DNA of 60,261 bases from a virus. The translations under genes were made by a program, and so were the position numbers. The first letter of the stretch is position 1; every line of letters starts with the position of its first letter. A model generated the notes under the pieces. That model was not told the origin of the DNA. It worked only from the letters and a program-made list of their open reading frames with translations, and made no database searches. The stretch covers positions 1 through 60,261 of IMG/VR virus record IMGVR_UViG_3300032220_000952. The stretch is one strand, 5' to 3'. Below are positions 1-60,261 of the stretch, piece by piece.

Positions 1-826
1 AGTAGCGCTGAGAAATAAACCAAAAATAAATTCACCATTGTTATAACACCCCACAACTATATAATAACATTGTATAGTATATACTATATAGTAGTAGTAG
101 TATATAGAGAGACAGAGTAATCGTTTCTCTATATAGGATACATCATAACAATTTTTTATATTCCCCCCTCGCCGGGCCTTACATTGGTTACGATATGTTA
201 GGTATGATGTGTGATGTGTTAGCCCCAGCGCAAAATAATCGTGTGTTAGGAGCAATGAAATGAGTGTTATGGGAACGCTAAGGGGTGTTTTTTTGTTGTT
301 ATCATTTTTCCCCCAATATTTATGGAAGCTATATTTTCCGAAATTTGATACAGCTCTTCTAACTGATTTTTTGCTACACATTACCCTGTCATTATTGGGT
401 ATTTAGTACCATTCTCCACCCTATCATATCAGTCACATCCCCTATCCGGCTCTATTCCCATTTTTGATACCCCTTTTTTCTATCGGTTCTTTTAATGTTT
501 TTACCCTACCATATACTATAAAGTGGGGGAAAGTGGGGAATTGTGGGAAATTTCTCTATATTATACTTACTTTACCTAGCTATTTTACTTTCTTTTGGGT
601 GTTGTGGGTTAAGTGGGAATATTGTTAGTGTATTACTATAGTATATACTACTACTACTTGTCTTCTATATACTATTATTAGTATTACTATATAGTATTAT
701 TTTTTTTGTGTTTATTTCCCACTCATTCACTTCGTTCATTCGTTCGGTCCAGCGCATAAAAAAACCCCGATGGTTTATCGGGGTTCTCTCTCTCTCTTTA
801 TGATTTAATTATCACCATACTCATTT
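1..826. other. Non-coding, repeat-rich intergenic region
   Basis: No convincing gene is visible here on either strand. The region holds AT-only tracts, a hairpin (101-110 pairs with 126-135), a 14-base direct repeat (73-86 and 637-650), and a triplet-like GTA/TAC tract present as inverted copies at 90-106 and 642-658. Pyrimidine- and G-rich homopolymer stretches lie in between. A rho-independent terminator for the leftward genes sits at 763-785. Origin, packaging site or leader-RNA roles are possible, but nothing in the sequence decides between them. Confidence 0.7.
763..785 (-). terminator. Strong rho-independent terminator after the leftward gene array
   Basis: A perfect 9-bp stem (763-771 with 777-785) closes a 5-base loop. 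On the minus strand it is followed by a run of T residues (about 755-764). It lies about 40 bases beyond the stop of the last minus-strand gene, exactly where the leftward transcription unit should end. Confidence 0.9.
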
Positions 827-1534
827 TCAAGCATCATCATCCCTCACTATTTTAGTTCCATTCCAATCATCATATATTTCATATCCCCCACTTTTTATAA
901 CTGCTTTAAGAAATGGAATAATCTTTGTTAATTGATTGTCTGTTAAAGTTTCAAATTCGGGATGTTCTCCAAAAGTAAATTTATTACGCGGTTTTTTCTT
1001 TTGTTCGGGTGTATATCCTACCTTCTTAACGATACTTTCCATCTCATCATCTACTGCATCTGAATCTAAATCATATGAATCTAAAGTATTCACCATTTTT
1101 TCGTATAAATCCGAAGCCTCTTTTGCAAGTTTAGAATAAGACGGGGTAGGTTTTGGTGTTTGAGTGGGTTGACTAACAACCTTTGGTGCTTCTGGTTCTA
1201 CACTCCATATTGTATTAGTATTGGCGATATCTAATTTTGTGTTATCTGTAAAATCAACCGTAAATGAGTTGCTACCACTATTAAAGCGTTTTATTGTTTT
1301 TCCTTTATATGCAGTTGGATTAGATATTTTAGATTCATTACCAGTTATAAAAATTGTTGTTTTATCTGTAAAAACAACAGTATACCCATATTTGGATTTA
1401 TTATGTGTAAAGCTTTTTATTGTTTTTCCTTTAAGTTTATTTAAGTCACCCATAGGTCGGCGCATTTCCTTAGCTTCCACAATTACCTGTCTAACCTCTT
1501 CTCTGATTAGTTGTCTTAGTTGGTTTAGTTTCAT
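827..1534 (-). CDS. Putative head-packaged protein with capsid-targeting-like N-terminus and two internal repeats
   Basis: This 235-residue protein is of unknown function. Residues 1-20 form a charged amphipathic helix (MKLNQLRQLI then REEVRQVIVE) ending in I-V-E before Ala21. That matches the L/I-x-E cleavage rule of T4-type prohead proteases, and closely similar N-termini occur on the next genes. Residues about 35-63 and 77-103 are two related segments, each starting KGKTIK and containing an FTD motif followed by a beta-strand pattern, so they look like a duplicated small beta domain. A Pro/Thr/Gln-rich linker follows. It is the last gene before the terminator at 763-785. Packaging in the head is inferred. 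Confidence 0.7.
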   Translation of the reverse strand: MKLNQLRQLIREEVRQVIVEAKEMRRPMGDLNKLKGKTIKSFTHNKSKYGYTVVFTDKTTIFITGNESKISNPTAYKGKTIKRFNSGSNSFTVDFTDNTKLDIANTNTIWSVEPEAPKVVSQPTQTPKPTPSYSKLAKEASDLYEKMVNTLDSYDLDSDAVDDEMESIVKKVGYTPEQKKKPRNKFTFGEHPEFETLTDNQLTKIIPFLKAVIKSGGYEIYDDWNGTKIVRDDDA

Positions 1535-1565
1535 TGTTTGTTTCCTCTTTAGTGTTATTTAATAA

Positions 1566-2321
1566 TCAATTTTTAAGGGCATCTTTCACAATGAAATACT
1601 CATCATTTTTTAAATTATCTGAAAGAACACTTATAAAATCTGGCAAGTTTAGATTTGATTTTTTATATTTATCGGTAAAATATAGGGTAAGTTCCGTAAT
1701 TGTTGGTGCGAGTTTAAAATTAGAATCACCATACTTTGAATATGTTTTTCCTGGCTCGTCATACTTACGACTATCAGGTTCAAGTTTTTTCATATACCCG
1801 GTATCGTAACCACTTACTAAAGGATTGTTATTTGCACTACTACTAGTTTTCAATTTACGATAATATACATCTCGTGCCTCTAACGCTAACGAATAATTAG
1901 AAATTCCGGCATCACGAGCGGCTGTAAATGAAATATCTCTAATTGCATCTTGATATTTTGCAATATTAAAGTCTTTTATGGAGGTTAAGGTGATTTTTAT
2001 ACCATTATCACCACCAGATTTTATAATTTGTACTTTTGCACCGGGCAGTTTTTTCTTAACTTCAATCTCAACACTCTTAATATCATTATTAGTCGCATTA
2101 GCAATAACCACATCATATTTAGATTTTAATGAAAGAAGCTCTTCTTTAAATGGTTCTGTTTCTTTTTTATATTTATCCATTAAATTTTTTGATACTTCGG
2201 CAAATTTCTTCCCAGCGGTTATAATTTCTTTTTTTAAAATATTCGCATCGGTTGTGGATGATTCATTTAAAGCCTTTTTAGCTTCCTCTCTGATTAGTTG
2301 TCTTAACTCTGATAGTTTCAT
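1566..2321 (-). CDS. Putative head-packaged protein with capsid-targeting-like N-terminus
   Basis: This 251-residue protein is not recognised as a named family. It starts MKLSELRQLIREEAKKALNE, nearly the same helix as its neighbours, with L-N-E then Ser21 as a likely prohead-protease site. After that comes a Lys/Glu-rich, probably coiled-coil stretch (about 28-70), then a mixed alpha/beta region. A TATTTATA box lies 28 bases upstream of the ATG (2349-2356), and an AAAGAGG ribosome-binding site is visible. Delivery in the virion is an inference from the shared N-terminus. Confidence 0.65.
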   Translation of the reverse strand: MKLSELRQLIREEAKKALNESSTTDANILKKEIITAGKKFAEVSKNLMDKYKKETEPFKEELLSLKSKYDVVIANATNNDIKSVEIEVKKKLPGAKVQIIKSGGDNGIKITLTSIKDFNIAKYQDAIRDISFTAARDAGISNYSLALEARDVYYRKLKTSSSANNNPLVSGYDTGYMKKLEPDSRKYDEPGKTYSKYGDSNFKLAPTITELTLYFTDKYKKSNLNLPDFISVLSDNLKNDEYFIVKDALKN

Positions 2322-2363
2322 TATTTGATTCCTCTTTGATTTATATTATATAAATATTGTTCT

Positions 2364-2690
2364 TTAAGCTAATACATCTTCAAATGGGTACTTATCCAAA
2401 AGCCCCTTTTCCTTACACCACTTCTTCCATTCGGATGTCTTAAATAACTTTTCTGTCAATTTATCCCATTCATCATTAATTTTGTGCATAGAGGGTCGTG
2501 ACCAAAGTTGGTCCATACTTCTGGAGTTGTATAACATTTGTCTAGCACGACTTTCAATAAAGTATAACCTCTCCACATCCTTTATGAACTTAGGTGAGTA
2601 GTTGGCTTTATCAGAAGCGGATATAGTAACTTCGTTTATTACCGTTACAATCTCATCCCTAATCATCTGTCTTAACTCTGATAGTTTCAT
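2364..2690 (-). CDS. Small putative head-packaged protein
   Basis: The ATG at 2690 is chosen because the in-frame codon two positions upstream is only TTG. The 108-residue product begins MKLSELRQMIRDEIVTVINE, the same 20-residue helix and L/I-x-E ending as the preceding and following genes. The remainder is basic and helical, rich in Trp and Lys (W-K-K-W near the C-terminus), with no recognised domain. Its start lies a few bases after the stop of the Ntn-hydrolase-like gene, so the two are probably co-translated. Confidence 0.65.
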   Translation of the reverse strand: MKLSELRQMIRDEIVTVINEVTISASDKANYSPKFIKDVERLYFIESRARQMLYNSRSMDQLWSRPSMHKINDEWDKLTEKLFKTSEWKKWCKEKGLLDKYPFEDVLA

Positions 2691-2696
2691 ATACAA

Positions 2697-3509
2697 TTAT
2701 ACCTTAACAATTTCTATTTTTATTTTTGGTTCATATCCGGCAGGTAATTTAGTTTTTATACCCCCAAAATGTTGGACCTTATCTGAAAAATATGTAAACT
2801 GAAATACCCTATCAGTTAAATTCATCACCACCTGCGATGATGTAAACATCTTTTCAGTATCTCTCTTCATATTCAACATCGGTTTTGTTGGGAAAAACTC
2901 TTTACGCATCGCTGCCGCAATCTCCCTCCAGTCATCAACACCATCAACTTGCTTTTCTGCCGTTATTTTCCGTATTTTTGAGGATAAGTATTTTTCACCT
3001 TCGGTATAACCCGCATCAGTAAATACATGCCCATGATTTGTTCTTACTATCGGAGATTCAATGTTTCTTAATTTCACCTCAGGCTTATGCTTTGATGTAG
3101 TTTCAATACTTACCATATATTTTGGGGATGAAATAAAAGTATGCCCCTTTAAAGCCAATTTACTCTTACCTCGATATGTAAGAGCAGACCGGATAGCATC
3201 AATTAGTTTAGGTTGCTTTATTATATTTCTGATTTTATTCCCATCAGGACCAGGCTTTCCACCCTTTTTAATAATTTTATGCTCACTTTCATCCCGACCA
3301 ACCAAAAGAGCGGAGTTTACAACACCAATTCCAAACTCATTCATACCTTCACTCCAATCGGTTGTCAAATCGTATAAATATACTACCTCAACACCATCAA
3401 ATAATGTATGGATAATCTCTAATTTGGGTTTATACGCTCTATCCCTATTTTTTGCGAGTATAAACTTATCGCCAACTTCTTTGGAAACAATTATACACTC
3501 CTTAATCAT
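2697..3509 (-). CDS. Ntn-hydrolase-like protein
   Basis: This 270-residue protein resembles N-terminal-nucleophile hydrolases of the acyltransferase/TANGO2-like group. It has an early Cys (residue 5), an NRDR motif near residue 18, and an N-E-F-G-I-G-V-V-N-S segment like the family's GxNExGLxVxxN element. A G-H-V-F/N-H-G motif lies mid-protein. If Cys5 were the nucleophile, the first four residues would have to be removed. It is the only gene of the 0.8-5.7 kb cluster without the capsid-targeting-like N-terminus. The substrate is unknown, and the family call is tentative. Confidence 0.5.
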   Translation of the reverse strand: MIKECIIVSKEVGDKFILAKNRDRAYKPKLEIIHTLFDGVEVVYLYDLTTDWSEGMNEFGIGVVNSALLVGRDESEHKIIKKGGKPGPDGNKIRNIIKQPKLIDAIRSALTYRGKSKLALKGHTFISSPKYMVSIETTSKHKPEVKLRNIESPIVRTNHGHVFTDAGYTEGEKYLSSKIRKITAEKQVDGVDDWREIAAAMRKEFFPTKPMLNMKRDTEKMFTSSQVVMNLTDRVFQFTYFSDKVQHFGGIKTKLPAGYEPKIKIEIVKV

Positions 3510-3523
3510 TGGTTGCTTAGTTT

Positions 3524-4396
3524 TTAGTATCTACTAACTTTGGCCATAAACTTAGCCCACTTATCAGGCTCAAATTGGTCCTTCATCTTAACTATTAGAT
3601 TTGCTGCAGGAACTTTTAATGCGTTACTTGTCAATGATGATTTAACAACATAAGAACTACCTTCTTTTCTGTATATAGGTAAAACATCCTTAACATAGAT
3701 AGGTTCTTTTTCTAATGAATCCAAATCTTTTACCAGTCCGCTCTTTTTTACTAATGCAGCTCCAATAAAGTTTTCAGTAGATTCTTTGATTACCGATTCA
3801 TTCACCCCTTCAAGTAACCCAATTGCAATTTCTCTATCGTTATTATAAGTACCTTCTAATATCTTTACACGTACGATGTCTTTTTTGGCAATACTATCTC
3901 CGTTAAAAACTAAATCATTATACATTTTACCAACAGAACCTTTAATTCCTTTTTTGGACTTTGTATCGATTGATAATACTTTATTAGTTCTGCTAAAATA
4001 ATCTAACATATCGTAATCAAGATCTTTAGCATCTACTGTTTCGCCAGGACCTGGAAAGTTTTTAGTAGATTCTTTGATTACCGATTCATTCACCCCTTCA
4101 AGTAACCCAATTGCAATGTTGTTTACTTCTCTTTCTGCACCAGCTGCGTATTTCTTATTTACGATTGCGATTTTGTTACCCGATACTTTAACAGTATACA
4201 TAGGTATCATACTCGTTGAAAAGTCATACTTAATTCCAGCTTTTTTTAATTCAGCACCCACATTCATAAATGAACTTGCGTTTTTAACTGCTGCTTCTAT
4301 CTTATCTAAATCAGCATCGTATTTACCTTCAGTTAGTGATTTTGTAATATTTTTAATCTCTTCTCTGATTAGTTGTTTTAGTTGTTGTGGTTTCAT
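3524..4396 (-). CDS. Putative head-packaged protein with duplicated L-L-E-G segment
   Basis: This 290-residue protein of unknown function begins MKPQQLKQLIREEIKNITKS and then L-T-E before Gly24, a prohead-protease-like site. An identical stretch containing IAIGLLEGVNESVIKEST occurs twice, encoded by a perfect 54-bp direct repeat; each copy contains another L-L-E/G match to the protease rule. The rest is beta-rich, with several K-V-S-G type turns. A TATTTATA box lies 20 bases before the ATG (4416-4423), with a CGGAG-type ribosome site between. Confidence 0.7.
   Translation of the reverse strand: MKPQQLKQLIREEIKNITKSLTEGKYDADLDKIEAAVKNASSFMNVGAELKKAGIKYDFSTSMIPMYTVKVSGNKIAIVNKKYAAGAEREVNNIAIGLLEGVNESVIKESTKNFPGPGETVDAKDLDYDMLDYFSRTNKVLSIDTKSKKGIKGSVGKMYNDLVFNGDSIAKKDIVRVKILEGTYNNDREIAIGLLEGVNESVIKESTENFIGAALVKKSGLVKDLDSLEKEPIYVKDVLPIYRKEGSSYVVKSSLTSNALKVPAANLIVKMKDQFEPDKWAKFMAKVSRY
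3776..3829. repeat. 54-bp perfect direct repeat, copy 1
   Basis: This copy is identical to 4064-4117, 288 bases (96 codons) away within the same gene. Recombination between the copies would remove or add exactly 96 codons without breaking the frame. It encodes most of the segment around IAIGLLEGVNESVIKEST. Confidence 0.95.
4064..4117. repeat. 54-bp perfect direct repeat, copy 2
   Basis: This is the second copy of the in-frame repeat at 3776-3829, with no mismatch over 54 bases. Such identity at DNA level, not only protein level, points to a recent duplication or gene conversion. Confidence 0.95.
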
Positions 4397-4427
4397 TTTA
4401 TCTCCGTTATTATATTATAAATATACA

Positions 4428-5321
4428 TTAACTATTATTCCAAAGTAATTTTGAAAATTGTGAGTACATGTATTTATCTACTAATTTGTTTTCTAATTTT
4501 CTAAATTTTGTCAATCGGTCTCTTTTCCCTACATATGCATCCCCTTCGGTTTCTAATTTTATTTGATGTGTTAGTTCATGTATAACCGCATATTCTGGGT
4601 CACTCATTTTTTTTACATCAAAGGAAATATAAAGGGGTTTCATTGTTTTGGGATTATATGTAGTTGCAGCACCGGAGCCACCAACATTACCAAACTTAAC
4701 AGGTAATGGAGTTATCTTTTCGTTTCTACATAATGCTTCGTAATAAGCTTTTATGTTATTCGGATTATTTTGGTTTTCATTCAATTCTTCAGAAAGTATA
4801 TATTGATTTAATTTTTTTAGTGTGTTACCAATATTATTATCTTTATGTAATATCCCAATACCCCCTGCGGCTTCCCACTTTGTTATAAAATCTTTTCTAT
4901 CATCAATCAATATTGATGTTGGGGTAGCCCACTTTTGTTTTTGATAGTTGATTATTGTGGGTGGGTTTCCTAAATACTTTTTCACCCATATCAACTTACC
5001 CTTTTTGGATTCTGCTACATTGTATGATGGCGCTGATAGTATAATAGGGTCAAATCTTTTAATCTTTTTCCATAGTAATAAACCATTTTTCAATGGTGGT
5101 AATCCAGCCCAATACTGATGTTCTTTTATACCCTTTTGTTCAACAGTCTTATTGAAATCATCCCAAAATTGTTTTCTTTCTTCGGGAGTTTTGTATATTT
5201 GCCCAGTTGGTTTTCCCATAAACTTTTCATACCCTGCCACAAAATCAACCAACACACCATCCATATCGCAATATATTTGGTATTGTTGTGATTCTTTTAG
5301 TAGGTGGGTCAGTTTAATCAT
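4428..5321 (-). CDS. HAD phosphatase / HExxH zincin-like fusion with capsid-targeting-like N-terminus
   Basis: This 297-residue protein has three parts. Residues 1-10 (MIKLTHLLKE, then Ser) mimic the 10-residue T4 capsid-targeting peptide that ends in L/I-x-E. Residues about 15-175 are a HAD-type phosphatase with DMDGVLVDF at 19-27, a Ser/Ala-rich motif II near 95-100 and an I-D-D-R motif IV at about 139-142, resembling 5'-nucleotidase-like HADs. Residues about 185-297 carry H-E-L-T-H at 248-252, a zinc metallopeptidase signature. A further L-N-E at 180-182 sits exactly in the linker, so a head protease could separate the two enzymes. Its start overlaps the previous stop (ATGA). Confidence 0.7.
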   Translation of the reverse strand: MIKLTHLLKESQQYQIYCDMDGVLVDFVAGYEKFMGKPTGQIYKTPEERKQFWDDFNKTVEQKGIKEHQYWAGLPPLKNGLLLWKKIKRFDPIILSAPSYNVAESKKGKLIWVKKYLGNPPTIINYQKQKWATPTSILIDDRKDFITKWEAAGGIGILHKDNNIGNTLKKLNQYILSEELNENQNNPNNIKAYYEALCRNEKITPLPVKFGNVGGSGAATTYNPKTMKPLYISFDVKKMSDPEYAVIHELTHQIKLETEGDAYVGKRDRLTKFRKLENKLVDKYMYSQFSKLLWNNS

Positions 5322-5731
5322 TTTTTATCATCCGTCAATGGTCCCCCAACAACCCAAGCATCACAAGTTCGGGCTGAAGCACATTTAAACTTTAAAAATC
5401 TACAATACCCTAACTTTCCAGCATTAATAACATCATAAGAATCTTTTTCAGACCCTATCCCTTTAGCAATACAATCTAAAGTTTTTGTTGTTATATCAAA
5501 TGCAGCGCAATTACCACATACTGATTTTTTAGCATCATTTGGATTATCCAACTTCCACATATCAGCCTTATCCTGCCAAAATTTTTCATTTGGTTCATTT
5601 GGATTCAACGGCCCATACCCATATTCATTGATAGCTTTTTGCCTATTTTGTAAATTCAACTCTATGTTTTGAGTTGGAGCAGGGCATTTTTCAATCTCTG
5701 CTTCATTAAGTATTTTTCTTAGTTTAATCAT
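5318..5731 (-). CDS. Cys-rich phage protein with capsid-targeting-like N-terminus
   Basis: This 137-residue protein begins MIKLRKILNE followed by Ala, a 10-residue peptide ending L-N-E like T4 internal-protein targeting peptides. The C-terminal half has six ordered cysteines (72, 75, 87, 110, 117, 123) in the pattern C-G-N-C, C, G-Y-C, K-C, T-C-D-W/A. I recall this pattern from uncharacterised proteins of T4-like marine phages. Metal or iron-sulfur binding is plausible but unproven. A TATTTATA box (5735-5742) lies only 4 bases upstream of the ATG. Confidence 0.65.
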   Translation of the reverse strand: MIKLRKILNEAEIEKCPAPTQNIELNLQNRQKAINEYGYGPLNPNEPNEKFWQDKADMWKLDNPNDAKKSVCGNCAAFDITTKTLDCIAKGIGSEKDSYDVINAGKLGYCRFLKFKCASARTCDAWVVGGPLTDDKK

Positions 5732-5755
5732 ACATATAAATATGATTTTTTTGTG

Positions 5756-6013
5756 TTATCCGTTATATATGTTGTGGTTTTTTTCTATTAAGATATATAT
5801 CCCAGCTTTACCAAATGATACTTGATAACCCCAAAACCTATTATCCAAAGTAATTCCATAATCTTTTAAACAGGCTATTATTTTTGATTCACTTTGTCCA
5901 CGAAATATAGCGTGAACAGTACAATCGGCGTAATCAATAGATACACCATCTATTTGGGATATCATCCATTTTGGGGTGATATACAGTTCTTCAACGGGTA
6001 TTTGTATTACCAT
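5756..6013 (-). CDS. Hypothetical protein
   Basis: This 85-residue protein is not recognised. It looks like one small alpha/beta domain with no signal peptide or membrane segment. Its ATG lies inside the last codons of the membrane microprotein at 6007-6144 (7-base overlap), which suggests translational coupling. Confidence 0.6.
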   Translation of the reverse strand: MVIQIPVEELYITPKWMISQIDGVSIDYADCTVHAIFRGQSESKIIACLKDYGITLDNRFWGYQVSFGKAGIYILIEKNHNIYNG

Positions 6014-6144
6014 TCTTTATCCTCTTCATCAAACAAATCTAATCCTTTATATTCAGAATTGTTTTGTTTCATATTATCAACACCCCGTGCCCAACGAATG
6101 GACAGGGGTATTGCAATAAGTAGTATAATTAAAAATGATATCAT
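6007..6144 (-). CDS. 45-residue single-span membrane microprotein
   Basis: The product starts MISFLIILLIAIPLSIRWAR and ends in an acidic tail (L-F-D-E-E-D-K-E-W). Residues 3-17 form one transmembrane helix followed by positive residues, so the tail probably faces the cytoplasm. The start overlaps the upstream stop as ATGA (6141-6144), and the stop overlaps the downstream ATG. That tight fit on both sides is the main reason to believe this very short gene. The function is unknown. Confidence 0.7.
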   Translation of the reverse strand: MISFLIILLIAIPLSIRWARGVDNMKQNNSEYKGLDLFDEEDKEW

Positions 6145-6410
6145 CGTAATTGTGGGGTAATTAAAAAATGAATAACTTTAAAAAGTGATGTTCTTGAATC
6201 CTTTCCCTGTTCAGTCCATATCCACCTGTTTTCTTGTGAATCATCAATATGGGTTCTACCATCTAACCAATTTATCACCTCTTCCATATTCATATTCTTA
6301 CACACAACCCCCCATTGGTCTATAATATCAAATCCTTTGTTTAGAGTGTATTGATACCTTCTTATTTTGAGGTTTGCTCCCTCATTATTAATTAGTGTTA
6401 ATTCGTTCAT
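6141..6410 (-). CDS. Hypothetical protein
   Basis: This 89-residue protein has no recognised family. It is predicted soluble and mixed alpha/beta, with a W-L-D-G motif and a Trp-rich centre. It ends in an ATGA overlap with the membrane microprotein. Confidence 0.6.
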   Translation of the reverse strand: MNELTLINNEGANLKIRRYQYTLNKGFDIIDQWGVVCKNMNMEEVINWLDGRTHIDDSQENRWIWTEQGKDSRTSLFKVIHFLITPQLR

Positions 6411-6441
6411 AACTTATATTTTTTTTAATTGTTGGGGATGA

Positions 6442-7008
6442 TTATAGTGCCGCATATCGTAATATACACCCCGTATATCCTATAGGTCTATACTCTTCAG
6501 GATTATCTAATACTCTTTCTAACATATTACGAATCATTTGTTTATCATCCTCATATGTTCTTTTAGGCGCGTCAATATCTTGAGGAAACTCAGGTGACCA
6601 AGTTAATGTTATACTTTGTTTTGGTTCAAAGTTTTCTGGGTTATATGTTATAGGTGCAAACACACATCCATCTTTTACAGGCTTATACATTTCTCCGGGT
6701 TCATACATTTTTGGAGTAAATGATATAGTATAAACATAACCTACTTTATGTTTATGAGTTGGGTTATCCGAATCTGATATTTTAATAGATTTAGCGGCAT
6801 ATGTGGTTTTACTATCTTCCGTAATACCCGAAGGGAGTTGCATCCATATGATTTTATCAAACTCAAAATGTTTGATAAGTTCTGTTTCTACTTGAATACG
6901 TTGTTCTTCTGATAGTTTAGTTATCGATTCGCTGTTATCATTATAGCCGTAAACTTTATCTGTACTTCCACAGATTGATAATAATTTGTTTGTTAAATTT
7001 GATTTCAT
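6442..7008 (-). CDS. Hypothetical protein
   Basis: This 188-residue soluble protein was not recognised. It has an N-terminal helical part, then a beta-rich centre with many Thr/Ile/Tyr residues and P-x-Y motifs, and a helical end (M-L-E-R-V-L). It stands alone between the GIY-YIG endonuclease and the small-gene pair, with about 30 bases on each side. Confidence 0.6.
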   Translation of the reverse strand: MKSNLTNKLLSICGSTDKVYGYNDNSESITKLSEEQRIQVETELIKHFEFDKIIWMQLPSGITEDSKTTYAAKSIKISDSDNPTHKHKVGYVYTISFTPKMYEPGEMYKPVKDGCVFAPITYNPENFEPKQSITLTWSPEFPQDIDAPKRTYEDDKQMIRNMLERVLDNPEEYRPIGYTGCILRYAAL

Positions 7009-7025
7009 AATTTATTTTTTTAATT

Positions 7026-7682
7026 TCATAAATGTTTCTTTTTGTGTTGTACTAGATTACCATACCCACCAATTTGTTTGCTACAAATATCACAAACAAA
7101 TTTTTCTAAAGTTTTACCTTTGTTCCATGTAGGTTTTCCCTTTTTGGTTTCACTTATTTTGTTACTATGTTCTTTTGTTCTTGGTGGTTTTGGTTTCCTT
7201 AATTTTTCTCTATTCTCTCCTTTTTTCATTGGATTATTATCACCTGATAATGCAATGCTCATTTTATATCTATACTCATCAGATTTATGAAATCCATGTG
7301 ATATTCTTTTTTGTATTGTTTCTTCGGATTGCGTTACCCCAATTTGATATTCTCTTAATTTTTGTTTTTGCTCTTCTGTTCTTGCGTATCTTAACTTTTC
7401 TCTAACTTCATCTGATGGATTGAATAACCCCTCACCCCCATCTGTCATATTTGTCAACATATCTCTACCATATTTTTGAATTAAATATTTTTCAGTGTCA
7501 CATGCACCTTCCCATTCAATATCCGATTCAATAATTTCAACATCATATCCATATTTAGCAACAACGTTTTTCCAATGTATGTTTCTATTTCTATAAGAAT
7601 AAGCTCTTTCTTCATAAAGGCCAATCCCAACATAAAAAACTTCATTAGTATTTTTCTTTTTGTGTAAATAAACAACTGCCAT
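7026..7682 (-). CDS. GIY-YIG homing endonuclease with NUMOD-like repeats and C2H2 zinc finger
   Basis: This 218-residue protein carries the GIY-YIG core at the N-terminus (V-V-Y-L-H at 3-7 and F-Y-V-G-I-G near 16-21), with the usual downstream Arg and Glu region. The middle holds NUMOD3-like DNA-binding segments (S-G-D-N-N-P-M-K-K-G and K-G-K-P-T-W-N-K-G-K). A C2H2 finger closes the protein (Cys197, Cys200, His213, His217). It is free-standing and immediately downstream of thyA, a classic neighbourhood for such nucleases (I-TevI lies in the T4 td intron). A TATTTATA box lies 17 bases upstream (7699-7706). Confidence 0.85.
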   Translation of the reverse strand: MAVVYLHKKKNTNEVFYVGIGLYEERAYSYRNRNIHWKNVVAKYGYDVEIIESDIEWEGACDTEKYLIQKYGRDMLTNMTDGGEGLFNPSDEVREKLRYARTEEQKQKLREYQIGVTQSEETIQKRISHGFHKSDEYRYKMSIALSGDNNPMKKGENREKLRKPKPPRTKEHSNKISETKKGKPTWNKGKTLEKFVCDICSKQIGGYGNLVQHKKKHL

Positions 7683-7753
7683 ATATTATTTCTTTTGGTA
7701 TAAATATATGAAAGTTGTGAAAAAGGTGTTTTAATTGTAGGTTATTTTTCATG

Positions 7754-8887
7754 TCAATTGGACAGGGGCGCTTTAATTGATGGATGTGATCGGTAATTTT
7801 CAATAGTTAAATGATTTACCGAATATGATGGTAAACAATCTCCTTCTTTCCATTTAACTTCATCTTCGATTTTCAAAGTAGGCAATTCAAACGGAATTCT
7901 AACAATTTGTTCTTTTGCTTGCTCAACGTGGTTACTATACAAGTGTACATCACCTAAATTACCAATCAATTCATCAGGTACCATATTAACTTCTTTAGCA
8001 ATGATTTCAAGTAGTAATCCGTAACTAGCAATGTTAAACGGTAAACCTAAGAATGTATCTACTGAACGTTGATTCCACATTAAAGAGATTGCTCTGGTTG
8101 GGATGTTATACATTTCAAATTCAGGATTATAAACTCTACTATTAACACCCAATGTTTGACGTCGTCCACCTCCTGCTTTATTAAGTAATTCTATCCGTTC
8201 TCCTTTACTCAACTCTCTTGTATAAACTTGAAATCCATAATGACAAGGAGGAAGAACCATTTGGTCTAATTCTCCTACATTCCAAGCATTAACCATTAAT
8301 CGTCTTGAGTCTGGATTTGTTTTAAGGTCTTGGATTAGGTTTGCGATTTGGTCTATTGAATTTTCTGTTATTTCGGTAGTTGGGCCCCAAAATGTTCCAC
8401 CTAAACTTTTAGTATCCCTAGTTTTCCATTTTCTCCATTGCTTGCCATAGATTGGACCTAATTCACCCCACTTCTTAGCAAAGTCATCATCTGTTTTGAT
8501 TTTGTCGATGAATTCTTCTATGTTATAAAGTTCAGCGCCGACATTTCCGTTTGAGTAAAATACAGGTTTTAACCATTTAGGATTACTTTGTATTTTATTA
8601 CACTCCCAATAATTACGAAAAGCATCCCCTGTCCATATGTTGCAGTCATTTTCTAAGAGATACTTTATTGATGTATCACCTCGCAAGAACCATAACAATT
8701 CAGTTACAATTCCTTTGAAATACATTTTTTTGGTAGTTAAAAGTGGAAATTTACCATCTTTAAACTTGTATCTAATAGTGCGTCCAAATACGCTTAAAAC
8801 CTTACCATTACGAGTATCCTTTTTAATACCATTTTCCAATATATCTTTCAATAAATCAATATACTGTTCGTCTAATCCATTTTTCAT
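7754..8887 (-). CDS. thyA: Thymidylate synthase (ThyA type), enlarged
   Basis: The enzyme makes dTMP from dUMP using methylene-tetrahydrofolate, supporting phage DNA synthesis. Signatures are F-P-L-L-T-T-K-K (47-54), the active-site L-P-P-C-H-Y-G-F-Q (Cys215), R-R-L-M near 195 and Q-R-S-V-D-T-F-L-G-L-P-F-N near 273-285. At 377 residues it is about 100 longer than typical bacterial ThyA; extra segments lie near 95-180 (between the core strands) and 222-262, right after the active site. No frameshift is seen and all core motifs remain. Its ATG overlaps the stop of the upstream endonuclease (8884-8887). Confidence 0.95.
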   Translation of the reverse strand: MKNGLDEQYIDLLKDILENGIKKDTRNGKVLSVFGRTIRYKFKDGKFPLLTTKKMYFKGIVTELLWFLRGDTSIKYLLENDCNIWTGDAFRNYWECNKIQSNPKWLKPVFYSNGNVGAELYNIEEFIDKIKTDDDFAKKWGELGPIYGKQWRKWKTRDTKSLGGTFWGPTTEITENSIDQIANLIQDLKTNPDSRRLMVNAWNVGELDQMVLPPCHYGFQVYTRELSKGERIELLNKAGGGRRQTLGVNSRVYNPEFEMYNIPTRAISLMWNQRSVDTFLGLPFNIASYGLLLEIIAKEVNMVPDELIGNLGDVHLYSNHVEQAKEQIVRIPFELPTLKIEDEVKWKEGDCLPSYSVNHLTIENYRSHPSIKAPLSN

Positions 8888-9906
8888 ATTATTATAAATT
8901 TAAAATTAATGTTTTTATTTATTACCGAATCTCGTTTTAGTAGATTCTTTTCTTTTTCTTTATTAAATGTGTATGTTGATTTCACTTCAATTACTTTATT
9001 TTCTGATTTGATGTAAATATCAGGATAATACCGATGAGTTTTACCTTCATATTCATAGTGAAAAAAACCAATCTCATCGATTATATTCTGCACACCAACA
9101 ATAATATCACTTTCTTCATAATCAATAACTAACTTGGTCAATACTTTTGGTTCATATCCTTGAACTCTAATAACCTTTCCAGATGGAAACTCAAAATCAT
9201 GGTATGAATACCCACCAGATTGTTGTTTGACATTTATACTATCTACCTTTGATACCCATTCCTTACCATATTTTTCTAAAGCGGAGTTTACACACTTATC
9301 ATACCAATCATTCGTGGTTGAATAATACTCAACCCCATACTTTTCTATATTAGTATTTTTCATTTTAGAAAATAATTCATCTGACCCCATACCAACGCCC
9401 CCATATCTTTCAATACATGTATCGTTCCTTTTTGTGACTATTTCATTAGTTCTCATGGCATAATCACCCCAATTATTGATATGTGATTGTTTGTTTTTTT
9501 CAATTATTTCTGGTAATTTTGATGCTATATCAACACCATATTTATCAATATTAGTATTTTTTCGTTTTGATTGTATTTTATTAATTTCATTTTCAGACTT
9601 ATTATTCCAAGTAGATTTCATTTTTATAATTTGGTCTACATTTATATTTGAACAAACACTAGAACAAAAAGTCTTTTTAACATCTATTAGTAATTTATCA
9701 CACTCTTTACAGTTTTTAGGTTTGTTAGCGTAGCCTTCTTTTAAATAATTAAATCTAAATCGTAAGTGGATTTCTTTAGGTAGAAAATTAGTCATATCAA
9801 TTAGTGAGTTAAGAAATTTTTCATTTTCTTTTTGACGTAGTTTTTTTGTGTTAATACCACCTTTTTTATTTTTAAATTTGTTTAATATTTCAGTTATAAT
9901 ATTCAT
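8884..9906 (-). CDS. Homing endonuclease-like protein with zinc finger, YGV repeats and PD-(D/E)XK motif
   Basis: This 340-residue protein has an N-terminal Cys4-type element (C-K-E-C-D-K then F-C-S-S-V-C), followed by at least three repeats of the type N-T-N-I-D-K-Y-G-V that resemble the DNA-binding repeats of phage homing nucleases. The C-terminal nuclease signature is Y-Y-P-D-I-Y-I then K-V-I-E-V-K, the PD-(D/E)XK pattern. It lies directly upstream of thyA with an ATGA overlap. The fold of the nuclease is unrelated to the GIY-YIG enzyme on the other side of thyA. A TATTTATA box precedes it (9923-9930). Confidence 0.75.
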   Translation of the reverse strand: MNIITEILNKFKNKKGGINTKKLRQKENEKFLNSLIDMTNFLPKEIHLRFRFNYLKEGYANKPKNCKECDKLLIDVKKTFCSSVCSNINVDQIIKMKSTWNNKSENEINKIQSKRKNTNIDKYGVDIASKLPEIIEKNKQSHINNWGDYAMRTNEIVTKRNDTCIERYGGVGMGSDELFSKMKNTNIEKYGVEYYSTTNDWYDKCVNSALEKYGKEWVSKVDSINVKQQSGGYSYHDFEFPSGKVIRVQGYEPKVLTKLVIDYEESDIIVGVQNIIDEIGFFHYEYEGKTHRYYPDIYIKSENKVIEVKSTYTFNKEKEKNLLKRDSVINKNINFKFIII

Positions 9907-9992
9907 AATGGTTTTCCTTTATTATAAATATTATGTAATAACGGAAAAGTATGAAAAATCTTAAAATAATTGTTTATCCAGGGTGTTCATAA

Positions 9993-10430
9993 TTAAATTA
10001 TTTTAGTTCCTCTAACGACATATCTGATTTCGTTCATCACTCTATTATCACCAACAAAGGACAATAATCTCTCCTCAAAAACTTGGTAGATATGGGTAAA
10101 GTTATCATTTATAAAATCCTCCAACACTTTTTTTATTCCAGAGTTATCTGCAAGATTTGAAAAGTTTTCATCTAAATTATGAATTCTTAACAGAGGTACT
10201 TTTGTAATTTGACAATGGAATGCTCGTCCATTGTATTCAAATACAGGGTGTTCTACTTTTGTTATATTAATGTTTAATTCATTTAATGGAATATTGTACT
10301 TCCACGAGTCATTTCCCTCACCTATGGGAGATGTTTTTTCCTTAATAAATTTATCAAATGCTTCAGCCCATCCTAGTTGATTCCACACGGATACATCACC
10401 AAATTTATTTTTTATTATTTCTTTATTCAT
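9993..10430 (-). CDS. Hypothetical protein
   Basis: This 145-residue soluble protein of unknown function has mixed alpha/beta character with an N-terminal W-N-Q-L-G-W segment. It is the last member of a run of short coupled genes (11533 to 9993). Its ATG lies inside the end of the preceding gene at a repeated GAAAGTTATGA junction. Confidence 0.6.
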   Translation of the reverse strand: MNKEIIKNKFGDVSVWNQLGWAEAFDKFIKEKTSPIGEGNDSWKYNIPLNELNINITKVEHPVFEYNGRAFHCQITKVPLLRIHNLDENFSNLADNSGIKKVLEDFINDNFTHIYQVFEERLLSFVGDNRVMNEIRYVVRGTKII

Positions 10431-10710
10431 AACTTTCTATTATTTTATAACTATCAAATTTTAACCATACCTCATCTTCATTTAGGTTTAGTGTTGGGGA
10501 ACAATTATTTAAAATACCAGACTCGCAAATTCTTTTATATTCAACATCTTTCACATAATCTGATTTAGGTATTTGTCCATATCCAAGATTACATTTTTTT
10601 TGCCATTTATAAAAAAAAATCACATCTTGTTCTTCAGATAGAGGTATAATAAATTTTCTTTCATCATTATATCTACCCTCAAACCATTTTTCATTAATTT
10701 TAACTTTCAT
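10423..10710 (-). CDS. Hypothetical protein ending IIESYE
   Basis: This 95-residue protein was not recognised. It contains three Cys residues, W-F-E-G-R-Y near the start, and ends K-I-I-E-S-Y-E. The same ending occurs on two neighbouring genes, because each stop/start junction shares the bases GAAAGTTATGA. It overlaps the next gene by 8 bases. Confidence 0.6.
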   Translation of the reverse strand: MKVKINEKWFEGRYNDERKFIIPLSEEQDVIFFYKWQKKCNLGYGQIPKSDYVKDVEYKRICESGILNNCSPTLNLNEDEVWLKFDSYKIIESYE

Positions 10711-11047
10711 AACTTTCTATTGTTTTATCGTTGTATGTTATTGTGATTAGTTTGGTTGGTACATTGTGTTTGTCGCACATATAATTAGCAAAATCAAATT
10801 CTTCCATATTAGGTGTTAGGTCAGCTATCTTCCATCTTTCCATCATATCTAACTCTCGTTCTTCAATCTTCAACCCCCACCTTTCAGAGAATTCTGTATC
10901 GGTTTTACATTTGTTGATGAATTCTTCTTTTGTGTGGGGGATGGGTATATTTATTTTACCAATAGGAGTATCAACTTCCACTTGGTTTAACCATTTGATA
11001 TGACCACCTTTTAAGTAGTTCTCATACGCCTCATTAATAGTGCTCAT
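10700..11047 (-). CDS. Hypothetical protein, paralogue of 11180-11533
   Basis: This 115-residue protein shares long segments with the gene two positions upstream: K-E-E-F-I-N-K-C-K-T, W-G-L-K-I-E-E-R-E-L and K-L-I-T-I-T-Y-N followed by I-E-S-Y-E. The pair is therefore a local duplication, now separated by a membrane microprotein. No function is recognised. The start overlaps the stop of the microprotein (ATGA). Confidence 0.7.
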   Translation of the reverse strand: MSTINEAYENYLKGGHIKWLNQVEVDTPIGKINIPIPHTKEEFINKCKTDTEFSERWGLKIEERELDMMERWKIADLTPNMEEFDFANYMCDKHNVPTKLITITYNDKTIESYES

Positions 11048-11187
11048 AGTTTCAGTTTTTTGATAAATTCTTCGCCAATTTCGGGGTTAAACAAAAGGGA
11101 AACCCACATCACCCCCGTGAAAATTAGAAAAAACAGTGCAAACAATGACGAGAGGAAGATGAAAATAAAATTAAGCAGGCTACTCAT
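11044..11187 (-). CDS. 47-residue membrane microprotein
   Basis: The product begins MSSLLNFIFIFLSSLFALFF, and residues 5-33 can form one long or two short transmembrane helices. A short charged tail follows (E-I-G-E-E-F-I-K-K-L-K-L). The ATG overlaps the end of the upstream gene by 8 bases, and the stop overlaps the next start as ATGA. Coupled placement on both sides supports translation. No function is known. Confidence 0.7.
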   Translation of the reverse strand: MSSLLNFIFIFLSSLFALFFLIFTGVMWVSLLFNPEIGEEFIKKLKL

Positions 11188-11533
11188 AACTTTCTATTAT
11201 TTCGTTGTTGTATGTTATTGTGATTAGTTTGGCTGGGATGTTTTGACTATCCATATATTCCATTGTCTTAGGTTCTTTGTAATGAACTGATACCCAATTA
11301 TCTAATTTTTTCATCAGTTCATATCTTTCAAGTAAACTCAATTCTCTTTCCTCAATCTTTAATCCCCATGTTTTCGAGAACTCTGGATTGGTTTTACATT
11401 TGTTGATGAATTCTTCTTTATTAGTAATAGCATAGTTTGATATTGTAGTGTCGTTCATAAACTTATCTAACACCTTTCTTTGGTAATTAGCCCAAGCATC
11501 ACTAATAATCTGATTCATTTTTTCGTTATTCAT
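11180..11533 (-). CDS. Hypothetical protein, paralogue of 10700-11047
   Basis: This 117-residue protein shares the K-E-E-F-I-N-K-C-K-T, W-G-L-K-I-E-E-R-E-L and L-I-T-I-T-Y-N motifs with its neighbour, and ends in I-I-E-S-Y-E. It is predicted helical and soluble. The shared core and ending show duplication; the N-terminal halves differ. Confidence 0.7.
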   Translation of the reverse strand: MNNEKMNQIISDAWANYQRKVLDKFMNDTTISNYAITNKEEFINKCKTNPEFSKTWGLKIEERELSLLERYELMKKLDNWVSVHYKEPKTMEYMDSQNIPAKLITITYNNEIIESYE

Positions 11534-11536
11534 TTT

Positions 11537-11794
11537 TTATATTACTGCTATAACTTTTGTATTTACTTCATTGGTTTTTATTCCCTTTTTTAACACATTT
11601 TGAATGAAATTAAGAGCATCATCATAACTATCAAATAAAGTAGTAGAGGTGTAATCCCCACCATCATAATGTCTTATAGACTTCCAATAAGGTATTCCTA
11701 AAAAGGTTTTCCTTTTCTTTATCCAAAAATATGGTGTAGATTGTTTACCATACTCATTTACATACACACTTTCAAATATTTTGTAATTGCTCAT
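11537..11794 (-). CDS. Hypothetical protein
   Basis: This 85-residue protein has a Tyr/Trp-rich beta region (F-W-I-K-K-R-K) followed by a helix of the kind Y-D-D-A-L-N-F-I. This resembles small phage proteins that bind a ligand through a two-strand/helix unit. It is not recognised further. The ATG overlaps the previous stop (11791-11794, ATGA). Confidence 0.6.
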   Translation of the reverse strand: MSNYKIFESVYVNEYGKQSTPYFWIKKRKTFLGIPYWKSIRHYDGGDYTSTTLFDSYDDALNFIQNVLKKGIKTNEVNTKVIAVI

Positions 11795-12360
11795 AGAAAA
11801 TCAGGTTTTTTGTAATACTCCCATACTTCATCCAATTGTTTTGGGTCTTTCACCCACATAATCCAATCATCTTTTTTAATTTCTTCCTCCAACACATCAA
11901 TGTAAAATGTTTTCGGTGTAAATGGAAATCCTTTGATTTCCAAAGAACCATGAAATCGGTTTGTATTGTTGATAGCATCTTCTCGGGTCATATAAATAGA
12001 TCCCGACCAAGTTGTTCCATTAGGACATCTTTTGATAATAGCACTATTATATGTAACCCTACCATCGTTATCCTTAAACAATCCAGTTTCTCTTTTATTT
12101 TGATACCAGGGTTCACCTGCTAAAACACTAGCATCTCCCCACTCTTCATCTTTACCTGTAATAGGCCCCAGTGGTTTGTAGTTAGCTAATTTGTGAAATA
12201 AAGAGGCTACAATTGGTGCTGAACCACCTGAGTGTCCTTGTTTTGCGAAGACTTCCATTAGTTCCATAACCGCCTCTCCGATTGCTCCTCCATAATCAGA
12301 ATCTTCATCAAAGAAGCCTGCTAGTTCTAATTCAAATTTTGCGTGTGATGTTGTGCTCAT
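11791..12360 (-). CDS. Conserved phage protein of unknown function
   Basis: This 189-residue protein starts with an acidic helix and has the segment F-A-K-Q-G-H-S-G-G-S-A-P near residue 40. I recall that segment from many otherwise unrelated phage proteins without assigned function. The rest is beta-rich with a W-G-D-A-S motif and ends with helices rich in Trp and Asp. It is probably cytoplasmic. Confidence 0.6.
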   Translation of the reverse strand: MSTTSHAKFELELAGFFDEDSDYGGAIGEAVMELMEVFAKQGHSGGSAPIVASLFHKLANYKPLGPITGKDEEWGDASVLAGEPWYQNKRETGLFKDNDGRVTYNSAIIKRCPNGTTWSGSIYMTREDAINNTNRFHGSLEIKGFPFTPKTFYIDVLEEEIKKDDWIMWVKDPKQLDEVWEYYKKPDFL

Positions 12361-12364
12361 AATT

Positions 12365-12961
12365 TTATTTTGAATTTGTAAAGTTTACTTTTCCGTTAGG
12401 CATATCAATATTAATTGAGCTCAAAAGGCCTTTGTCGGTAGTAGTATTAGTCAACCTTATTCCAGTTCCATATTTTTTTGGATTAGGGACCATCTTATTA
12501 CCTATAATACAACCACATATACCACTTCCACCATTTTTTGGATTACAAGAGCAAATACTTCCATAAGGAACTTCATCGGGTTCTGAACTTAGACTGAATC
12601 CACCTGGATGACTTTTGTCCCAAGTTGGAATATTTGGAATAGTTTCATTGTGTGGAATAGATATATCATCTTGAATTTTTTCAAGAGCATCCAATTGTTT
12701 TTTGAATGCTTTTCTTTCAGTTTCTAAAACTAAAATATCCCTATCAAGTGATTTGATATGTGATTTAATATCACTAATTGCTCTTTCAATTTTGTTCATA
12801 GTATTTGTTTTTTCAGTTTTGTAGAAACCAAGACCTACAACTTCTTCCCAAAGTTGAGTCATAGTTGTTCTAATGGAGTCTTTTTGAGCTTGGTCTAAAA
12901 AACCAAAATCGTGCCTATATCGCATCGCCATAGAGTCAATTAATTTTGGGTCTGGTTTCAT
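12365..12961 (-). CDS. Coiled-coil protein with N-terminal conserved phage module
   Basis: This 198-residue protein has three visible parts. Residues 11-45 contain R-Y-R-H-D-F-G-F-L and Q-L-W-E-E-V-V-G-L-G-F-Y, a module I associate with small phage proteins. Residues about 52-95 form a coiled coil (M-N-K-I-E-R onward). The end is Gly/Cys-rich (C-S-C and C-G-C). The methionine at the coiled-coil start suggests a possible ancestral fusion of two small genes. Function unknown. Confidence 0.6.
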   Translation of the reverse strand: MKPDPKLIDSMAMRYRHDFGFLDQAQKDSIRTTMTQLWEEVVGLGFYKTEKTNTMNKIERAISDIKSHIKSLDRDILVLETERKAFKKQLDALEKIQDDISIPHNETIPNIPTWDKSHPGGFSLSSEPDEVPYGSICSCNPKNGGSGICGCIIGNKMVPNPKKYGTGIRLTNTTTDKGLLSSINIDMPNGKVNFTNSK

Positions 12962-12973
12962 AATTAATATAGT

Positions 12974-13252
12974 TTAAAAATTTTTTATTTCTCTTTCTAC
13001 TTCCACCCAAAAATTACTTTTCGGATGATTAGCCCAATAAGCAGTTTGGGATTCATCATCATCTTCTCTCATAAACTGAAATATTTCATTCACGATTGCC
13101 AATGCACATTCTTTGTAGTAAATGTTTGTTGGGAGAGGTTTCATTATACCATCAGAGTAATCAATTGATTGATTTTTACTGAACATAACTGATGTTATCA
13201 GTTGTTCGGCTTTTTCTTTTGGTGTAATCGTGATTGGTTTGTATTTAGACAT
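12974..13252 (-). CDS. Hypothetical phage protein
   Basis: This 92-residue helical protein contains E-K-A-E-Q-L-I near the start, then C-A-L-A-I-V-N-E-I, and an ending with W-V-E-V-E-R-E-I. That layout (a helix ending in A-x-x-V-x-E-I, then Y/F-W-x-E-V) is common in small phage proteins that have no assigned function. It precedes the 198-residue coiled-coil gene by 12 bases. Confidence 0.55.
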   Translation of the reverse strand: MSKYKPITITPKEKAEQLITSVMFSKNQSIDYSDGIMKPLPTNIYYKECALAIVNEIFQFMREDDDESQTAYWANHPKSNFWVEVEREIKNF

Positions 13253-13285
13253 ACATTTGTTGTTTATAGTTTTACAACCTATTAA

Positions 13286-13660
13286 TTAATCAATTTTTGA
13301 TTTAAACCCATCAATCAATAGAGATGCTGTTGCGTAATTTGTAGCAAGTGGTACATTATAAACATTACACACTCTCAATAGCATATTGACATCTACTATG
13401 TGTGGGTGAACTGCTAATGGGTCTACAAAGAAAACAACCCCATCTATCTTTCCATCTGCTATCATTGCTGCTATTTGCGCATCACCACCCAATGGACCTG
13501 ATTTTTTCTTTTCAACTTTAATTCCGGCGTGCTCTATATGAGTGCCCGTTGTACCTGTTGCAATGATTCTTTGGTTTTTGAAGAAATCTAATCTCTTCAT
13601 TATAAAAGCCACCATATCGGCTTTTTTACCATCGTGTGCTATAACTGCGATATTAAACAT
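13286..13660 (-). CDS. mgsA: Methylglyoxal synthase
   Basis: The enzyme converts dihydroxyacetone phosphate to methylglyoxal and phosphate. The 124-residue protein aligns with the family core: I-A-H-D at 7-10, T-G-T-T-G near 35-39, G-P-L-G-G-D-A-Q at 55-62 (catalytic Asp60), V-D-P-L at 79-82, P-H at 86-87 (counterpart of the catalytic His), Asp90 and N-Y-A-T-A-S near the end. Length is close to that of short bacterial enzymes; E. coli has about 150. A TTG-N20-TATATTTA promoter ends 4 bases before the ATG, so the message may be leaderless and separately expressed. Confidence 0.93.
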   Translation of the reverse strand: MFNIAVIAHDGKKADMVAFIMKRLDFFKNQRIIATGTTGTHIEHAGIKVEKKKSGPLGGDAQIAAMIADGKIDGVVFFVDPLAVHPHIVDVNMLLRVCNVYNVPLATNYATASLLIDGFKSKID

Positions 13661-13663
13661 ATG

Positions 13664-13694
13664 TAAATATACAAAATTTATTCCATATTTACAA
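13664..13694 (-). promoter_or_regulatory. Bacteroidota-type promoter of mgsA
   Basis: On the minus strand a TTG (13692-13694) and a TATATTTA element (13664-13671) are separated by exactly 20 bases. The -7 element ends 4 bases before the ATG, so transcription would start at or within a couple of bases of the start codon. Confidence 0.7.
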
Positions 13695-13959
13695 TACTTT
13701 CAATAATTTTTTTTACATTTTTTGAGTGAATTTTTACTTTGATGACGCCTTCACCATCAACTTTAATTCCATCCATCAATACCTTTTTAAGTTTGGACAA
13801 TTCATCATCGGTTATTTTATTTTCAACCGGTATTAATTCTACATTCAATTCCAAAACCTGCTCCTTTTGTGAAAAATAATATTTGGAGTTACTAAACCAT
13901 ATAAATTTATTAGGGGTCAATAATCCTTTCAAAAAGGAAATAAACTTGACCGGACTCAT
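13678..13959 (-). CDS. Hypothetical protein
   Basis: This 93-residue, Lys-rich protein has a likely beta-alpha-beta fold (L-E-L-N-V-E-L-I-P then a helix D-E-L-S-K-L-K-K-V-L). No family was recognised. The mgsA promoter lies inside its last codons. Confidence 0.55.
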   Translation of the reverse strand: MSPVKFISFLKGLLTPNKFIWFSNSKYYFSQKEQVLELNVELIPVENKITDDELSKLKKVLMDGIKVDGEGVIKVKIHSKNVKKIIESIVNME

Positions 13960-13976
13960 AACTACAATACTCCATA

Positions 13977-14171
13977 TTAAGTACCTACTTCTACCTCTTG
14001 AACACGATACTTTCTACCAGTTGTATCTAACTGAGTAGCCTGTTGAGCAAAATCTTCTGCTTCTTCTAATGTATCAAATTCATCTACCATATCATCCGCA
14101 TCCAATTTTGCTACCCAAATCTTTGGAGTGCTTGCAAATAATTGTTTGTAAACTCTAAATTTTATTGCCAT
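13977..14171 (-). CDS. Small protein of the FDTxEEAE type
   Basis: This 64-residue protein contains K-I-W-V-A-K-L-D-A-D-D near residue 17 and then D-T-L-E-E-A-E-D-F-A-Q-Q. A similar unit (W-E-F-D-T-E-E-S-A-E-Y-Y-A) is found in the gene at 24916-25107. The two appear to be distant paralogues of one small alpha/beta fold. Function unknown. Confidence 0.6.
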   Translation of the reverse strand: MAIKFRVYKQLFASTPKIWVAKLDADDMVDEFDTLEEAEDFAQQATQLDTTGRKYRVQEVEVGT

Positions 14172-14182
14172 TTTACCCCTTT

Positions 14183-14527
14183 TTAGAAATCATCCCCATC
14201 TCGAACAGAATTCCACACAATAGCATGACCTGAAGATTGTGTTATTTGTAGTATCGGGCCATATATAGGAACACCTGCTGTAAAAGTTAATCCAGTGCTA
14301 GTACCAACACCAATAAACCCACCATTTGCAACAGGATTAATACCATCCGTTTTCATTCTAATAACAGCAACCGATGATTGTATTGGATAGTAACAGTACG
14401 CAGTTGATACAATAGTACGATTATTAATAGAGCCTGATGGAACTGAAAAACTCATACTCACAGAGCCCGATAGATATGTTCCTCCACCTAAACCAAATTC
14501 ACTTTTTAATGGATGTATTTGAGCCAT
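14183..14527 (-). CDS. Hypothetical beta-rich protein, possibly virion-associated
   Basis: This 114-residue protein is rich in Gly, Ser, Thr and aromatic residues, with alternating beta-strand patterns, few charged residues and no signal peptide. The N-terminus (M-A-Q-I-H-P-L) is followed by S-M-S-F-S-V-P-S-G-S. Composition fits a virion decoration or fibre-associated beta protein, but this is only a guess. It precedes the small gene at 13977 by 11 bases. Confidence 0.5.
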   Translation of the reverse strand: MAQIHPLKSEFGLGGGTYLSGSVSMSFSVPSGSINNRTIVSTAYCYYPIQSSVAVIRMKTDGINPVANGGFIGVGTSTGLTFTAGVPIYGPILQITQSSGHAIVWNSVRDGDDF

Positions 14528-14545
14528 TATTTTCTCCTTTTTATT

Positions 14546-15304
14546 TTATAAACCACTCTTTTTCAATGCTCTTGCAGTTTCAACCCACTTTTTACCAATA
14601 GGGTTATACACAGGCCTTCTCATAAATTCATTTACAGCTTTTTGAACTGCGGCTGGTGGTGGACCATAGGTGGTGTTATCAATTATTCTATAATCTTTTG
14701 CACCAAATAAGGTTTGAAACTTACCCATGTTCTCTTGACAATCTTTCCAAATAGATGTTACTAACTCATCTGATAATGTTCTATCTCTACCACGATTTCT
14801 TTCCTTAGCAACTTCCAATGATGTATTTACAAACACCATCATACAATCGTATCCCAATGATTCAGCGTGCTGTTTTTGTTTTTTAATTTTTGCAAAATCA
14901 TCACCCGTTCCATCTATAATTAAACCTAAACGGCCTGCTTCATAGAAATCTCGTTGGGCCTTAGTTATTTGCTTTGCTCTATCCCTAATACCATTGGGTA
15001 CTTCCGTAATTTTCTTCCACAATTCAGGCTCTTCTTTTTCAATTCTACCCAAATCTTTTGGATTAATACCATTTTTCTTTAATTGTGCTTCAAACGCAGT
15101 ATCGGAATTAATTACTTTTAATCCAGACTGAGCAAAACTTGCTTTGAATCTTCTATCAATACCAAATATTTCTTCTGCGGTGAAACTTTTGCCTGAACCA
15201 GGCCCACCTGCCATAAATATACATTTTAATATACCAGGGTCATCAACACCTTCTATAAGGTAATTATTCTGAATAATTTTATTAAGTATTTCTTTTAATT
15301 TCAT
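14546..15304 (-). CDS. Zeta-toxin-like P-loop kinase with capsid-targeting-like N-terminus
   Basis: This 252-residue nucleotide kinase-like protein has a Walker A motif G-G-P-G-S-G-K-S near residue 33, a downstream I-N-S-D and I-I-D-G-T-G (Walker B region), and an Arg-rich lid (N-R-G-R-D-R). It resembles the zeta-toxin/AAA kinase proteins of T4-like marine phages, which phosphorylate small molecules or nucleic acid ends; the substrate is unknown. Residues 1-18 form a helix ending L-I-E before Gly19, like the 0.8-5.7 kb protein family. It may therefore be packaged and injected. A TATTTATA box lies 15 bases upstream (15319-15326). Confidence 0.75.
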   Translation of the reverse strand: MKLKEILNKIIQNNYLIEGVDDPGILKCIFMAGGPGSGKSFTAEEIFGIDRRFKASFAQSGLKVINSDTAFEAQLKKNGINPKDLGRIEKEEPELWKKITEVPNGIRDRAKQITKAQRDFYEAGRLGLIIDGTGDDFAKIKKQKQHAESLGYDCMMVFVNTSLEVAKERNRGRDRTLSDELVTSIWKDCQENMGKFQTLFGAKDYRIIDNTTYGPPPAAVQKAVNEFMRRPVYNPIGKKWVETARALKKSGL

Positions 15305-15327
15305 TATTATACTCCCAATATAAATAG

Positions 15328-15564
15328 TTATTTTTTTGTTTTAAATGAGTTTGAAATACCCTTAAAAAATCCAACAACAAATCCGGCAATTAATGAAATT
15401 AAAAATATTGGCGCAAGGATTGGCCACATAAAAGGCCACCCAATGATAGCACCATCACTTAAAGTAAATTTTTCATCAATGAACCTAAGTGCGTACAATG
15501 TAGGGCCAAATATTAAATAACCAACTAAGTATATTTGAATATATTCTATCATTATTTCCAACAT
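15328..15564 (-). CDS. Two-span membrane protein
   Basis: This 78-residue protein has two hydrophobic segments (about 10-26 and 45-68), the second Gly-rich (A-G-F-V-V-G-F-F-K-G), and a basic C-terminus (F-K-T-K-K). It overlaps the previous gene by 13 bases. Location in the inner membrane is likely; the role is unknown. Confidence 0.6.
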   Translation of the reverse strand: MLEIMIEYIQIYLVGYLIFGPTLYALRFIDEKFTLSDGAIIGWPFMWPILAPIFLISLIAGFVVGFFKGISNSFKTKK

Positions 15565-15800
15565 CTTTTAAGTACCGCAATCAAATCCCTTAAATCAGTT
15601 TCATTTTTTATTTTGAAATGGTCTGATTCAAAGAAATAACAGTACCAGTTATCATCTTTGATTTCATCGCTGGATGATGATATCAAACACAAATCACCAA
15701 CATCCAATGTATAATAGTGCCAATCCATAGGTGCGCCGGATTCTTCAGCAGTTACAATTGTTTTTTCAAATCCAAGTTCTAAAAATATTTCTTCTTTCAT
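15552..15800 (-). CDS. Hypothetical protein
   Basis: This 82-residue acidic protein has a Trp-His-Tyr-Tyr cluster near residue 27 and a likely helix at the end (L-R-D-L-I-A-V-L-K-R). It overlaps the previous stop as ATGA (15797-15800) and the next gene by 13 bases. No family was recognised. Confidence 0.55.
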   Translation of the reverse strand: MKEEIFLELGFEKTIVTAEESGAPMDWHYYTLDVGDLCLISSSSDEIKDDNWYCYFFESDHFKIKNETDLRDLIAVLKRCWK

Positions 15801-16087
15801 TCTTCAGTTTTTTTAAATTTAGGGCTACAACCCAAATAGATTGAGTTTTTGAATGGTGTTACTCTGTGAGTTTTAATTTTATGTTTTTTAATAACTTCAT
15901 CTACAATTTCAGAAAATTCGTATTCACAAATTTCATATGCCATAAAATCAATTACCTTTTGCCCATTTTCATCTATAGAGGCGTTATTCACTAATTCATC
16001 AAAATCAGCTGGTGGGGTAGATGCTTTATATAATTTTCTATAGCATTCCCTCATTGCTTCTTCTTCTTTTGCTGTTACATATATCAT
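15797..16087 (-). CDS. Hypothetical protein
   Basis: This 96-residue helical protein carries an acidic centre and a basic C-terminus with H-K-I-K-T-H-R. It directly follows the glutamine synthetase gene, with a 9-base gap. No recognisable domain is present. Confidence 0.55.
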   Translation of the reverse strand: MIYVTAKEEEAMRECYRKLYKASTPPADFDELVNNASIDENGQKVIDFMAYEICEYEFSEIVDEVIKKHKIKTHRVTPFKNSIYLGCSPKFKKTEE

Positions 16088-16096
16088 ATTTTTTAT

Positions 16097-17104
16097 TTAA
16101 TCACCACCAACCTCTTTTAAGGCATCCGAAATAACTTTAACAATTCTATAAGGGTCTGCGTTTGAAGCAGGCCTTCTATCTTCAACATATCCCCTCCAAG
16201 CTAATGATGTTTGAATGGGAACTCTTAAAGAAGCACCTCTATCAGAAACACCCCAACTAAACTTATCTATGGATTGTGTTTCATGCTTTCCTGTCAACCT
16301 TTGTTCGTTTGATGAACCATAGTTTTCAATGTGTTTTGCATGTCTACTTTCAAAGACATCAAATATTTTATAAAAGTATTCCATCCCCCCAATACTTCTC
16401 ATCGTATGATTTGAAAAGTTACAATGTAACCCACTACCATTCCAATCACCCATAACAGGCTTTGGGTGAAACTCAATTCTATATCCCCACTTTTCGGATA
16501 GTCGCTGTAAAATATATCGAGATATCCATAAATCATCTGCAGCAGATTTTGATGAGGTATTAAATATTTGATATTCCCATTGCCCCAAAAGAACCTCTGC
16601 GTTGGTGCCTGTTATTGATAATCCGGTATTTAAGCATATTTCAAGATGTTCATCTACAAAACTTCTACCATTTACCTGTTCAGTTCCCACACCACAATAA
16701 TACTTACCTTGTGGTGCTGGAAATCCATCTTTTGGAAAACCAATCGGTCTACCATTTTTTACAATGGTATATTCTTGCTCAAACCCATACCACACACTAT
16801 CGTAATCGGGTAAAATGTGCCGTATGTTACTTTCGTGGGGTGTTCTATCTGTATTATAAACTTCACACAAAACAAAATAACTTTTATATGACCCACCATC
16901 CATACAATTTTTGTATAAAGCAACAGGTTTAAGTATTCTATCTGAATAATGTCCTTCGGCCTGTTTGGTGGATGAACCATCAAAAGACCATTCCGGACAA
17001 TCAGATAAATTCATATCTCCTTCTTTTGCAAATATTTTAACTTTGCTCCTTAAATTGGGTTCAGGTGTATATCCATCTAACCAAATATATTCTAATTTTA
17101 CCAT
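16097..17104 (-). CDS. glnII: Glutamine synthetase, type II
   Basis: The enzyme joins glutamate and ammonia to give glutamine using ATP. The 335-residue protein matches the short GSII class: W-S-F-D-G-S-S-T near 39, Y-G-F-E-Q-E-Y-T near 106, a T-G-T-N-A-E segment (binding loop), G-D-W-N-G-S-G-L-H near 218, R-L-T-G-K-H-E-T and S-D-R-G-A-S-L-R-V-P, with D-R-R-P-A-S-N-A-D-P-Y at the end. The metal-binding Glu residues and the Arg set are all present, so it should be active. It could supply glutamine for nucleotide synthesis or alter host nitrogen sensing. No promoter of its own is visible. Confidence 0.94.
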   Translation of the reverse strand: MVKLEYIWLDGYTPEPNLRSKVKIFAKEGDMNLSDCPEWSFDGSSTKQAEGHYSDRILKPVALYKNCMDGGSYKSYFVLCEVYNTDRTPHESNIRHILPDYDSVWYGFEQEYTIVKNGRPIGFPKDGFPAPQGKYYCGVGTEQVNGRSFVDEHLEICLNTGLSITGTNAEVLLGQWEYQIFNTSSKSAADDLWISRYILQRLSEKWGYRIEFHPKPVMGDWNGSGLHCNFSNHTMRSIGGMEYFYKIFDVFESRHAKHIENYGSSNEQRLTGKHETQSIDKFSWGVSDRGASLRVPIQTSLAWRGYVEDRRPASNADPYRIVKVISDALKEVGGD

Positions 17105-17110
17105 ATTTTT

Positions 17111-17476
17111 TTATATTTTAATCCACTTTTGTTCACTGCTTAATTTAAAACTACCTAAGTGTTGTCTGTTCCATTGATTCGGTTCTATTAATGATAGGAA
17201 TGGTTCTCCATCATTTCCAATATATAAATAGTAATGTTTACCTATTATGGGTTCAAAATTGAACTTTGATTTATATACCAACTCATTCCACCTATATTCC
17301 TCAACAAGTTTTAAATACTCTTCTTTTAATTCCTCAAATTTAGTTGATAGTTGATTATTTACTTGAACGATACCCCTATTTTTCCATAGGTTTATATTAT
17401 CAGGCCGAATAGCAGGTGCCCCTACATTGCTACCATAAGGTAGTAAGCCGGGGCTTTCTGCAACATTATCACTCAT
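17111..17476 (-). CDS. DUF2452-like protein
   Basis: This 121-residue protein carries L-P-Y-G-S-N-V-G-A-P-A-I near residue 12, followed by a helix and a C-terminal part with Y-Y-L-Y and L-S-L-I-E-P-N-Q-W. This order fits the DUF2452 family known from Bacteroidota and eukaryotes, whose function is unknown. It overlaps the phosphatase stop by 8 bases and lies just before the glutamine synthetase. Confidence 0.65.
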   Translation of the reverse strand: MSDNVAESPGLLPYGSNVGAPAIRPDNINLWKNRGIVQVNNQLSTKFEELKEEYLKLVEEYRWNELVYKSKFNFEPIIGKHYYLYIGNDGEPFLSLIEPNQWNRQHLGSFKLSSEQKWIKI

Positions 17477-18194
17477 TTATTTTTCCTACTTTAAGTTCAC
17501 CATCATATATTAAATATTCTTTTGAAGGTAGAGCATCAATCATATAGTATTTACCCCCCATTGATTTATCTGTTGTTTTTATATCAATAGATTTAACTCC
17601 GGTATGTCCTACGATTTGTATAAATCTACCTTTGATAGAATCTTTTCCTCTTTTTCGATTTGACATTAACAAAGATCGTGGACGAATCCAAATTGGTGAT
17701 TGAACTACATCATCACCATAGGGGTCCCACCCATTAAATTTAAAAATAGATGGGGTGTATGTGAATGTTTCATTTAATTTCTCAACCAAATTATCACAAT
17801 TCCACATATTTCTAAACCACCTATCCATAAATACTGAAGATACACCTGCGTGTGTGCATAGAAACTTATCAAACGAATATGCCATTTGAAGATGTTCCAT
17901 ATTTTCTTTCAGCACCATTTCTATATCAAATTTAAGAGCGGATTGAAAACCACTATAAGTTTGACCAACATTCATATAATGAAAGTCGTGATTACCTACT
18001 AATAGGATAACCTCTTTACCGCTTGTCTTTTTATATTCAACTATTTCCTTAAAGTTGTGTATTTGGTCTATACCTGGTATACTAAAACTATCAAAGTAAT
18101 CTCCAATAAAGATAACCCTATCAGCGTTTTCTTTTGCTACAATGTCCTTCCAAATTGGACGGCCATGGATATCTCCAATGAATATTGTTTTCAT
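17469..18194 (-). CDS. Calcineurin-like metallophosphoesterase
   Basis: This 241-residue phosphoesterase has all core motifs: G-D-I-H-G-R near residue 7, G-D-Y-F-D-S near 30, G-N-H-D-F-H-Y and C-T-H-A-G. The order fits serine/threonine-phosphatase-like and diadenosine-tetraphosphatase-like enzymes; the substrate is unknown. The ATG at 18194 was chosen over a longer frame because a TTG-N20-TATATTTA promoter (18198-18228) occupies the extra region. The -7 element ends 4 bases before this ATG, so the message is probably leaderless. Confidence 0.85.
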   Translation of the reverse strand: MKTIFIGDIHGRPIWKDIVAKENADRVIFIGDYFDSFSIPGIDQIHNFKEIVEYKKTSGKEVILLVGNHDFHYMNVGQTYSGFQSALKFDIEMVLKENMEHLQMAYSFDKFLCTHAGVSSVFMDRWFRNMWNCDNLVEKLNETFTYTPSIFKFNGWDPYGDDVVQSPIWIRPRSLLMSNRKRGKDSIKGRFIQIVGHTGVKSIDIKTTDKSMGGKYYMIDALPSKEYLIYDGELKVGKINE

Positions 18195-18197
18195 ACT

Positions 18198-18228
18198 TAA
18201 ATATACAAAATAATTTCCGTATTTCCAA
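18198..18228 (-). promoter_or_regulatory. Bacteroidota-type promoter of the metallophosphoesterase
   Basis: TTG (18226-18228) and TATATTTA (18198-18205) stand 20 bases apart. About 60 bases around it, including the conserved stretch toward 18262, resemble the promoter at 18710-18740, so the two adjacent genes share a duplicated promoter region. Confidence 0.75.
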
Positions 18229-18262
18229 ATCTTACTTACACAAATATATCGTATTACTGGTG

Positions 18263-18691
18263 TTACCAATCGTTTTTAGAACCAACTTTTACTAAATCCA
18301 CACTTTCTGAATAATAGCCGTTTGATGAACCATACCAACGAATATCTACATATCCTTTTATGGTTGCTAATTTGTAAAATGTCCAAGTGAACGAATCTTC
18401 ATAATCGTAATAGTTATCACCTTCTTCAAGTTTCTTCTTTTCCTTTTCAGCTAATTGTTCAGGAGTATGTTCACTTGAACTGTTTTCTTCTGCAACCAAA
18501 ATAGGGCTACCTACCAAATCATTTAAGTCACCATTGATGTCATCTATTGATACGCCTTCGCAACAATCTTGTCTGTGGTACATTTTGTATTCAGTTCCAT
18601 CATCAACAGTGAAAATGATTTCATCGTTGGCTTCGTTTTTTACTACGGCAGTTAATGTTTTGCCTAAAAGTTGTTCAATTCCGGTTTCCAT
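18263..18691 (-). CDS. DUF7448-like conserved protein
   Basis: This 142-residue protein has a beta-rich start, then [19 protein letters not shown] and D-L-V-G-S-P-I. I associate this order with a conserved phage and bacterial domain of unknown function (DUF7448). An acidic insert follows, and the end contains [12 protein letters not shown]. It has its own promoter at 18710-18740. Confidence 0.6.
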
Positions 18692-18709
18692 TTTACTTAT
18701 TTTTATTTA

Positions 18710-18740
18710 CAAATATACAAAATAATTTCTATATTTCCAA
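18710..18740 (-). promoter_or_regulatory. Bacteroidota-type promoter (best consensus match)
   Basis: TTG (18738-18740) precedes TATATTTG (18710-18717) by exactly 20 bases. The -7 element matches the TAnnTTTG consensus fully. It leaves a leader of about 15 bases before the ATG at 18691. Confidence 0.8.
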
Positions 18741-18823
18741 ATTTTACTTACACAAATACATCATATTCCTGGTGTATAAGTGAAGGAAAACTGGACAAAT
18801 AAACGAGTTATAAAACAGTTTAT

Positions 18824-19012
18824 TCACATTTTAATTTTACCACATTCAGTACATTCAAAATAATATACTGCTGGTCCACCTCTTCTCATATAATCATGTT
18901 CACAAACCGATTTTATAACACCAAATAAACTCAATAAAAGGTTGTGTGCTTCGTTTTCAGTTATTGTTCCCTGTTCAAGCTCTTTTCCTATTTTGATAAT
19001 TTGTTCTTTCAT
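18824..19012 (-). CDS. Small zinc-ribbon-like protein
   Basis: The ATG at 19012 is used; the longer in-frame start is TTG. The 62-residue protein has a helical N-terminus and a C-terminal C-E-H (near residue 41), then C-T-E-C-G-K-I-K-M at the end. This Cys/His set could bind one zinc. Function unknown. Confidence 0.55.
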   Translation of the reverse strand: MKEQIIKIGKELEQGTITENEAHNLLLSLFGVIKSVCEHDYMRRGGPAVYYFECTECGKIKM

Positions 19013-19054
19013 ATCTTTTACTGCGTTTATTTGCAACCGTTAGGTTCAATTAAA

Positions 19055-19240
19055 TTATTGTTTTGAGTTTTTTAGTTTTTCTATCCACTCATTTTTGAAC
19101 CAATCAATGTTTTTGATTTTTTCCACAAACATAACTTTTGTCATTGGGTCTGTATCAAAAGAATATCGTTCAATCACAGATTGGTTCTCAAATGATTTAC
19201 AATAAAAGTCATAAAGTTCTTCTATTTCTTTTTCTTTCAT
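19055..19240 (-). CDS. Small charged helical protein
   Basis: This 61-residue protein is strongly charged and helical, starting M-K-E-K-E-I-E-E-L-Y. No domain was recognised. A TATTTATA octamer overlaps the first base of the start codon (19240-19247). Confidence 0.5.
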   Translation of the reverse strand: MKEKEIEELYDFYCKSFENQSVIERYSFDTDPMTKVMFVEKIKNIDWFKNEWIEKLKNSKQ

Positions 19241-19293
19241 ATAAATATTTTTAAAGGTAAAACAATAATTTAACTAAACCTAACAAAAAAAAT

Positions 19294-19548
19294 TTAATCC
19301 CAAGTACTACTAACATCTTCCAAGTTCTCACCAGTGAAAGATTTGAACCTAATTTTAAGATTATCTATAGTATCAAGTTCAATACCCCATATCTCATGAT
19401 CAGTATTTTGTTGGTATAATTCTTTATCAGGTGTTATGATAATCTTAAAATTATCATTTTCCTTGTGAAAAAACATTTGTCCACGTTGTTCATCTTCCAT
19501 ATACTGAACAAAGTATTGTGTTATTTGGTTCAAATCTTTTATATTCAT
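19294..19548 (-). CDS. Hypothetical protein
   Basis: This 84-residue protein has alternating strands (F-K-I-I-I-T-P-D, then W-G-I-E-L-D-T-I) and an acidic end. No family was recognised, and the gene stands alone with about 35-50 bases on each side. Confidence 0.5.
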   Translation of the reverse strand: MNIKDLNQITQYFVQYMEDEQRGQMFFHKENDNFKIIITPDKELYQQNTDHEIWGIELDTIDNLKIRFKSFTGENLEDVSSTWD

Positions 19549-19583
19549 ATTTTTATATTTTCATTGTTTCGAGATTTCCAAAT

Positions 19584-20090
19584 TTAATCCCACCAACTCT
19601 TTAGGCCTGTTTTCTTATCTTTTACGATATTACAAAATTCTTCCCATTCCTTTTTTTCCAATTCAGCTGAATATGCAAATACTTCACCATTGTGTTTTCT
19701 TTCTTCATCTGTTAGATTATCTTCATAAGTAAATGAGTTGCCATCAATATCCAATGGAATAAAATCACCATCACGATCAATTAACTCACCACATTTTTCT
19801 TCAGCCATATCCATATACACATAATTATCCAATTGGTTTTTTAGGATTTCACTTGCTCTTTCCATTTTAGCCGCTTTAGGAATGCGGGTAGAATCAACTT
19901 CTGTACTTTTAGTTTTAGTTTTATCAGCCATATGTTCAATAGCTATCTGCATAAATTGTAATAGAGAATGGTAATCCCACCACCTAAATTCATAAAGTGG
20001 TTTTCTAAACCTCCAAACATTTTTGAAAAAGTTTATTGTACATTTTACCTGATAGATAAATTCGGTGTAGTAGTATTTAAGGCTGTTCAT
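19584..20090 (-). CDS. Hypothetical protein
   Basis: This 168-residue helical protein has an aromatic, basic N-terminus (F-F-K-N-V-W-R-F-R-K-P-L-Y), a central helix and an acidic C-terminus. The first 50 residues could associate with membrane or nucleic acid. It overlaps the previous gene by 14 bases. Not recognised. Confidence 0.5.
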   Translation of the reverse strand: MNSLKYYYTEFIYQVKCTINFFKNVWRFRKPLYEFRWWDYHSLLQFMQIAIEHMADKTKTKSTEVDSTRIPKAAKMERASEILKNQLDNYVYMDMAEEKCGELIDRDGDFIPLDIDGNSFTYEDNLTDEERKHNGEVFAYSAELEKKEWEEFCNIVKDKKTGLKSWWD

Positions 20091-20475
20091 AGTCTGATAT
20101 TAATTGGTTAAGTAAAGCTGTCCTTTCCTCATCTGTCATAATTTGATATTTTGAGAGATAATAATCATTTACTTTATTATCTTCTAAATACTGATGTAGT
20201 TCTTCTATGGTTCTACATAGTTCATTCCCATCTTTATCTGTCATTGTTAAATCGGTTCGTTCTCCAAAATTCTTTTCATAACACCACCAATCAAATGTTT
20301 CTTTACCTTCCTGACCATAGATTGAACCAATCAACATAGAAATAACACTTTCGTATGGGCCTGTAAAGTTTATATGGTCAATACCTGCTTCATATGCTTT
20401 ATCTAATTTTTCTTGTTGTTCTTTAAGTTCAAGAACAATTCTTTCAAATACTTCCAGTCTTATGCTGTAATCCAT
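20077..20475 (-). CDS. Hypothetical protein
   Basis: This 132-residue acidic, mostly helical protein contains the segment T-F-D-W-W-C-Y-E and ends in a helix (E-R-T-A-L-L-N-Q-L-I). It overlaps both neighbours by 14-16 bases, which suggests coupled translation. No known domain. Confidence 0.55.
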   Translation of the reverse strand: MDYSIRLEVFERIVLELKEQQEKLDKAYEAGIDHINFTGPYESVISMLIGSIYGQEGKETFDWWCYEKNFGERTDLTMTDKDGNELCRTIEELHQYLEDNKVNDYYLSKYQIMTDEERTALLNQLISDYEQP

Positions 20476-20765
20476 TCTGTTTTGTTTTTAAGTTGAATAG
20501 TTTCACTCCCATCATACTCATTGATAATAAAATCTTCACCTTCATCTACCCACACTACGACTAAATCTCCAACTCCACCTGTATAAACACCCGGATAAGT
20601 ATTTTCAACATACTCGTTTGCACTATCATAATCTTCCGATTCAACCAATTCTACTAACTTTGGGTCAAATATTGCCTCAAGAGGAGCACCCCAAGTATAA
20701 AATCCACTCCCAAATCCATATGAAATAAGAACTGCTACTTTACCATCTTTAATTACTTTGTTCAT
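20460..20765 (-). CDS. Hypothetical protein
   Basis: This 101-residue acidic beta-rich protein contains the Gly/aromatic-rich segment Y-G-F-G-S-G-F-Y-T-W-G near residue 16. No domain was recognised. The start overlaps the previous stop as ATGA (20762-20765), which suggests coupled translation. Confidence 0.55.
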   Translation of the reverse strand: MNKVIKDGKVAVLISYGFGSGFYTWGAPLEAIFDPKLVELVESEDYDSANEYVENTYPGVYTGGVGDLVVVWVDEGEDFIINEYDGSETIQLKNKTEWITA

Positions 20766-21076
20766 ACTTTGGTCAATTTATATTTTACACCTTCAATTAT
20801 GATTTCTTTGTTCTCACAAGGCGTGGGTCGGTGGTCTATGATTTCACCTCTTGAATTCTCATAATAGATTCTATTACCTTTAGAATCGTACTCCCACTTT
20901 GCCCATACTCCCGCTGAATTCTCAACGTAGATTTTATTGCCTTGAGAATCCCATTCATACTTTGCCCAATCACCATATAAATTCTCATAATAGATTGTTC
21001 TATCATTCTTGTTTTTGATTTCCAAGAAACCGTTGGTCTCAAAATCCCATTTGATTTGTTGTGCTATTGTTTTCAT
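20762..21076 (-). CDS. YD/RHS-like repeat protein
   Basis: This 104-residue protein contains about three tandem units of the type Y-E-N-x-x-G-x-W-A-K-x-E-x-D-S-x-G-N-x-I (residues about 27-80). The pattern resembles YD/RHS-type beta-hairpin repeats and is common in Bacteroidota and their phages. The remaining N- and C-terminal parts are short. Such repeats often mediate binding; no function is assigned. Confidence 0.6.
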   Translation of the reverse strand: MKTIAQQIKWDFETNGFLEIKNKNDRTIYYENLYGDWAKYEWDSQGNKIYVENSAGVWAKWEYDSKGNRIYYENSRGEIIDHRPTPCENKEIIIEGVKYKLTKV

Positions 21077-21080
21077 ACTT

Positions 21081-21737
21081 TCATTTTTTATTTTCTAATT
21101 CTTCTAAATAATCCTCAATATCTTTTGAGGTCATATATGTTTTATTAAAGTCAGGCTCAATTGCTTTGATTTGTTTAATAGTATCTACTTTTTTACCAGC
21201 TCTGTAATAATAATCCTCAATAGCATCTGCTAAGTCTTGAATATATTTTGGTGCAGCAACTGAGATTCTTAAATCATACCAAGACCATTTTGTTTTATAG
21301 TCTGTGAATGTTATTCCTTTGGTTAGTTTTCTATGCAAATTATGTAGTGTTCTATTACGAACTCTTACAATTGATTTATCATTACCAAATACCTGAAGAA
21401 ATCTAAGAAACCAACGAGGACACCACCAAGGTTTTGCTTCATAATCCATAGCTAAAACTAATGGGACCATAGCTTTATTATAGTATTTGTCATCAGGTAC
21501 AGAACCTAAATAACCATACTTTTGGGAAAAGTTTTTGGGAAAGAATATGAAACAAATATCACTCCACTTTAAATCACGAGTATAAATTATTCCTTTCTTT
21601 CTTCCTTTCCAAAATAGTAGAGATTGTCCAAAGTCTTTGACTTTATCAATAAGCGGACGATTGTCCTTAATGTAAAATTTACTTTTTTTCATATCAAAGG
21701 GGTCTGAATCGTATAAGTCAGGGTTAATTTGTGTCAT
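21081..21737 (-). CDS. Hypothetical protein
   Basis: This 218-residue basic protein is rich in Trp, Phe and Lys. It has a hydrophobic aromatic region (W-S-D-I-C-F-I-F-F) near residue 58 and a Trp-Trp-Cys-Pro motif near residue 104, and ends in a charged helix. No family was recognised. It is probably cytoplasmic or membrane-attached. Confidence 0.5.
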   Translation of the reverse strand: MTQINPDLYDSDPFDMKKSKFYIKDNRPLIDKVKDFGQSLLFWKGRKKGIIYTRDLKWSDICFIFFPKNFSQKYGYLGSVPDDKYYNKAMVPLVLAMDYEAKPWWCPRWFLRFLQVFGNDKSIVRVRNRTLHNLHRKLTKGITFTDYKTKWSWYDLRISVAAPKYIQDLADAIEDYYYRAGKKVDTIKQIKAIEPDFNKTYMTSKDIEDYLEELENKK

Positions 21738-21740
21738 TTA

Positions 21741-21959
21741 TTAGTGTGTAATATCGTTTACTCTTCCTTCGAAAAGCGCAGATTCAAATTCCTCAATAAT
21801 CATATCGTATAACGGGTCATTTTCATCTATGTTACCATCAGCTGAAGATAGTGTATAGGTAAGACTTGCAAAGTCTTGCTCTTCAACCAGCTTATATTGG
21901 GTCCCTTCGTAATTGACTTTGATTATAGTTTTGTTTTGAATAATTTCAAATGTGTTCAT
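21741..21959 (-). CDS. Hypothetical protein
   Basis: This 72-residue acidic protein has an N-terminal beta-hairpin-like part (T-I-I-K-V-N-Y-E-G) and a C-terminal acidic helix. It lies between the membrane microprotein at 21975-22097 and the 218-residue gene. No domain was recognised. Confidence 0.5.
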   Translation of the reverse strand: MNTFEIIQNKTIIKVNYEGTQYKLVEEQDFASLTYTLSSADGNIDENDPLYDMIIEEFESALFEGRVNDITH

Positions 21960-21974
21960 AACTTTTATTTTATT

Positions 21975-22097
21975 TTACAATAATGGTTTAATTAGAGTAA
22001 AGGCTAAGTACCCCAACAAACAACCCATTAAGGCGGCGGATGCAACGAAAAATAGGTCGGTTATCAAATAAAAAATTCTGAATAGGTTGGTTCTCAT
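21975..22097 (-). CDS. 40-residue membrane microprotein
   Basis: The product starts MRTNLFRIFYLITDLFFVAS and has one long hydrophobic stretch (about 8-34) with a Gly-rich centre. A ribosome-binding site AAAGGAAACC lies 4-12 bases before the ATG. It fills the gap between two larger genes and has no recognised family. Confidence 0.65.
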   Translation of the reverse strand: MRTNLFRIFYLITDLFFVASAALMGCLLGYLAFTLIKPLL

Positions 22098-22108
22098 ATG
22101 GTTTCCTT

Positions 22109-22522
22109 TTATTGTTTGTTTAAATAATCAATAACTTTTTTGTAATGTTTCTTTTCAGCATTCCTAGCATCTTTCTCCAATGGATTATTCCAATACCCAT
22201 AAAAAATAGAATATACTGCATACTTTGTTTTCACAGGTTGTAGTGAGTGTTGGTATTCGTGTATAATGGTAGTTACTAATTTTTGTAAAGTACGAATCTT
22301 ATTATGATAAAGAATAATTTGGTTCTCATCAGGGTCAAAAGCACCATAAGTTAGTGGTTCATACTCATCACGAACCACCGATAATGATATGGGTATTTTG
22401 TACCTACGATTGATACCCATATTCTTTTTACACCACCGAAATACACGCTCTGATAGCAGTTTTTTTTCAGTTCGTGTCCAATTGGATAGGGACATACGTT
22501 GAGGATATTTTAGTTTTCTCAT
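22109..22522 (-). CDS. HExxH metallopeptidase-like protein
   Basis: This 137-residue protein carries T-T-I-I-H-E-Y-Q-H-S, a zinc HExxH signature, followed 25-30 residues later by N-P-L-E-K-D-A-R, where Glu or Asp could be the third ligand. It resembles small zincin-like proteins such as SprT/ImmA-type domains. The ATG at 22522 is chosen because the longer frame starts with GTG and a TTG-N20-TATATTTA promoter (22545-22575) lies within it. Confidence 0.7.
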   Translation of the reverse strand: MRKLKYPQRMSLSNWTRTEKKLLSERVFRWCKKNMGINRRYKIPISLSVVRDEYEPLTYGAFDPDENQIILYHNKIRTLQKLVTTIIHEYQHSLQPVKTKYAVYSIFYGYWNNPLEKDARNAEKKHYKKVIDYLNKQ

Positions 22523-22544
22523 ATCTTTTTCAATAAGTATAATG

Positions 22545-22575
22545 TAAATATACCACACAAATGGTATATTTCCAA
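22545..22575 (-). promoter_or_regulatory. Bacteroidota-type promoter of the zincin-like gene
   Basis: TTG (22573-22575) and TATATTTA (22545-22552) are 20 bases apart. The element precedes the ATG at 22522 by 22 bases. Upstream lies the shared stretch AACGCAAATTTAATATA, also seen before the promoter at 23021. Confidence 0.75.
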
Positions 22576-22617
22576 ATTTTGTATATTAAATTTGCGTTAA
22601 GTTTTTTGAGTAAAAAA

Positions 22618-22845
22618 TTAACTATTAAAGTACTCCCTCAAATGAGTAACTTTTTCAAGTCCAGACTCAAAATTACCCTCAACCCACCAAAAAAACTGAG
22701 CCCTCTCCCCCGTCATACCATCATTGGGTAATTGATTGAAAAGGTTTTTGGCCTGTTTATGCTGCCCATTATGGATACTCTCCAAAATATACTCATAATA
22801 CTCTTCTTTGGTTGAAAAACCAAAATCATTTAATAGTTCTGTCAT
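22618..22845 (-). CDS. Hypothetical protein
   Basis: This 75-residue protein starts at the ATG at 22845; a longer frame would begin with TTG. It is helical, beginning M-T-E-L-L-N-D-F-G-F, with a Trp-Trp motif near residue 55. No family was recognised. It is in the same transcript as the membrane microprotein upstream (gap of about 7 bases). Confidence 0.5.
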   Translation of the reverse strand: MTELLNDFGFSTKEEYYEYILESIHNGQHKQAKNLFNQLPNDGMTGERAQFFWWVEGNFESGLEKVTHLREYFNS

Positions 22846-22852
22846 TTTAAAA

Positions 22853-23011
22853 TTATTTAATAATATAATCAATTAATTGGGTAATTAGATAAAAAACCGA
22901 TATCAACTGATAAGCCATCATCGTCAAAAAGCCAAGCGTAATAATGGCCACCGATTGAACAAATATCCGAAGGGGTTTCATACTCATTAAGGTTGTTTCC
23001 ATATCAATCAT
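22853..23011 (-). CDS. 52-residue membrane microprotein
   Basis: The product starts MIDMETTLMSMKPLRIFVQS and carries one hydrophobic helix (about 18-45). Several in-frame ATGs occur, so the start could also be 23002. The promoter at 23021-23051 lies immediately upstream and supports expression, perhaps with a very short leader. Function unknown. Confidence 0.6.
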   Translation of the reverse strand: MIDMETTLMSMKPLRIFVQSVAIITLGFLTMMAYQLISVFYLITQLIDYIIK

Positions 23012-23020
23012 CTTACATAG

Positions 23021-23051
23021 TAAAGATACGAAGAAAACCCCATATTTCCAA
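23021..23051 (-). promoter_or_regulatory. Bacteroidota-type promoter in a terminator-promoter cassette
   Basis: TTG (23049-23051) and TATCTTTA (23021-23028) are 20 bases apart. The flanking 100 bases, including a hairpin at 23104-23119, are closely repeated at 31867-31964. The -7 element matches TAnnTTT(G/A). Confidence 0.75.
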
Positions 23052-23103
23052 GCTTTCTATATTAAATTTGCGTTAAATTTATCCACATTTTTTGTGGAAA
23101 AGT

Positions 23104-23119
23104 GTCCAATAAATTGGAC
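23104..23119 (-). terminator. Short perfect palindrome after the Nudix gene, possible terminator or operator
   Basis: GTCCAAT and ATTGGAC are separated by two bases. It follows the Nudix stop within 6 bases and is followed on the minus strand by ACTTTTCC and a second small hairpin (TCCACA/TGTGGA, near 23084-23100). A twin lies at 31949-31964. It fits a weak terminator but also a protein-binding palindrome. Confidence 0.5.
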
Positions 23120-23124
23120 AGTTC

Positions 23125-23529
23125 CTACTTAACCCTCTTTTTCCTAAAGAAACCCCCATAAGAACCCACCACAGAGGTTATAATATCCTTTGTAAGAGGT
23201 GTAAAGGTGTACTGCTTTAGGTTGGGTATCTCTACGAATTTAACTTCGGTATGCGCTCCCAGAGAGGCTTTTCCTGATACAAAATCACACATAAAGGGTA
23301 TTAATTCCACATCATCCCCTATGGCTGGTTTGAACTGGTGAAATGGTTGTATTTCTATCCCAAGCTCCTCTCTAAACTCTCTGATTAGTGCCTCATACTC
23401 CGTTTCCCCATCATCCACTTTACCACCAGGAAACTCCCAATACCCACCCCAATTGGGGTTGTTATCCAATCGTTTTCCTATTAAAACCTTATCCTCGTTC
23501 CTAAGTAATCCGCAAACTACTTTAATCAT
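23125..23529 (-). CDS. Nudix hydrolase, MutT-like
   Basis: This 134-residue protein contains the Nudix box G-G-K-V-D-D-G-E-T-E then E-A-L-I-R-E-F-R-E-E-L-G-I (about 36-58), the canonical GX5EX7REUXEEXGU pattern. W-E-F-P-G-G precedes it, as in MutT-type enzymes that hydrolyse (deoxy)nucleoside triphosphates such as 8-oxo-dGTP. It probably cleans the nucleotide pool or modifies nucleotide signals. A candidate -7 element CAAATATA (23541-23548, plus strand) lies 12 bases upstream, but its -33 match is weak. Confidence 0.9.
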   Translation of the reverse strand: MIKVVCGLLRNEDKVLIGKRLDNNPNWGGYWEFPGGKVDDGETEYEALIREFREELGIEIQPFHQFKPAIGDDVELIPFMCDFVSGKASLGAHTEVKFVEIPNLKQYTFTPLTKDIITSVVGSYGGFFRKKRVK

Positions 23530-23665
23530 CCTCTATTCTTCAAATATACCAAATTGCTTATATATGAATGGAGCACCCATTTTTTTCATTGTCATCGCCA
23601 CCTTCATTGTTACACCAATTATTCCACCCATATTGGTGTTCCAAAATAAAGATTGTATAAAATAG

Positions 23666-24259
23666 TTATTCACACTTAACTTTAAATTGACTTACAACAG
23701 TTGTTGTTGGTGGTACATTGTTGAAATAGTAACAATCACATACACCCAATTTCGTTGAATGAATTCTTTTATAAAACCCGGATGGGATAGTAGCGCCACC
23801 TGGTACTTTTTTAAGTGGTAGTTTAAAATCTACTCTAATGTAGACCTGAATATCATCTGCTTTCTGCCTCATCACCCTCTCAGATTCTTCTAACTCCTTC
23901 CACGGACCTCTATTCAAAGATTGGTGTTGAAGAGCAGAGTTTAAATAAGTGAATGTTTGTTTAAGTAGGTTTATATCACAACCAAATGCAGCTGCAGGGG
24001 CCATATGTCCCTTATCCCACTCATTTGCTACATAATCCGCATTATCGGATGTATGATATGATTTTTCTTTGTAGAAATCCAAACCTTTGCGAGATACTGA
24101 ATTTTCAGCACATTGAACTCTATACTTAATCCACTTTGGTTGCTCCAAAATTTCGGAATAAACCATTTCAAATATTTGGGTTTTAATATATACACTATCT
24201 CTCCCCTGTCCAAAGGAATATAGTGGTAAAAGTAGTAAAAGTAGTATTAGTTTTTTCAT
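23666..24259 (-). CDS. Secreted DNA/RNA non-specific endonuclease
   Basis: This 197-residue protein begins MKKLILLLLLLPLYSFGQG, a clear Bacteroidota signal peptide cut near residue 17. The nuclease core has W-D-K-G-H-M-A-P-A (the DRGH-type catalytic motif of the NucA/Serratia family) and N-S-A-L-Q-H-Q-S-L-N-R-G-P-W. A long hydrophobic Met-rich extension upstream is rejected because MKK fits the signal peptide. Export means it acts in the periplasm or outside, possibly degrading DNA of competing phages or released host DNA. Confidence 0.85.
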   Translation of the reverse strand: MKKLILLLLLLPLYSFGQGRDSVYIKTQIFEMVYSEILEQPKWIKYRVQCAENSVSRKGLDFYKEKSYHTSDNADYVANEWDKGHMAPAAAFGCDINLLKQTFTYLNSALQHQSLNRGPWKELEESERVMRQKADDIQVYIRVDFKLPLKKVPGGATIPSGFYKRIHSTKLGVCDCYYFNNVPPTTTVVSQFKVKCE

Positions 24260-24263
24260 AGTA

Positions 24264-24902
24264 TTAATCCTCATAGTGTTTTTTATTATTATCATCATCC
24301 CCATCATATAACCAATCGGGTAAATCATCATCAATTGTGTTTATTTCATAAGTATCATTATCATCCCAATCATCATCCCAATTGTAATCACCGTCATATC
24401 TCATATTAGATTGGGATTCTAACTCTTCAACACACTCTTCCAGCAAAGTATCTTTAATGGTAAAGATTTTTGATTCAATTGTATCAACAGAATCATAATC
24501 CTCTTTACTCATCAAAGAACTCAATTGCTTTTCAGTAGAAACCGAACCAATAGATGTTCCATAATAAGCACCAACACAGATGTATTCCATATGCTCGTAT
24601 GTCGCCCGTATTTCAAAATCCTCATCAATTTCTTTGAATATCTCACACATTCTATCTATTAAGTTGTGAGGAAATTCGCTGGTTGATGATAGAACTAACA
24701 TTGATTCATCACCAATAAATACATTACTTAATTCAGCCGAACAACTTCCGACACAATTAGTGTCTACATCCGAAATTTGTTCGTAGAATTGGCTTAGTAA
24801 CCAATCCGAATCATGCGTTTTAGGATTTACAAAAAGAGATGATAGCATAGATTGCAGGTCATCATTGCCTTTGATTCTAATAGTTGATAGTACTCTGTCC
24901 AT
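24264..24902 (-). CDS. Api92-like phage protein with acidic tail
   Basis: This 212-residue protein contains the segment Y-E-H-M-E-Y-I-C-V-G-A-Y-Y-G, which resembles the Api92/DUF1281-type domain of phage proteins, whose fold is ferredoxin-like. The C-terminus is very acidic (many Asp). The protein at 29088-29660 may be a second member. The TATTTATA octamer at 24902-24909 overlaps the start. Function unknown; the family call is uncertain. Confidence 0.45.
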   Translation of the reverse strand: MDRVLSTIRIKGNDDLQSMLSSLFVNPKTHDSDWLLSQFYEQISDVDTNCVGSCSAELSNVFIGDESMLVLSSTSEFPHNLIDRMCEIFKEIDEDFEIRATYEHMEYICVGAYYGTSIGSVSTEKQLSSLMSKEDYDSVDTIESKIFTIKDTLLEECVEELESQSNMRYDGDYNWDDDWDDNDTYEINTIDDDLPDWLYDGDDDNNKKHYED

Positions 24903-24915
24903 ATAAATAAATAGT

Positions 24916-25107
24916 TTAATTTTGTTCTTCGTGAATTTTTCCTATTGCTTTTACCTCATATTTGTATCCAGAATCTGAATTCGTTTCAAATACATTTGCA
25001 TAATACTCTGCCGATTCTTCGGTATCAAACTCCCAAACTTCACCATGCCCGTCCAATAAAATCACGGGAACATTCTTTTTAATGAATTTTACAATTACAA
25101 AGCTCAT
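24916..25107 (-). CDS. Small protein of the FDTEESAE type
   Basis: This 63-residue protein contains W-E-F-D-T-E-E-S-A-E-Y-Y-A (near 26-38), matching the unit in the gene at 13977-14171. It overlaps the J-domain gene stop as ATGA (25104-25107). Function unknown. Confidence 0.6.
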   Translation of the reverse strand: MSFVIVKFIKKNVPVILLDGHGEVWEFDTEESAEYYANVFETNSDSGYKYEVKAIGKIHEEQN

Positions 25108-25682
25108 TTATCCTCCAAATTAATTTTTTCTAATGGTATTTCTTTTCCTATTTGCTTTTCAACGCTTTTAATTACATTAATTCTATCTTGTGGATTTTTA
25201 GATGTACACCATATCCAAGCTAAAGATTTTTTTATATTATCAATTTCAATCTCATACCCTTTGATGTTTTTTTCAATAAGTATTTCATCATCGGTATCCA
25301 ACTCATATACTATATCATACTTAACTGCTAAATCAACCATTTCTATTAAATTATCAGTATCATATGCCTTTTTTAACCTTAAAAAATCATCACCACTACC
25401 CCCTCTATCAGGATGGGTTTTTATAGATAAGTTTTTAAATAATTTTTTGTATTTACTATCAACCTTTTTTTCAATCTGAGGTTTTGGTTTTGATGGTTCG
25501 GATGTATTGGGCTCATCAGGTCTAACTTCCCCCGTTTCCTCATTCACCCAATACTCCGTAACACCATCTTTTGAATCTCCCCCAGATTCATTTTTTTTAT
25601 TTTCAGACAAAAACTGTCCAAAAAAGGAGTTAAATTTATTTAGATAAGTATCAAAATCTGATTGCATATCCTCTAACTCCAT
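25104..25682 (-). CDS. J-domain (DnaJ-like) co-chaperone
   Basis: The J-domain lies in the centre: K-L-F-K-N-L-S-I-K-T-H-P-D-R-G-G-S-G carries the HPD tripeptide needed to stimulate DnaK ATPase, followed by F-L-R-L-K-K-A-Y-D. The preceding part is acidic and Pro-rich, and the end is helical and charged. The start is uncertain. Longer starts (ATG at 25748) overlap groEL, while 25682 and 25667 do not, and a GGAG ribosome-binding site fits 25667. It follows groEL, making a chaperone module. Confidence 0.85.
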   Translation of the reverse strand: MELEDMQSDFDTYLNKFNSFFGQFLSENKKNESGGDSKDGVTEYWVNEETGEVRPDEPNTSEPSKPKPQIEKKVDSKYKKLFKNLSIKTHPDRGGSGDDFLRLKKAYDTDNLIEMVDLAVKYDIVYELDTDDEILIEKNIKGYEIEIDNIKKSLAWIWCTSKNPQDRINVIKSVEKQIGKEIPLEKINLEDK

Positions 25683-25704
25683 TTGAATGTATTTACATTT
25701 CAAA

Positions 25705-27946
<2,242 letters not shown>

Positions 27947-27963
27947 ATTATGAAAAAAAAATA

Positions 27964-28257
27964 TTAGTTATCGGATAATTTTACCATCAAAATTTCACTT
28001 TCACGGTATAGATTATATTTTACTCCATCAATTTTAATTTGGATGCCTGTTCCATCTAAAAGAACTTCATCATCCACTCTTAATTTCATAGGTATCTTAA
28101 CACCTTGCTGAGTAAATAATCCATCACCAACTGCAACAATTTTTCCATTCATTGTTTCTTTTGCAGTTTCGGGTTTGTATAACCCACCTTTTGTTTTTTC
28201 ATCGTGCTTGCTTACCAAAACAAGCACATAATCATTCATTGGTTTATAGTTCATCAT
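27964..28257 (-). CDS. groES: GroES-like co-chaperonin (phage-encoded)
   Basis: This 97-residue protein has the GroES layout: Y-V-L-V-L-V-S near 10, a mobile loop with K-T-K-G-G-L-Y-K-P near 22, G-K-I-V-A-V-G-D-G near 38 and a beta-hairpin with V-D-D-E-V-L-L-D-G-T-G. Length equals typical GroES. It would form the cap of the GroEL cage, likely for phage-specific proteins. A promoter at 28278-28308 starts this module, and a ribosome-binding site lies just upstream. Confidence 0.92.
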   Translation of the reverse strand: MMNYKPMNDYVLVLVSKHDEKTKGGLYKPETAKETMNGKIVAVGDGLFTQQGVKIPMKLRVDDEVLLDGTGIQIKIDGVKYNLYRESEILMVKLSDN

Positions 28258-28277
28258 AACTCCTTTTGTTTTTTTGA

Positions 28278-28308
28278 TAAATATACAAAATAATTTTTAA
28301 ATTACCAA
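28278..28308 (-). promoter_or_regulatory. Bacteroidota-type promoter of the groES-groEL module
   Basis: TTG (28306-28308) and TATATTTA (28278-28285) are 20 bases apart. It sits at the 3' end of the preceding gene and leaves a leader of about 20 bases before groES. Confidence 0.75.
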
Positions 28309-28739
28309 AATTTTCCGTTAATAAAATCTTTTTGTTTTTCAATAGCCCTTTTTAGTTCCTTTTTATCAATAACAACCTTTTCTGCTTTTTTCTCAACAAT
28401 AGGTTTATTACTAACCAAATTTTTAGATTCACTCCATTCAATTCTTTTTTTTACCAACTCTCTCTCACCATCAGTCATTGATTTCGTTAAAACTGATGAT
28501 ATGTAGCAATACGGGTCTTCTGGGTCATCCAACTGCATATCGGAATAAATGCATCCAGGTTTACTCGCTGATTTGATTTTATAACAAGCCCACCCATCTT
28601 TTGAGTGATAGCATTCCATAACATACCCAACTTCTTTTTCAGCATACCATTTATAAGCCACCATATCTTTTACTTTGAAATGGTGTTTCTTTAGTTTGTG
28701 TTTATCTTTGTTTACATTTTTTACATTAGGCAGTTCCAT
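28302..28739 (-). CDS. Hypothetical protein
   Basis: This 145-residue basic protein has a Lys/His-rich N-terminus, a central region with Y-V-M-E-C-Y-H-S-K-D-G-W-A-C-Y, and a charged helical C-terminus. The fold might be a small SH3-like barrel followed by a helix. No family was recognised. It overlaps the promoter of groES at its 3' end. Confidence 0.55.
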   Translation of the reverse strand: MELPNVKNVNKDKHKLKKHHFKVKDMVAYKWYAEKEVGYVMECYHSKDGWACYKIKSASKPGCIYSDMQLDDPEDPYCYISSVLTKSMTDGERELVKKRIEWSESKNLVSNKPIVEKKAEKVVIDKKELKRAIEKQKDFINGKFW

Positions 28740-28744
28740 ACTGA

Positions 28745-29095
28745 TTAAATATCAATACCATTAAATCCACCATTTTTTTCAACTTCAATAGCAGTTGCCC
28801 TTTTTTCGGTCGGGTTTTTTACACTTTTGTTGTTAATCAGTATTCGTTCACTTCTACCAATACCCATTACCAATTGGTGGTATGGAATATTTAATAGTTG
28901 CATTTCTTGCTTTGTAATCAGGTTGTATTCGGGTGGACGAGCGGTTGTCAATACAATATAATAGCCTGAATTGTACCACTCGTTCATTTTTTTTACAACT
29001 CCCGGCAAAGCCATACTCGTTGTTGGGTTAATTTCTTCAAATGGAACCTGATATACAAGCGTTCCATCAATATCACAAAAAATCGTCTTACTCAT
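28745..29095 (-). CDS. HAD-family phosphatase (capsular or PNKP-type)
   Basis: This 116-residue protein has the HAD motif D-I-D-G-T-L-V near residue 8, a Y-I-V-L-T-T-A-R-P motif II/III region near 46, and a K-rich region with I-L-I-N-N-K-S-V. It resembles short phosphatases of the polynucleotide-kinase/capsule-synthesis type. The substrate is unknown. It overlaps the preceding gene by 8 bases. Confidence 0.75.
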   Translation of the reverse strand: MSKTIFCDIDGTLVYQVPFEEINPTTSMALPGVVKKMNEWYNSGYYIVLTTARPPEYNLITKQEMQLLNIPYHQLVMGIGRSERILINNKSVKNPTEKRATAIEVEKNGGFNGIDI

Positions 29096-29660
29096 TTTCC
29101 ATATTTTTTAAATGTTCAAAATATACATCAACTTCTTCATCCATCATATTTGATAGTTTATCACAATATGAATGATATTCTTCACCACCCTCTAAAAACT
29201 TATCTACATTCCAATCTTCCATATCAATATATTCATCCGAAGAATAACCTCTTGCTGCTAGGTGAACGCCTGCAAAATTGAAACCCTCATCTTCAAATTT
29301 GTTTTGAATCCAAACATCAGGCTTAATATCAGATAATACTTCTGCTAATTTTTCCACCCAGCCCATAATCGGGTCCCAAGCAGAATCTATATGTATCGTA
29401 ATAGTTCCATCATCACCATAATCACTCACACACCCATTAAACCACTTTGCTCCACATCTGTTTTCTACCCAATACCTATCATAATCACTACCACCATTGG
29501 GCCATATATTATCAAAAAGAGCATTTACCAATTGAACTGTTGATGTTGTTTCAAATGGGTTATCTGATTCGGTTTTTGGTTTAAAAATTTCTTTAATTTT
29601 TTCTACCACACCATCATCAGCGTTGTTGATGATGATATAATTAAATACGGTATTTGCCAT
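29088..29660 (-). CDS. Hypothetical protein, possible second Api92-like member
   Basis: This 190-residue acidic protein contains N-R-C-G-A-K-W-F-N-G, then a series of beta-strands with I-T-I-H-I-D-S-A-W-D, and an acidic end. The middle segment resembles the Api92/DUF1281 style N-R-W-G-T-K-W motif. It may share a fold with the protein at 24264-24902. It precedes the HAD gene with an 8-base overlap. Confidence 0.45.
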   Translation of the reverse strand: MANTVFNYIIINNADDGVVEKIKEIFKPKTESDNPFETTSTVQLVNALFDNIWPNGGSDYDRYWVENRCGAKWFNGCVSDYGDDGTITIHIDSAWDPIMGWVEKLAEVLSDIKPDVWIQNKFEDEGFNFAGVHLAARGYSSDEYIDMEDWNVDKFLEGGEEYHSYCDKLSNMMDEEVDVYFEHLKNMENE

Positions 29661-29700
29661 AAAAATATCTAATGTGTAATGTAGTTGTTGTTAGTTAATT

Positions 29701-30027
29701 TTAACCTTTAAGTAAATCTTTTTTTAATTTTAAATCAAATTTGTCCATACGAGAATCAATCCCTCGCTCAACTTTATCAATATCTAATCCTATTCTAGTA
29801 TGAACCTCATCTATATCTTTATAGATTTGATTCTCCAAATTATCAATCCTAAGATTTAGGAGTTGTAATTCTTCTCTCGTTGATTGAATCAGTTCCGTGT
29901 TCTGCATCTGAATATTGGTTATCTTTTCAGAATACCTATTAAATGTTTTTACCACACTAAACCAAGCCACAACCTCAGCCAACACCAAAGCTGTAACTAA
30001 CCCTAATGCAAAATAAATAATTTCCAT
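29701..30027 (-). CDS. Membrane-anchored coiled-coil protein
   Basis: The ATG at 30027 begins M-E-I-I-Y-F-A-L-G-L-V-T-A-L-V-L-A-E, one N-terminal transmembrane helix of about 20 residues. A long coiled coil follows (residues about 35-100), rich in Leu heptads (N-L-R-I-D-N-L-E). The product has 108 residues and a basic end. It could span or tether to the inner membrane. Role unknown. Confidence 0.6.
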   Translation of the reverse strand: MEIIYFALGLVTALVLAEVVAWFSVVKTFNRYSEKITNIQMQNTELIQSTREELQLLNLRIDNLENQIYKDIDEVHTRIGLDIDKVERGIDSRMDKFDLKLKKDLLKG

Positions 30028-30067
30028 AATTTTTTTCCTTTCTTTTTTTATTAAACAACAACTAACA

Positions 30068-30259
30068 CTACACAATAGATAATTTTCTTTTTAAGTTTTT
30101 AATATGTTTACACTCCGAACCCCTACCGAATTCATAAGCAGGGCAGTTACATATAAATCGTTTATGATTAAAAGATGTAACATTGTAGTATTTGAGCTTC
30201 TTTGTTTTTTTATCACGAGAACCCATTTCAATGTAAACTTGTTTCCAATCTAAACTCAT
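30068..30259 (-). CDS. SWIM-type zinc finger protein
   Basis: This 63-residue protein contains C-N-C-P-A-Y near residue 37, then S-E-C-K-H, the CxCx(n)CxH spacing of SWIM zinc fingers. It is basic (K-K-T-K-K-L-K-Y and K-R-K-L) and so likely binds nucleic acid. It sits directly upstream of the tRNA-like RNA at 30278. Confidence 0.7.
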   Translation of the reverse strand: MSLDWKQVYIEMGSRDKKTKKLKYYNVTSFNHKRFICNCPAYEFGRGSECKHIKNLKRKLSIV

Positions 30260-30277
30260 ATCTTTTATTTATTTTAG

Positions 30278-30360
30278 TAGTCAGGACAGGATTCGAACCT
30301 GTATTAGGGCTTACGACCTATGATACTCTATTTACTACAACGCCATGTAGCCACCTGACT
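30278..30360 (-). tRNA. tRNA-like RNA 1 (anticodon not assignable)
   Basis: On the minus strand a perfect 7-bp acceptor stem (AGTCAGG with CCTGACT), a discriminator A, a T-arm ACAGG-TTCGAAT-CCTGT and a D-arm (GCTAC/GTAGT around an 8-base loop containing GG) are clear. The middle (31 bases) does not fold as a standard 5-bp/7-base anticodon arm; the best fit is TAGG/CCTA with an 8-base loop. The CCA end is not encoded. It could be a divergent tRNA, a tRNA with an unusual anticodon arm, or a non-decoding tRNA mimic. Confidence 0.55.
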
Positions 30361-30366
30361 ATTTGT

Positions 30367-30576
30367 TTATTTTTCTAAAACATACCGCATCATTTCTTGC
30401 ATCTTGAGAATCAAAACTTTCATTTCATCCTCATTAAGATACAACCTACTGTTAGGTGTTTTATCATCTAATTCTTTGGTTTCTATGATGATTCCATCGA
30501 ACTCTTCCGTGGGGTAAATTCCAACATTCTGTTCTTCTGTTGAAATAATAGTTTTAATCCAAACTTTGTTTTTCAT
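30367..30576 (-). CDS. Hypothetical protein between two tRNA-like genes
   Basis: This 69-residue protein is acidic with two beta strands (V-W-I-K-T-I-I-S and G-I-I-I-E-T-K-E) and a C-terminal helix (M-K-V-L-I-L-K-M-Q-E-M). No family was recognised. It lies exactly between two tRNA-like RNAs on the same strand. Confidence 0.5.
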   Translation of the reverse strand: MKNKVWIKTIISTEEQNVGIYPTEEFDGIIIETKELDDKTPNSRLYLNEDEMKVLILKMQEMMRYVLEK

Positions 30577-30594
30577 AACTTTTTATTTTTTTTG

Positions 30595-30716
30595 TAGTCA
30601 GTACAGGATTCGAACCTGCGGAGAACGGCTTGATAGTTTCTGCGCGAGGGCTACTTAATTCGCCACCCCTCAATCTTTGTTCTCAATTACGCTGCGGATA
30701 CCACCGCCACCTGACT
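30595..30716 (-). ncRNA. tRNA-like RNA 2, 122 bases, expanded central arm
   Basis: The ends share the acceptor (AGTCAG with CTGACT; seventh pair mismatched) and the T-arm CAGG-TTCGAAT-CCTG with tRNA-like RNA 1. A short D-like hairpin follows (GCGG-TGGTAT-CCGC). The rest is not an anticodon arm: a 6-bp stem GAGAAC/GTTCTC encloses about 53 bases, including a GAGGG/CCCTC hairpin. It is 40 bases longer than a tRNA and far shorter than tmRNA. It may be a regulatory or degraded tRNA relative. Confidence 0.5.
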
Positions 30717-30810
30717 GTGTTGAGGATGAGAAGTCCTCTGTGTTGTAAGTGTTTTCATAATTACTTCTAATTATCTACATTCCTTTCTCAAGGGAACAAC
30801 ACAATGTTGA

Positions 30811-30975
30811 TTACTGTGCTACAGCAGCAGTAGTATCAACACTTCCACCACCCACCGTGTCTTGTGAGAGAGTTGAATCTACAGGTTCACCCATAGTTTC
30901 AGTTGTGGTGGTTTGGTTGTTTGAGCAAGCCGTAACTGTTACAGCAAGCATCAAAATTGCGATTAGTTTTTTCAT
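30811..30975 (-). CDS. Small lipoprotein
   Basis: The ATG at 30975 gives a 54-residue protein starting M-K-K-L-I-A-I-L-M-L-A-V-T-V-T-A-C-S; the lipobox V-T-A-C gives a lipidated Cys at residue 17. The mature part is short and rich in Thr, Ser and Asp/Glu, with no fold. A longer frame is rejected because MKK starts a proper signal peptide. It may be anchored to the inner or outer membrane of the host, for example for superinfection exclusion. Confidence 0.75.
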   Translation of the reverse strand: MKKLIAILMLAVTVTACSNNQTTTTETMGEPVDSTLSQDTVGGGSVDTTAAVAQ

Positions 30976-31021
30976 ATTGTTTTTTTTGTTTTTTTGTTTA
31001 AAAATCATCATAACCATAAGG

Positions 31022-31225
31022 TCAGGCGTGCTTTTCTTCCCAAATTCGTAAAGTTTCATCAATTTCTTCGGGGGAAAGTTTATCTCCCAATTCTTCTAAT
31101 TCGTTAGCAACATCATCAGAACACATACCATAGGTCTCAATCATACGATTAGCCTTCTCTTGGAGGTGAATAAATCGGCGAACATTTTCGTTTCTCACAA
31201 TAATGGGGGTTAGTATCTCAATCAT
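31022..31225 (-). CDS. Small helical protein with own promoter
   Basis: The ATG at 31225 gives 67 residues, starting M-I-E-I-L-T-P-I-I-V-R. It is helical and acidic. The start is chosen because a TTG-N20-TATATTTA promoter (31233-31263) would overlap a longer frame. Its -7 element ends 8 bases before this ATG. The presence of a private promoter suggests an early, separately needed gene. Function unknown. Confidence 0.6.
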   Translation of the reverse strand: MIEILTPIIVRNENVRRFIHLQEKANRMIETYGMCSDDVANELEELGDKLSPEEIDETLRIWEEKHA

Positions 31226-31232
31226 TACATAG

Positions 31233-31263
31233 TAAATATACAACAGAAAAATGGAGTTTCCAA
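31233..31263 (-). promoter_or_regulatory. Bacteroidota-type promoter
   Basis: TTG (31261-31263) and TATATTTA (31233-31240) are 20 bases apart. The upstream stretch resembles the promoters at 22545 and 23021, including TTTAACATACAAAG. Confidence 0.75.
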
Positions 31264-31412
31264 ACTTTGTATGTTAAATTTAGGTTAAATTTTTAACTTA
31301 ATTAAGCCATCATCAGTTCATTTTTAATTTTATGTATTTTATTATATTTTTAAATTATACCATAGGAAATCCGGCGGAGGAAATAGTTGTTGATGGTAGT
31401 GGTTTAGAATTT

Positions 31413-31835
31413 TTAGCTACCTACCAATGCAGCAACCAACGCATCGTGCGCTGCTCCTTTAGGTTGTTTAATCATTACACCATTATAATTGGTGTATTGT
31501 GGTGCGGATGAACTCCAACCTTTTGAGTGATTACTAAAAGCCCGTTGGCCATAGTTAGCAGCAACCATTGGTGATACCTTTCCAATATTATCCCAGCCAC
31601 TTTCCCACTTTTTCAGTTCGGTTTTTTCCTTAAAAGTGATACTATCTTCGGTAAACCCAGCAACCATTTTAGTTGGTGCTTTACGGAAAATGTTTTTACG
31701 CTCCTCACGATTTATCTCAATAAACAATATTGAGCGGACTTTTACCCTACAAACCTTTAGGTTCATAGTGTAATCCTTACCATTCACTGGGATGGTCACT
31801 GCGACAACTTTACCTTCCAAACTTTGTAGTTCCAT
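31413..31835 (-). CDS. Hypothetical protein under a strong promoter
   Basis: This 140-residue basic protein begins with beta strands (V-V-A-V-T-I-P-V) and ends with a low-complexity, Ser/Gln/Tyr-rich part and A-A-H-D-A-L-V-A-A-L. It has its own promoter at 31867-31897 (32 bases upstream) and is followed by a roughly 170-base gap with no gene. No domain was recognised. Confidence 0.55.
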   Translation of the reverse strand: MELQSLEGKVVAVTIPVNGKDYTMNLKVCRVKVRSILFIEINREERKNIFRKAPTKMVAGFTEDSITFKEKTELKKWESGWDNIGKVSPMVAANYGQRAFSNHSKGWSSSAPQYTNYNGVMIKQPKGAAHDALVAALVGS

Positions 31836-31866
31836 AATATAGGGGGGGTTTTTTTATCTTACATAG

Positions 31867-31897
31867 TAAAGATACGAAGAAAAACCCATATTTCCAA
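31867..31897 (-). promoter_or_regulatory. Bacteroidota-type promoter in a terminator-promoter cassette
   Basis: TTG (31895-31897) and TATCTTTA (31867-31874) are 20 bases apart. Flanking bases, including the palindrome at 31949-31964, repeat the region at 23021-23119 with few differences. Confidence 0.75.
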
Positions 31898-31948
31898 ACT
31901 TTTGAGATTAAAATTCCATTAAAGTTATCCACATTTGTGTGAAAAAGT

Positions 31949-31964
31949 GTCCAATTTATTGGAC
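31949..31964 (-). terminator. Palindrome GTCCAAT-TT-ATTGGAC, likely terminator or operator
   Basis: Seven-base arms are separated by two bases. On the minus strand it is followed by ACTTTTTC, and it lies within 8 bases of the stop at 31972. The twin copy lies at 23104-23119. Confidence 0.5.
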
Positions 31965-31971
31965 AGTTGGG

Positions 31972-32145
31972 TTATTTGTATGGAAACAACTTATTTAGGG
32001 TTTCCTGCCGTTCATCACACCCACAATCAGATTGTCCTGCAACGTGGGCTATTTTTTCAGCCAACTTATCCAATTTGGTTGCCGCTGTTACCTTTGCAAT
32101 GGTATCACCCAAACCTTTACTTTTTTGCCCCTTTTCTACGCCCAT
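31972..32145 (-). CDS. Small CGC protein, conserved in phages
   Basis: The ATG at 32145 (a longer start is only TTG) gives 57 residues: a Lys/Gly-rich start, a helix (T-I-A-K-V-T-A-A-T) and an end D-C-G-C-D-E-R-Q-E-T-L-N-K-L-F-P-Y. I recall short phage proteins with this D-C-G-C-D-E-R ending. The two Cys may bind metal. It overlaps the ClpS-like gene by 29 bases. Confidence 0.6.
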   Translation of the reverse strand: MGVEKGQKSKGLGDTIAKVTAATKLDKLAEKIAHVAGQSDCGCDERQETLNKLFPYK

Positions 32146-32362
32146 TTTGTATCTCCGTTTCAAACTTTAAATAGTTTAGTTTATTTTGGTAATCAGATAA
32201 TTCAGTATAACCACCCTCTTTTACACAGCAATTACCTGTTGTGTGGATTATATGAGCAATACTTGCGCACTGATTTAGGGGGTAATCAAACATATTTGAT
32301 AATATTAAAATGACATCATTAAAAGAATGGATATCATCATTATGAATAAATAATTTTGCCAT
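32117..32362 (-). CDS. ClpS-like adaptor protein
   Basis: This 81-residue protein has the ClpS core: L-F-I-H-N-D-D-I-H-S-F near residue 5 (the family's L-x-N-D-D-x-x-x-M/F pocket), then V-I-L-I-L-S-N-M-F and A-S-I-A-H-I-I-H-T-T-G-N-C. ClpS recognises N-end-rule substrates and hands them to ClpAP. A phage copy could redirect host proteolysis. The start ATG at 32362 is chosen over TTG. The short N-terminus that normally contacts ClpA is lacking, so it may inhibit rather than deliver. Confidence 0.75.
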   Translation of the reverse strand: MAKLFIHNDDIHSFNDVILILSNMFDYPLNQCASIAHIIHTTGNCCVKEGGYTELSDYQNKLNYLKFETEIQNGRRKGAKK

Positions 32363-32534
32363 CGGGTATATCAAATTTTTTCTGATATTTGTTTAGGTAA
32401 ATTGGTATTTCGTGCTCATTACACAACTCTGCTAATATTGGACGATTAGACCTATCCAACACATAGATAATATGAGTTTGGCCATTACTACCAAAATCTA
32501 CTTCATACTTTAGCTTTTTTACTCTTATTTTCAT
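32340..32534 (-). CDS. Hypothetical protein
   Basis: This 64-residue basic protein has likely beta strands (H-I-I-Y-V-L-D-R-S-N-R-P) and a K-rich end. It overlaps both neighbours by 23-32 bases, which is unusual in this compact region. No domain was recognised. Confidence 0.45.
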   Translation of the reverse strand: MKIRVKKLKYEVDFGSNGQTHIIYVLDRSNRPILAELCNEHEIPIYLNKYQKKFDIPDGKIIYS

Positions 32535-32718
32535 TTAGTTTCTCCATCCTATCGGTAAAGTTTTTCAACTTTTGGAGTTTTTCGTATTCTTCGTGTTTTA
32601 GATAAAAATCAACTAAATGCGGAATTACAAGCTTTTTATAATCCGCAATACCACGCTTCCTACTTAGAACAATCTCCAAAGTATCATCCATTGCCTTTTT
32701 TTCGTATTCGTTTACCAT
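32503..32718 (-). CDS. Small basic helical protein
   Basis: This 71-residue protein is helical and Lys-rich (Y-E-K-L-Q-K-L-K-N-F and N-K-S-K-K-A-K-V). A promoter-like TTG-N19-TATATTTG (32776-32805) lies inside the end of the preceding HAD gene, about 58 bases upstream. Function unknown. Confidence 0.5.
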   Translation of the reverse strand: MVNEYEKKAMDDTLEIVLSRKRGIADYKKLVIPHLVDFYLKHEEYEKLQKLKNFTDRMEKLNENKSKKAKV

Positions 32719-32728
32719 CTTATATATA

Positions 32729-33307
32729 TTAAAAAAGTTTTAATAAATCGTTAAATCTTGATTGTACTAATGATTCAAATATACGAACTTTTTTCTCAGG
32801 AACAAAGTGGTCTACCACTAATTTTGTTTTAATGTTTATGTTTGGGTATTTTGATTTAAGTTTATTTACCGCTTGAATGTTTGATGGAGAATCATCCATA
32901 AAGGCTATGTCGGTATATCCTTTTTCTATATGCTTTTCAATCCAATCTGCTTTATCTTTTGGATTATTACTACCCAACGCAACAGGATATACATCTAAAC
33001 CTAATTGGGTTTTAAAAAAGTGTCTAATTGGAAATCCTAAAGACCTGGCCGTCAATATAGTTACTTTTTTGGATGGGTTTGATAGCATTCTTTTTAGTAA
33101 TTCTACATTCTTTTTAATTAATTTTGGTTCTTTTAAGAGTTTGTTGAATTCCCCAAAATCAAACTTATCGCCGGGTTTTTCCTTATAAACAGCATATTCA
33201 CCTGGTGTAAGCATGGATTCTTTTCCATCTGAATCGATTACCCTTATTTTAGAAGATGTCTTTACTAAAGTATCATCTAAATCAAATATTCTTAAAACTT
33301 TTCCCAT
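32729..33307 (-). CDS. HAD-family phosphatase
   Basis: This 192-residue protein carries F-D-L-D-D-T-L-V-K (motif I, near 9-15), V-T-I-L-T-A-R-S near 81 (motif II), and M-D-D-S-P-S-N-I near 138 (motif IV). It resembles the HAD phosphatases seen in T4-like marine phages. The substrate is unknown. Its own promoter at 33313-33343 ends 6 bases before the ATG. Confidence 0.8.
   Translation of the reverse strand: MGKVLRIFDLDDTLVKTSSKIRVIDSDGKESMLTPGEYAVYKEKPGDKFDFGEFNKLLKEPKLIKKNVELLKRMLSNPSKKVTILTARSLGFPIRHFFKTQLGLDVYPVALGSNNPKDKADWIEKHIEKGYTDIAFMDDSPSNIQAVNKLKSKYPNINIKTKLVVDHFVPEKKVRIFESLVQSRFNDLLKLF
32776..32805 (-). promoter_or_regulatory. Internal Bacteroidota-type promoter in a HAD gene
   Basis: TTG (32803-32805) precedes TATATTTG (32776-32783) by 19 bases. 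It could drive the small gene at 32503-32718 and the ClpS-like gene. Position inside a coding sequence lowers confidence. Confidence 0.4.
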
Positions 33308-33312
33308 ACATA

Positions 33313-33343
33313 TAAATATACAAAAGAAAGTTTAATTATCCAA
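33313..33343 (-). promoter_or_regulatory. Bacteroidota-type promoter of the HAD gene
   Basis: TTG (33341-33343) and TATATTTA (33313-33320) are 20 bases apart, with the -7 element ending 6 bases from the ATG at 33307. Confidence 0.7.
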
Positions 33344-33348
33344 ACTTT

Positions 33349-33678
33349 TTAGAAACTTATTTTTGGGCTGGTTGTTCCGAAGCTATCTTTTCTCATAATA
33401 GTTTTTGCAATAAGTTTATTAGCTCTCTTCATAAATGGGATGTTTATGTTTGTTTTACTATCGTAAGCCACTATTTCATCATACTTTTTCATAAAATCTA
33501 AAAAAGACTGTTTATTTTTGGATAATCTTTTGAAAAATCCAATTAATTCGGCCTGAGATATCTCTTTTTTGTTTCTTGGGTCTTGCAACCTATCAAAAAA
33601 GTGCTTATCGGTTAAAACTATATCTATTGGGTTAAACTGAGAATCTGCGTAATTATCAACCCGTATCAAATCACTCAT
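33349..33678 (-). CDS. Phage protein that may be the -1 frameshift extension of the DUF5661-like gene
   Basis: The ATG at 33678 gives 109 residues with H-F-F-D-R-L-Q-D-P-R-N and I-P-F-M-K-R, motifs that I associate with marine T4-like phage proteins. The same frame is open far upstream: codons from about 33831 to 33679 read N-E-D-W-S-K-K-Y, then C-N-N-P-K-G-F-S-Q-K-A-H-C-A-G-R-K-A-R-Q, so no independent start is required. At 33821-33831 the upstream gene meets this frame at a run of nine A. A -1 shift would give one continuous protein of about 370 residues. Independent translation is the alternative. Confidence 0.7.
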   Translation of the reverse strand: MSDLIRVDNYADSQFNPIDIVLTDKHFFDRLQDPRNKKEISQAELIGFFKRLSKNKQSFLDFMKKYDEIVAYDSKTNINIPFMKRANKLIAKTIMRKDSFGTTSPKISF

Positions 33679-33782
33679 TGGTATTTCGTTTAATGATTTT
33701 GATTTAGTATCCTCACCCCTCTGTCTTGCTTTTCTTCCTGCACAATGCGCCTTTTGGGAAAATCCTTTTGGGTTATTACAAT

Positions 33783-34478
33783 CTATGGATTTTTTGTATT
33801 TTTTAGACCAATCCTCATTGACTTTTTTTTTAAAAGTTCAATAACCATATTTTCAATAGTTTTTAACTTATCGTAATATTTCGGGTCCTCAAAGATGTGG
33901 TCTTTTGCAATCTCAAATGCGACTTTTTTATCATCCGTATGTTCCATCTCCACTTTCACACCTTTAGCAATTTGAGATTTTATTTCATCCACACCAATAC
34001 CATGCTTTTTTGCCAAATCATTTAAAGAATACTTATCTGCCATTCCACCAGGAAAAGCATCTTCAAAAACTGATGGTGTTTTTATTTTAGCCCAACCACC
34101 GCCTGGTACATCAAATACACGAGATGGAATAGGGATTATACCATCCTTTGGTAACTTACTCCAATACTGCCTATCAATATGTATTACCCGTACCATATAA
34201 CTTCTGGTTCTATTATCAGCACCAACCATTTCTACTTCAACAGGTACAGGCACACCACCAATCTTTAACTTACCTTTGTATATACTACCTTTAGTATGTT
34301 TTGCTTCCTCTATACCAGCTTCGGGTGAAGGTGTTGGTGCAGGAGTTGGTTCTTCTGCGGGTGGTTCTTCTTCTTTTTTCTGAAGCAGGTCTATTGGAAA
34401 AGCATAGGTGTATCCACCACATCTCTTCCTAAACTCTTGTTCAGTTTCACCCTTTAGTTTTGAGGAGCACGTCGCCAT
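33783..34478 (-). CDS. DUF5661-like protein with candidate -1 frameshift site
   Basis: This 231-residue protein has an acidic, Pro/Glu-rich linker (about 35-55), a beta domain with K-G-S-I-Y-K-G-K-L-K-I-G-G and S-Y-M-V-R-V-I-H-I, and a helical part G-I-G-V-D-E-I-K with E-H-T-D-D-K-K-V-A-F-E-I-A and F-E-D-P-K-Y-Y, close to DUF5661. In-frame codons TTA-AAA-AAA-AAG near 33821 contain the classic A-AAA-AAG slippery heptamer; the zero frame stops about 13 codons later. It overlaps the upstream gene by 32 bases. Confidence 0.7.
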   Translation of the reverse strand: MATCSSKLKGETEQEFRKRCGGYTYAFPIDLLQKKEEEPPAEEPTPAPTPSPEAGIEEAKHTKGSIYKGKLKIGGVPVPVEVEMVGADNRTRSYMVRVIHIDRQYWSKLPKDGIIPIPSRVFDVPGGGWAKIKTPSVFEDAFPGGMADKYSLNDLAKKHGIGVDEIKSQIAKGVKVEMEHTDDKKVAFEIAKDHIFEDPKYYDKLKTIENMVIELLKKKSMRIGLKNTKNP

Positions 34479-35184
34479 TTTTTGTAATCCTTATATTTTC
34501 TTTTATAAATTTAGATATTGTTAGTTTGGATTCCACCAACTTTTCAATTTTCTCTCCTAAAGGTCTACCAATTGTCATTGATACATAAAATCCAATCGCA
34601 TCTACAATTCCAGTACCATCCCAATCAGATAAAGTTGCTATTGTAGGTCCAACCTCATACTCATATTTTTCAATAAGTTTTTCTTCATCACTCCCATTAT
34701 AAATTGCGGTTGGGAACAACGAAGCAACTTTTTTAGATTCGGAACGAAAGTTAGCATCCCTCAAAGCACCTATCAATATATGCTTTACTGCGAATTGATG
34801 TTCCGAACTACCTGGCTTTAAATTATTAAGTTTTCTTTTTAATAGTTGAGATACTTTTAAGTTTAGTTCACGATTTAATTCGTTTATACTACCCTCTTTT
34901 ATTATTGCTTTTAAATGCTTTTTGTATAAGTGCGCAAGAAATGGTATTAGTTCTTTTACCATTTTATCTTTATCAGCATCGGATACGGGTTTACCCATTT
35001 TCCGTTGTCTATCCAATGCTTTTTGGTATGATGTGTTAGTTCTACCACCTGTATCTTTATTTTGGTATGTAAATGATATTGGTGTATTGTAGATAGCATT
35101 GTATGCCTGGTCTTCTAAATTATTCTTTGTTATTACCAAAGCCTCTTTTAGAGGTTTTTCATTTTGTTCACATCCACAGCCCAT
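34447..35184 (-). CDS. Virion-like protein with Cys-rich N-terminus
   Basis: This 245-residue protein begins M-G-C-G-C-E-Q-N-E-K-P-L-K-E-A, which includes an L-K-E/A match to the head-protease rule, and is helical with Lys/Arg-rich centres. It also contains N-T-S-Y-Q-K-A-L-D-R-Q-R-K-M-G-K. A ribosome-binding site (AGAAAGG) precedes the ATG. No family was recognised. Position between holin and DUF5661 suggests a late gene. Confidence 0.5.
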   Translation of the reverse strand: MGCGCEQNEKPLKEALVITKNNLEDQAYNAIYNTPISFTYQNKDTGGRTNTSYQKALDRQRKMGKPVSDADKDKMVKELIPFLAHLYKKHLKAIIKEGSINELNRELNLKVSQLLKRKLNNLKPGSSEHQFAVKHILIGALRDANFRSESKKVASLFPTAIYNGSDEEKLIEKYEYEVGPTIATLSDWDGTGIVDAIGFYVSMTIGRPLGEKIEKLVESKLTISKFIKENIRITKNGDVLLKTKG

Positions 35185-35186
35185 AT

Positions 35187-35630
35187 TTATACCTTTCTTA
35201 TTCCTTTATGATTATCTATTTTATCAAGTATTTCATTTAACAAGCTCATCTTTATGTATCCAGCCATAGATGCGTTTTTAAGTGCGCTTATTAATTGAAA
35301 CACCATAAATGGAACAACGATTACTTCACTCAGCCACCCCGTACCATTAAATCCTTTTTCAACTATTAATATTGTGGATAGTATCATTATCCAAACAAAT
35401 GTATTTCTTAACACACTTAGTGCTTTATGTGTTTTAAATCCCTCTCTTTTTGAACCGGCGATTATTCCAAATATACCATCTAAAAACATTACACCAATTA
35501 CTGCGGTGTATTGGTCTTGATTGTTCATATATAGATTAAGAAAATAACTGCATATAAAAGCACATAAGCCTGATATGGATGTTATTGTTAATATCAACGG
35601 GTTGGTGAGTATTTGTAATTTACTTGTCAT
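35187..35630 (-). CDS. Phage holin-family protein
   Basis: This 147-residue protein has four hydrophobic spans (about 12-34, 41-57, 71-90, 98-116) and a K-R-E-G-F-K-T-H-K loop. The central F-L-D-G-I-F-G-I-I-A-G-S matches the phage holin family with a D-x-x-x-G-x-x-x-A core. It should make the inner-membrane hole for the endolysin encoded just upstream in the transcript. The lysis set is endolysin, two coiled-coil membrane proteins and this holin. Confidence 0.75.
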   Translation of the reverse strand: MTSKLQILTNPLILTITSISGLCAFICSYFLNLYMNNQDQYTAVIGVMFLDGIFGIIAGSKREGFKTHKALSVLRNTFVWIMILSTILIVEKGFNGTGWLSEVIVVPFMVFQLISALKNASMAGYIKMSLLNEILDKIDNHKGIRKV

Positions 35631-35631
35631 A

Positions 35632-36018
35632 CTATTCGTTCTTTAGTTTTTGTATTTCCGTTCTTAATAAATATTCTTCTACACTATCGTTCCACTTTTT
35701 CAAACGTATCATTTCAATCTTTTTTTCAACAACAAATTCCAAAGAATCAGCTTTCGTTTTTGCTTTTCTAGCTTTTTCGTATTTTATTTTTTTAGTGGGG
35801 GTGTATGCTGAATCACTCTGTCTAATAAATTCCTCTTCAATTATCTTTTCCCTACTTTGTGATATGTTATCAATCTCCCCTTCTAACCCAGATATTTTAT
35901 CTAGCAAAGCGGATTCAACATCTAAAAAGTTTTTTTCGGCACGCATATAACCATAATTATATCCCGCTATCCCACCAATAAAGGCAATTATTAATATGTA
36001 AAATTTTTCTAATCGCAT
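35632..36018 (-). CDS. Spanin-like inner membrane coiled-coil protein
   Basis: This 128-residue protein has one N-terminal transmembrane helix (I-L-I-I-A-F-I-G-G-I-A-G-Y) and a long coiled coil (about 30-70 and 85-125). This layout equals an i-spanin subunit. It overlaps the previous gene by 10 bases, and its stop lies 1 base before the holin start. The partner o-spanin is not evident; the lipoprotein at 30811 could serve but is distant. Confidence 0.55.
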   Translation of the reverse strand: MRLEKFYILIIAFIGGIAGYNYGYMRAEKNFLDVESALLDKISGLEGEIDNISQSREKIIEEEFIRQSDSAYTPTKKIKYEKARKAKTKADSLEFVVEKKIEMIRLKKWNDSVEEYLLRTEIQKLKNE

Positions 36019-36221
36019 TCTTCTACTAATTTAACTACAGTTTGTTGTAATTTTTCAACATCCTGCTCTAATTTATTAATTCTAACTTTCTGAGCTTCTA
36101 TTTGTTCTTTGTAAACCATCCTATTATCAACATACAAAAAAACGATCCCCACCAAAACCAAAAACATAATGGCTTTGATGGGGTCTTTTATAAAATCCTC
36201 AAATGATATAGGAAATTTCAT
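36009..36221 (-). CDS. Small membrane coiled-coil protein
   Basis: This 70-residue protein has one transmembrane helix (A-I-M-F-L-V-L-V-G-I-V-F-L) and a C-terminal coiled coil (I-N-K-L-E-Q-D-V-E-K-L). It is a small version of its neighbour at 35632-36018 and part of the lysis cassette. Role unknown, perhaps an accessory to holin or spanin. Confidence 0.55.
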   Translation of the reverse strand: MKFPISFEDFIKDPIKAIMFLVLVGIVFLYVDNRMVYKEQIEAQKVRINKLEQDVEKLQQTVVKLVEECD

Positions 36222-36224
36222 TTT

Positions 36225-36824
36225 TTATTTAAGTAATGCGTAATATTCTTTAAAGTGTTTGATACGGTCAGGTAAACCAATTGTACCACCATTTACTCTT
36301 TTAGTAATTGCGGTTACATCAGCATCAGTTGCGCCCTTATCTGCGATAGTATTCAAGCCATTGCTAGACCAAAACCAAGCAGCTGATAATAATGGATACT
36401 TTGTTGCTACTAAATCTGGGTTTGCAGCGATATCTTCGTTGATAGCTTTACCAAAAGCTACATAGTTGTTCTTACCTGTCAATTGAATATAACCTCTACC
36501 TCTAAACTTATATCCATCACCACTTACCTCATCACCATTACCCATTCTACCACCATATACTAAGTTAGCAATCTTCTCAGGCTTTCTTTCATATTGAAGA
36601 GCTTTAGCTTCAGTTGGGAAATATTTTTTGAAAATACCCAACAAACCTTTTGCACCATAGTTCAAATTTTCTTGAATGGCTTTAAAACCAGCACTTTCGT
36701 GTCCACATTGTGCTAAAAAGTGAGATAATCTCAAAGCTGAATCAATTTTGAATGTACTCATCACAGACGGGATTTGTCCAATTACTCCATCAGGAACATG
36801 CCCTTTTAACTTATTAATATCCAT
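36225..36824 (-). CDS. GH19 chitinase-fold endolysin
   Basis: This 199-residue muramidase-type enzyme has the GH19 catalytic helix L-A-Q-C-G-H-E-S-A-G-F (Glu43), then E-N-L-N-Y, and G-D-G-Y-K-F-R-G-R-G-Y-I-Q-L-T-G (near 103). No signal peptide is seen, so it requires the holin. The cleavage target is most likely peptidoglycan. A TATTTATA box lies 27 bases before the ATG (36851-36858), consistent with late expression. Confidence 0.92.
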   Translation of the reverse strand: MDINKLKGHVPDGVIGQIPSVMSTFKIDSALRLSHFLAQCGHESAGFKAIQENLNYGAKGLLGIFKKYFPTEAKALQYERKPEKIANLVYGGRMGNGDEVSGDGYKFRGRGYIQLTGKNNYVAFGKAINEDIAANPDLVATKYPLLSAAWFWSSNGLNTIADKGATDADVTAITKRVNGGTIGLPDRIKHFKEYYALLK

Positions 36825-36864
36825 AAATTATCCTTTCGTTTTGTTACTTATATAAATATGATTT

Positions 36865-37266
36865 TTATCGTAAAAAAGATTTAAAAACAGTTTCTTTTGC
36901 AACACCTAACAAAATATGCCCTACAAAAAATGATGCTGCCGGCCAAAAACCATAAACAGCAAACCCAAAACACACAGAAAGAACTTTCATCATCTGAAAA
37001 AAGTGTTCTGCATCACTAAATCCTACGAATAAGGTTGAACCATATGGATATCTTTCTGCTTTAGGCATTGGAACACCAAAGTGATACCATTTTTTTTCAT
37101 ATGGTAGTGGATTACCATCTTTATCTAATTTCCATTTACCCTTCCAAGAGTTTTTTGTATTCCATTTTTCATACTTACCTTTCCAATTATTTGAAATACA
37201 CTCATCTTCAAGTTCATTGAAGAACATAAACAAAAAACCAGCAACTAATATAACTAATAATTCCAT
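36865..37266 (-). CDS. Membrane protein with Trp/Lys-rich loop
   Basis: This 133-residue protein has hydrophobic segments at the start (about 2-17) and end (about 95-122). Between them lies a Trp/Lys-rich repeat-like loop (W-K-G-K-Y-E-K-W, then W-K-G-K-W-K-L) and P-Y-E-K-K-W-Y-H. The loop could face the periplasm or bind glycan. It resembles no family that I can name. It lies between the exported-protein cluster and the endolysin. Confidence 0.6.
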   Translation of the reverse strand: MELLVILVAGFLFMFFNELEDECISNNWKGKYEKWNTKNSWKGKWKLDKDGNPLPYEKKWYHFGVPMPKAERYPYGSTLFVGFSDAEHFFQMMKVLSVCFGFAVYGFWPAASFFVGHILLGVAKETVFKSFLR

Positions 37267-37280
37267 ATTTACTCCTTTTT

Positions 37281-37682
37281 TTATTTTTTAAATGCGGATT
37301 CTAATGATTTTCTTAAAGCAGAACTAAATTCGGTTCTTTCAAATGGTAGGTTTTCATCTTGCAATTGTAAAATCGTAGAAGATACTGATGTTTTGTTTGT
37401 ACCTTCCCCAAAATACTCTTTACCATCCATCGTTATTTTAGTTTTTACAACAGTTTTCTTTTGCTTAAATTCAAATGGACCCACTCTAATACCTTTCGTT
37501 GGTGCTTCAATTGATAAAATTTCTACAGTTACTGGTCTACCATCATCGCAGAGTGCGTATTTATCATTTACCAATTCAGTAACGATTTGTTTTGCACCAT
37601 AAGTTAATTTTGTATCAGGCACTCCATTCATATGAGCAAGTGTGATAACGCTTGAAATAAAGTAACATACTATTGTGTTCAT
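37281..37682 (-). CDS. Exported small protein in the CsgG cluster
   Basis: This 133-residue protein begins M-N-T-I-V-C-Y-F-I-S-S-V-I-T-L-A-H, a likely signal peptide. The mature part is mostly beta (V-T-V-E-I-L-S-I then V-V-K-T-K-I-T-M) with a C-terminal helix (S-A-L-R-K-S-L-E-S). Size (about 130) and position recall CsgE/CsgF-type curli accessory proteins, but no signature is visible, so this is only a hypothesis. Confidence 0.5.
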   Translation of the reverse strand: MNTIVCYFISSVITLAHMNGVPDTKLTYGAKQIVTELVNDKYALCDDGRPVTVEILSIEAPTKGIRVGPFEFKQKKTVVKTKITMDGKEYFGEGTNKTSVSSTILQLQDENLPFERTEFSSALRKSLESAFKK

Positions 37683-37694
37683 TGTGTTCTCCGT

Positions 37695-39410
37695 TTAATA
37701 AGTTAAAGTTGATTGATTTGTAAATCCTGGTGATAATAAATATAGGTTTGTTGTACCTCCACTCAAAGGAGTAAAAGTATAGGTAGATTGAACTCCGGGT
37801 ATTGAATTTCTTAAATCGGTTGTGCTGGTGGTTAAGGTTGTCCATTGTGAGTTTGTGAATAGTAAAGTTCTTTTAGTATAAGCCAATCCATTCACCCATT
37901 TGATTATTGTGTTTATATCACCAATCGTAATATTATTATCACCATTTAATTCATATTTGTGGTAGTGGTAAGACCTGAGTGGTGTTCTTTGTAAGATAAT
38001 ATCATCAACTCCTACAAAATCAATAGAAGATAGATTTGAGGTTGTAGTTGGGATTACTACTTCAATATACCATTCATCTCCGTTTGTTATTGGCTGTGAA
38101 AATGAATATTCCCCTAAAGTGTTTGTTGTAGATGTGGTTTGTTGAGTCCAAGGAGTGAATGTTGGTGCTAATACACCCAACTCCGATGTTTGTAATGAAT
38201 AGGTACTTTGATTGGGTCTTTTCCAAACAACAGCCAATCCATCACCCCCACCATATTCTTGCATCCTTGCTCTAAAAGTGTATTGAGTCCCCGCTACTAA
38301 GTTTATATTCCCATATATCGGCCCACTCATTCCGTGTCCACCATAATAACTTACTACAAAAGTTCCACCAATGAATAAATCACTACCATCATCTGAATTT
38401 ATACCAAATGAGTATGTCCCACTTACAGCAGGTATAAATGTCCCCGTAACTTCAACCGAATAGTAATCTCCATTATTGGGAACAGTTGCACCTGCATTTC
38501 TTATAGTTGTAAATGTATTAAAGTTTAAGCAAGTTGTTGTAGGTAATGTCCCCGACCATCTGAGTTGAGTATTCGTAAAGGTTGTATTGAACAATCTATC
38601 AAATTCAGTTGTGTTCGTTGGATGCGCCACATATTGTGATGTGTTTCCATTTCCAGCATGCGTTGAAAAAACCTTTACATCCATCACATTAGATAATCCA
38701 ATTGTTTGACCCCTCTTAAAAAGTTTTGTAAGTATGTTTGAAACAGGTACATCGTTTTCAGTTCTGATAATGCCTGAGTGTGTAAAAGGTATGAAGGGTG
38801 TAAACAATACAGATGAATTAGAAGTCGGACTCCAATTAACACCATTTCTACCGGTTGTTGTGATTATTTGTGAGTTATTGTTGTTTGATATCCCTTGAAG
38901 AGATGCACCAGAAGAACACCCCGGATGTGTACTGACATTTATTTGTATTGTATTTGTTGTTTCTGATAATACGATTTGAAAATCCGTAAAAAGTGTGGTG
39001 CTGGAATTACAGCTATAATAACCTATATGATAACTTACAACAAATTTTCGGTTTGGAGATGAACCAATAGTTTGGTATCTTACAAAGTAACCAGAGATTG
39101 GAAATAAATCCATAGCATTGGCATGAATACCATTACTTACTACACTATTAGGCGAACCACCAACAATATCACCACCTGCATTTGTAAAAGATATCCATCC
39201 GTTAGAACATATGTTGACGGTTGTAAAATTTGTTCCCCAATAACTGAATGTAAAACCTATTGGTAAATTAGATATAGTTTGGTCATCCCCTAAAGTTAAA
39301 GCAGTCCCAGCAGTTGATTCGTATGAGTAGGTGGGTGTTGATTGAGTATAACTCATTTGCCCAAATACCGAAAATGGTAGTAATAGTAATAATATCAACT
39401 TTTTCATCAT
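37695..39410 (-). CDS. Exported PA14-domain protein with dockerin-like repeat
   Basis: This 571-residue protein begins with a Bacteroidota signal peptide (M-M-K-K-L-I-L-L-L-L-L-P-F-S-V-F-G-Q). Residues about 310-405 form a PA14-type domain (T-G-T-F-I-P-A-V-S-G-T-Y-S-F, then S-D-D-G-S-D-L-F-I-G-G and A-G-T-Q-Y-T-F-R-A-R), usually carbohydrate-binding. Residues 487-508 are dockerin-like (N-G-D-N-N-I-T-I-G-D-I-N). The first 250 residues are beta-rich. The start overlaps the preceding gene as ATGA. It could be an adhesin or glycan-binding surface protein. Confidence 0.8.
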   Translation of the reverse strand: MMKKLILLLLLPFSVFGQMSYTQSTPTYSYESTAGTALTLGDDQTISNLPIGFTFSYWGTNFTTVNICSNGWISFTNAGGDIVGGSPNSVVSNGIHANAMDLFPISGYFVRYQTIGSSPNRKFVVSYHIGYYSCNSSTTLFTDFQIVLSETTNTIQINVSTHPGCSSGASLQGISNNNNSQIITTTGRNGVNWSPTSNSSVLFTPFIPFTHSGIIRTENDVPVSNILTKLFKRGQTIGLSNVMDVKVFSTHAGNGNTSQYVAHPTNTTEFDRLFNTTFTNTQLRWSGTLPTTTCLNFNTFTTIRNAGATVPNNGDYYSVEVTGTFIPAVSGTYSFGINSDDGSDLFIGGTFVVSYYGGHGMSGPIYGNINLVAGTQYTFRARMQEYGGGDGLAVVWKRPNQSTYSLQTSELGVLAPTFTPWTQQTTSTTNTLGEYSFSQPITNGDEWYIEVVIPTTTSNLSSIDFVGVDDIILQRTPLRSYHYHKYELNGDNNITIGDINTIIKWVNGLAYTKRTLLFTNSQWTTLTTSTTDLRNSIPGVQSTYTFTPLSGGTTNLYLLSPGFTNQSTLTY

Positions 39411-40630
39411 AACATCAATTTAGTTCCTGTTAATACCTGCCAATTTAAGAATGTTTGATTCAATTGATAAACGCCTGAAAAACTTATAGTCCATTTAAAC
39501 TTATCAGTTACTTTCAAATCGGTATTCACCATTGGTATGAATAAAAATCCACTCTTATACCATTGCCCTGCATAGAAATAAATATAGGGAGAATACACAG
39601 CTAATCCAAGAAAATTAACACCAATTGATTTTCCACCTTTAAAGTTTGTAAATCCCCCACCAATCAAAGACCAATTTCTAAAAGTATTTTTACTAATCTC
39701 ACCCAATGTAAAGGTTGTTCCTCCCATAAGTGTTATCTTATTTATTTTTTGGGCATTGAGTAGGGAAGCAGTTAAAAACCAATCTTCTTTAAAGTTACTC
39801 ATATACGATGTAGAAAATATACCCATATACTCTTTATACTTTAAAGAACCATACCCCGATACATTTAATATGTTTTGTCCAGTTTGATAGTTTATGTTTA
39901 TACCCTTAATAAAGGTTTGTGAGGTATTGACATGAGTTAGAGATGTATTGAATCTGAAATTATCACTACCCTTTTTTGTAATATCTGAATCGTTTCTTAT
40001 TATTACAATATCCCCCGTTGCTATTAAAGCACCATTTGATACTTTGGATGATGATTTACTCTTGCCACCTCCACCACCTCCTCCACCATCACCACTATTT
40101 TCACTTTCACCACCACTTGCCGTTTGTTGGTTTTGTTCTCCCACTACACCACCCTCACTACCTTCAGTTGAGGAACTGCTGTTATTGTTGTTATTATTGC
40201 TTCCACCATCACTTCTCGGTGCGGGTGGGGGTGTGGGTATGCTTCCAACAGAACTGCCGATAGAACTCGCCATAGATACTACTGATGTTAGGTTAGCAAC
40301 TCCTCCCGCAGTTACACTACCTATAAAGTTAGAAACATTATTTGATGCTTCCGCTCCTTCGGCTGCGCAAGGGTTTGAGCCGGGAGGTAAAGCATCTCTG
40401 ATAGATTGTACCCATTGCTCATACGCCCCACCACTCAATTCAGCATAGGTAAATATGCGGTATTGTCCCGCATAAAACATTGTTACTTCAGATGATTGTG
40501 TTTGTAATTGAATTGATTCAGTTCTACCATTACATGGGTTGATATAAGAATAGGTGAAACTCTGAGCGTGTACACTCAAAATTCCACCTATAATTAAGAT
40601 AGTAGTAAGTAGTAGTTTTTTACCAACCAT
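39407..40630 (-). CDS. Exported Gly/Ser-rich protein with C-terminal beta-barrel-like domain
   Basis: The ATG at 40630 is preferred over TTG. The 407-residue product has a signal peptide ending V-H-A-Q, a beta N-terminus, then a low-complexity linker (about 135-200: Asn, Ser, Glu, Gly runs) and a C-terminal domain with alternating strands (I-N-Y-Q-T-G-Q-N-I-L-N-V-S) ending in L-T-G-T-K-L-M-L. The end resembles an outer membrane beta-barrel with a hydrophobic C-terminal strand. It overlaps the CsgG-like gene by 11 bases, so the two may form a unit. Confidence 0.7.
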   Translation of the reverse strand: MVGKKLLLTTILIIGGILSVHAQSFTYSYINPCNGRTESIQLQTQSSEVTMFYAGQYRIFTYAELSGGAYEQWVQSIRDALPPGSNPCAAEGAEASNNVSNFIGSVTAGGVANLTSVVSMASSIGSSVGSIPTPPPAPRSDGGSNNNNNNSSSSTEGSEGGVVGEQNQQTASGGESENSGDGGGGGGGGKSKSSSKVSNGALIATGDIVIIRNDSDITKKGSDNFRFNTSLTHVNTSQTFIKGININYQTGQNILNVSGYGSLKYKEYMGIFSTSYMSNFKEDWFLTASLLNAQKINKITLMGGTTFTLGEISKNTFRNWSLIGGGFTNFKGGKSIGVNFLGLAVYSPYIYFYAGQWYKSGFLFIPMVNTDLKVTDKFKWTISFSGVYQLNQTFLNWQVLTGTKLML

Positions 40631-41315
40631 TTTGCTCAAGACGCTTTACGAGGTTCATTGTCGCAACCTCCAAAGCCTTCTGAGTAGCAATACCAACGGT
40701 TGATTGGTCAAATCCCATTGTAGGGTTTTTAAAGTAACCCTCACCAAATTGTGTAGATTGTCCTTGACCTGAAGCAACTATAAATTGTGAGTTTTCTACA
40801 TTTACTAAACGAATTTGGATACCCATAATGGTTGTATTCGTTTTCTTTAATTTACCCTTATCATAGTTTTCTGCGTATGAAACTGAAAAATCGTAGATTT
40901 CAGCATAAACTATGTATTTAGGTAAACGAATACCCTGCATTTTAAGTTTTGTTTTACCATCATCTAAACCATCAATCTTCTTTTCCCATGCATCCAACAT
41001 TTGGTTTACAACGGCATCTTTTTCTTCAGTAAATTCAAAACGATTAGTATATAATAGGTTTTCTATAATACGATTAGATACACCTAAGCCAAGTCTTTTT
41101 TCTCTCAATTCAGGAAATGTCTCCCAAAGTTCTTTGTTTACATTTAATTTTGAAAGTTGAAGCGTTTGTTTCTTACCTGTGTAGGTAGAGATAGATTCCA
41201 ATGTTCTATCTGTCTTTTCAAAATCCGCTTGATATTGTGTAGTTGATATAGATGATTTACACCCACTCAATAACAACAAGCAACTTACGATTGGAATTAA
41301 AACTATTTCTCTCAT
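40620..41315 (-). CDS. CsgG-like outer membrane lipoprotein
   Basis: This 231-residue protein has a lipobox L-S-G-C (Cys19) and the CsgG pattern: I-I-E-N-L-L-Y-T-N-R-F-E-F-T-E, a beta sheet (Y-A-E-I-Y-D-F-S-V-S and I-Q-I-R-L-V-N-V), V-G-I-A-T-Q-K-A-L-E-V-A, then a final helix L-V-K-R-L. CsgG forms the outer membrane secretion pore for curli. Related genes occur in marine T4-like phages, where the role is unclear. It is followed by two exported proteins and sits near lysis genes. It starts with an ATGA overlap at 41312-41315. Confidence 0.75.
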   Translation of the reverse strand: MREIVLIPIVSCLLLLSGCKSSISTTQYQADFEKTDRTLESISTYTGKKQTLQLSKLNVNKELWETFPELREKRLGLGVSNRIIENLLYTNRFEFTEEKDAVVNQMLDAWEKKIDGLDDGKTKLKMQGIRLPKYIVYAEIYDFSVSYAENYDKGKLKKTNTTIMGIQIRLVNVENSQFIVASGQGQSTQFGEGYFKNPTMGFDQSTVGIATQKALEVATMNLVKRLEQNGW

Positions 41316-41710
41316 TCTTCACCTTCCTGTTCTGCTTGTTTAGCTCTCAATCTCTTCATTCTCTCAGCAGGTGTTTCTTTCTTTTCTTCAACAGGTGCTG
41401 CTGCAGCAGGAGCTGCGGTTTGAGCTGGTGCTACTTCTCTGATAGTTTCCTTTTCTCTGATTACAGTAGTTCCACCACCACTACCTGCGGATGAATTACT
41501 TTGGTTGTTGTTCTCCAAATTAAGATTGATTACTGGTGCTGCGGCAGGTGCGGCCTGTTCCGTTTTGGTTTCTTCACTATCGTTTCCACCACCACCAAAT
41601 AAGGTTGTGGAAATCCACACACCACCACCCGTAACTACAGTGGCGAGTGTTCCAACGATGGTCTTTTTTAATCCACCCCAAGTACCATCATTTTCTGTCT
41701 CTTCTGCCAT
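41312..41710 (-). CDS. Membrane protein with Ala/Pro-rich low-complexity tail
   Basis: This 132-residue protein has one hydrophobic segment (T-I-V-G-T-L-A-T-V-V-T-G-G-G-V-W-I), then a Gly/Asn/Ala/Pro/Glu-rich tail and a basic, coiled-coil C-terminus (E-R-M-K-R-L-R-A-K-Q-A-E). The tail is unlikely to fold. It overlaps the CsgG-like gene at its stop (ATGA). It may anchor or organise the exported cluster. Confidence 0.6.
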   Translation of the reverse strand: MAEETENDGTWGGLKKTIVGTLATVVTGGGVWISTTLFGGGGNDSEETKTEQAAPAAAPVINLNLENNNQSNSSAGSGGGTTVIREKETIREVAPAQTAAPAAAAPVEEKKETPAERMKRLRAKQAEQEGEE

Positions 41711-41723
41711 TTTTTCTCCTTTT

Positions 41724-43625
41724 TTAGAATTTAAATATTTTGTAAACTTTTTGCTTTTCGTTAGTGGTTAATCTTACAAAGTAAAAACCTGTCTTTAAAT
41801 CACTAACATTGATTTTTTTCGTAACTACTTCATTTTGATTTACGAACTCTTTTTCTGAGTAAAAGTTTTTACCCATATAATCGTAGATTTCGTATGTTAA
41901 ATATCCCCAATTGGTTTGGAAATAATCTATGTTTAAGTTGTCTTGAACTGGATTTGGATATATTCTAAACCCATTTACTAATTCGTTTACAAGTTCTCTT
42001 GCTCTTCTACCATTAACCACAGTCGCATCTACAGGTGAAGGGATGATATTCAAATCTTCTGCTTTTTCATTTCCCGCTGCTTTGTTGGTTATTTTAATAG
42101 GTGATTGTTCCCAGTTTTGATTTAAGATTTCAAATTGGAAATTAAACATTTGAGTTGGGTTGGTGATAAGTGATGGAGACATTTTAGATTCGTGTCCACC
42201 CCAAGTTATCTCACCAGGTTTTGCTGAAATGAATGCGTTCCAAGCACTTGCTTCAGGCCCTACATTAACATTTGTAAACCTAAAAATGGTTGGGTCATAC
42301 TTTAAAGATAATTGTGCTGCACCTACTTTGTTTCCATGTGTGATAAAGGTAACAGCAACATTTACTGAATTATCATCTGAAATAGTTAATTTAGGTATTC
42401 TAAATTGGACTGAATCTTCAATGTTTTGATAGATTGTTCCTTCATCCAATACATAAGATGTTCCGCTTGTTGGGTTGTTTACTCTTTGAATTTGGAATGA
42501 TAAGTTGTTTAATCCAGTATTTGTTACATCCCCTAAAACATACCCTCTATAACTTAAGGAACTTAATCCATTCAATGGAACATCAATGTTAGTTGTACCT
42601 ATGATATTGGTTTGGAATACATCTGGGTTAGCCATAATCGTAGCGTATTCTCCTGCGGTATAGTACCTAACATTGTATTCATTTGCTACTACAGGAGACC
42701 AAGTAGTTCTACCCGTTGCTAAACGATTAAATATTAAATAAGCATCGGATACGGATAATGTGTTATTGCGGTTTACATCACCTTGTTGGAACTCGTATGC
42801 TTGGGCAGTATCAGCGTAAATACTCATATCGGATAATCTATAAGCATCGGTAATGTTGATAGCTGAATTATCAGATAGGGTATCTAAATTTGATACTAAC
42901 TTAACATTGTAGAAAGATGTATCGTATGGGATTTTAATTCCTGCTAAACCAGCAGCGTCTGTTACAAATCTTTCACCACGACTATAAGTTTGTGTGGTTT
43001 TCAGTTTGTAATCAAATGCGAATGGCATATCCGGCGCAGGTGTTCCATCTACATTTAATAAGGTTACGGGGAACACCAAAGTATCCATTTGGAATCTACC
43101 TCCGTAGCTGTAAACACCTAAAGCGTTATCAACACCAGCGGTTGTGGTTGCTATGTTTGTGTAGGCAGGGGTAGATTGAACTTCTAATGAATCAACGGAA
43201 GAAGGATTGAACCCAACTGCGTGTGGGAGTAAAACTTCAAATACAGCACCATCAGGCCAATCAAATACTGCTGATGTCCCAGTATAGATTGCCGTTGCGT
43301 TTACCCAACCAGGTTGACTATAGTAAGAACCATACTTTGTATTAATTCCAGTTGCGGTTGGTCCCCATTTTACAATAGGTTGTTTGAACGATGTGGTGGG
43401 GTAGAAAAATCTAACCTGAAAACCAGCGTAGTTTGTAGCAGTTGGATTGTGATAGTGTAAATATACTACAGTAGTGTCCTCTAATACACTACCCAATGTA
43501 AACACCGTATCAATCAAAAAGTGTGGTGAGTTTGAGTTTGGCGATACTAATACTTCCGTTCTTCCGTTTTGAGCAAATACTCCAAATGGTAAAAGTAACG
43601 CAAATAATAAAATAAGTTTTTTCAT
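41724..43625 (-). CDS. T9SS-secreted protein with dockerin-like repeats and cohesin-like domain
   Basis: This 633-residue exported protein begins M-K-K-L-I-L-L-F-A-L-L-L-P-F-G-V-F-A-Q (signal peptide). Two dockerin-like repeats lie at 252-269 and 282-305 (S-A-I-N-I-T-D-A-Y, then R-N-N-T-L-S-V-S-D-A-Y), and a cohesin-like domain at about 410-505 (V-G-A-A-Q-L-S-L-K-Y-D-P, then G-E-I-T-W-G-G). The end (about 555-633) has F-R-I-Y-P-N-P-V, then L-K-T-G-F-Y-F-V-R-L, the type A sorting domain of the type IX secretion system. The host T9SS would export and may anchor it. Confidence 0.85.
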   Translation of the reverse strand: MKKLILLFALLLPFGVFAQNGRTEVLVSPNSNSPHFLIDTVFTLGSVLEDTTVVYLHYHNPTATNYAGFQVRFFYPTTSFKQPIVKWGPTATGINTKYGSYYSQPGWVNATAIYTGTSAVFDWPDGAVFEVLLPHAVGFNPSSVDSLEVQSTPAYTNIATTTAGVDNALGVYSYGGRFQMDTLVFPVTLLNVDGTPAPDMPFAFDYKLKTTQTYSRGERFVTDAAGLAGIKIPYDTSFYNVKLVSNLDTLSDNSAINITDAYRLSDMSIYADTAQAYEFQQGDVNRNNTLSVSDAYLIFNRLATGRTTWSPVVANEYNVRYYTAGEYATIMANPDVFQTNIIGTTNIDVPLNGLSSLSYRGYVLGDVTNTGLNNLSFQIQRVNNPTSGTSYVLDEGTIYQNIEDSVQFRIPKLTISDDNSVNVAVTFITHGNKVGAAQLSLKYDPTIFRFTNVNVGPEASAWNAFISAKPGEITWGGHESKMSPSLITNPTQMFNFQFEILNQNWEQSPIKITNKAAGNEKAEDLNIIPSPVDATVVNGRRARELVNELVNGFRIYPNPVQDNLNIDYFQTNWGYLTYEIYDYMGKNFYSEKEFVNQNEVVTKKINVSDLKTGFYFVRLTTNEKQKVYKIFKF

Positions 43626-43645
43626 TTTACTCCTTTAAGGTTTAA

Positions 43646-43990
43646 CTATTGTTCATTTGATGATAGCGAAACCCCATCTTCTTCGTCCATTTTCTGAACA
43701 AGCATCTTATCTCTATCTTCGTTAGAGAACCAAAAGTCTACTACTTTGTTTAGATTACCCACAAAAGCACCTAAAAGGATAAGTAGTAACTCTTTCCACG
43801 CTTCTTCAATACTTGCTTTGAACATTACTGCTAAAACAATACCAAATACGATAAAAAAGAATGTAAATAAAATTAGTAATGTAATTTTCCAACGATTTGA
43901 CTGCATCGTTTGGAGCATGAAATTGAATCTTTGGTCATTTTCAACTCTTTGAAAATCTTCGTTGTATAGTAATTTGTTAATAAGTCCCAT
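43646..43990 (-). CDS. Holin-like two-span membrane protein
   Basis: This 114-residue protein has an N-terminal charged region, two transmembrane segments (about 35-57 and 64-83) and a short loop. The end has L-G-A-F-V-G-N-L-N-K-V-V-D-F-W. That layout resembles small holin-like proteins of marine phages. It is followed by the T9SS cargo gene and preceded by another holin-like gene. Confidence 0.6.
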   Translation of the reverse strand: MGLINKLLYNEDFQRVENDQRFNFMLQTMQSNRWKITLLILFTFFFIVFGIVLAVMFKASIEEAWKELLLILLGAFVGNLNKVVDFWFSNEDRDKMLVQKMDEEDGVSLSSNEQ

Positions 43991-43992
43991 AA

Positions 43993-44244
43993 TTATTCCT
44001 CACCTTTGTCGCAGTTACAATCTTTCTTTTTGAAAATCTTATCTGCGGATGCTAAACCTAAAGCTCCAAAAGCAAGTGCAGCAACTGCATTTACTAATGA
44101 ATCAGCTGGGGCGATGTGGGATTCGGTGAATTGATTGTGGTACATTGTAACACATAGTGTTAATGCTGATAAAATACCCACAAATCGTTTGGATGAAAAT
44201 CCTCCTTTTTCGTCTTGGAAGATTTCAGTAAAAAATCTCTTCAT
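43993..44244 (-). CDS. Holin-like small membrane protein
   Basis: This 83-residue protein has two hydrophobic helices (about 20-35 and 48-70) and ends with a Cys-rich charged tail (D-C-N-C-D-K-G-E-E). The N-terminus has E-K-G-G-F-S-S-K-R-F-V-G-I-L-S-A-L-T-L, a segment that I recall from small Bacteroidota phage membrane proteins. A TATTTATA box (44306-44313) lies 62 bases before the ATG. Confidence 0.55.
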   Translation of the reverse strand: MKRFFTEIFQDEKGGFSSKRFVGILSALTLCVTMYHNQFTESHIAPADSLVNAVAALAFGALGLASADKIFKKKDCNCDKGEE

Positions 44245-44302
44245 AGTCTTGTCCTTTCATTGTTTTTAACATAACCAAATTGACAAAACCAAATTTAAAA
44301 CC

Positions 44303-44509
44303 TTATATAAATAGGTAATTTTTTGGAATAACCCACTCCATTCCAAACGGGTCTAAAATTTTTATTTCATTTCCCAGAAGTTCTTTTATCTGAACTCTCT
44401 CCCCTTCTAACAGGCTTCCCCTGTGGTTGGAGAATGTCATCAACATTCTCACCCTTTCTCCCTTTTTTGGGCTTAAACTTTTCAAATCCTGCGGGTTCTC
44501 CATAATCAT
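44303..44509 (-). CDS. Small beta-barrel-like protein
   Basis: This 68-residue protein has short beta strands (R-V-R-M-L-M-T-F-S, then V-Q-I-K-E-L and I-K-I-L-D-P), like a small SH3 barrel. No family was recognised. It is the last gene before the secreted and holin-like cluster and follows the glycan island. Confidence 0.5.
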   Translation of the reverse strand: MIMENPQDLKSLSPKKGERVRMLMTFSNHRGSLLEGERVQIKELLGNEIKILDPFGMEWVIPKNYLFI

Positions 44510-44526
44510 AATTTTTTAAATCTACT

Positions 44527-45714
44527 TTAGGCATAATTATTCACAATTTTTATTAAATCATTTTCGTAATGTCTTACTGAACTAATATGGAATTTAAATA
44601 TATCCATTTCATAATAACCAACTGATATTTCATTCTCTGTTAAAATCTCCGATAATCTTTCAATAAATATAAAGTTATTTTGGTTTAACATCGTACCATC
44701 AAACTCAACAACAATATCATTTTCGCAAATAGGGTCGTGGTGGTTAATTAAACGAATTCTTCTACTTAAATCAAACTTTGTATTTTTTTGTTCTTCATCA
44801 ATGTAATTGGTGGTTATCATACCATATCCATCTTCTATGTATATTTTATCACACCAAGGTTCTAATGTTCTCAACAACTCTAAATTACAATTGTTTACTA
44901 CTAAACCAACACCGTATTTGTGGGGGATGATTGGATACTGATACTCATCGTTTTTTATCCAACTACCCCATTTACGCAGATAGTTTCGGGCAGCAGATTG
45001 TTTCATATTATGAAAATCTACATCTTTGGTAACTTGCTCTATTCCATCCTGAAACTGACCTCCTCTACAAGTTAGATGATACACAAAAGCTGTCCATATT
45101 TGTGTAATATCATATCCATTTAAAATAAATCTATTAAAAATATCACTATCTTCGTGATAAGAGTGAAAAGTTTCATCGTGCATCCCAATTTTAGTAATAT
45201 CTTCTTTATAACAAGCCCATGGAGCAAATATCCCTTTGGTTGTTATGTTTTGATTTTTCGTAATTAACTCCCTCACAAATTCATCAAATTCTTCTTTTTT
45301 AAAATCTTCAGGATAAAGTCCAAAGTTTTTAACTATTTTTTCTTTTCCTTCTGGGTGTAATGGTGGTTCAATTCTAGTTCCGGCTACAATACTACCCCGT
45401 TTCAAAAACTTTAAAATATTTTCATCAAACCCTCTAGCCACATACATATCAGCGTGAAACATACAAACTATTTCAGTAGTTGCCATTTCAATACACTTAT
45501 TATAAGCATGGGCAATTCCTTGTGGTTTATTTAAATCATTTTTAAGGTATTGAATTCCGTTTTCAATTAACCATGTTTCTGTCCCATCCTCATCCATATC
45601 AACATAGACAATAATATGGTGTTCAATAGCACTATTTTCTTTAATAGATTTAATACTATTTTTTAAGTATCTAAGATTGTTTTTGCTTGGGATACAAAAA
45701 GTTATTTTATTCAT
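44527..45714 (-). CDS. GT2-type glycosyltransferase
   Basis: This 395-residue protein starts M-N-K-I-T-F-C-I-P-S-K-N-N (ATG at 45714; the longer frame starts with TTG). It has the GT-A fold: N-N-L-R-Y-L-K-N-S-I-K-S-I, V-Y-V-D-M-D, a D-x-D-like H-A-D-M-Y, and a catalytic loop F-H-S-Y-H-E-D-S-D-I. The C-terminal half is of unknown type. It would add a sugar in the glycan pathway of this region. Confidence 0.8.
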   Translation of the reverse strand: MNKITFCIPSKNNLRYLKNSIKSIKENSAIEHHIIVYVDMDEDGTETWLIENGIQYLKNDLNKPQGIAHAYNKCIEMATTEIVCMFHADMYVARGFDENILKFLKRGSIVAGTRIEPPLHPEGKEKIVKNFGLYPEDFKKEEFDEFVRELITKNQNITTKGIFAPWACYKEDITKIGMHDETFHSYHEDSDIFNRFILNGYDITQIWTAFVYHLTCRGGQFQDGIEQVTKDVDFHNMKQSAARNYLRKWGSWIKNDEYQYPIIPHKYGVGLVVNNCNLELLRTLEPWCDKIYIEDGYGMITTNYIDEEQKNTKFDLSRRIRLINHHDPICENDIVVEFDGTMLNQNNFIFIERLSEILTENEISVGYYEMDIFKFHISSVRHYENDLIKIVNNYA

Positions 45715-45715
45715 A

Positions 45716-46273
45716 TCAAACCCAATGTGTAAATTTAACTCCAATTTTTTCAATTTCTTTTATCAATTCAATTGTACTGTTTTTATCTTCCCCATTTTCT
45801 AAAATAGGATACATATCTTTGTGTGAATGAAACTCTACAAATAAATCATTTAGATATTGAATTGAATTATCTTCTATCATTTTTCTCAAAACAGCATATT
45901 CCGCACCTTCTATATCCATTTTAACAACTATAAAATCATCTTTAGAAAAATTTTGTATTATAAATTCGCTAAAATCCAAACACATTACATCAATAGAGCC
46001 ATAGTAATTTTTTCCTATATGGTTTTTATATATAGATGATGAATCGGTGTTTGGGTATGCAATATTAAACGTAATTATTTCATTATTAGTATATATTGCT
46101 TTATTAATGTAATGAATATTATTGTGAATATTTTGTTCGTTGTGCTCTTGCCATAAATAAGTGTTAGGTTCAAATGAGTATATTTCCCAACTACTATCCA
46201 TATTATACATTTGTATGAATTTCATTAAACCCTCTGCCAAATGCGTCCCGCAATCTAAAAATATTTTTTTCAT
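45716..46273 (-). CDS. FkbM-family methyltransferase
   Basis: This 185-residue SAM-dependent methyltransferase has the motif F-L-D-C-G-T-H near residue 5, F-E-P-N-T near 34, and V-V-K-M-D-I-E-G-A-E-Y near 118, the FkbM pattern. It likely O-methylates a sugar. It lacks the N-terminal helices of typical FkbM proteins, so it is a short member. Two other FkbM genes lie nearby. Confidence 0.8.
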   Translation of the reverse strand: MKKIFLDCGTHLAEGLMKFIQMYNMDSSWEIYSFEPNTYLWQEHNEQNIHNNIHYINKAIYTNNEIITFNIAYPNTDSSSIYKNHIGKNYYGSIDVMCLDFSEFIIQNFSKDDFIVVKMDIEGAEYAVLRKMIEDNSIQYLNDLFVEFHSHKDMYPILENGEDKNSTIELIKEIEKIGVKFTHWV

Positions 46274-46285
46274 ACTATCTAATTA

Positions 46286-47119
46286 TTATTTTGGTAAACA
46301 CAATAAGTTATGACCAGATTTCGGTGATATATCAGTATGTGTTTTAATTTTATTTCCTAAATTGTTAATATCAAATACACCATTACGTTCATCATAGCAC
46401 TCATAGTTTAAATCGGCTATAACATATAATAGTTCATCTATTTCTTTAAAATTTAAACCATCGTATAATTCTGTTATTAATACAGGTTTACATTCAGTTA
46501 TAATAGGTTTAAGGGTTGGAATTATATTTTTATCATGTCCTTCAGCATCTATTTTGATTAAACTAATATTATTTATTAAATTATTGTGGTGTTCTTTTAA
46601 AAAATCGGCTGTATTTACAGCAAAAACATCCAATGGAATAGTATGGCCGGTGACCCCGATACCAGCATTTAAAGATTCCGCGTATCCGCCATTACAAAAA
46701 CCATAGTCGGAATAATGAAAGGTTAAGTTTGTATTTTTTGTAGAACATGCTAAATTGTAAGGAATAATATTTTGATGTATGGTTGAATTTAATTCCAACA
46801 CTTCATAAGCAACTGGATTTGGTTCGAATGAAATAACTTTATTTGCAAATAGTGAAAAAGCTATGGACATATTTCCTACTTGGGCACCAATATCTATTAC
46901 ATTTGAATTTGGTCTAATTAACTTCTTTATATTATTTAATATGGTATTGGTAAATAATTCGCGTTGCTCCCAATTTCCTTGATATGGGTGATTCCATTTA
47001 TAATATTTAAAATTATATTCAATAATATTGTAATTAACAATACTGCTTGAATAGTGAAAGTTATTTTTTTTTAAAAATTGTATAACTTCTTCTCTGTATT
47101 CTTTAATTTCTTTTAACAT
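46286..47119 (-). CDS. FkbM-family methyltransferase
   Basis: This 277-residue protein has N-V-I-D-I-G-A-Q-V-G-N-M-S near residue 75, F-E-P-N-P-V-A near 100, and L-I-K-I-D-A-E-G-H-D-K near 192, the FkbM signature. It likely O-methylates a glycan. It overlaps the preceding gene by 7 bases. Confidence 0.85.
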   Translation of the reverse strand: MLKEIKEYREEVIQFLKKNNFHYSSSIVNYNIIEYNFKYYKWNHPYQGNWEQRELFTNTILNNIKKLIRPNSNVIDIGAQVGNMSIAFSLFANKVISFEPNPVAYEVLELNSTIHQNIIPYNLACSTKNTNLTFHYSDYGFCNGGYAESLNAGIGVTGHTIPLDVFAVNTADFLKEHHNNLINNISLIKIDAEGHDKNIIPTLKPIITECKPVLITELYDGLNFKEIDELLYVIADLNYECYDERNGVFDINNLGNKIKTHTDISPKSGHNLLCLPK

Positions 47120-47997
47120 AAAATTTTATTTTTAAATTTTTCTAATTCATTTAAAAGATTTGCTTCAGCGTGTCTTTTAAACTCCAATTGCTTATCAATT
47201 AAGTGTAAATATTTTTGATATGGATTATGGCGGTATTTAAAATTTTCTATAACTATTACTTCTTCTAGCACAAATTGTTGTATATTGTAATTACAGTTCT
47301 TCATTATATCACAACACAACATAACATATGTATCATCCACGCCATATGGTCCAAATGAATCAGGAATATCTGTTAATTTTAATAATTTAGTGGATAGCAA
47401 ATTAAACCAACCACCACCGAATTTAAAATAATTTATACTTTTTAAATTTACATCACCACTAAAAGAATAGTTGACAATTTTAAAAGGATCAACATTCCTA
47501 TATCTTTCTAAATTTGGTGATAAATTGATAAAATTTTTGTTTACTAAAGAATCCCAACTATTATCCCACATTTTCATTATTTCCGGTGATATAACGTAAT
47601 AATCAATATTAATTTTTTTAGAAGATTCTATCAAATAAAAAAAATGCTCGGGTTTAAATATAACATCACAATCTAAATAAAGAATATTATCAGAGGTGGT
47701 TGAACGTACAGCTTCTCTTCTTTTATCATCACACCCCATACATTTATTATCATCATCAATCACAAACTGAATTTCCGCCCAATCCCACAATTTTTTTATT
47801 TGATTAAATTTATCGATGAAAAATTGTTTAGGTATTTGTGATTTTTTCCAGTCAACTAAATTTAAATTTAAAGTGGTATCTATTATTATTTTATCTTCCG
47901 GATTGAGATAATAACTACCAATTTTAAATTGTAATGATTGCCATTCAAACCAGTCTATTTCATGTGGTAGTAGATGAACTACTATATGCGTTTTCAT
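47113..47997 (-). CDS. GT-A-like glycosyltransferase
   Basis: This 294-residue protein has Y-L-D-C-D-V-I-F near residue 107, a D-x-D metal motif, and F-S-G-D-V and G-G-G-W-F-N-L near 178-200. The overall pattern fits a GT-A-fold transferase of unassigned family. It overlaps its neighbours by 4-7 bases. Confidence 0.65.
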   Translation of the reverse strand: MKTHIVVHLLPHEIDWFEWQSLQFKIGSYYLNPEDKIIIDTTLNLNLVDWKKSQIPKQFFIDKFNQIKKLWDWAEIQFVIDDDNKCMGCDDKRREAVRSTTSDNILYLDCDVIFKPEHFFYLIESSKKINIDYYVISPEIMKMWDNSWDSLVNKNFINLSPNLERYRNVDPFKIVNYSFSGDVNLKSINYFKFGGGWFNLLSTKLLKLTDIPDSFGPYGVDDTYVMLCCDIMKNCNYNIQQFVLEEVIVIENFKYRHNPYQKYLHLIDKQLEFKRHAEANLLNELEKFKNKILC

Positions 47998-48845
47998 TTT
48001 AGTAAATGTTTAAATTTATTTTTGTTTATTTTTATATATTCGGGCAAGTTTACATTATCTATCCAATATTTAAATTCATTTCTACCCAGAATATCTGTAT
48101 TATTTTTTAAACTGTTAGAAATGCTGTTTTTAATATAATCATTATTATATTCTTGATGGCCAAAGTTTTCTATTTTGGTTTTAATTCTATCAACACCACC
48201 TTGATAAGAAAAATGCCAACCAGCATTATCAATATAGGTGTATGTAGTTTTATTTGGAGTATCTAAGTGATTTACACTTGCATTTTTAATATTTTTAAAT
48301 TTACTATAATAAGTTCCGGCCCATTCTTCACTACTACGCATGTTAAGATACATAGAAAAAACCAATTGTTTACACTTATATATTTGATTATCATCTATAA
48401 CATAACTAATATTTGGATTCCAAATTTCATCCAAATCCGATATATAGCACACGTCATCATCGGCAATTCCAGCATTAATTAAAGCATCTTTCATACATTC
48501 TTTTTGATAAAATTCACGCATCCAATGAAACTGCCCATATGGTACATTTGTAGTAGTTAAACAATTCAAATATTTTTGTTTATCAATAGTTGTTGATGCA
48601 TTCAAAAATCTGAATTGAAGCTCCTCATACGATTTTGGGGTATCATCAACTATATGATGTATTATTTTGTGTGCATATTTTTTAAATAATTCTTTATTTT
48701 CATCATAAAATAATTTTTTATTTAATCCAGAAAAAGAAATGTTTGATTCAACAATTACAAATTTATCTACAACATTTTCAAGTGTATTTAATCTAATTTC
48801 TAATAATTCTAATTCATTAAAGAATATAAAGCAATCGTATATCAT
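47994..48845 (-). CDS. GT17-family glycosyltransferase
   Basis: This 283-residue protein carries Y-D-C-F-I-F-F-N-E-L-E-L-L-E-I-R-L near the start, K-F-V-I-V-E-S-N, F-Y-D-E-N-K-E-L-F and Y-I-S-D-L-D-E-I, a hallmark of GT17 (beta-1,4-mannosyl-glycoprotein GlcNAc-transferase family). The substrate in phage or host is unknown. It overlaps the next gene at ATGA (48842-48845). Confidence 0.88.
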   Translation of the reverse strand: MIYDCFIFFNELELLEIRLNTLENVVDKFVIVESNISFSGLNKKLFYDENKELFKKYAHKIIHHIVDDTPKSYEELQFRFLNASTTIDKQKYLNCLTTTNVPYGQFHWMREFYQKECMKDALINAGIADDDVCYISDLDEIWNPNISYVIDDNQIYKCKQLVFSMYLNMRSSEEWAGTYYSKFKNIKNASVNHLDTPNKTTYTYIDNAGWHFSYQGGVDRIKTKIENFGHQEYNNDYIKNSISNSLKNNTDILGRNEFKYWIDNVNLPEYIKINKNKFKHLLK

Positions 48846-49744
48846 TTTAAGTAAATTTTTGTTTGATTAATAAATAAATTTAATTCTCTTTTACATTCAT
48901 CGTATGTTTGTAAATTTCCAAATCTATCCATATAAATAAAATCTTTATATAAATTACAACCCATAGACCAATACCCGTTAGATATATTATGTCTTGCCCA
49001 ATATTTTGGAGCAATAATTAATTTTGCTAACTCATTTGTTAAAGCTGGGAAATATCCAAAGCTAGAGTTGGATAAAATTAACCACTTTGCGTTTTTTATT
49101 ATTGAATAATCCTCCCCAACACCCATGTGAAAAACATTATCGGATAACTCAGGTAATAAATTTTTTACACAATTTGGATTTTCGGTAATTACAGCAAAAG
49201 TCATTTGGGGATTAATACTTAGCATATGATTAATAGCATTAACCCAATATGTTCTAGATAAAAATAATGTATCATCACCCTCATAGTCCCGTATATTTAA
49301 AATACACACATCATCATTTGAAAAATCATATATATCATATTCGGGCTTAACACATAACCATTTTTTAATATCATTTTTATAATCATAAAAATAATCTTCC
49401 GATTGTAATAATCCATCTATTTTGCAATTATCATGTAACGATAACACATTATAATCAGTCAACCGTATATCACACCCTATAGTTGCATCGTGCTGACTAG
49501 TATTTAATTTGATTCTACATTCTTTTTCTTTGTAGTAATTAGTAATTGCGCTAATATCAACAGGCAATCCTAAATCCAAATCCATAAAATACACTCCTTT
49601 ATCGTTGTATCTTCTATCTCCAAAGTTTTCTAAACCAGTGAAACCAAATTCATACCCATTGCGTAGTGCAATAGCTCTTGTTGTAACATATACAGCAAGT
49701 TGGTTTCCAAAACCCTGTCCATAATAAAATTCGGTTGTTATCAT
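48842..49744 (-). CDS. GT11-like fucosyltransferase
   Basis: This 300-residue protein begins with Y-Y-G-Q-G-F-G-N-Q-L-A-V-Y, the GxGNQ element of alpha-1,2-fucosyltransferases, and has A-K-W-L-I-L-S-N-S-S-F-G-Y-F near residue 220, where typical members show S-N-S-S-F-S-W-W. The Trp-Trp pair is lost. The family is GT11 or a relative. It overlaps the GT17 gene by 4 bases. Confidence 0.65.
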   Translation of the reverse strand: MITTEFYYGQGFGNQLAVYVTTRAIALRNGYEFGFTGLENFGDRRYNDKGVYFMDLDLGLPVDISAITNYYKEKECRIKLNTSQHDATIGCDIRLTDYNVLSLHDNCKIDGLLQSEDYFYDYKNDIKKWLCVKPEYDIYDFSNDDVCILNIRDYEGDDTLFLSRTYWVNAINHMLSINPQMTFAVITENPNCVKNLLPELSDNVFHMGVGEDYSIIKNAKWLILSNSSFGYFPALTNELAKLIIAPKYWARHNISNGYWSMGCNLYKDFIYMDRFGNLQTYDECKRELNLFINQTKIYLK

Positions 49745-49762
49745 TAGATATAAATTTTATAG

Positions 49763-51115
49763 TTAATTGGATATTAAGTTATTATAATTATGATTTTTTC
49801 CATGAAAGCCAAATGTTAATATACCATTATTTTCCGGTATTGGTGTTTCAAAAGAAAATTTTGATGCAACATCAATTGGTGCAAATTTACAACCATTTGC
49901 TTCATAAATGTGCTTGTTATGACAACAAAAAAATCCATCTTCGTTGTAAAACCCAAAGTAAGACTTCCACTCAAGATCCAATTCACTAGCTAATCTAAGT
50001 AGTTTTTTACTTCGCAGTGAAAAACCACCATTTCCAACTCGTTGTAAGTTACCATAACTATCTTTAAATGAAAAATCATCTTCAGGTATTGGCCACGGAG
50101 CTCCTATATAATCATATTCTAAAAACAAACCATCCCATTGTTCTGCATTAACAACAAACCCATCCTCTTGTATAATAAGGGCAAATTCAGTATTAATATA
50201 TTTATGTAATTCATATACAATAAATTTACTGTATTCATCGGTATTTAGTATGGGGTTAATTTTAATAACATCTATATTATCTAACACACATTCTTCACTT
50301 GTTAATAATAAAACATTTTTAAATTCAATATTTTTTACAGAATATTGTAACGCTTTTATAGCACGTTGCACATTAACAGATGTAACACATACTAGTGTAA
50401 CATTTTCTAAATACTTTTTGTATTTTTTAGTAATGTAGTGCACTTCTTTTTCTATAATTTTATCATTAACTATTGTATTTGTTGTTCTGTTAGGATGTTC
50501 TCTATTTACAACAGTAACATAGTTACAAATACTTGGTAGTCCAAATTTATCATACAAACGTTTATAATAGTCAACATCAACCAACCATATTAGATTTTCA
50601 TCAAACTCCAAAACATTTTTATTTTTAAACATTAAAACACTGGGTGAACTAATAGTATTTTCACCATAATGAATATTATCGTGATATTTAGGATATACTG
50701 TGTTGTAAAAATTTATTCCATCATTGGAATGACAGCAAGCTGTCACCATCCAATGGTTGTAATTTCCTACAAAATGATATATTTGATAGTATAAACTGTT
50801 TTCATCTACCAAAAAATCATCTTGACAAAGTATTTTTATAACATCACCCGAAGCCTTTGATATTACATTGTTTAAATTGGGCGCAAGTGTTCCGTATTTT
50901 TTTTGATAAAAAAAGTGTTTTATATTTAATTTATTAGACCATTCATAACACAAATTTTTTATTTCATCATTTTTACTATGATCTGAAATAATAATTTCAA
51001 AGTTAGTGTAAGTTTGTTTGGCTAATTTTTGAAAAGAAAAATCTAAATATTTTTTTCCGTTTCCACCCATTTCATATGTTGGTATGCATACACTAATTAA
51101 AGGTAAATTATTCAT
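49763..51115 (-). CDS. Two-domain GT2 / DUF5672 glycosyltransferase
   Basis: The 450-residue protein has an N-terminal GT2 domain (P-L-I-S-V-C-I-P-T-Y-E-M, then S-D-H-S-K-N-D and C-Q-D-D-F-L-V, about 1-225). The C-terminal part (about 238-440) matches DUF5672: L-V-C-V-T-S-V-N-V-Q-R-A, I-I-Q-E-D-G-F-V-V-N, Y-D-Y-I-G-A-P-W and V-G-N-G-G-F-S-L-R-S. A fusion that adds two sugars in turn is likely. Confidence 0.85.
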   Translation of the reverse strand: MNNLPLISVCIPTYEMGGNGKKYLDFSFQKLAKQTYTNFEIIISDHSKNDEIKNLCYEWSNKLNIKHFFYQKKYGTLAPNLNNVISKASGDVIKILCQDDFLVDENSLYYQIYHFVGNYNHWMVTACCHSNDGINFYNTVYPKYHDNIHYGENTISSPSVLMFKNKNVLEFDENLIWLVDVDYYKRLYDKFGLPSICNYVTVVNREHPNRTTNTIVNDKIIEKEVHYITKKYKKYLENVTLVCVTSVNVQRAIKALQYSVKNIEFKNVLLLTSEECVLDNIDVIKINPILNTDEYSKFIVYELHKYINTEFALIIQEDGFVVNAEQWDGLFLEYDYIGAPWPIPEDDFSFKDSYGNLQRVGNGGFSLRSKKLLRLASELDLEWKSYFGFYNEDGFFCCHNKHIYEANGCKFAPIDVASKFSFETPIPENNGILTFGFHGKNHNYNNLISN

Positions 51116-51116
51116 T

Positions 51117-51794
51117 TTAAAAAACTTTTTTTAATTTGCTTATATTCATTGTAATGTTATTTGGCGCATTAATTGGTGCGTTGATGGGTTTTGTATCAAA
51201 TTCTTTTTTTGTAAGACTATGCCAAGTTTTTATTTCAGTACCTACATTATAAATACCAAAACAATTTTTATAAATTAACTTTATAATTAACTCTGATATT
51301 TTATTTACATAATCACCATTTGTAAATTGATTATCCCATGCGTTTTTATATGGAAATGGGTATGGTTTATGAGATGTTCTAACTATTAAATAGTTTTTAC
51401 ATTTTAATTGTATGTGGGCATCACCAAGTAATTTTGTGTAACCATACCAGGTTTCTAAATGAACAGGAACATCTTCCTCTGATGCTTCTGTTTTAGAATT
51501 TGCATAAATATAATCAGTAGATATATGAGCAAGTTTTTTTCCTGTCTCGTTACAAAAATTTACTAATGTATCAACAAACTCATAATTTACTTTCCAATGC
51601 AATTCTTTATTATTTGAATATGTGTCTGTATTTGCTATGCAATTAATGATAACGTCATATTCAGAAAGTTTAAACATCCATTGGTTAAAGTCAAAAATAT
51701 CTATTCCATCTTTTTTTCTTGAAATATAATCCCAATTAGTTTGTTTAACCAATTCAGAACCTAATAAACCATCACCAAGAATTACTATTTTCAT
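51117..51794 (-). CDS. RmlD-like NAD(P)-dependent sugar reductase
   Basis: This 225-residue short-chain dehydrogenase-like enzyme has V-I-L-G-D-G-L-L-G-S-E-L (G-x-x-G-x-x-G variant), I-S-T-D-Y-I-Y-A near 93 and Y-G-Y-T-K-L-L-G near 117 (Y-x-x-x-K active pair). It resembles dTDP-4-dehydrorhamnose reductase but is shorter. It likely completes a deoxy-sugar path. It overlaps the 3-dehydrase gene as ATGA (51791-51794). Confidence 0.8.
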   Translation of the reverse strand: MKIVILGDGLLGSELVKQTNWDYISRKKDGIDIFDFNQWMFKLSEYDVIINCIANTDTYSNNKELHWKVNYEFVDTLVNFCNETGKKLAHISTDYIYANSKTEASEEDVPVHLETWYGYTKLLGDAHIQLKCKNYLIVRTSHKPYPFPYKNAWDNQFTNGDYVNKISELIIKLIYKNCFGIYNVGTEIKTWHSLTKKEFDTKPINAPINAPNNITMNISKLKKVF

Positions 51795-53077
51795 TTAAAA
51801 TTTTTTACAACGGATTCAATATATTCAAAAACTACATCAGTATAGTGTGGTGCGGCCCCAATAAAAAATACTTTATCTAAAACTTTATTAGCTTCAGGAT
51901 AGTTTGATGAATTGTCTAAAAATGAATATCCCGGATGTAACAAAATATTACCTGCAAAATAATTTCTCGTCTGAATTTTATTTTTTTCCAAATGTTCAAC
52001 TAATTTATGCTTTAACCCTTCTTCTTCACAAACAAATGGAGTACCAAACCAACTTACATCCGCTTTATCCAAAGATTTAATACCCCTAATTCCTTTTATA
52101 TTTGAGGTAAAAATATTCTCAATTGTTTCTTTTGATTTTTTTCTATTAGTTTCAATCTCATCAAATTTATCCAATTGAACAGAACCTATAGCCCCCTGTA
52201 AATCCAATGGTTTTAAATTATAGCCCATATTTGAAAAAACATATTTATGGTCTATTATACCATCATATGAATCTAACCAATTATTAAATCTTTTACCACA
52301 AGTACCACAACTTAACAAATTAGCTGAACCCACGCAGTAGCAATCTCTACCCCACCATGCTATACTTGTTAATAATTTTTTTAATTCTTCTTCATTAGTC
52401 CCAATCAACCCACCTTCTCCAGTAGAAATATGGTGTGCTGGGTAGAATGAATTTGAGTATGCTATATAATACTCATTTAAATATTTGCCACCCCATTTTG
52501 AACCCAAACTATCACAGTTATCTCCAATTAGTTTTAAATTGTATTTTTCACAAATTTCAATAAGTTTATCAAAATCTGGCGGATTGCCTAAAACGGGGGA
52601 AACAAATATTGCTTTAGTTTTATTTGTTATTTTTGATTCTATTTGATTTAAATCAAAATTCAAAGTATCCCATTCAATATCTACAAATACAGGCTTAAGT
52701 CTATTTTGATATAAAACAGATATTGTTGTGGCAAAACCAACAGGTGAAACAATAACTTCATCATCATCTTCCCAACCAAAATATTTTTTTAAAGCGGTTA
52801 TCATTACTAAATTTGCAGAGCTACCTGAGTTTACCATTTGGTTGAATTTTGAATTAAATTTTTTACCAAATTTTCTTTCAAATTTCCAAACTTCTTCTCC
52901 AGCAGTAATCCATTTACCATTTAAAAATGTATTAACAGCAGCTTCTATTTCTTTATTATCCCAATATGGGCCTGAGTAGTAAATGGGTGTAGTTCCCGCT
53001 TTGAATTCTTTAGAATTGTATATGTAGGGGGCTACATGATTTCCAATTAAAGATTTAATTTCATTTTGTAAAATCAT
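51791..53077 (-). CDS. rfbH: RfbH-type sugar 3-dehydrase (PMP and [2Fe-2S] dependent)
   Basis: This 428-residue DegT/DnrJ/EryC1-family protein has the cofactor-binding S-N-S-F-Y-P-A-H-H-I-S-T-G-E-G-G. His215 replaces the usual Lys, as in E1/RfbH-type CDP-4-keto-6-deoxyglucose 3-dehydrases. Four cysteines (246, 248, 257, 260) in W-G-R-D-C-Y-C and S-C-G-T-C match the E1 [2Fe-2S] cluster. Such enzymes remove the C3 hydroxyl to make 3,6-dideoxyhexoses. The required reductase partner was not seen. Confidence 0.85.
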   Translation of the reverse strand: MILQNEIKSLIGNHVAPYIYNSKEFKAGTTPIYYSGPYWDNKEIEAAVNTFLNGKWITAGEEVWKFERKFGKKFNSKFNQMVNSGSSANLVMITALKKYFGWEDDDEVIVSPVGFATTISVLYQNRLKPVFVDIEWDTLNFDLNQIESKITNKTKAIFVSPVLGNPPDFDKLIEICEKYNLKLIGDNCDSLGSKWGGKYLNEYYIAYSNSFYPAHHISTGEGGLIGTNEEELKKLLTSIAWWGRDCYCVGSANLLSCGTCGKRFNNWLDSYDGIIDHKYVFSNMGYNLKPLDLQGAIGSVQLDKFDEIETNRKKSKETIENIFTSNIKGIRGIKSLDKADVSWFGTPFVCEEEGLKHKLVEHLEKNKIQTRNYFAGNILLHPGYSFLDNSSNYPEANKVLDKVFFIGAAPHYTDVVFEYIESVVKNFK

Positions 53078-53133
53078 ATTTTAATTTTTGTATTTTATTT
53101 TTTAAATTTATATAAAAACTATTTTATATAGAG

Positions 53134-54021
53134 TTATACAAAGTATTTAAAATTTGTTTGATCATATTTAGTATAAAGACCATAGCATGGCACAACACCC
53201 CATAAAGGAATATATACTTCATTTGAAATACCAAAAAATAAAGAACTTAATGCATAATTACTTTTTGATAAAATTAATGTTTCGCAATTACACAATAAAA
53301 ACAAATCATAAGACTCATCAGTATTTGAAATACATTTGTAAGGAATATCCTCTAAATTTTCTTTTGGGTTTGTAATAACAATCACTTCATAATCAGTCTT
53401 ATCTTTTTTTAAAGAATCTACAATAGATTGTATTCTATTAAATGGTATCGGTGCTTGTCCGCTACAATTTGGATTTATTCTTAAAACATCATCATGTGTA
53501 ATATGATTTGCTATATTACCATTTTCAATATGATTTTTAAAGTGAGTTGCACACACTCGCCCATCATAATCCGGTCTATTTCTAACATCCTCAAGCCGCA
53601 AATGTATTAGAATAGTTTTTTTAGGATTAAATGGTATTGTATAACCGTTTGCAGCGCCTCTATCCATAAATGAATTTTTTATATCGGATGTATAGAGCTG
53701 TTTAAATGCTGAAAACATATCAATCTTCACATTAAGTAATGTTCTTGAAAAGGTTTCAAAGTGAGTTGGTGCAGCTAAATCAACAAATTGTGTAAAATCT
53801 TCATTTTGAATTGTAGAATTATGCTTATCTATAATATCAAATAAAGTTTGTACAAAAATAGTACGATTGTAATTTTGATTATAATAATTATATGCCCGTA
53901 TAATGTCCCTACTATGATACCTGATATACATTTTGTTGTTTACGGCATATAGTATTTGTGCTACCATATCCGCTATATTACCACCAAGCCTATCACTTGA
54001 ACCAAATAAATCTATATACAT
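53134..54021 (-). CDS. Putative fucosyltransferase-fold glycosyltransferase
   Basis: This 295-residue protein starts M-Y-I-D-L-F-G-S-S-D-R-L-G-G-N-I-A-D-M-V, has I-L-I-H-L-R-L-E-D-V-R near 139 (like the H-x-R-x-x-D of GT11/GT37-type enzymes), and L-S-K-S-N-Y-A-L-S-S-L near 258. A GT-B fold of fucosyltransferase type is likely; the exact family is uncertain. About 56 bases without a gene separate it from rfbH. Confidence 0.6.
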   Translation of the reverse strand: MYIDLFGSSDRLGGNIADMVAQILYAVNNKMYIRYHSRDIIRAYNYYNQNYNRTIFVQTLFDIIDKHNSTIQNEDFTQFVDLAAPTHFETFSRTLLNVKIDMFSAFKQLYTSDIKNSFMDRGAANGYTIPFNPKKTILIHLRLEDVRNRPDYDGRVCATHFKNHIENGNIANHITHDDVLRINPNCSGQAPIPFNRIQSIVDSLKKDKTDYEVIVITNPKENLEDIPYKCISNTDESYDLFLLCNCETLILSKSNYALSSLFFGISNEVYIPLWGVVPCYGLYTKYDQTNFKYFV

Positions 54022-54022
54022 A

Positions 54023-55003
54023 TTATTTTGATAATTTATTTCTCCAATAATTTAATAAATCTTCCATAGTTTGTTGAATTGTTATTTTAGGCTCCCAACC
54101 TGTCAAATTAACCAATTCAGTAGAGTCTCCGATTTGAACCTGTATATCAATTGGTCTGTAATATGGTTCATATATTTTTTGTTCTACTTCACCATATTCA
54201 AACATAGATGAATTAATTAACAAATCGGTGTAGTATTGCATTTTATGAACTTCGCTACCACACACATTATAAACATTACCATTACTTTTTGGATTTAGCA
54301 TCAATAAGTAATAAGCATTTACACAATCTCTAACATCAATAACTACTCGCTCAGTTTGTAGGTTTCCAATCTTTAATATTTTTTCTTGTAACCCAAGTTC
54401 CATACAAGCTATTTGATATGCATCGGAACTTATACTAAATATCTTACCCCTACGCGGTCCTGTATGACTGAATGCTCTAGTTACAAACCCATCTAAAAAC
54501 CCATTACTAGTTCTCTCCTGAATGTATAAATCCATAGCTGCTTTTGATGCTCCATATGGATTGCTTGGTTTAATAGGCGTATCAACCGTCAATTTACCAA
54601 CATCTTTACAAGTATCACCATAAACTTCACTTGTTGAACAAAACATTAATCTGGTTTTAGATCCTTCCAATGCTGTTATTAAATTCATAGTTGCCGTAAC
54701 ATTTTCTTCATAAGTTAAAATTGGGTCTTTAAAACTTGTAGGTGGGTGTGATTGAGCTGCAAGATGGAATACTCCATCAAACTTTTCATTTTTTAAAAGC
54801 TTATCAATACTATAATAGTGCTTTAAATCTAAATAATGAAATTTAATTTTATTAAGTTCATCTAAACTCATAATATCAATTAAATCCAATTCCCTACCAT
54901 TTGCCGTTCTAACTATACCATGAACTTCGTGTCCATTTTCTAATAACAGTTTTGCCAAATTAGGACCTGCAAATCCTGTAATTCCTGTGATGAGATATTT
55001 CAT
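54023..55003 (-). CDS. gmd: GDP-mannose 4,6-dehydratase-like enzyme
   Basis: This 326-residue protein of the extended short-chain dehydrogenase class has G-I-T-G-F-A-G-P-N-L near 7, H-L-A-A-Q-S-H-P-P-T near 81, F-C-S-T-S-E-V-Y-G near 119 and P-Y-G-A-S-K-A-A near 148, and the GMD-like T-R-A-F-S-H-T-G-P-R-R-G. It should make GDP-4-keto-6-deoxymannose. A GDP-rhamnose reductase role is the alternative. Confidence 0.82.
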   Translation of the reverse strand: MKYLITGITGFAGPNLAKLLLENGHEVHGIVRTANGRELDLIDIMSLDELNKIKFHYLDLKHYYSIDKLLKNEKFDGVFHLAAQSHPPTSFKDPILTYEENVTATMNLITALEGSKTRLMFCSTSEVYGDTCKDVGKLTVDTPIKPSNPYGASKAAMDLYIQERTSNGFLDGFVTRAFSHTGPRRGKIFSISSDAYQIACMELGLQEKILKIGNLQTERVVIDVRDCVNAYYLLMLNPKSNGNVYNVCGSEVHKMQYYTDLLINSSMFEYGEVEQKIYEPYYRPIDIQVQIGDSTELVNLTGWEPKITIQQTMEDLLNYWRNKLSK

Positions 55004-55026
55004 TTTTATTTATTTTTATTTATTAT

Positions 55027-55782
55027 TTAACAATATATGTAATTAACACAATCATACCAAAAGAATGATTTGTTAGTTGTTCCCCAGCCTGTTATACCAC
55101 TATCAGCTTTTAAACAATCAATTTGTAATTCTGGTTTATATGATTGTTTAATAGCCGTTGATAAATGGGCTCCACCTGACCAAAGACATATAAATCGTTT
55201 ACATGAATAAATTAAATCAGTATAGTTAAAAATACCATTTGTTTTTATTGGTATAAACCCAAAAGTATTTAACAAATCAATATCAATAACCGATTTTCCA
55301 TAACTATTTTCACTTAAAGAATATATAACTTTTTCATTTTTAAATGATTCAATATGATTCAAAATCACATTAGTATTGTGAGAATAGTTTGCAACGGATG
55401 CGGCATTTAAATCTAAAAATATATAATCATTATATTCTTTTAAATTATTTGGTTTATAATAAATTTTAGGATAATCACTATCGCCATTCATACCATATAG
55501 ATTTTCTATATTCTTATGTATGGATAGTGATGTATTAAATTCTACTACATTATTTAATGCTAACCCCCAATTTTCTATATGCCCACAATTTGCTTCATCT
55601 GACGAAAACCCTTTGATATATGGATTAGATTTCCATATTAAATCATAATGTTTCATATCTCTAAATACGGACTTATCGCTGATATAACAATCAAATCCGT
55701 TTTTATGAAACACTTCTGGTAAAGTTGAAAACGCTAAGTGGTCTCCTAACCCTCCCCAATTTATGTATAATATTTTTTTCAT
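55027..55782 (-). CDS. GT9-like glycosyltransferase
   Basis: This 251-residue protein begins I-L-Y-I-N-W-G-G-L-G-D-H-L-A-F-S-T-L-P (G-G-x-G-D motif), as in GT9/ADP-heptose-type transferases, and has C-L-W-S-G-G-A-H-L-S-T-A near 204. The fold is GT-B-like and shortened. Substrate unknown. Confidence 0.6.
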   Translation of the reverse strand: MKKILYINWGGLGDHLAFSTLPEVFHKNGFDCYISDKSVFRDMKHYDLIWKSNPYIKGFSSDEANCGHIENWGLALNNVVEFNTSLSIHKNIENLYGMNGDSDYPKIYYKPNNLKEYNDYIFLDLNAASVANYSHNTNVILNHIESFKNEKVIYSLSENSYGKSVIDIDLLNTFGFIPIKTNGIFNYTDLIYSCKRFICLWSGGAHLSTAIKQSYKPELQIDCLKADSGITGWGTTNKSFFWYDCVNYIYC

Positions 55783-55791
55783 TGTTATTTT

Positions 55792-56460
55792 TTATCTTAA
55801 ATTCCAAGAAGCTTGTGGGTCGGAAATATTTGAAAATATAGTTCCATTAAAATTATTAATTACAGTTTGATGCAATCCCAAAGCGTCTTGAGAATTGTTA
55901 TAACTATGGTATTCTATACCTATATATTTAAAATCATTTAAGCTATGTAATATAGTTGGTAAAATATCATACTCACCGCCTTCACAATCTATTTTAAAAT
56001 ATGTACAACCATTGATTAAATATTTATCAATTGTTTCAGTTTTACAATGTGAAACTTTACCTCCAATCTGATATATGGATGAACCTCCACTATTTGTTTC
56101 CGGTGTAGATATGTATATATCACCATCTTCCACATTTGTAATAGCCGTTTGATGTAATTCAAAATCGTTTTCTGAAAATCCATTAAGTATTATATTTTTT
56201 TTAAAGTTTTCAAAATTTTCCAATACGGGTTCAAAAGCTATAACTTTACATCCAAACCTTTTTTTAATATAGATTGAAAACATACCAACATTTGCACCAA
56301 TATCAATAACGGTATCATTTTCATTCAAAGATATTGCTTCTAAACCATAAAAGTTATTCAAAAATTCATTCCAAACATAAGGTACAGTATCTGACCTTTT
56401 TTTGTCTTGAAATGTAAATAACTGATCATCTTTTGTAAATGTAAAAATTTCTGTGTTCAT
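55792..56460 (-). CDS. FkbM-family methyltransferase
   Basis: This 222-residue protein has T-V-I-D-I-G-A-N-V-G-M-F-S near 50, A-F-E-P-V-L-E-N near 74, and F-K-I-D-C-E-G-G-E-Y-D near 156, the FkbM pattern with a Glu-Gly-Gly variant. Likely a glycan O-methyltransferase. It precedes the GT9-like gene by 9 bases. Confidence 0.85.
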   Translation of the reverse strand: MNTEIFTFTKDDQLFTFQDKKRSDTVPYVWNEFLNNFYGLEAISLNENDTVIDIGANVGMFSIYIKKRFGCKVIAFEPVLENFENFKKNIILNGFSENDFELHQTAITNVEDGDIYISTPETNSGGSSIYQIGGKVSHCKTETIDKYLINGCTYFKIDCEGGEYDILPTILHSLNDFKYIGIEYHSYNNSQDALGLHQTVINNFNGTIFSNISDPQASWNLR

Positions 56461-56525
56461 TTTGTTTTAAATTTTATTTTATCAAGCAATGTACTAAACC
56501 ACTTGAATTCATATATAATATTTTT

Positions 56526-57299
56526 TCATTTTAATTGATATAAAAAATTAAATGCGCTAATATCTTCTATTTCATTAAAGTTATTTTCATTAAAAGTACT
56601 AATTGGTTTTTTTCCGTGACACGCATTACCCCTTTCAACTTTAGAAACAAATTCAGAATATGTTCTTATATAGTAATGGTTAAGTTGAGCGATGTTGTCA
56701 TTAGCCAAGTAATTATGTGAGGCGGTGCCTCTGTTAAAATTCGGGTCCACCCACATTTCAGTATCCCAATGATTATTGTGTTTCATTTCAGGTCTTAATT
56801 TACAAATACTTTTAAATTGGTGGTGTAAATCTTTTTTTCTTTTTGTGAACCTTTTAACTGAACTAGTTTCAGAATAATCAAAATCTTTTATATTGTTATC
56901 TCCAAACATCGCCCAATTTATTACTAAACAATTAAAATCTTTATAATCGTCTATAAATAATTTTATGTCTTTTGTTTTTTTCAATACTAAAAATTCGTCT
57001 ACATCAAAAAAAGCAGCCCATTCATATTCTGTGTGATATTTTTTTGCAAAATCTACATAACATTTTGTTTGTATATTTTTAACCCATTCAGGCTCATTTG
57101 ATTCCACATAGTTTGAGAACGATTTACCATCATAAATGTGAAAATGCACCCTTTCGTTTGGTATTGGATTTTTAAATCTCCAATCGTTTTGGAAAATATG
57201 AATATCATCAAATCCAAGAAGTAAATGGTAATCAATCCATTCTTGTAAATAGTAATCTTCTTCTTTAGCTATACAAACTAACGATATCTTTTTTTTCAT
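56526..57299 (-). CDS. GT92-like glycosyltransferase
   Basis: This 257-residue protein contains A-K-E-E-D-Y-Y-L-Q-E-W-I-D-Y-H near residue 10, D-D-I-H-I-F-Q-N-D, and W-A-A-F-F-D-V-D-E-F-L near 93, the D-x-D and GT92/DUF23 motif set. Donor and acceptor unknown. About 66 bases of AT-rich DNA separate it from the FkbM gene that follows. Confidence 0.8.
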   Translation of the reverse strand: MKKKISLVCIAKEEDYYLQEWIDYHLLLGFDDIHIFQNDWRFKNPIPNERVHFHIYDGKSFSNYVESNEPEWVKNIQTKCYVDFAKKYHTEYEWAAFFDVDEFLVLKKTKDIKLFIDDYKDFNCLVINWAMFGDNNIKDFDYSETSSVKRFTKRKKDLHHQFKSICKLRPEMKHNNHWDTEMWVDPNFNRGTASHNYLANDNIAQLNHYYIRTYSEFVSKVERGNACHGKKPISTFNENNFNEIEDISAFNFLYQLK

Positions 57300-57305
57300 A
57301 TAATA

Positions 57306-58052
57306 TTAGTTATAATTAGGTGTGTATAGTGAATTAATTTTAAAATCATTATTATACAATGCGTACATAGCTCTTTCTAATAAATATGCTTCTCCAGGCT
57401 GTTTACTCCAAGAACAATACATTTTCATAGTATTATAAAAATTTAAATTATATCGTAAAATATCCTGTTTATTAAAAATGTAATTACAACCAGGAGCAAA
57501 TCGTGTGTAATCATAAAGTATTGGATTTTCAAATATTGAAAACATTAAATCTTGATAGGTTGATACATATTTGTATCCAAATTGACCGTTAACCTGACCA
57601 TTAACGATGGATATATGTTCGTAGTATTCATCGGTATCTTCTGTTACAAATCCAGAGCAACCATTGGTGAATTGAGGTGCTTCTCGTATATAATTTTCAA
57701 TTGGTGTAAATGTTTGATTATTTATAATTTTAATAAATTTTAAAAAACCACAATGTCTAGGAACTACATTTCCTTTACAAAAAATAATTACTTCTGGCAA
57801 ATTATAATAATTATTTGTAATATAATCAAATATATCATATACATTTGCACCAACATTTTTTTGGTGTATTATTTTATCAGATGGTTCAAATCTATGAGCC
57901 TTATCATAAATTAAGTAATTATCTGTAAAATCAAAAAACCAAGATTCTTCCAATGCTTCTGGTAACATATTATAATCTGTTATAACTAGCAATGCATCAT
58001 TAGTAATAATTTTTGGAAATTTATATACTGGGTGTTTTTTTTGAATTATCAT
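57306..58052 (-). CDS. DUF3431-like glycan-island protein
   Basis: The ATG at 58052 is chosen over a TTG start that overlaps the fucosyltransferase. The 248-residue product has H-Q-K-N-V-G-A-N-V-Y-D-I near 66, Y-Y-N-L-P-E-V-I-I-F-C-K-G, and a G-S-G-F-like N-G-C-S-G-F. These motifs resemble DUF3431, which is linked to glycan enzymes. No catalytic residue can be named. Confidence 0.6.
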   Translation of the reverse strand: MIIQKKHPVYKFPKIITNDALLVITDYNMLPEALEESWFFDFTDNYLIYDKAHRFEPSDKIIHQKNVGANVYDIFDYITNNYYNLPEVIIFCKGNVVPRHCGFLKFIKIINNQTFTPIENYIREAPQFTNGCSGFVTEDTDEYYEHISIVNGQVNGQFGYKYVSTYQDLMFSIFENPILYDYTRFAPGCNYIFNKQDILRYNLNFYNTMKMYCSWSKQPGEAYLLERAMYALYNNDFKINSLYTPNYN

Positions 58053-58075
58053 AATGTAATTTTTAAGATTAAATT

Positions 58076-58813
58076 TTAAATTACTAACCAATTTTGTGGA
58101 TATAGATAGGATAGATTTCTATCTTCAGAAAACCATTTAGTGGGGGCAATCACTTTTTTATTTATATTTTTATTTAAAAATGCGCCCCACCAACTAAAAG
58201 TACTATTACATATCACATTATGATGGCACAATGACATTAAACACATATCTTCAAATTGATTTCCTTGAATAAAAACAACTCCATCAGGAAATACTTGCTT
58301 ACACCAATCAATATCATCGGAAAATATCAAAAAAGTATAGTCGTTATCATTAAAGTAATTTAAAGCTTCTTGAATATATTCGGGTGTAATCACCCAATAG
58401 TCGGAATGATTAATATAGTCTTGTCTACGAACGTGAATAGATACTGGATTTTTATACAAATTAATTATTTGATTACATTTAGTAAGTATGTGGGGTTTAA
58501 ATTTGAATTCTTTTATTATTTCTTCTTCATGTCCGCTGATGTATTCATAGGTTTGAAAATACCCATCTATAACAACATTATCCCCCTCTATGTTTCCTAT
58601 TGTACAATTTAAATCAAATCCCTCTAATAAATCCAATTTATAGGGAATCCAAATATTATTGGTAAAGTCAAAACAACCATTTTTTTTTATATTTGTATTA
58701 TCCGGCAATATAATAGGTTGTTTCATAGCAATTGAAATGACTTTTAAGGCAGCATACTGAAACATTTGGTTTCCCAATCTTCCACTATAACCAATACTTT
58801 TATGTGTTATCAT
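58076..58813 (-). CDS. Alpha-1,2-fucosyltransferase (GT11)
   Basis: This 245-residue protein has S-G-R-L-G-N-Q-M-F-Q-Y-A-A-L near residue 9, V-S-I-H-V-R-R-Q-D-Y near 123, and C-N-S-T-F-S-W-W-G-A-F-L-N near 207, the full GT11 signature. It transfers fucose from GDP-fucose, fitting the GDP-mannose enzymes in this island. It overlaps the truncated methyltransferase by 14 bases. Confidence 0.92.
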   Translation of the reverse strand: MITHKSIGYSGRLGNQMFQYAALKVISIAMKQPIILPDNTNIKKNGCFDFTNNIWIPYKLDLLEGFDLNCTIGNIEGDNVVIDGYFQTYEYISGHEEEIIKEFKFKPHILTKCNQIINLYKNPVSIHVRRQDYINHSDYWVITPEYIQEALNYFNDNDYTFLIFSDDIDWCKQVFPDGVVFIQGNQFEDMCLMSLCHHNVICNSTFSWWGAFLNKNINKKVIAPTKWFSEDRNLSYLYPQNWLVI

Positions 58814-59018
58814 AACATTCTAAAAAATATGTTTGATCTATTTCAACTGAAAGAATTTTATTAAAGCCCAAGTCTAGGGCTTTTAGTATGCCATCTCCAT
58901 GATGAGTGCATGTTTCAAAAAATATATTATGATTAAATTTATATTTTTTGGATAATTCAAAAAAAGTTAATCCTTTAATTCCTTCAACTGTGACTTGAGA
59001 ATGTGTTTTATATATCAT
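58800..59018 (-). pseudogene. Truncated SAM-dependent methyltransferase
   Basis: The 72-residue product has F-F-E-T-C-T-H-H-G-D-G-I (a degenerate SAM-binding loop) and F-N-K-I-L-S-V-E-I-D-Q-T-Y, then stops. Full methyltransferases of this type continue for about 150 more residues, and none is found in the next frame. The fucosyltransferase gene begins within it. It is probably a remnant, though a short functional protein cannot be excluded. Confidence 0.6.
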
Positions 59019-60049
59019 ATAATTTGCTTATTAATCCAATAATATGTGTCTAAAATTCCATCATAAAGTGATTTAGTTGGCTCCCACTTCATTTTTTCTT
59101 TATATAATGTATTATCTGAATTTCTGCCTCTAACACCAACCGGACATTTGAATCCATATTTTTCTTTAAATTCACTACCACCTATATTTTTGATAGTAAT
59201 GTTTTTACCTGAAGCATCAATAGCAAATTGTGCAAGTTGATTAATAGTAACCATTTCTTCTGAACCAATATTAACCGGGCCTAAAAACCCATCTTGCCTC
59301 ATAAACCTCAATACTGCTTCTACACATTCATCAATATAAAGAAATGAACGAGTTTGTTGTCCATCACCCCAAACCTCTATCTCACCACCATCAGGAGTTT
59401 CTGCTGCTTTTCTACACATAGCGGCTGGTGCTTTTTCTTTACCACCTTTCCAAGTTCCCATAGGACCAAATATGTTATGAAATCTAGCTACTCTAACATC
59501 TAAACCATAATTGCGATTAAATGCTAAAAATAAGCGCTCACTAAATAATTTTTCCCACCCATATTCAGAATCGGGATTTGCAGGATAAGCGGAGGATTCT
59601 TCGCAATTTGGGTTATTTGGGTCTAATTGATTATGTTCAGGATACATACAAGCTGATGAACTATAAAAGATTCGTTTTATGGAATGTCTAATTGCTTCAG
59701 GAGTCACATTTAAATTAATTAAGGCTGAGTTGTGCATTACATTTGCATCGTTCTCACCTGTAAAAATATACCCCGCCCCACCCATATCGGCTGCTAATTG
59801 ATATACTTCATCAAATGACAGTTCTTTATCGGCTAATGAGCGTTGATTTGGAGAAAACATTACTCTACTTACTAACTTTGGGTCTCGTAAATCTCCGCAG
59901 ATATATTCATCACAAATATCTTCATTGTTCCAATATTCGTGTTTGGGTTTAATGTCTACTATACGAACCCAAAATCCTTCATTTTTAAGTCGCTTTGCCA
60001 AATGGCCTCCAATAAAGCCTCCCCCACCTAATACTAATGCTGTTTTCAT
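59015..60049 (-). CDS. gme: GDP-mannose 3,5-epimerase-like enzyme
   Basis: This 344-residue protein closely follows plant-type GME: G-G-G-G-F-I-G-G-H-L near 8, L-A-A-D-M-G-G-A-G-Y, Y-S-S-S-A-C-M-Y-P-E with the catalytic Cys, E-Y-G-W-E-K with the Tyr-Lys pair, F-H-N-I-F-G-P-M-G-T-W-K-G-G, and V-R-G-R-N-S-D-N. It converts GDP-mannose to GDP-L-galactose or GDP-gulose and feeds surface glycans. It overlaps the previous gene by 4 bases. Confidence 0.9.
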   Translation of the reverse strand: MKTALVLGGGGFIGGHLAKRLKNEGFWVRIVDIKPKHEYWNNEDICDEYICGDLRDPKLVSRVMFSPNQRSLADKELSFDEVYQLAADMGGAGYIFTGENDANVMHNSALINLNVTPEAIRHSIKRIFYSSSACMYPEHNQLDPNNPNCEESSAYPANPDSEYGWEKLFSERLFLAFNRNYGLDVRVARFHNIFGPMGTWKGGKEKAPAAMCRKAAETPDGGEIEVWGDGQQTRSFLYIDECVEAVLRFMRQDGFLGPVNIGSEEMVTINQLAQFAIDASGKNITIKNIGGSEFKEKYGFKCPVGVRGRNSDNTLYKEKMKWEPTKSLYDGILDTYYWINKQII

Positions 60050-60261
60050 AATGTTTCGTAATAGTTGTTTTGTTTTTCTTGCCTTTCAATTGTTTTGGGA
60101 TGATACAACGACCACTCTTCTTCCATAGGAAGGTAAGCGAATTGTTTATGTCCATCAAGTCTCTCATGTACTTTATTTATCCATTTTATTTCAGGAGTGT
60201 TTCTATAAATACGAGTTTGAAAATCAGGCCAATTCACCCATCCATTTTCATTTACATTCCA
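60046..60261 (-). CDS. Glycosyltransferase family 2, C-terminal part (cut by window edge)
   Basis: The frame is open to the last base of the window, so the start lies outside. The visible 71 residues contain V-N-W-P-D-F-Q-T-R-I-Y-R-N, I-K-W-I-N-K-V-H-E-R and E-E-W-S-L-Y-H-P-K-T-I-E-R-Q-E-K-Q-N, a C-terminal pattern common in GT2-type glycosyltransferases. It overlaps the GME gene start as ATGA. Confidence 0.7.
   Translation of the reverse strand, partial: WNVNENGWVNWPDFQTRIYRNTPEIKWINKVHERLDGHKQFAYLPMEEEWSLYHPKTIERQEKQNNYYETL

Follow-up and report, generated by a model that had tools for sequence, protein, structure and literature searches.

A phage gene for a predicted type IX secretion cargo protein heads a conserved cassette with CsgG-fold and dockerin-like partners

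Proteins with type IX secretion system (T9SS) type A sorting domains, one of them also carrying a PA14 domain, have been described in Cryophage (Bellas et al. 2020), whose authors suggested that the phage commandeers the host machinery and that superinfection is excluded (PMC7468147). By its published description, with which alone we compare it, Cryophage is a 76 kb circular genome with variable endoglucanase, GH39 and PA14 genes, and a conserved cassette was not described (PMC7468147). According to the accessible part of a 2019 report, sorting-domain ORFs also lie near the head module of crAss-like/BACON phages of gut Bacteroidetes; these carry BACON repeats, not cohesin or dockerin domains, and that part of the report mentions no CsgG-fold or PorV-family partner (PMC6949934). 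The principle of phage-encoded T9SS cargo is therefore not new, having been proposed in both studies (PMC7468147; PMC6949934). A third related group comprises the pelagimyophages, including HTVC008M and Melnitz, which carry curli CsgG/CsgF genes (PMC7029224, PMC9004378).

Here we analyzed a stretch of viral DNA of 60,261 nucleotides (the window) in which the gene at 41724..43625 encodes a predicted T9SS cargo protein. The original prediction for this locus concerned one protein; our evidence points to a multi-gene surface module. We consider it probable that the cargo gene heads a conserved set of surface genes, carried by large T4-like phages of Bacteroidota-type hosts, that relies on export by the host T9SS, with a proposed docking and envelope complex and a surface-binding benefit. 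Both the combination of T9SS cargo, CsgG-fold and cohesin-dockerin genes in one cassette and the phage PorV-family gene found in a sister lineage appear to be undescribed.

The plus strand of 41724..43625 is interrupted by many stops, the coding strand is the minus strand, and the coordinates of the ORF are exact; the cargo domains, the cassette genes and the endolysin, holin and holin-like genes discussed below all lie on the minus strand. The 633 aa product resembles a scaffold, consisting of a signal peptide, a cohesin-like domain, an Ig-like domain, a dockerin-like region, a cohesin domain and the sorting domain. The Sec signal peptide that had been predicted, MKKLILLFALLLPFGVFAQ (43569..43625), is visible at the start of the product, and relatives begin with peptides of the same character. 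The type A sorting domain at the C-terminus (residues 555-630, 41736..41963), which starts at YPNP, scored above the cut-off with both of the profiles that the original prediction had named, PF18962 (53.8 bits, cut-off 27, E 2.4e-14) and TIGR04183 (39.6 bits, cut-off 23). Residues P557, N558, P559, G585 and Y615 of this domain are invariant in 34/34 sequences, while the usual C-terminal lysine is missing from the most divergent sorting domains. The predicted cohesin-like domain was likewise recovered as a PF00963 match at residues 407-517 (42075..42407; 28.3 bits, cut-off 24.1), and Foldseek aligned this region with type I cellulosomal cohesins at a TM of the target of 0.74-0.78.

In an AlphaFold2 model built on 34 phage sequences (mean pLDDT 77), a beta domain at residues 35-180 is followed by a sandwich spanning 182-246; residues 258-304 make up the helical dockerin region, the cohesin covers about 405-537, and a further beta domain occupies 554-632. 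The first of these, which the original prediction had not included, is a cohesin-like domain (residues ~35-180, 43086..43523), recognized from its strands in the model and from PF00963 matches that fall below threshold at the same place in four relatives (G006, G008, G009 and G012). From the model strands, residues ~182-246 (42888..43082) probably form an Ig-like beta-sandwich linker. Matches of the whole cargo to S-layer, complement and other multi-Ig proteins in Foldseek had a TM near 0.1 and were ignored.

The claim of two dockerin-like repeats was borne out in part. Both repeats lie in one stretch, 42720..42872, which aligns with positions 6-56 of the 57 in PF00404 at 14 bits (E 0.0038), short of the cut-off of 22.9, although the same gene exceeds that cut-off in two relatives (G002, 23.3 bits; G004, 27.8 bits). 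The second repeat holds a canonical calcium loop, D283-x-N285...D294, and the pattern D-x-N-x-[SND]-x3-[ST]-x2-D is found in 34/34 relatives, with loop positions 1, 3 and 12 invariant, position 5 being S, N or D and position 9 being S or T. In the first repeat, loop position 1 is degenerate.

Conservation of these domains extends across distant relatives. PF18962 was matched in 34/34 cargo relatives and the cohesin profile in 33/34, at identities down to 25%, and the sorting-domain match was above cut-off in 45/48 records. Whole-gene dN/dS against close relatives was 0.07-0.13, indicating that the cargo gene is maintained and is no relic; taken with the domain counts, these low values argue that the domains are not there by chance. 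The assignment of the gene product as a T9SS type A cargo protein is a well supported prediction.

Downstream of the cargo gene, the cassette continues with a small membrane protein, a CsgG-fold protein, a conserved exported protein, a dockerin-bearing PA14 or C-type lectin protein and a second CsgG-fold protein. The small protein (41312..41710) lies between the cargo and the CsgG-like gene and has a Pro/Ala-rich tail and, judged by eye, one predicted transmembrane segment. The CsgG-like gene (40620..41315) encodes a protein with the lipobox LSGC, and in a Foldseek comparison of its model, which is of moderate confidence (pLDDT 65), with the PDB the best 25 matches were all CsgG chains (E down to 3.6e-8, TM ~0.4-0.5). 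Fold comparison alone revealed this resemblance: the sequence profile of the family gave no more than a chance match against the PDB, and PF03783 did not match the protein or its immuto counterpart, while the HTVC008M CsgG used as positive control scored 180 bits. The next gene (39407..40639) encodes a conserved exported protein with a YxYxDPC N-terminal region, a Gly/Ser-rich linker and a beta-rich C-terminal half. It is possibly an outer-membrane protein; it had no meaningful Pfam match, and a test for the strand alternation of beta-barrels was not significant. Relationship of its YxYxDPC N-terminus to CsgF was rejected, since PF10614 did not match; nor was CsgF (PF10614) found in any of the 15 records searched. 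At the end of the cassette, profile-profile comparison with hhalign identified the small exported protein at 37281..37682 as a distant CsgG-fold paralogue (92.6%, E 4.6e-7, for A5 against A8; 0.6% for the unrelated control against A7).

Like the pelagimyophage CsgGF operons, this module occurs in T4-like phages, places a CsgG-fold gene in a small conserved operon and lacks curli fibre genes. It differs from them in having neither a PF03783 match nor CsgF, and in including T9SS cargo, cohesin and dockerin-like partners.

The gene at 37695..39410 encodes an exported PA14-domain protein (PF07691, 49.5 bits) that, unlike the PA14 protein of Cryophage, has no sorting domain of its own. It ends in a dockerin-like loop, ELNGDNNITIGD, a feature absent from the original prediction, which had not taken in the neighboring cassette; PF00404 scored 13.2 bits there (37869-37949), below the cut-off of 22.9. 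Among 26 relatives, 11 contain PA14 and nine contain a C-type lectin domain, and most retain one dockerin-type loop. In having a cohesin fold and dockerin-type calcium loops on separate proteins of one operon, the module resembles cellulosomes, from which it differs in its one or two cohesins, its degenerate first dockerin repeat and its lack of cellulase partners; binding between the two is a prediction. We rate docking of the phage cohesin to these loops an even bet.

The gene order is widely shared. Relatives of the CsgG-like gene occur in 432 viral stretches, and synteny was counted in the 71 viral loci that had enough upstream sequence. Among these 71, 68 have the cargo gene upstream of this gene at a distance of ≤1.5 kb, and the other members are present at similar frequencies (small protein, 68; 39407-type protein, 69; small exported protein, 65), except that the PA14/lectin-dockerin protein is detectable in only 51.

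In a phage collection of 50,697 records, relatives of the cargo were found in only four, all of them Flavobacterium phage vB_FspM_immuto; a search of the same collection with the sorting domain alone returned weak matches only (E 0.6). Immuto is an isolated phage of Flavobacterium sp. LMO8 and carries the cassette, but there the cargo is divided between two proteins with separate signal peptides: gp14 combines a cohesin-like domain with the dockerin, and gp15 a cohesin with the sorting domain. Immuto gp16, gp17, gp18 and gp19 correspond to 41312-41710, 40620-41315, 39407-40639 and 37281-37682, respectively, and gp13, which combines a C-type lectin domain with a dockerin-like loop, corresponds to 37695-39410. 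The secreted nuclease gp12, which adjoins the cassette in immuto, is the counterpart of 23666-24334; the window gene encodes a DNA/RNA endonuclease with a signal peptide (PF01223, 80.4 bits).

T4 portal matches were found in 8/15 records and gp23 in 9/15, counting one record (G048) whose matches lie on a phage contig, and the two occur on the same genome in immuto and seven other cassette-bearing records. The 60 kb window, itself a fragment, contains no portal or capsid gene. In a cellular collection that represents 84,980 species by one genome apiece, the CsgG-like gene had four matches. One lies on a phage contig of 254 kb that had been placed in the bin of a Bacteroidetes genome; the remaining three lie on chromosomal-looking contigs of Ignavibacteriales, Bacteroidota and Chitinispirillum. 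SprA, which forms the T9SS translocon, is encoded in all four genomes and was absent from the two phage records searched for it. Around position 10 kb in L092, L093 and L095, cellular CsgG-fold genes occur as pairs in SprA-positive genomes, and one neighbor in L093 is a caspase-like protein (PF00656).

Bacteroidota commonly have cargo proteins that combine a cohesin with a sorting domain, and the gene could instead be a bacterial surface gene that was acquired by chance and does nothing for the phage, or the DNA could be host sequence wrongly classed as viral. We regard this as extremely improbable given that the same gene order recurs in 68/71 viral loci at identities down to 25%, that dN/dS is about 0.1, that an isolated phage has the cassette and that the CsgG-like gene is almost without cellular copies. 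Contamination by a host gene, in particular, was ruled out by the isolated phage genome and the synteny.

A divergent sister lineage (L068, L069, L071 and others) has a larger sorting-domain protein of 949-1020 aa in the cargo position, followed directly downstream, ahead of the CsgG-like gene, by a PorV/PorQ-family protein. The genes for this protein lie at L068:8583-9428, L069:8190-9044 and L071:8167-9021, and in L096-L112. With NF033709 the first three score 95.1, 98.6 and 90.1 bits, respectively, at a family cut-off of 90; these three did not reach the equivalog cut-offs for PorV or for PorQ. In 17/17 viral loci with a PorV-family gene, a sorting-domain ORF is immediately upstream or one small ORF away. 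PorV recognizes cargo by binding its sorting domain and carries it away from the translocon, so it would be difficult to account for this pairing if the sorting domain were not functional; the pairing strongly supports the T9SS reading of the cargo. We know of no earlier phage-borne T9SS component, and a literature search, which covered few subscription papers, returned nothing relevant on phage PorV or phage cohesin-dockerin systems. Four short contigs of the PorV lineage contain no gp23, so the phage identity of these contigs rests on the IMG/VR classification and on one neighboring gene, upstream of the cargo, which is related to genes of immuto, a Microcystis phage and a huge phage. The window and its close relatives lack a PorV-family gene, and the search for one was also negative in most other cassette-bearing phage records. 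The likeness to host T9SS consists of the type A sorting domain on the cargo and, in the sister lineage, the PorV/PorQ-family protein; the difference is that a phage contributes cargo and no more than a single accessory component.

The original prediction had a phage using the host T9SS to place its own protein on the cell surface. Its first half is well supported, in that profiles, invariant motif, isolated phage and PorV-family pairing all point to a gene for T9SS type A cargo; its second half, surface placement, is something we infer. From these sequence data, export of the cargo by T9SS is very probable, and its export to the surface during infection is likely.

The C-type lectin, PA14 and Ig-like domains seen here are also common in phage adhesins, and the proteins might accordingly be parts of the virion, acting as tail adhesins or head decoration and not on the host surface. 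This strikes us as very unlikely, because Sec signal peptides, the T9SS domain of the cargo, the lipobox of the CsgG-fold protein and the PorV-family partner in the sister lineage all point to the envelope, and T4-type virions are assembled in the cytoplasm.

The surroundings of the cassette bear on another explanation, that of an accessory lysis or egress module in which a CsgG-fold ring, holin-like proteins and surface proteins destabilize the outer membrane late in infection, the sorting domain merely delivering one part outside. Upstream of the cargo are a two-transmembrane holin-like protein that travels with the cassette (43646..43990) and a small holin-like membrane protein (43993..44244; transmembrane segment judged by eye). 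Downstream and co-directional are a GH19 endolysin (36225..36824; PF00182 38.7 bits, phrog_181 endolysin 249.7 bits) and a holin (35187..35630; PF05105 24.1 bits, cut-off 22.2; phrog_199). The cassette runs into these endolysin and holin genes on the same strand with gaps of at most ~60 bp, many relatives likewise have endolysin and/or holin genes after the cassette, and the CsgGF genes of marine phages have been suggested to act in lysis (PMC9004378). Lysis, though, would not call for externally exposed lectin, PA14, cohesin and dockerin domains, a spanin-like gene seems, by eye, to be present (35632-36018), and in immuto the cassette comes after replication and nuclease genes with the endolysin ~6 kb off. 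We judge a lysis module to be unlikely, and keep it under consideration because the cassette adjoins endolysin and holin genes and because of the earlier CsgGF proposal (PMC9004378). Remodeling of the infected-cell surface is favored over support of lysis because the exposed parts are binding modules and because the PA14/lectin protein is the most variable member.

Under the surface-remodeling model, the cargo would cross the inner membrane by Sec during infection, and its C-terminal domain would be recognized by the host SprA/PorV translocon. The sorting domain would then be cleaved off and the cargo tethered at the cell surface, where its cohesin domain or domains may dock the dockerin-bearing PA14 or C-type lectin protein of the same operon. 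The CsgG-fold protein, the 39407-40639 protein and the small membrane proteins could form a supporting envelope complex. The most likely use would be altered binding by the infected-cell surface, either masking receptors from superinfecting phages or holding cells to neighbors or particles; that the benefit is superinfection exclusion or adhesion has, on the domain content, about equal odds of being right or wrong. More tentatively, and with the balance somewhat against it, the cassettes of large phages of Bacteroidota-type hosts may together represent a dedicated surface-display apparatus composed of T9SS scaffolds, CsgG-fold envelope proteins and exchangeable lectin/PA14 adhesins docked through cohesin-dockerin contacts, with a PorV-type shuttle in one lineage redirecting the host T9SS to phage cargo during infection.

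If the surface-remodeling model is correct, immuto and Flavobacterium sp. LMO8 would offer a cultured phage and host in which hijacking of outer-membrane secretion can be tested directly. The model would also join two puzzles, the presence of T9SS cargo genes in phages and of CsgG-type genes in T4-like phages. For aquatic communities, conserved phage genes that redecorate infected Bacteroidota cells would matter to superinfection, to aggregation and to changes of receptor.

Additional sorting-domain proteins (533 and 519 aa) are encoded elsewhere in related phage contigs (G002:C1:7090-7308 and 119939-120274; G007:C1:9322-9519), as is a protein of 975 aa that matches the cohesin profile below threshold. 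Within the window, TATTTATA (coding-strand sense) was found ≤40 nt upstream of minus-strand gene starts at 10/18 places, compared with 1.2 expected. This sequence is the reverse complement of the T4 late promoter and is possibly a promoter or translation signal; the T4 late-promoter consensus in the coding direction, TATAAATA, had too few sites to matter. Four otherwise different proteins (827-1534, 1566-2321, 2364-2696 and 3524-4396) have in common an N-terminal peptide like MKLSELRQLIREE, a possible targeting or prohead signal. The window also carries an unusual load of metabolic and chaperone genes, including GroEL (25705-27312) and, by eye, GroES (27964-28257), glutamine synthetase (16097-17104) and a methylglyoxal-synthase-like gene (13286-13660). 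Beside the cassette, at 44527-60049, are ~15 genes resembling those for glycosyltransferases, FkbM-type methyltransferases, sugar epimerases and an aminotransferase, a set that looks like phage-encoded surface-glycan synthesis.
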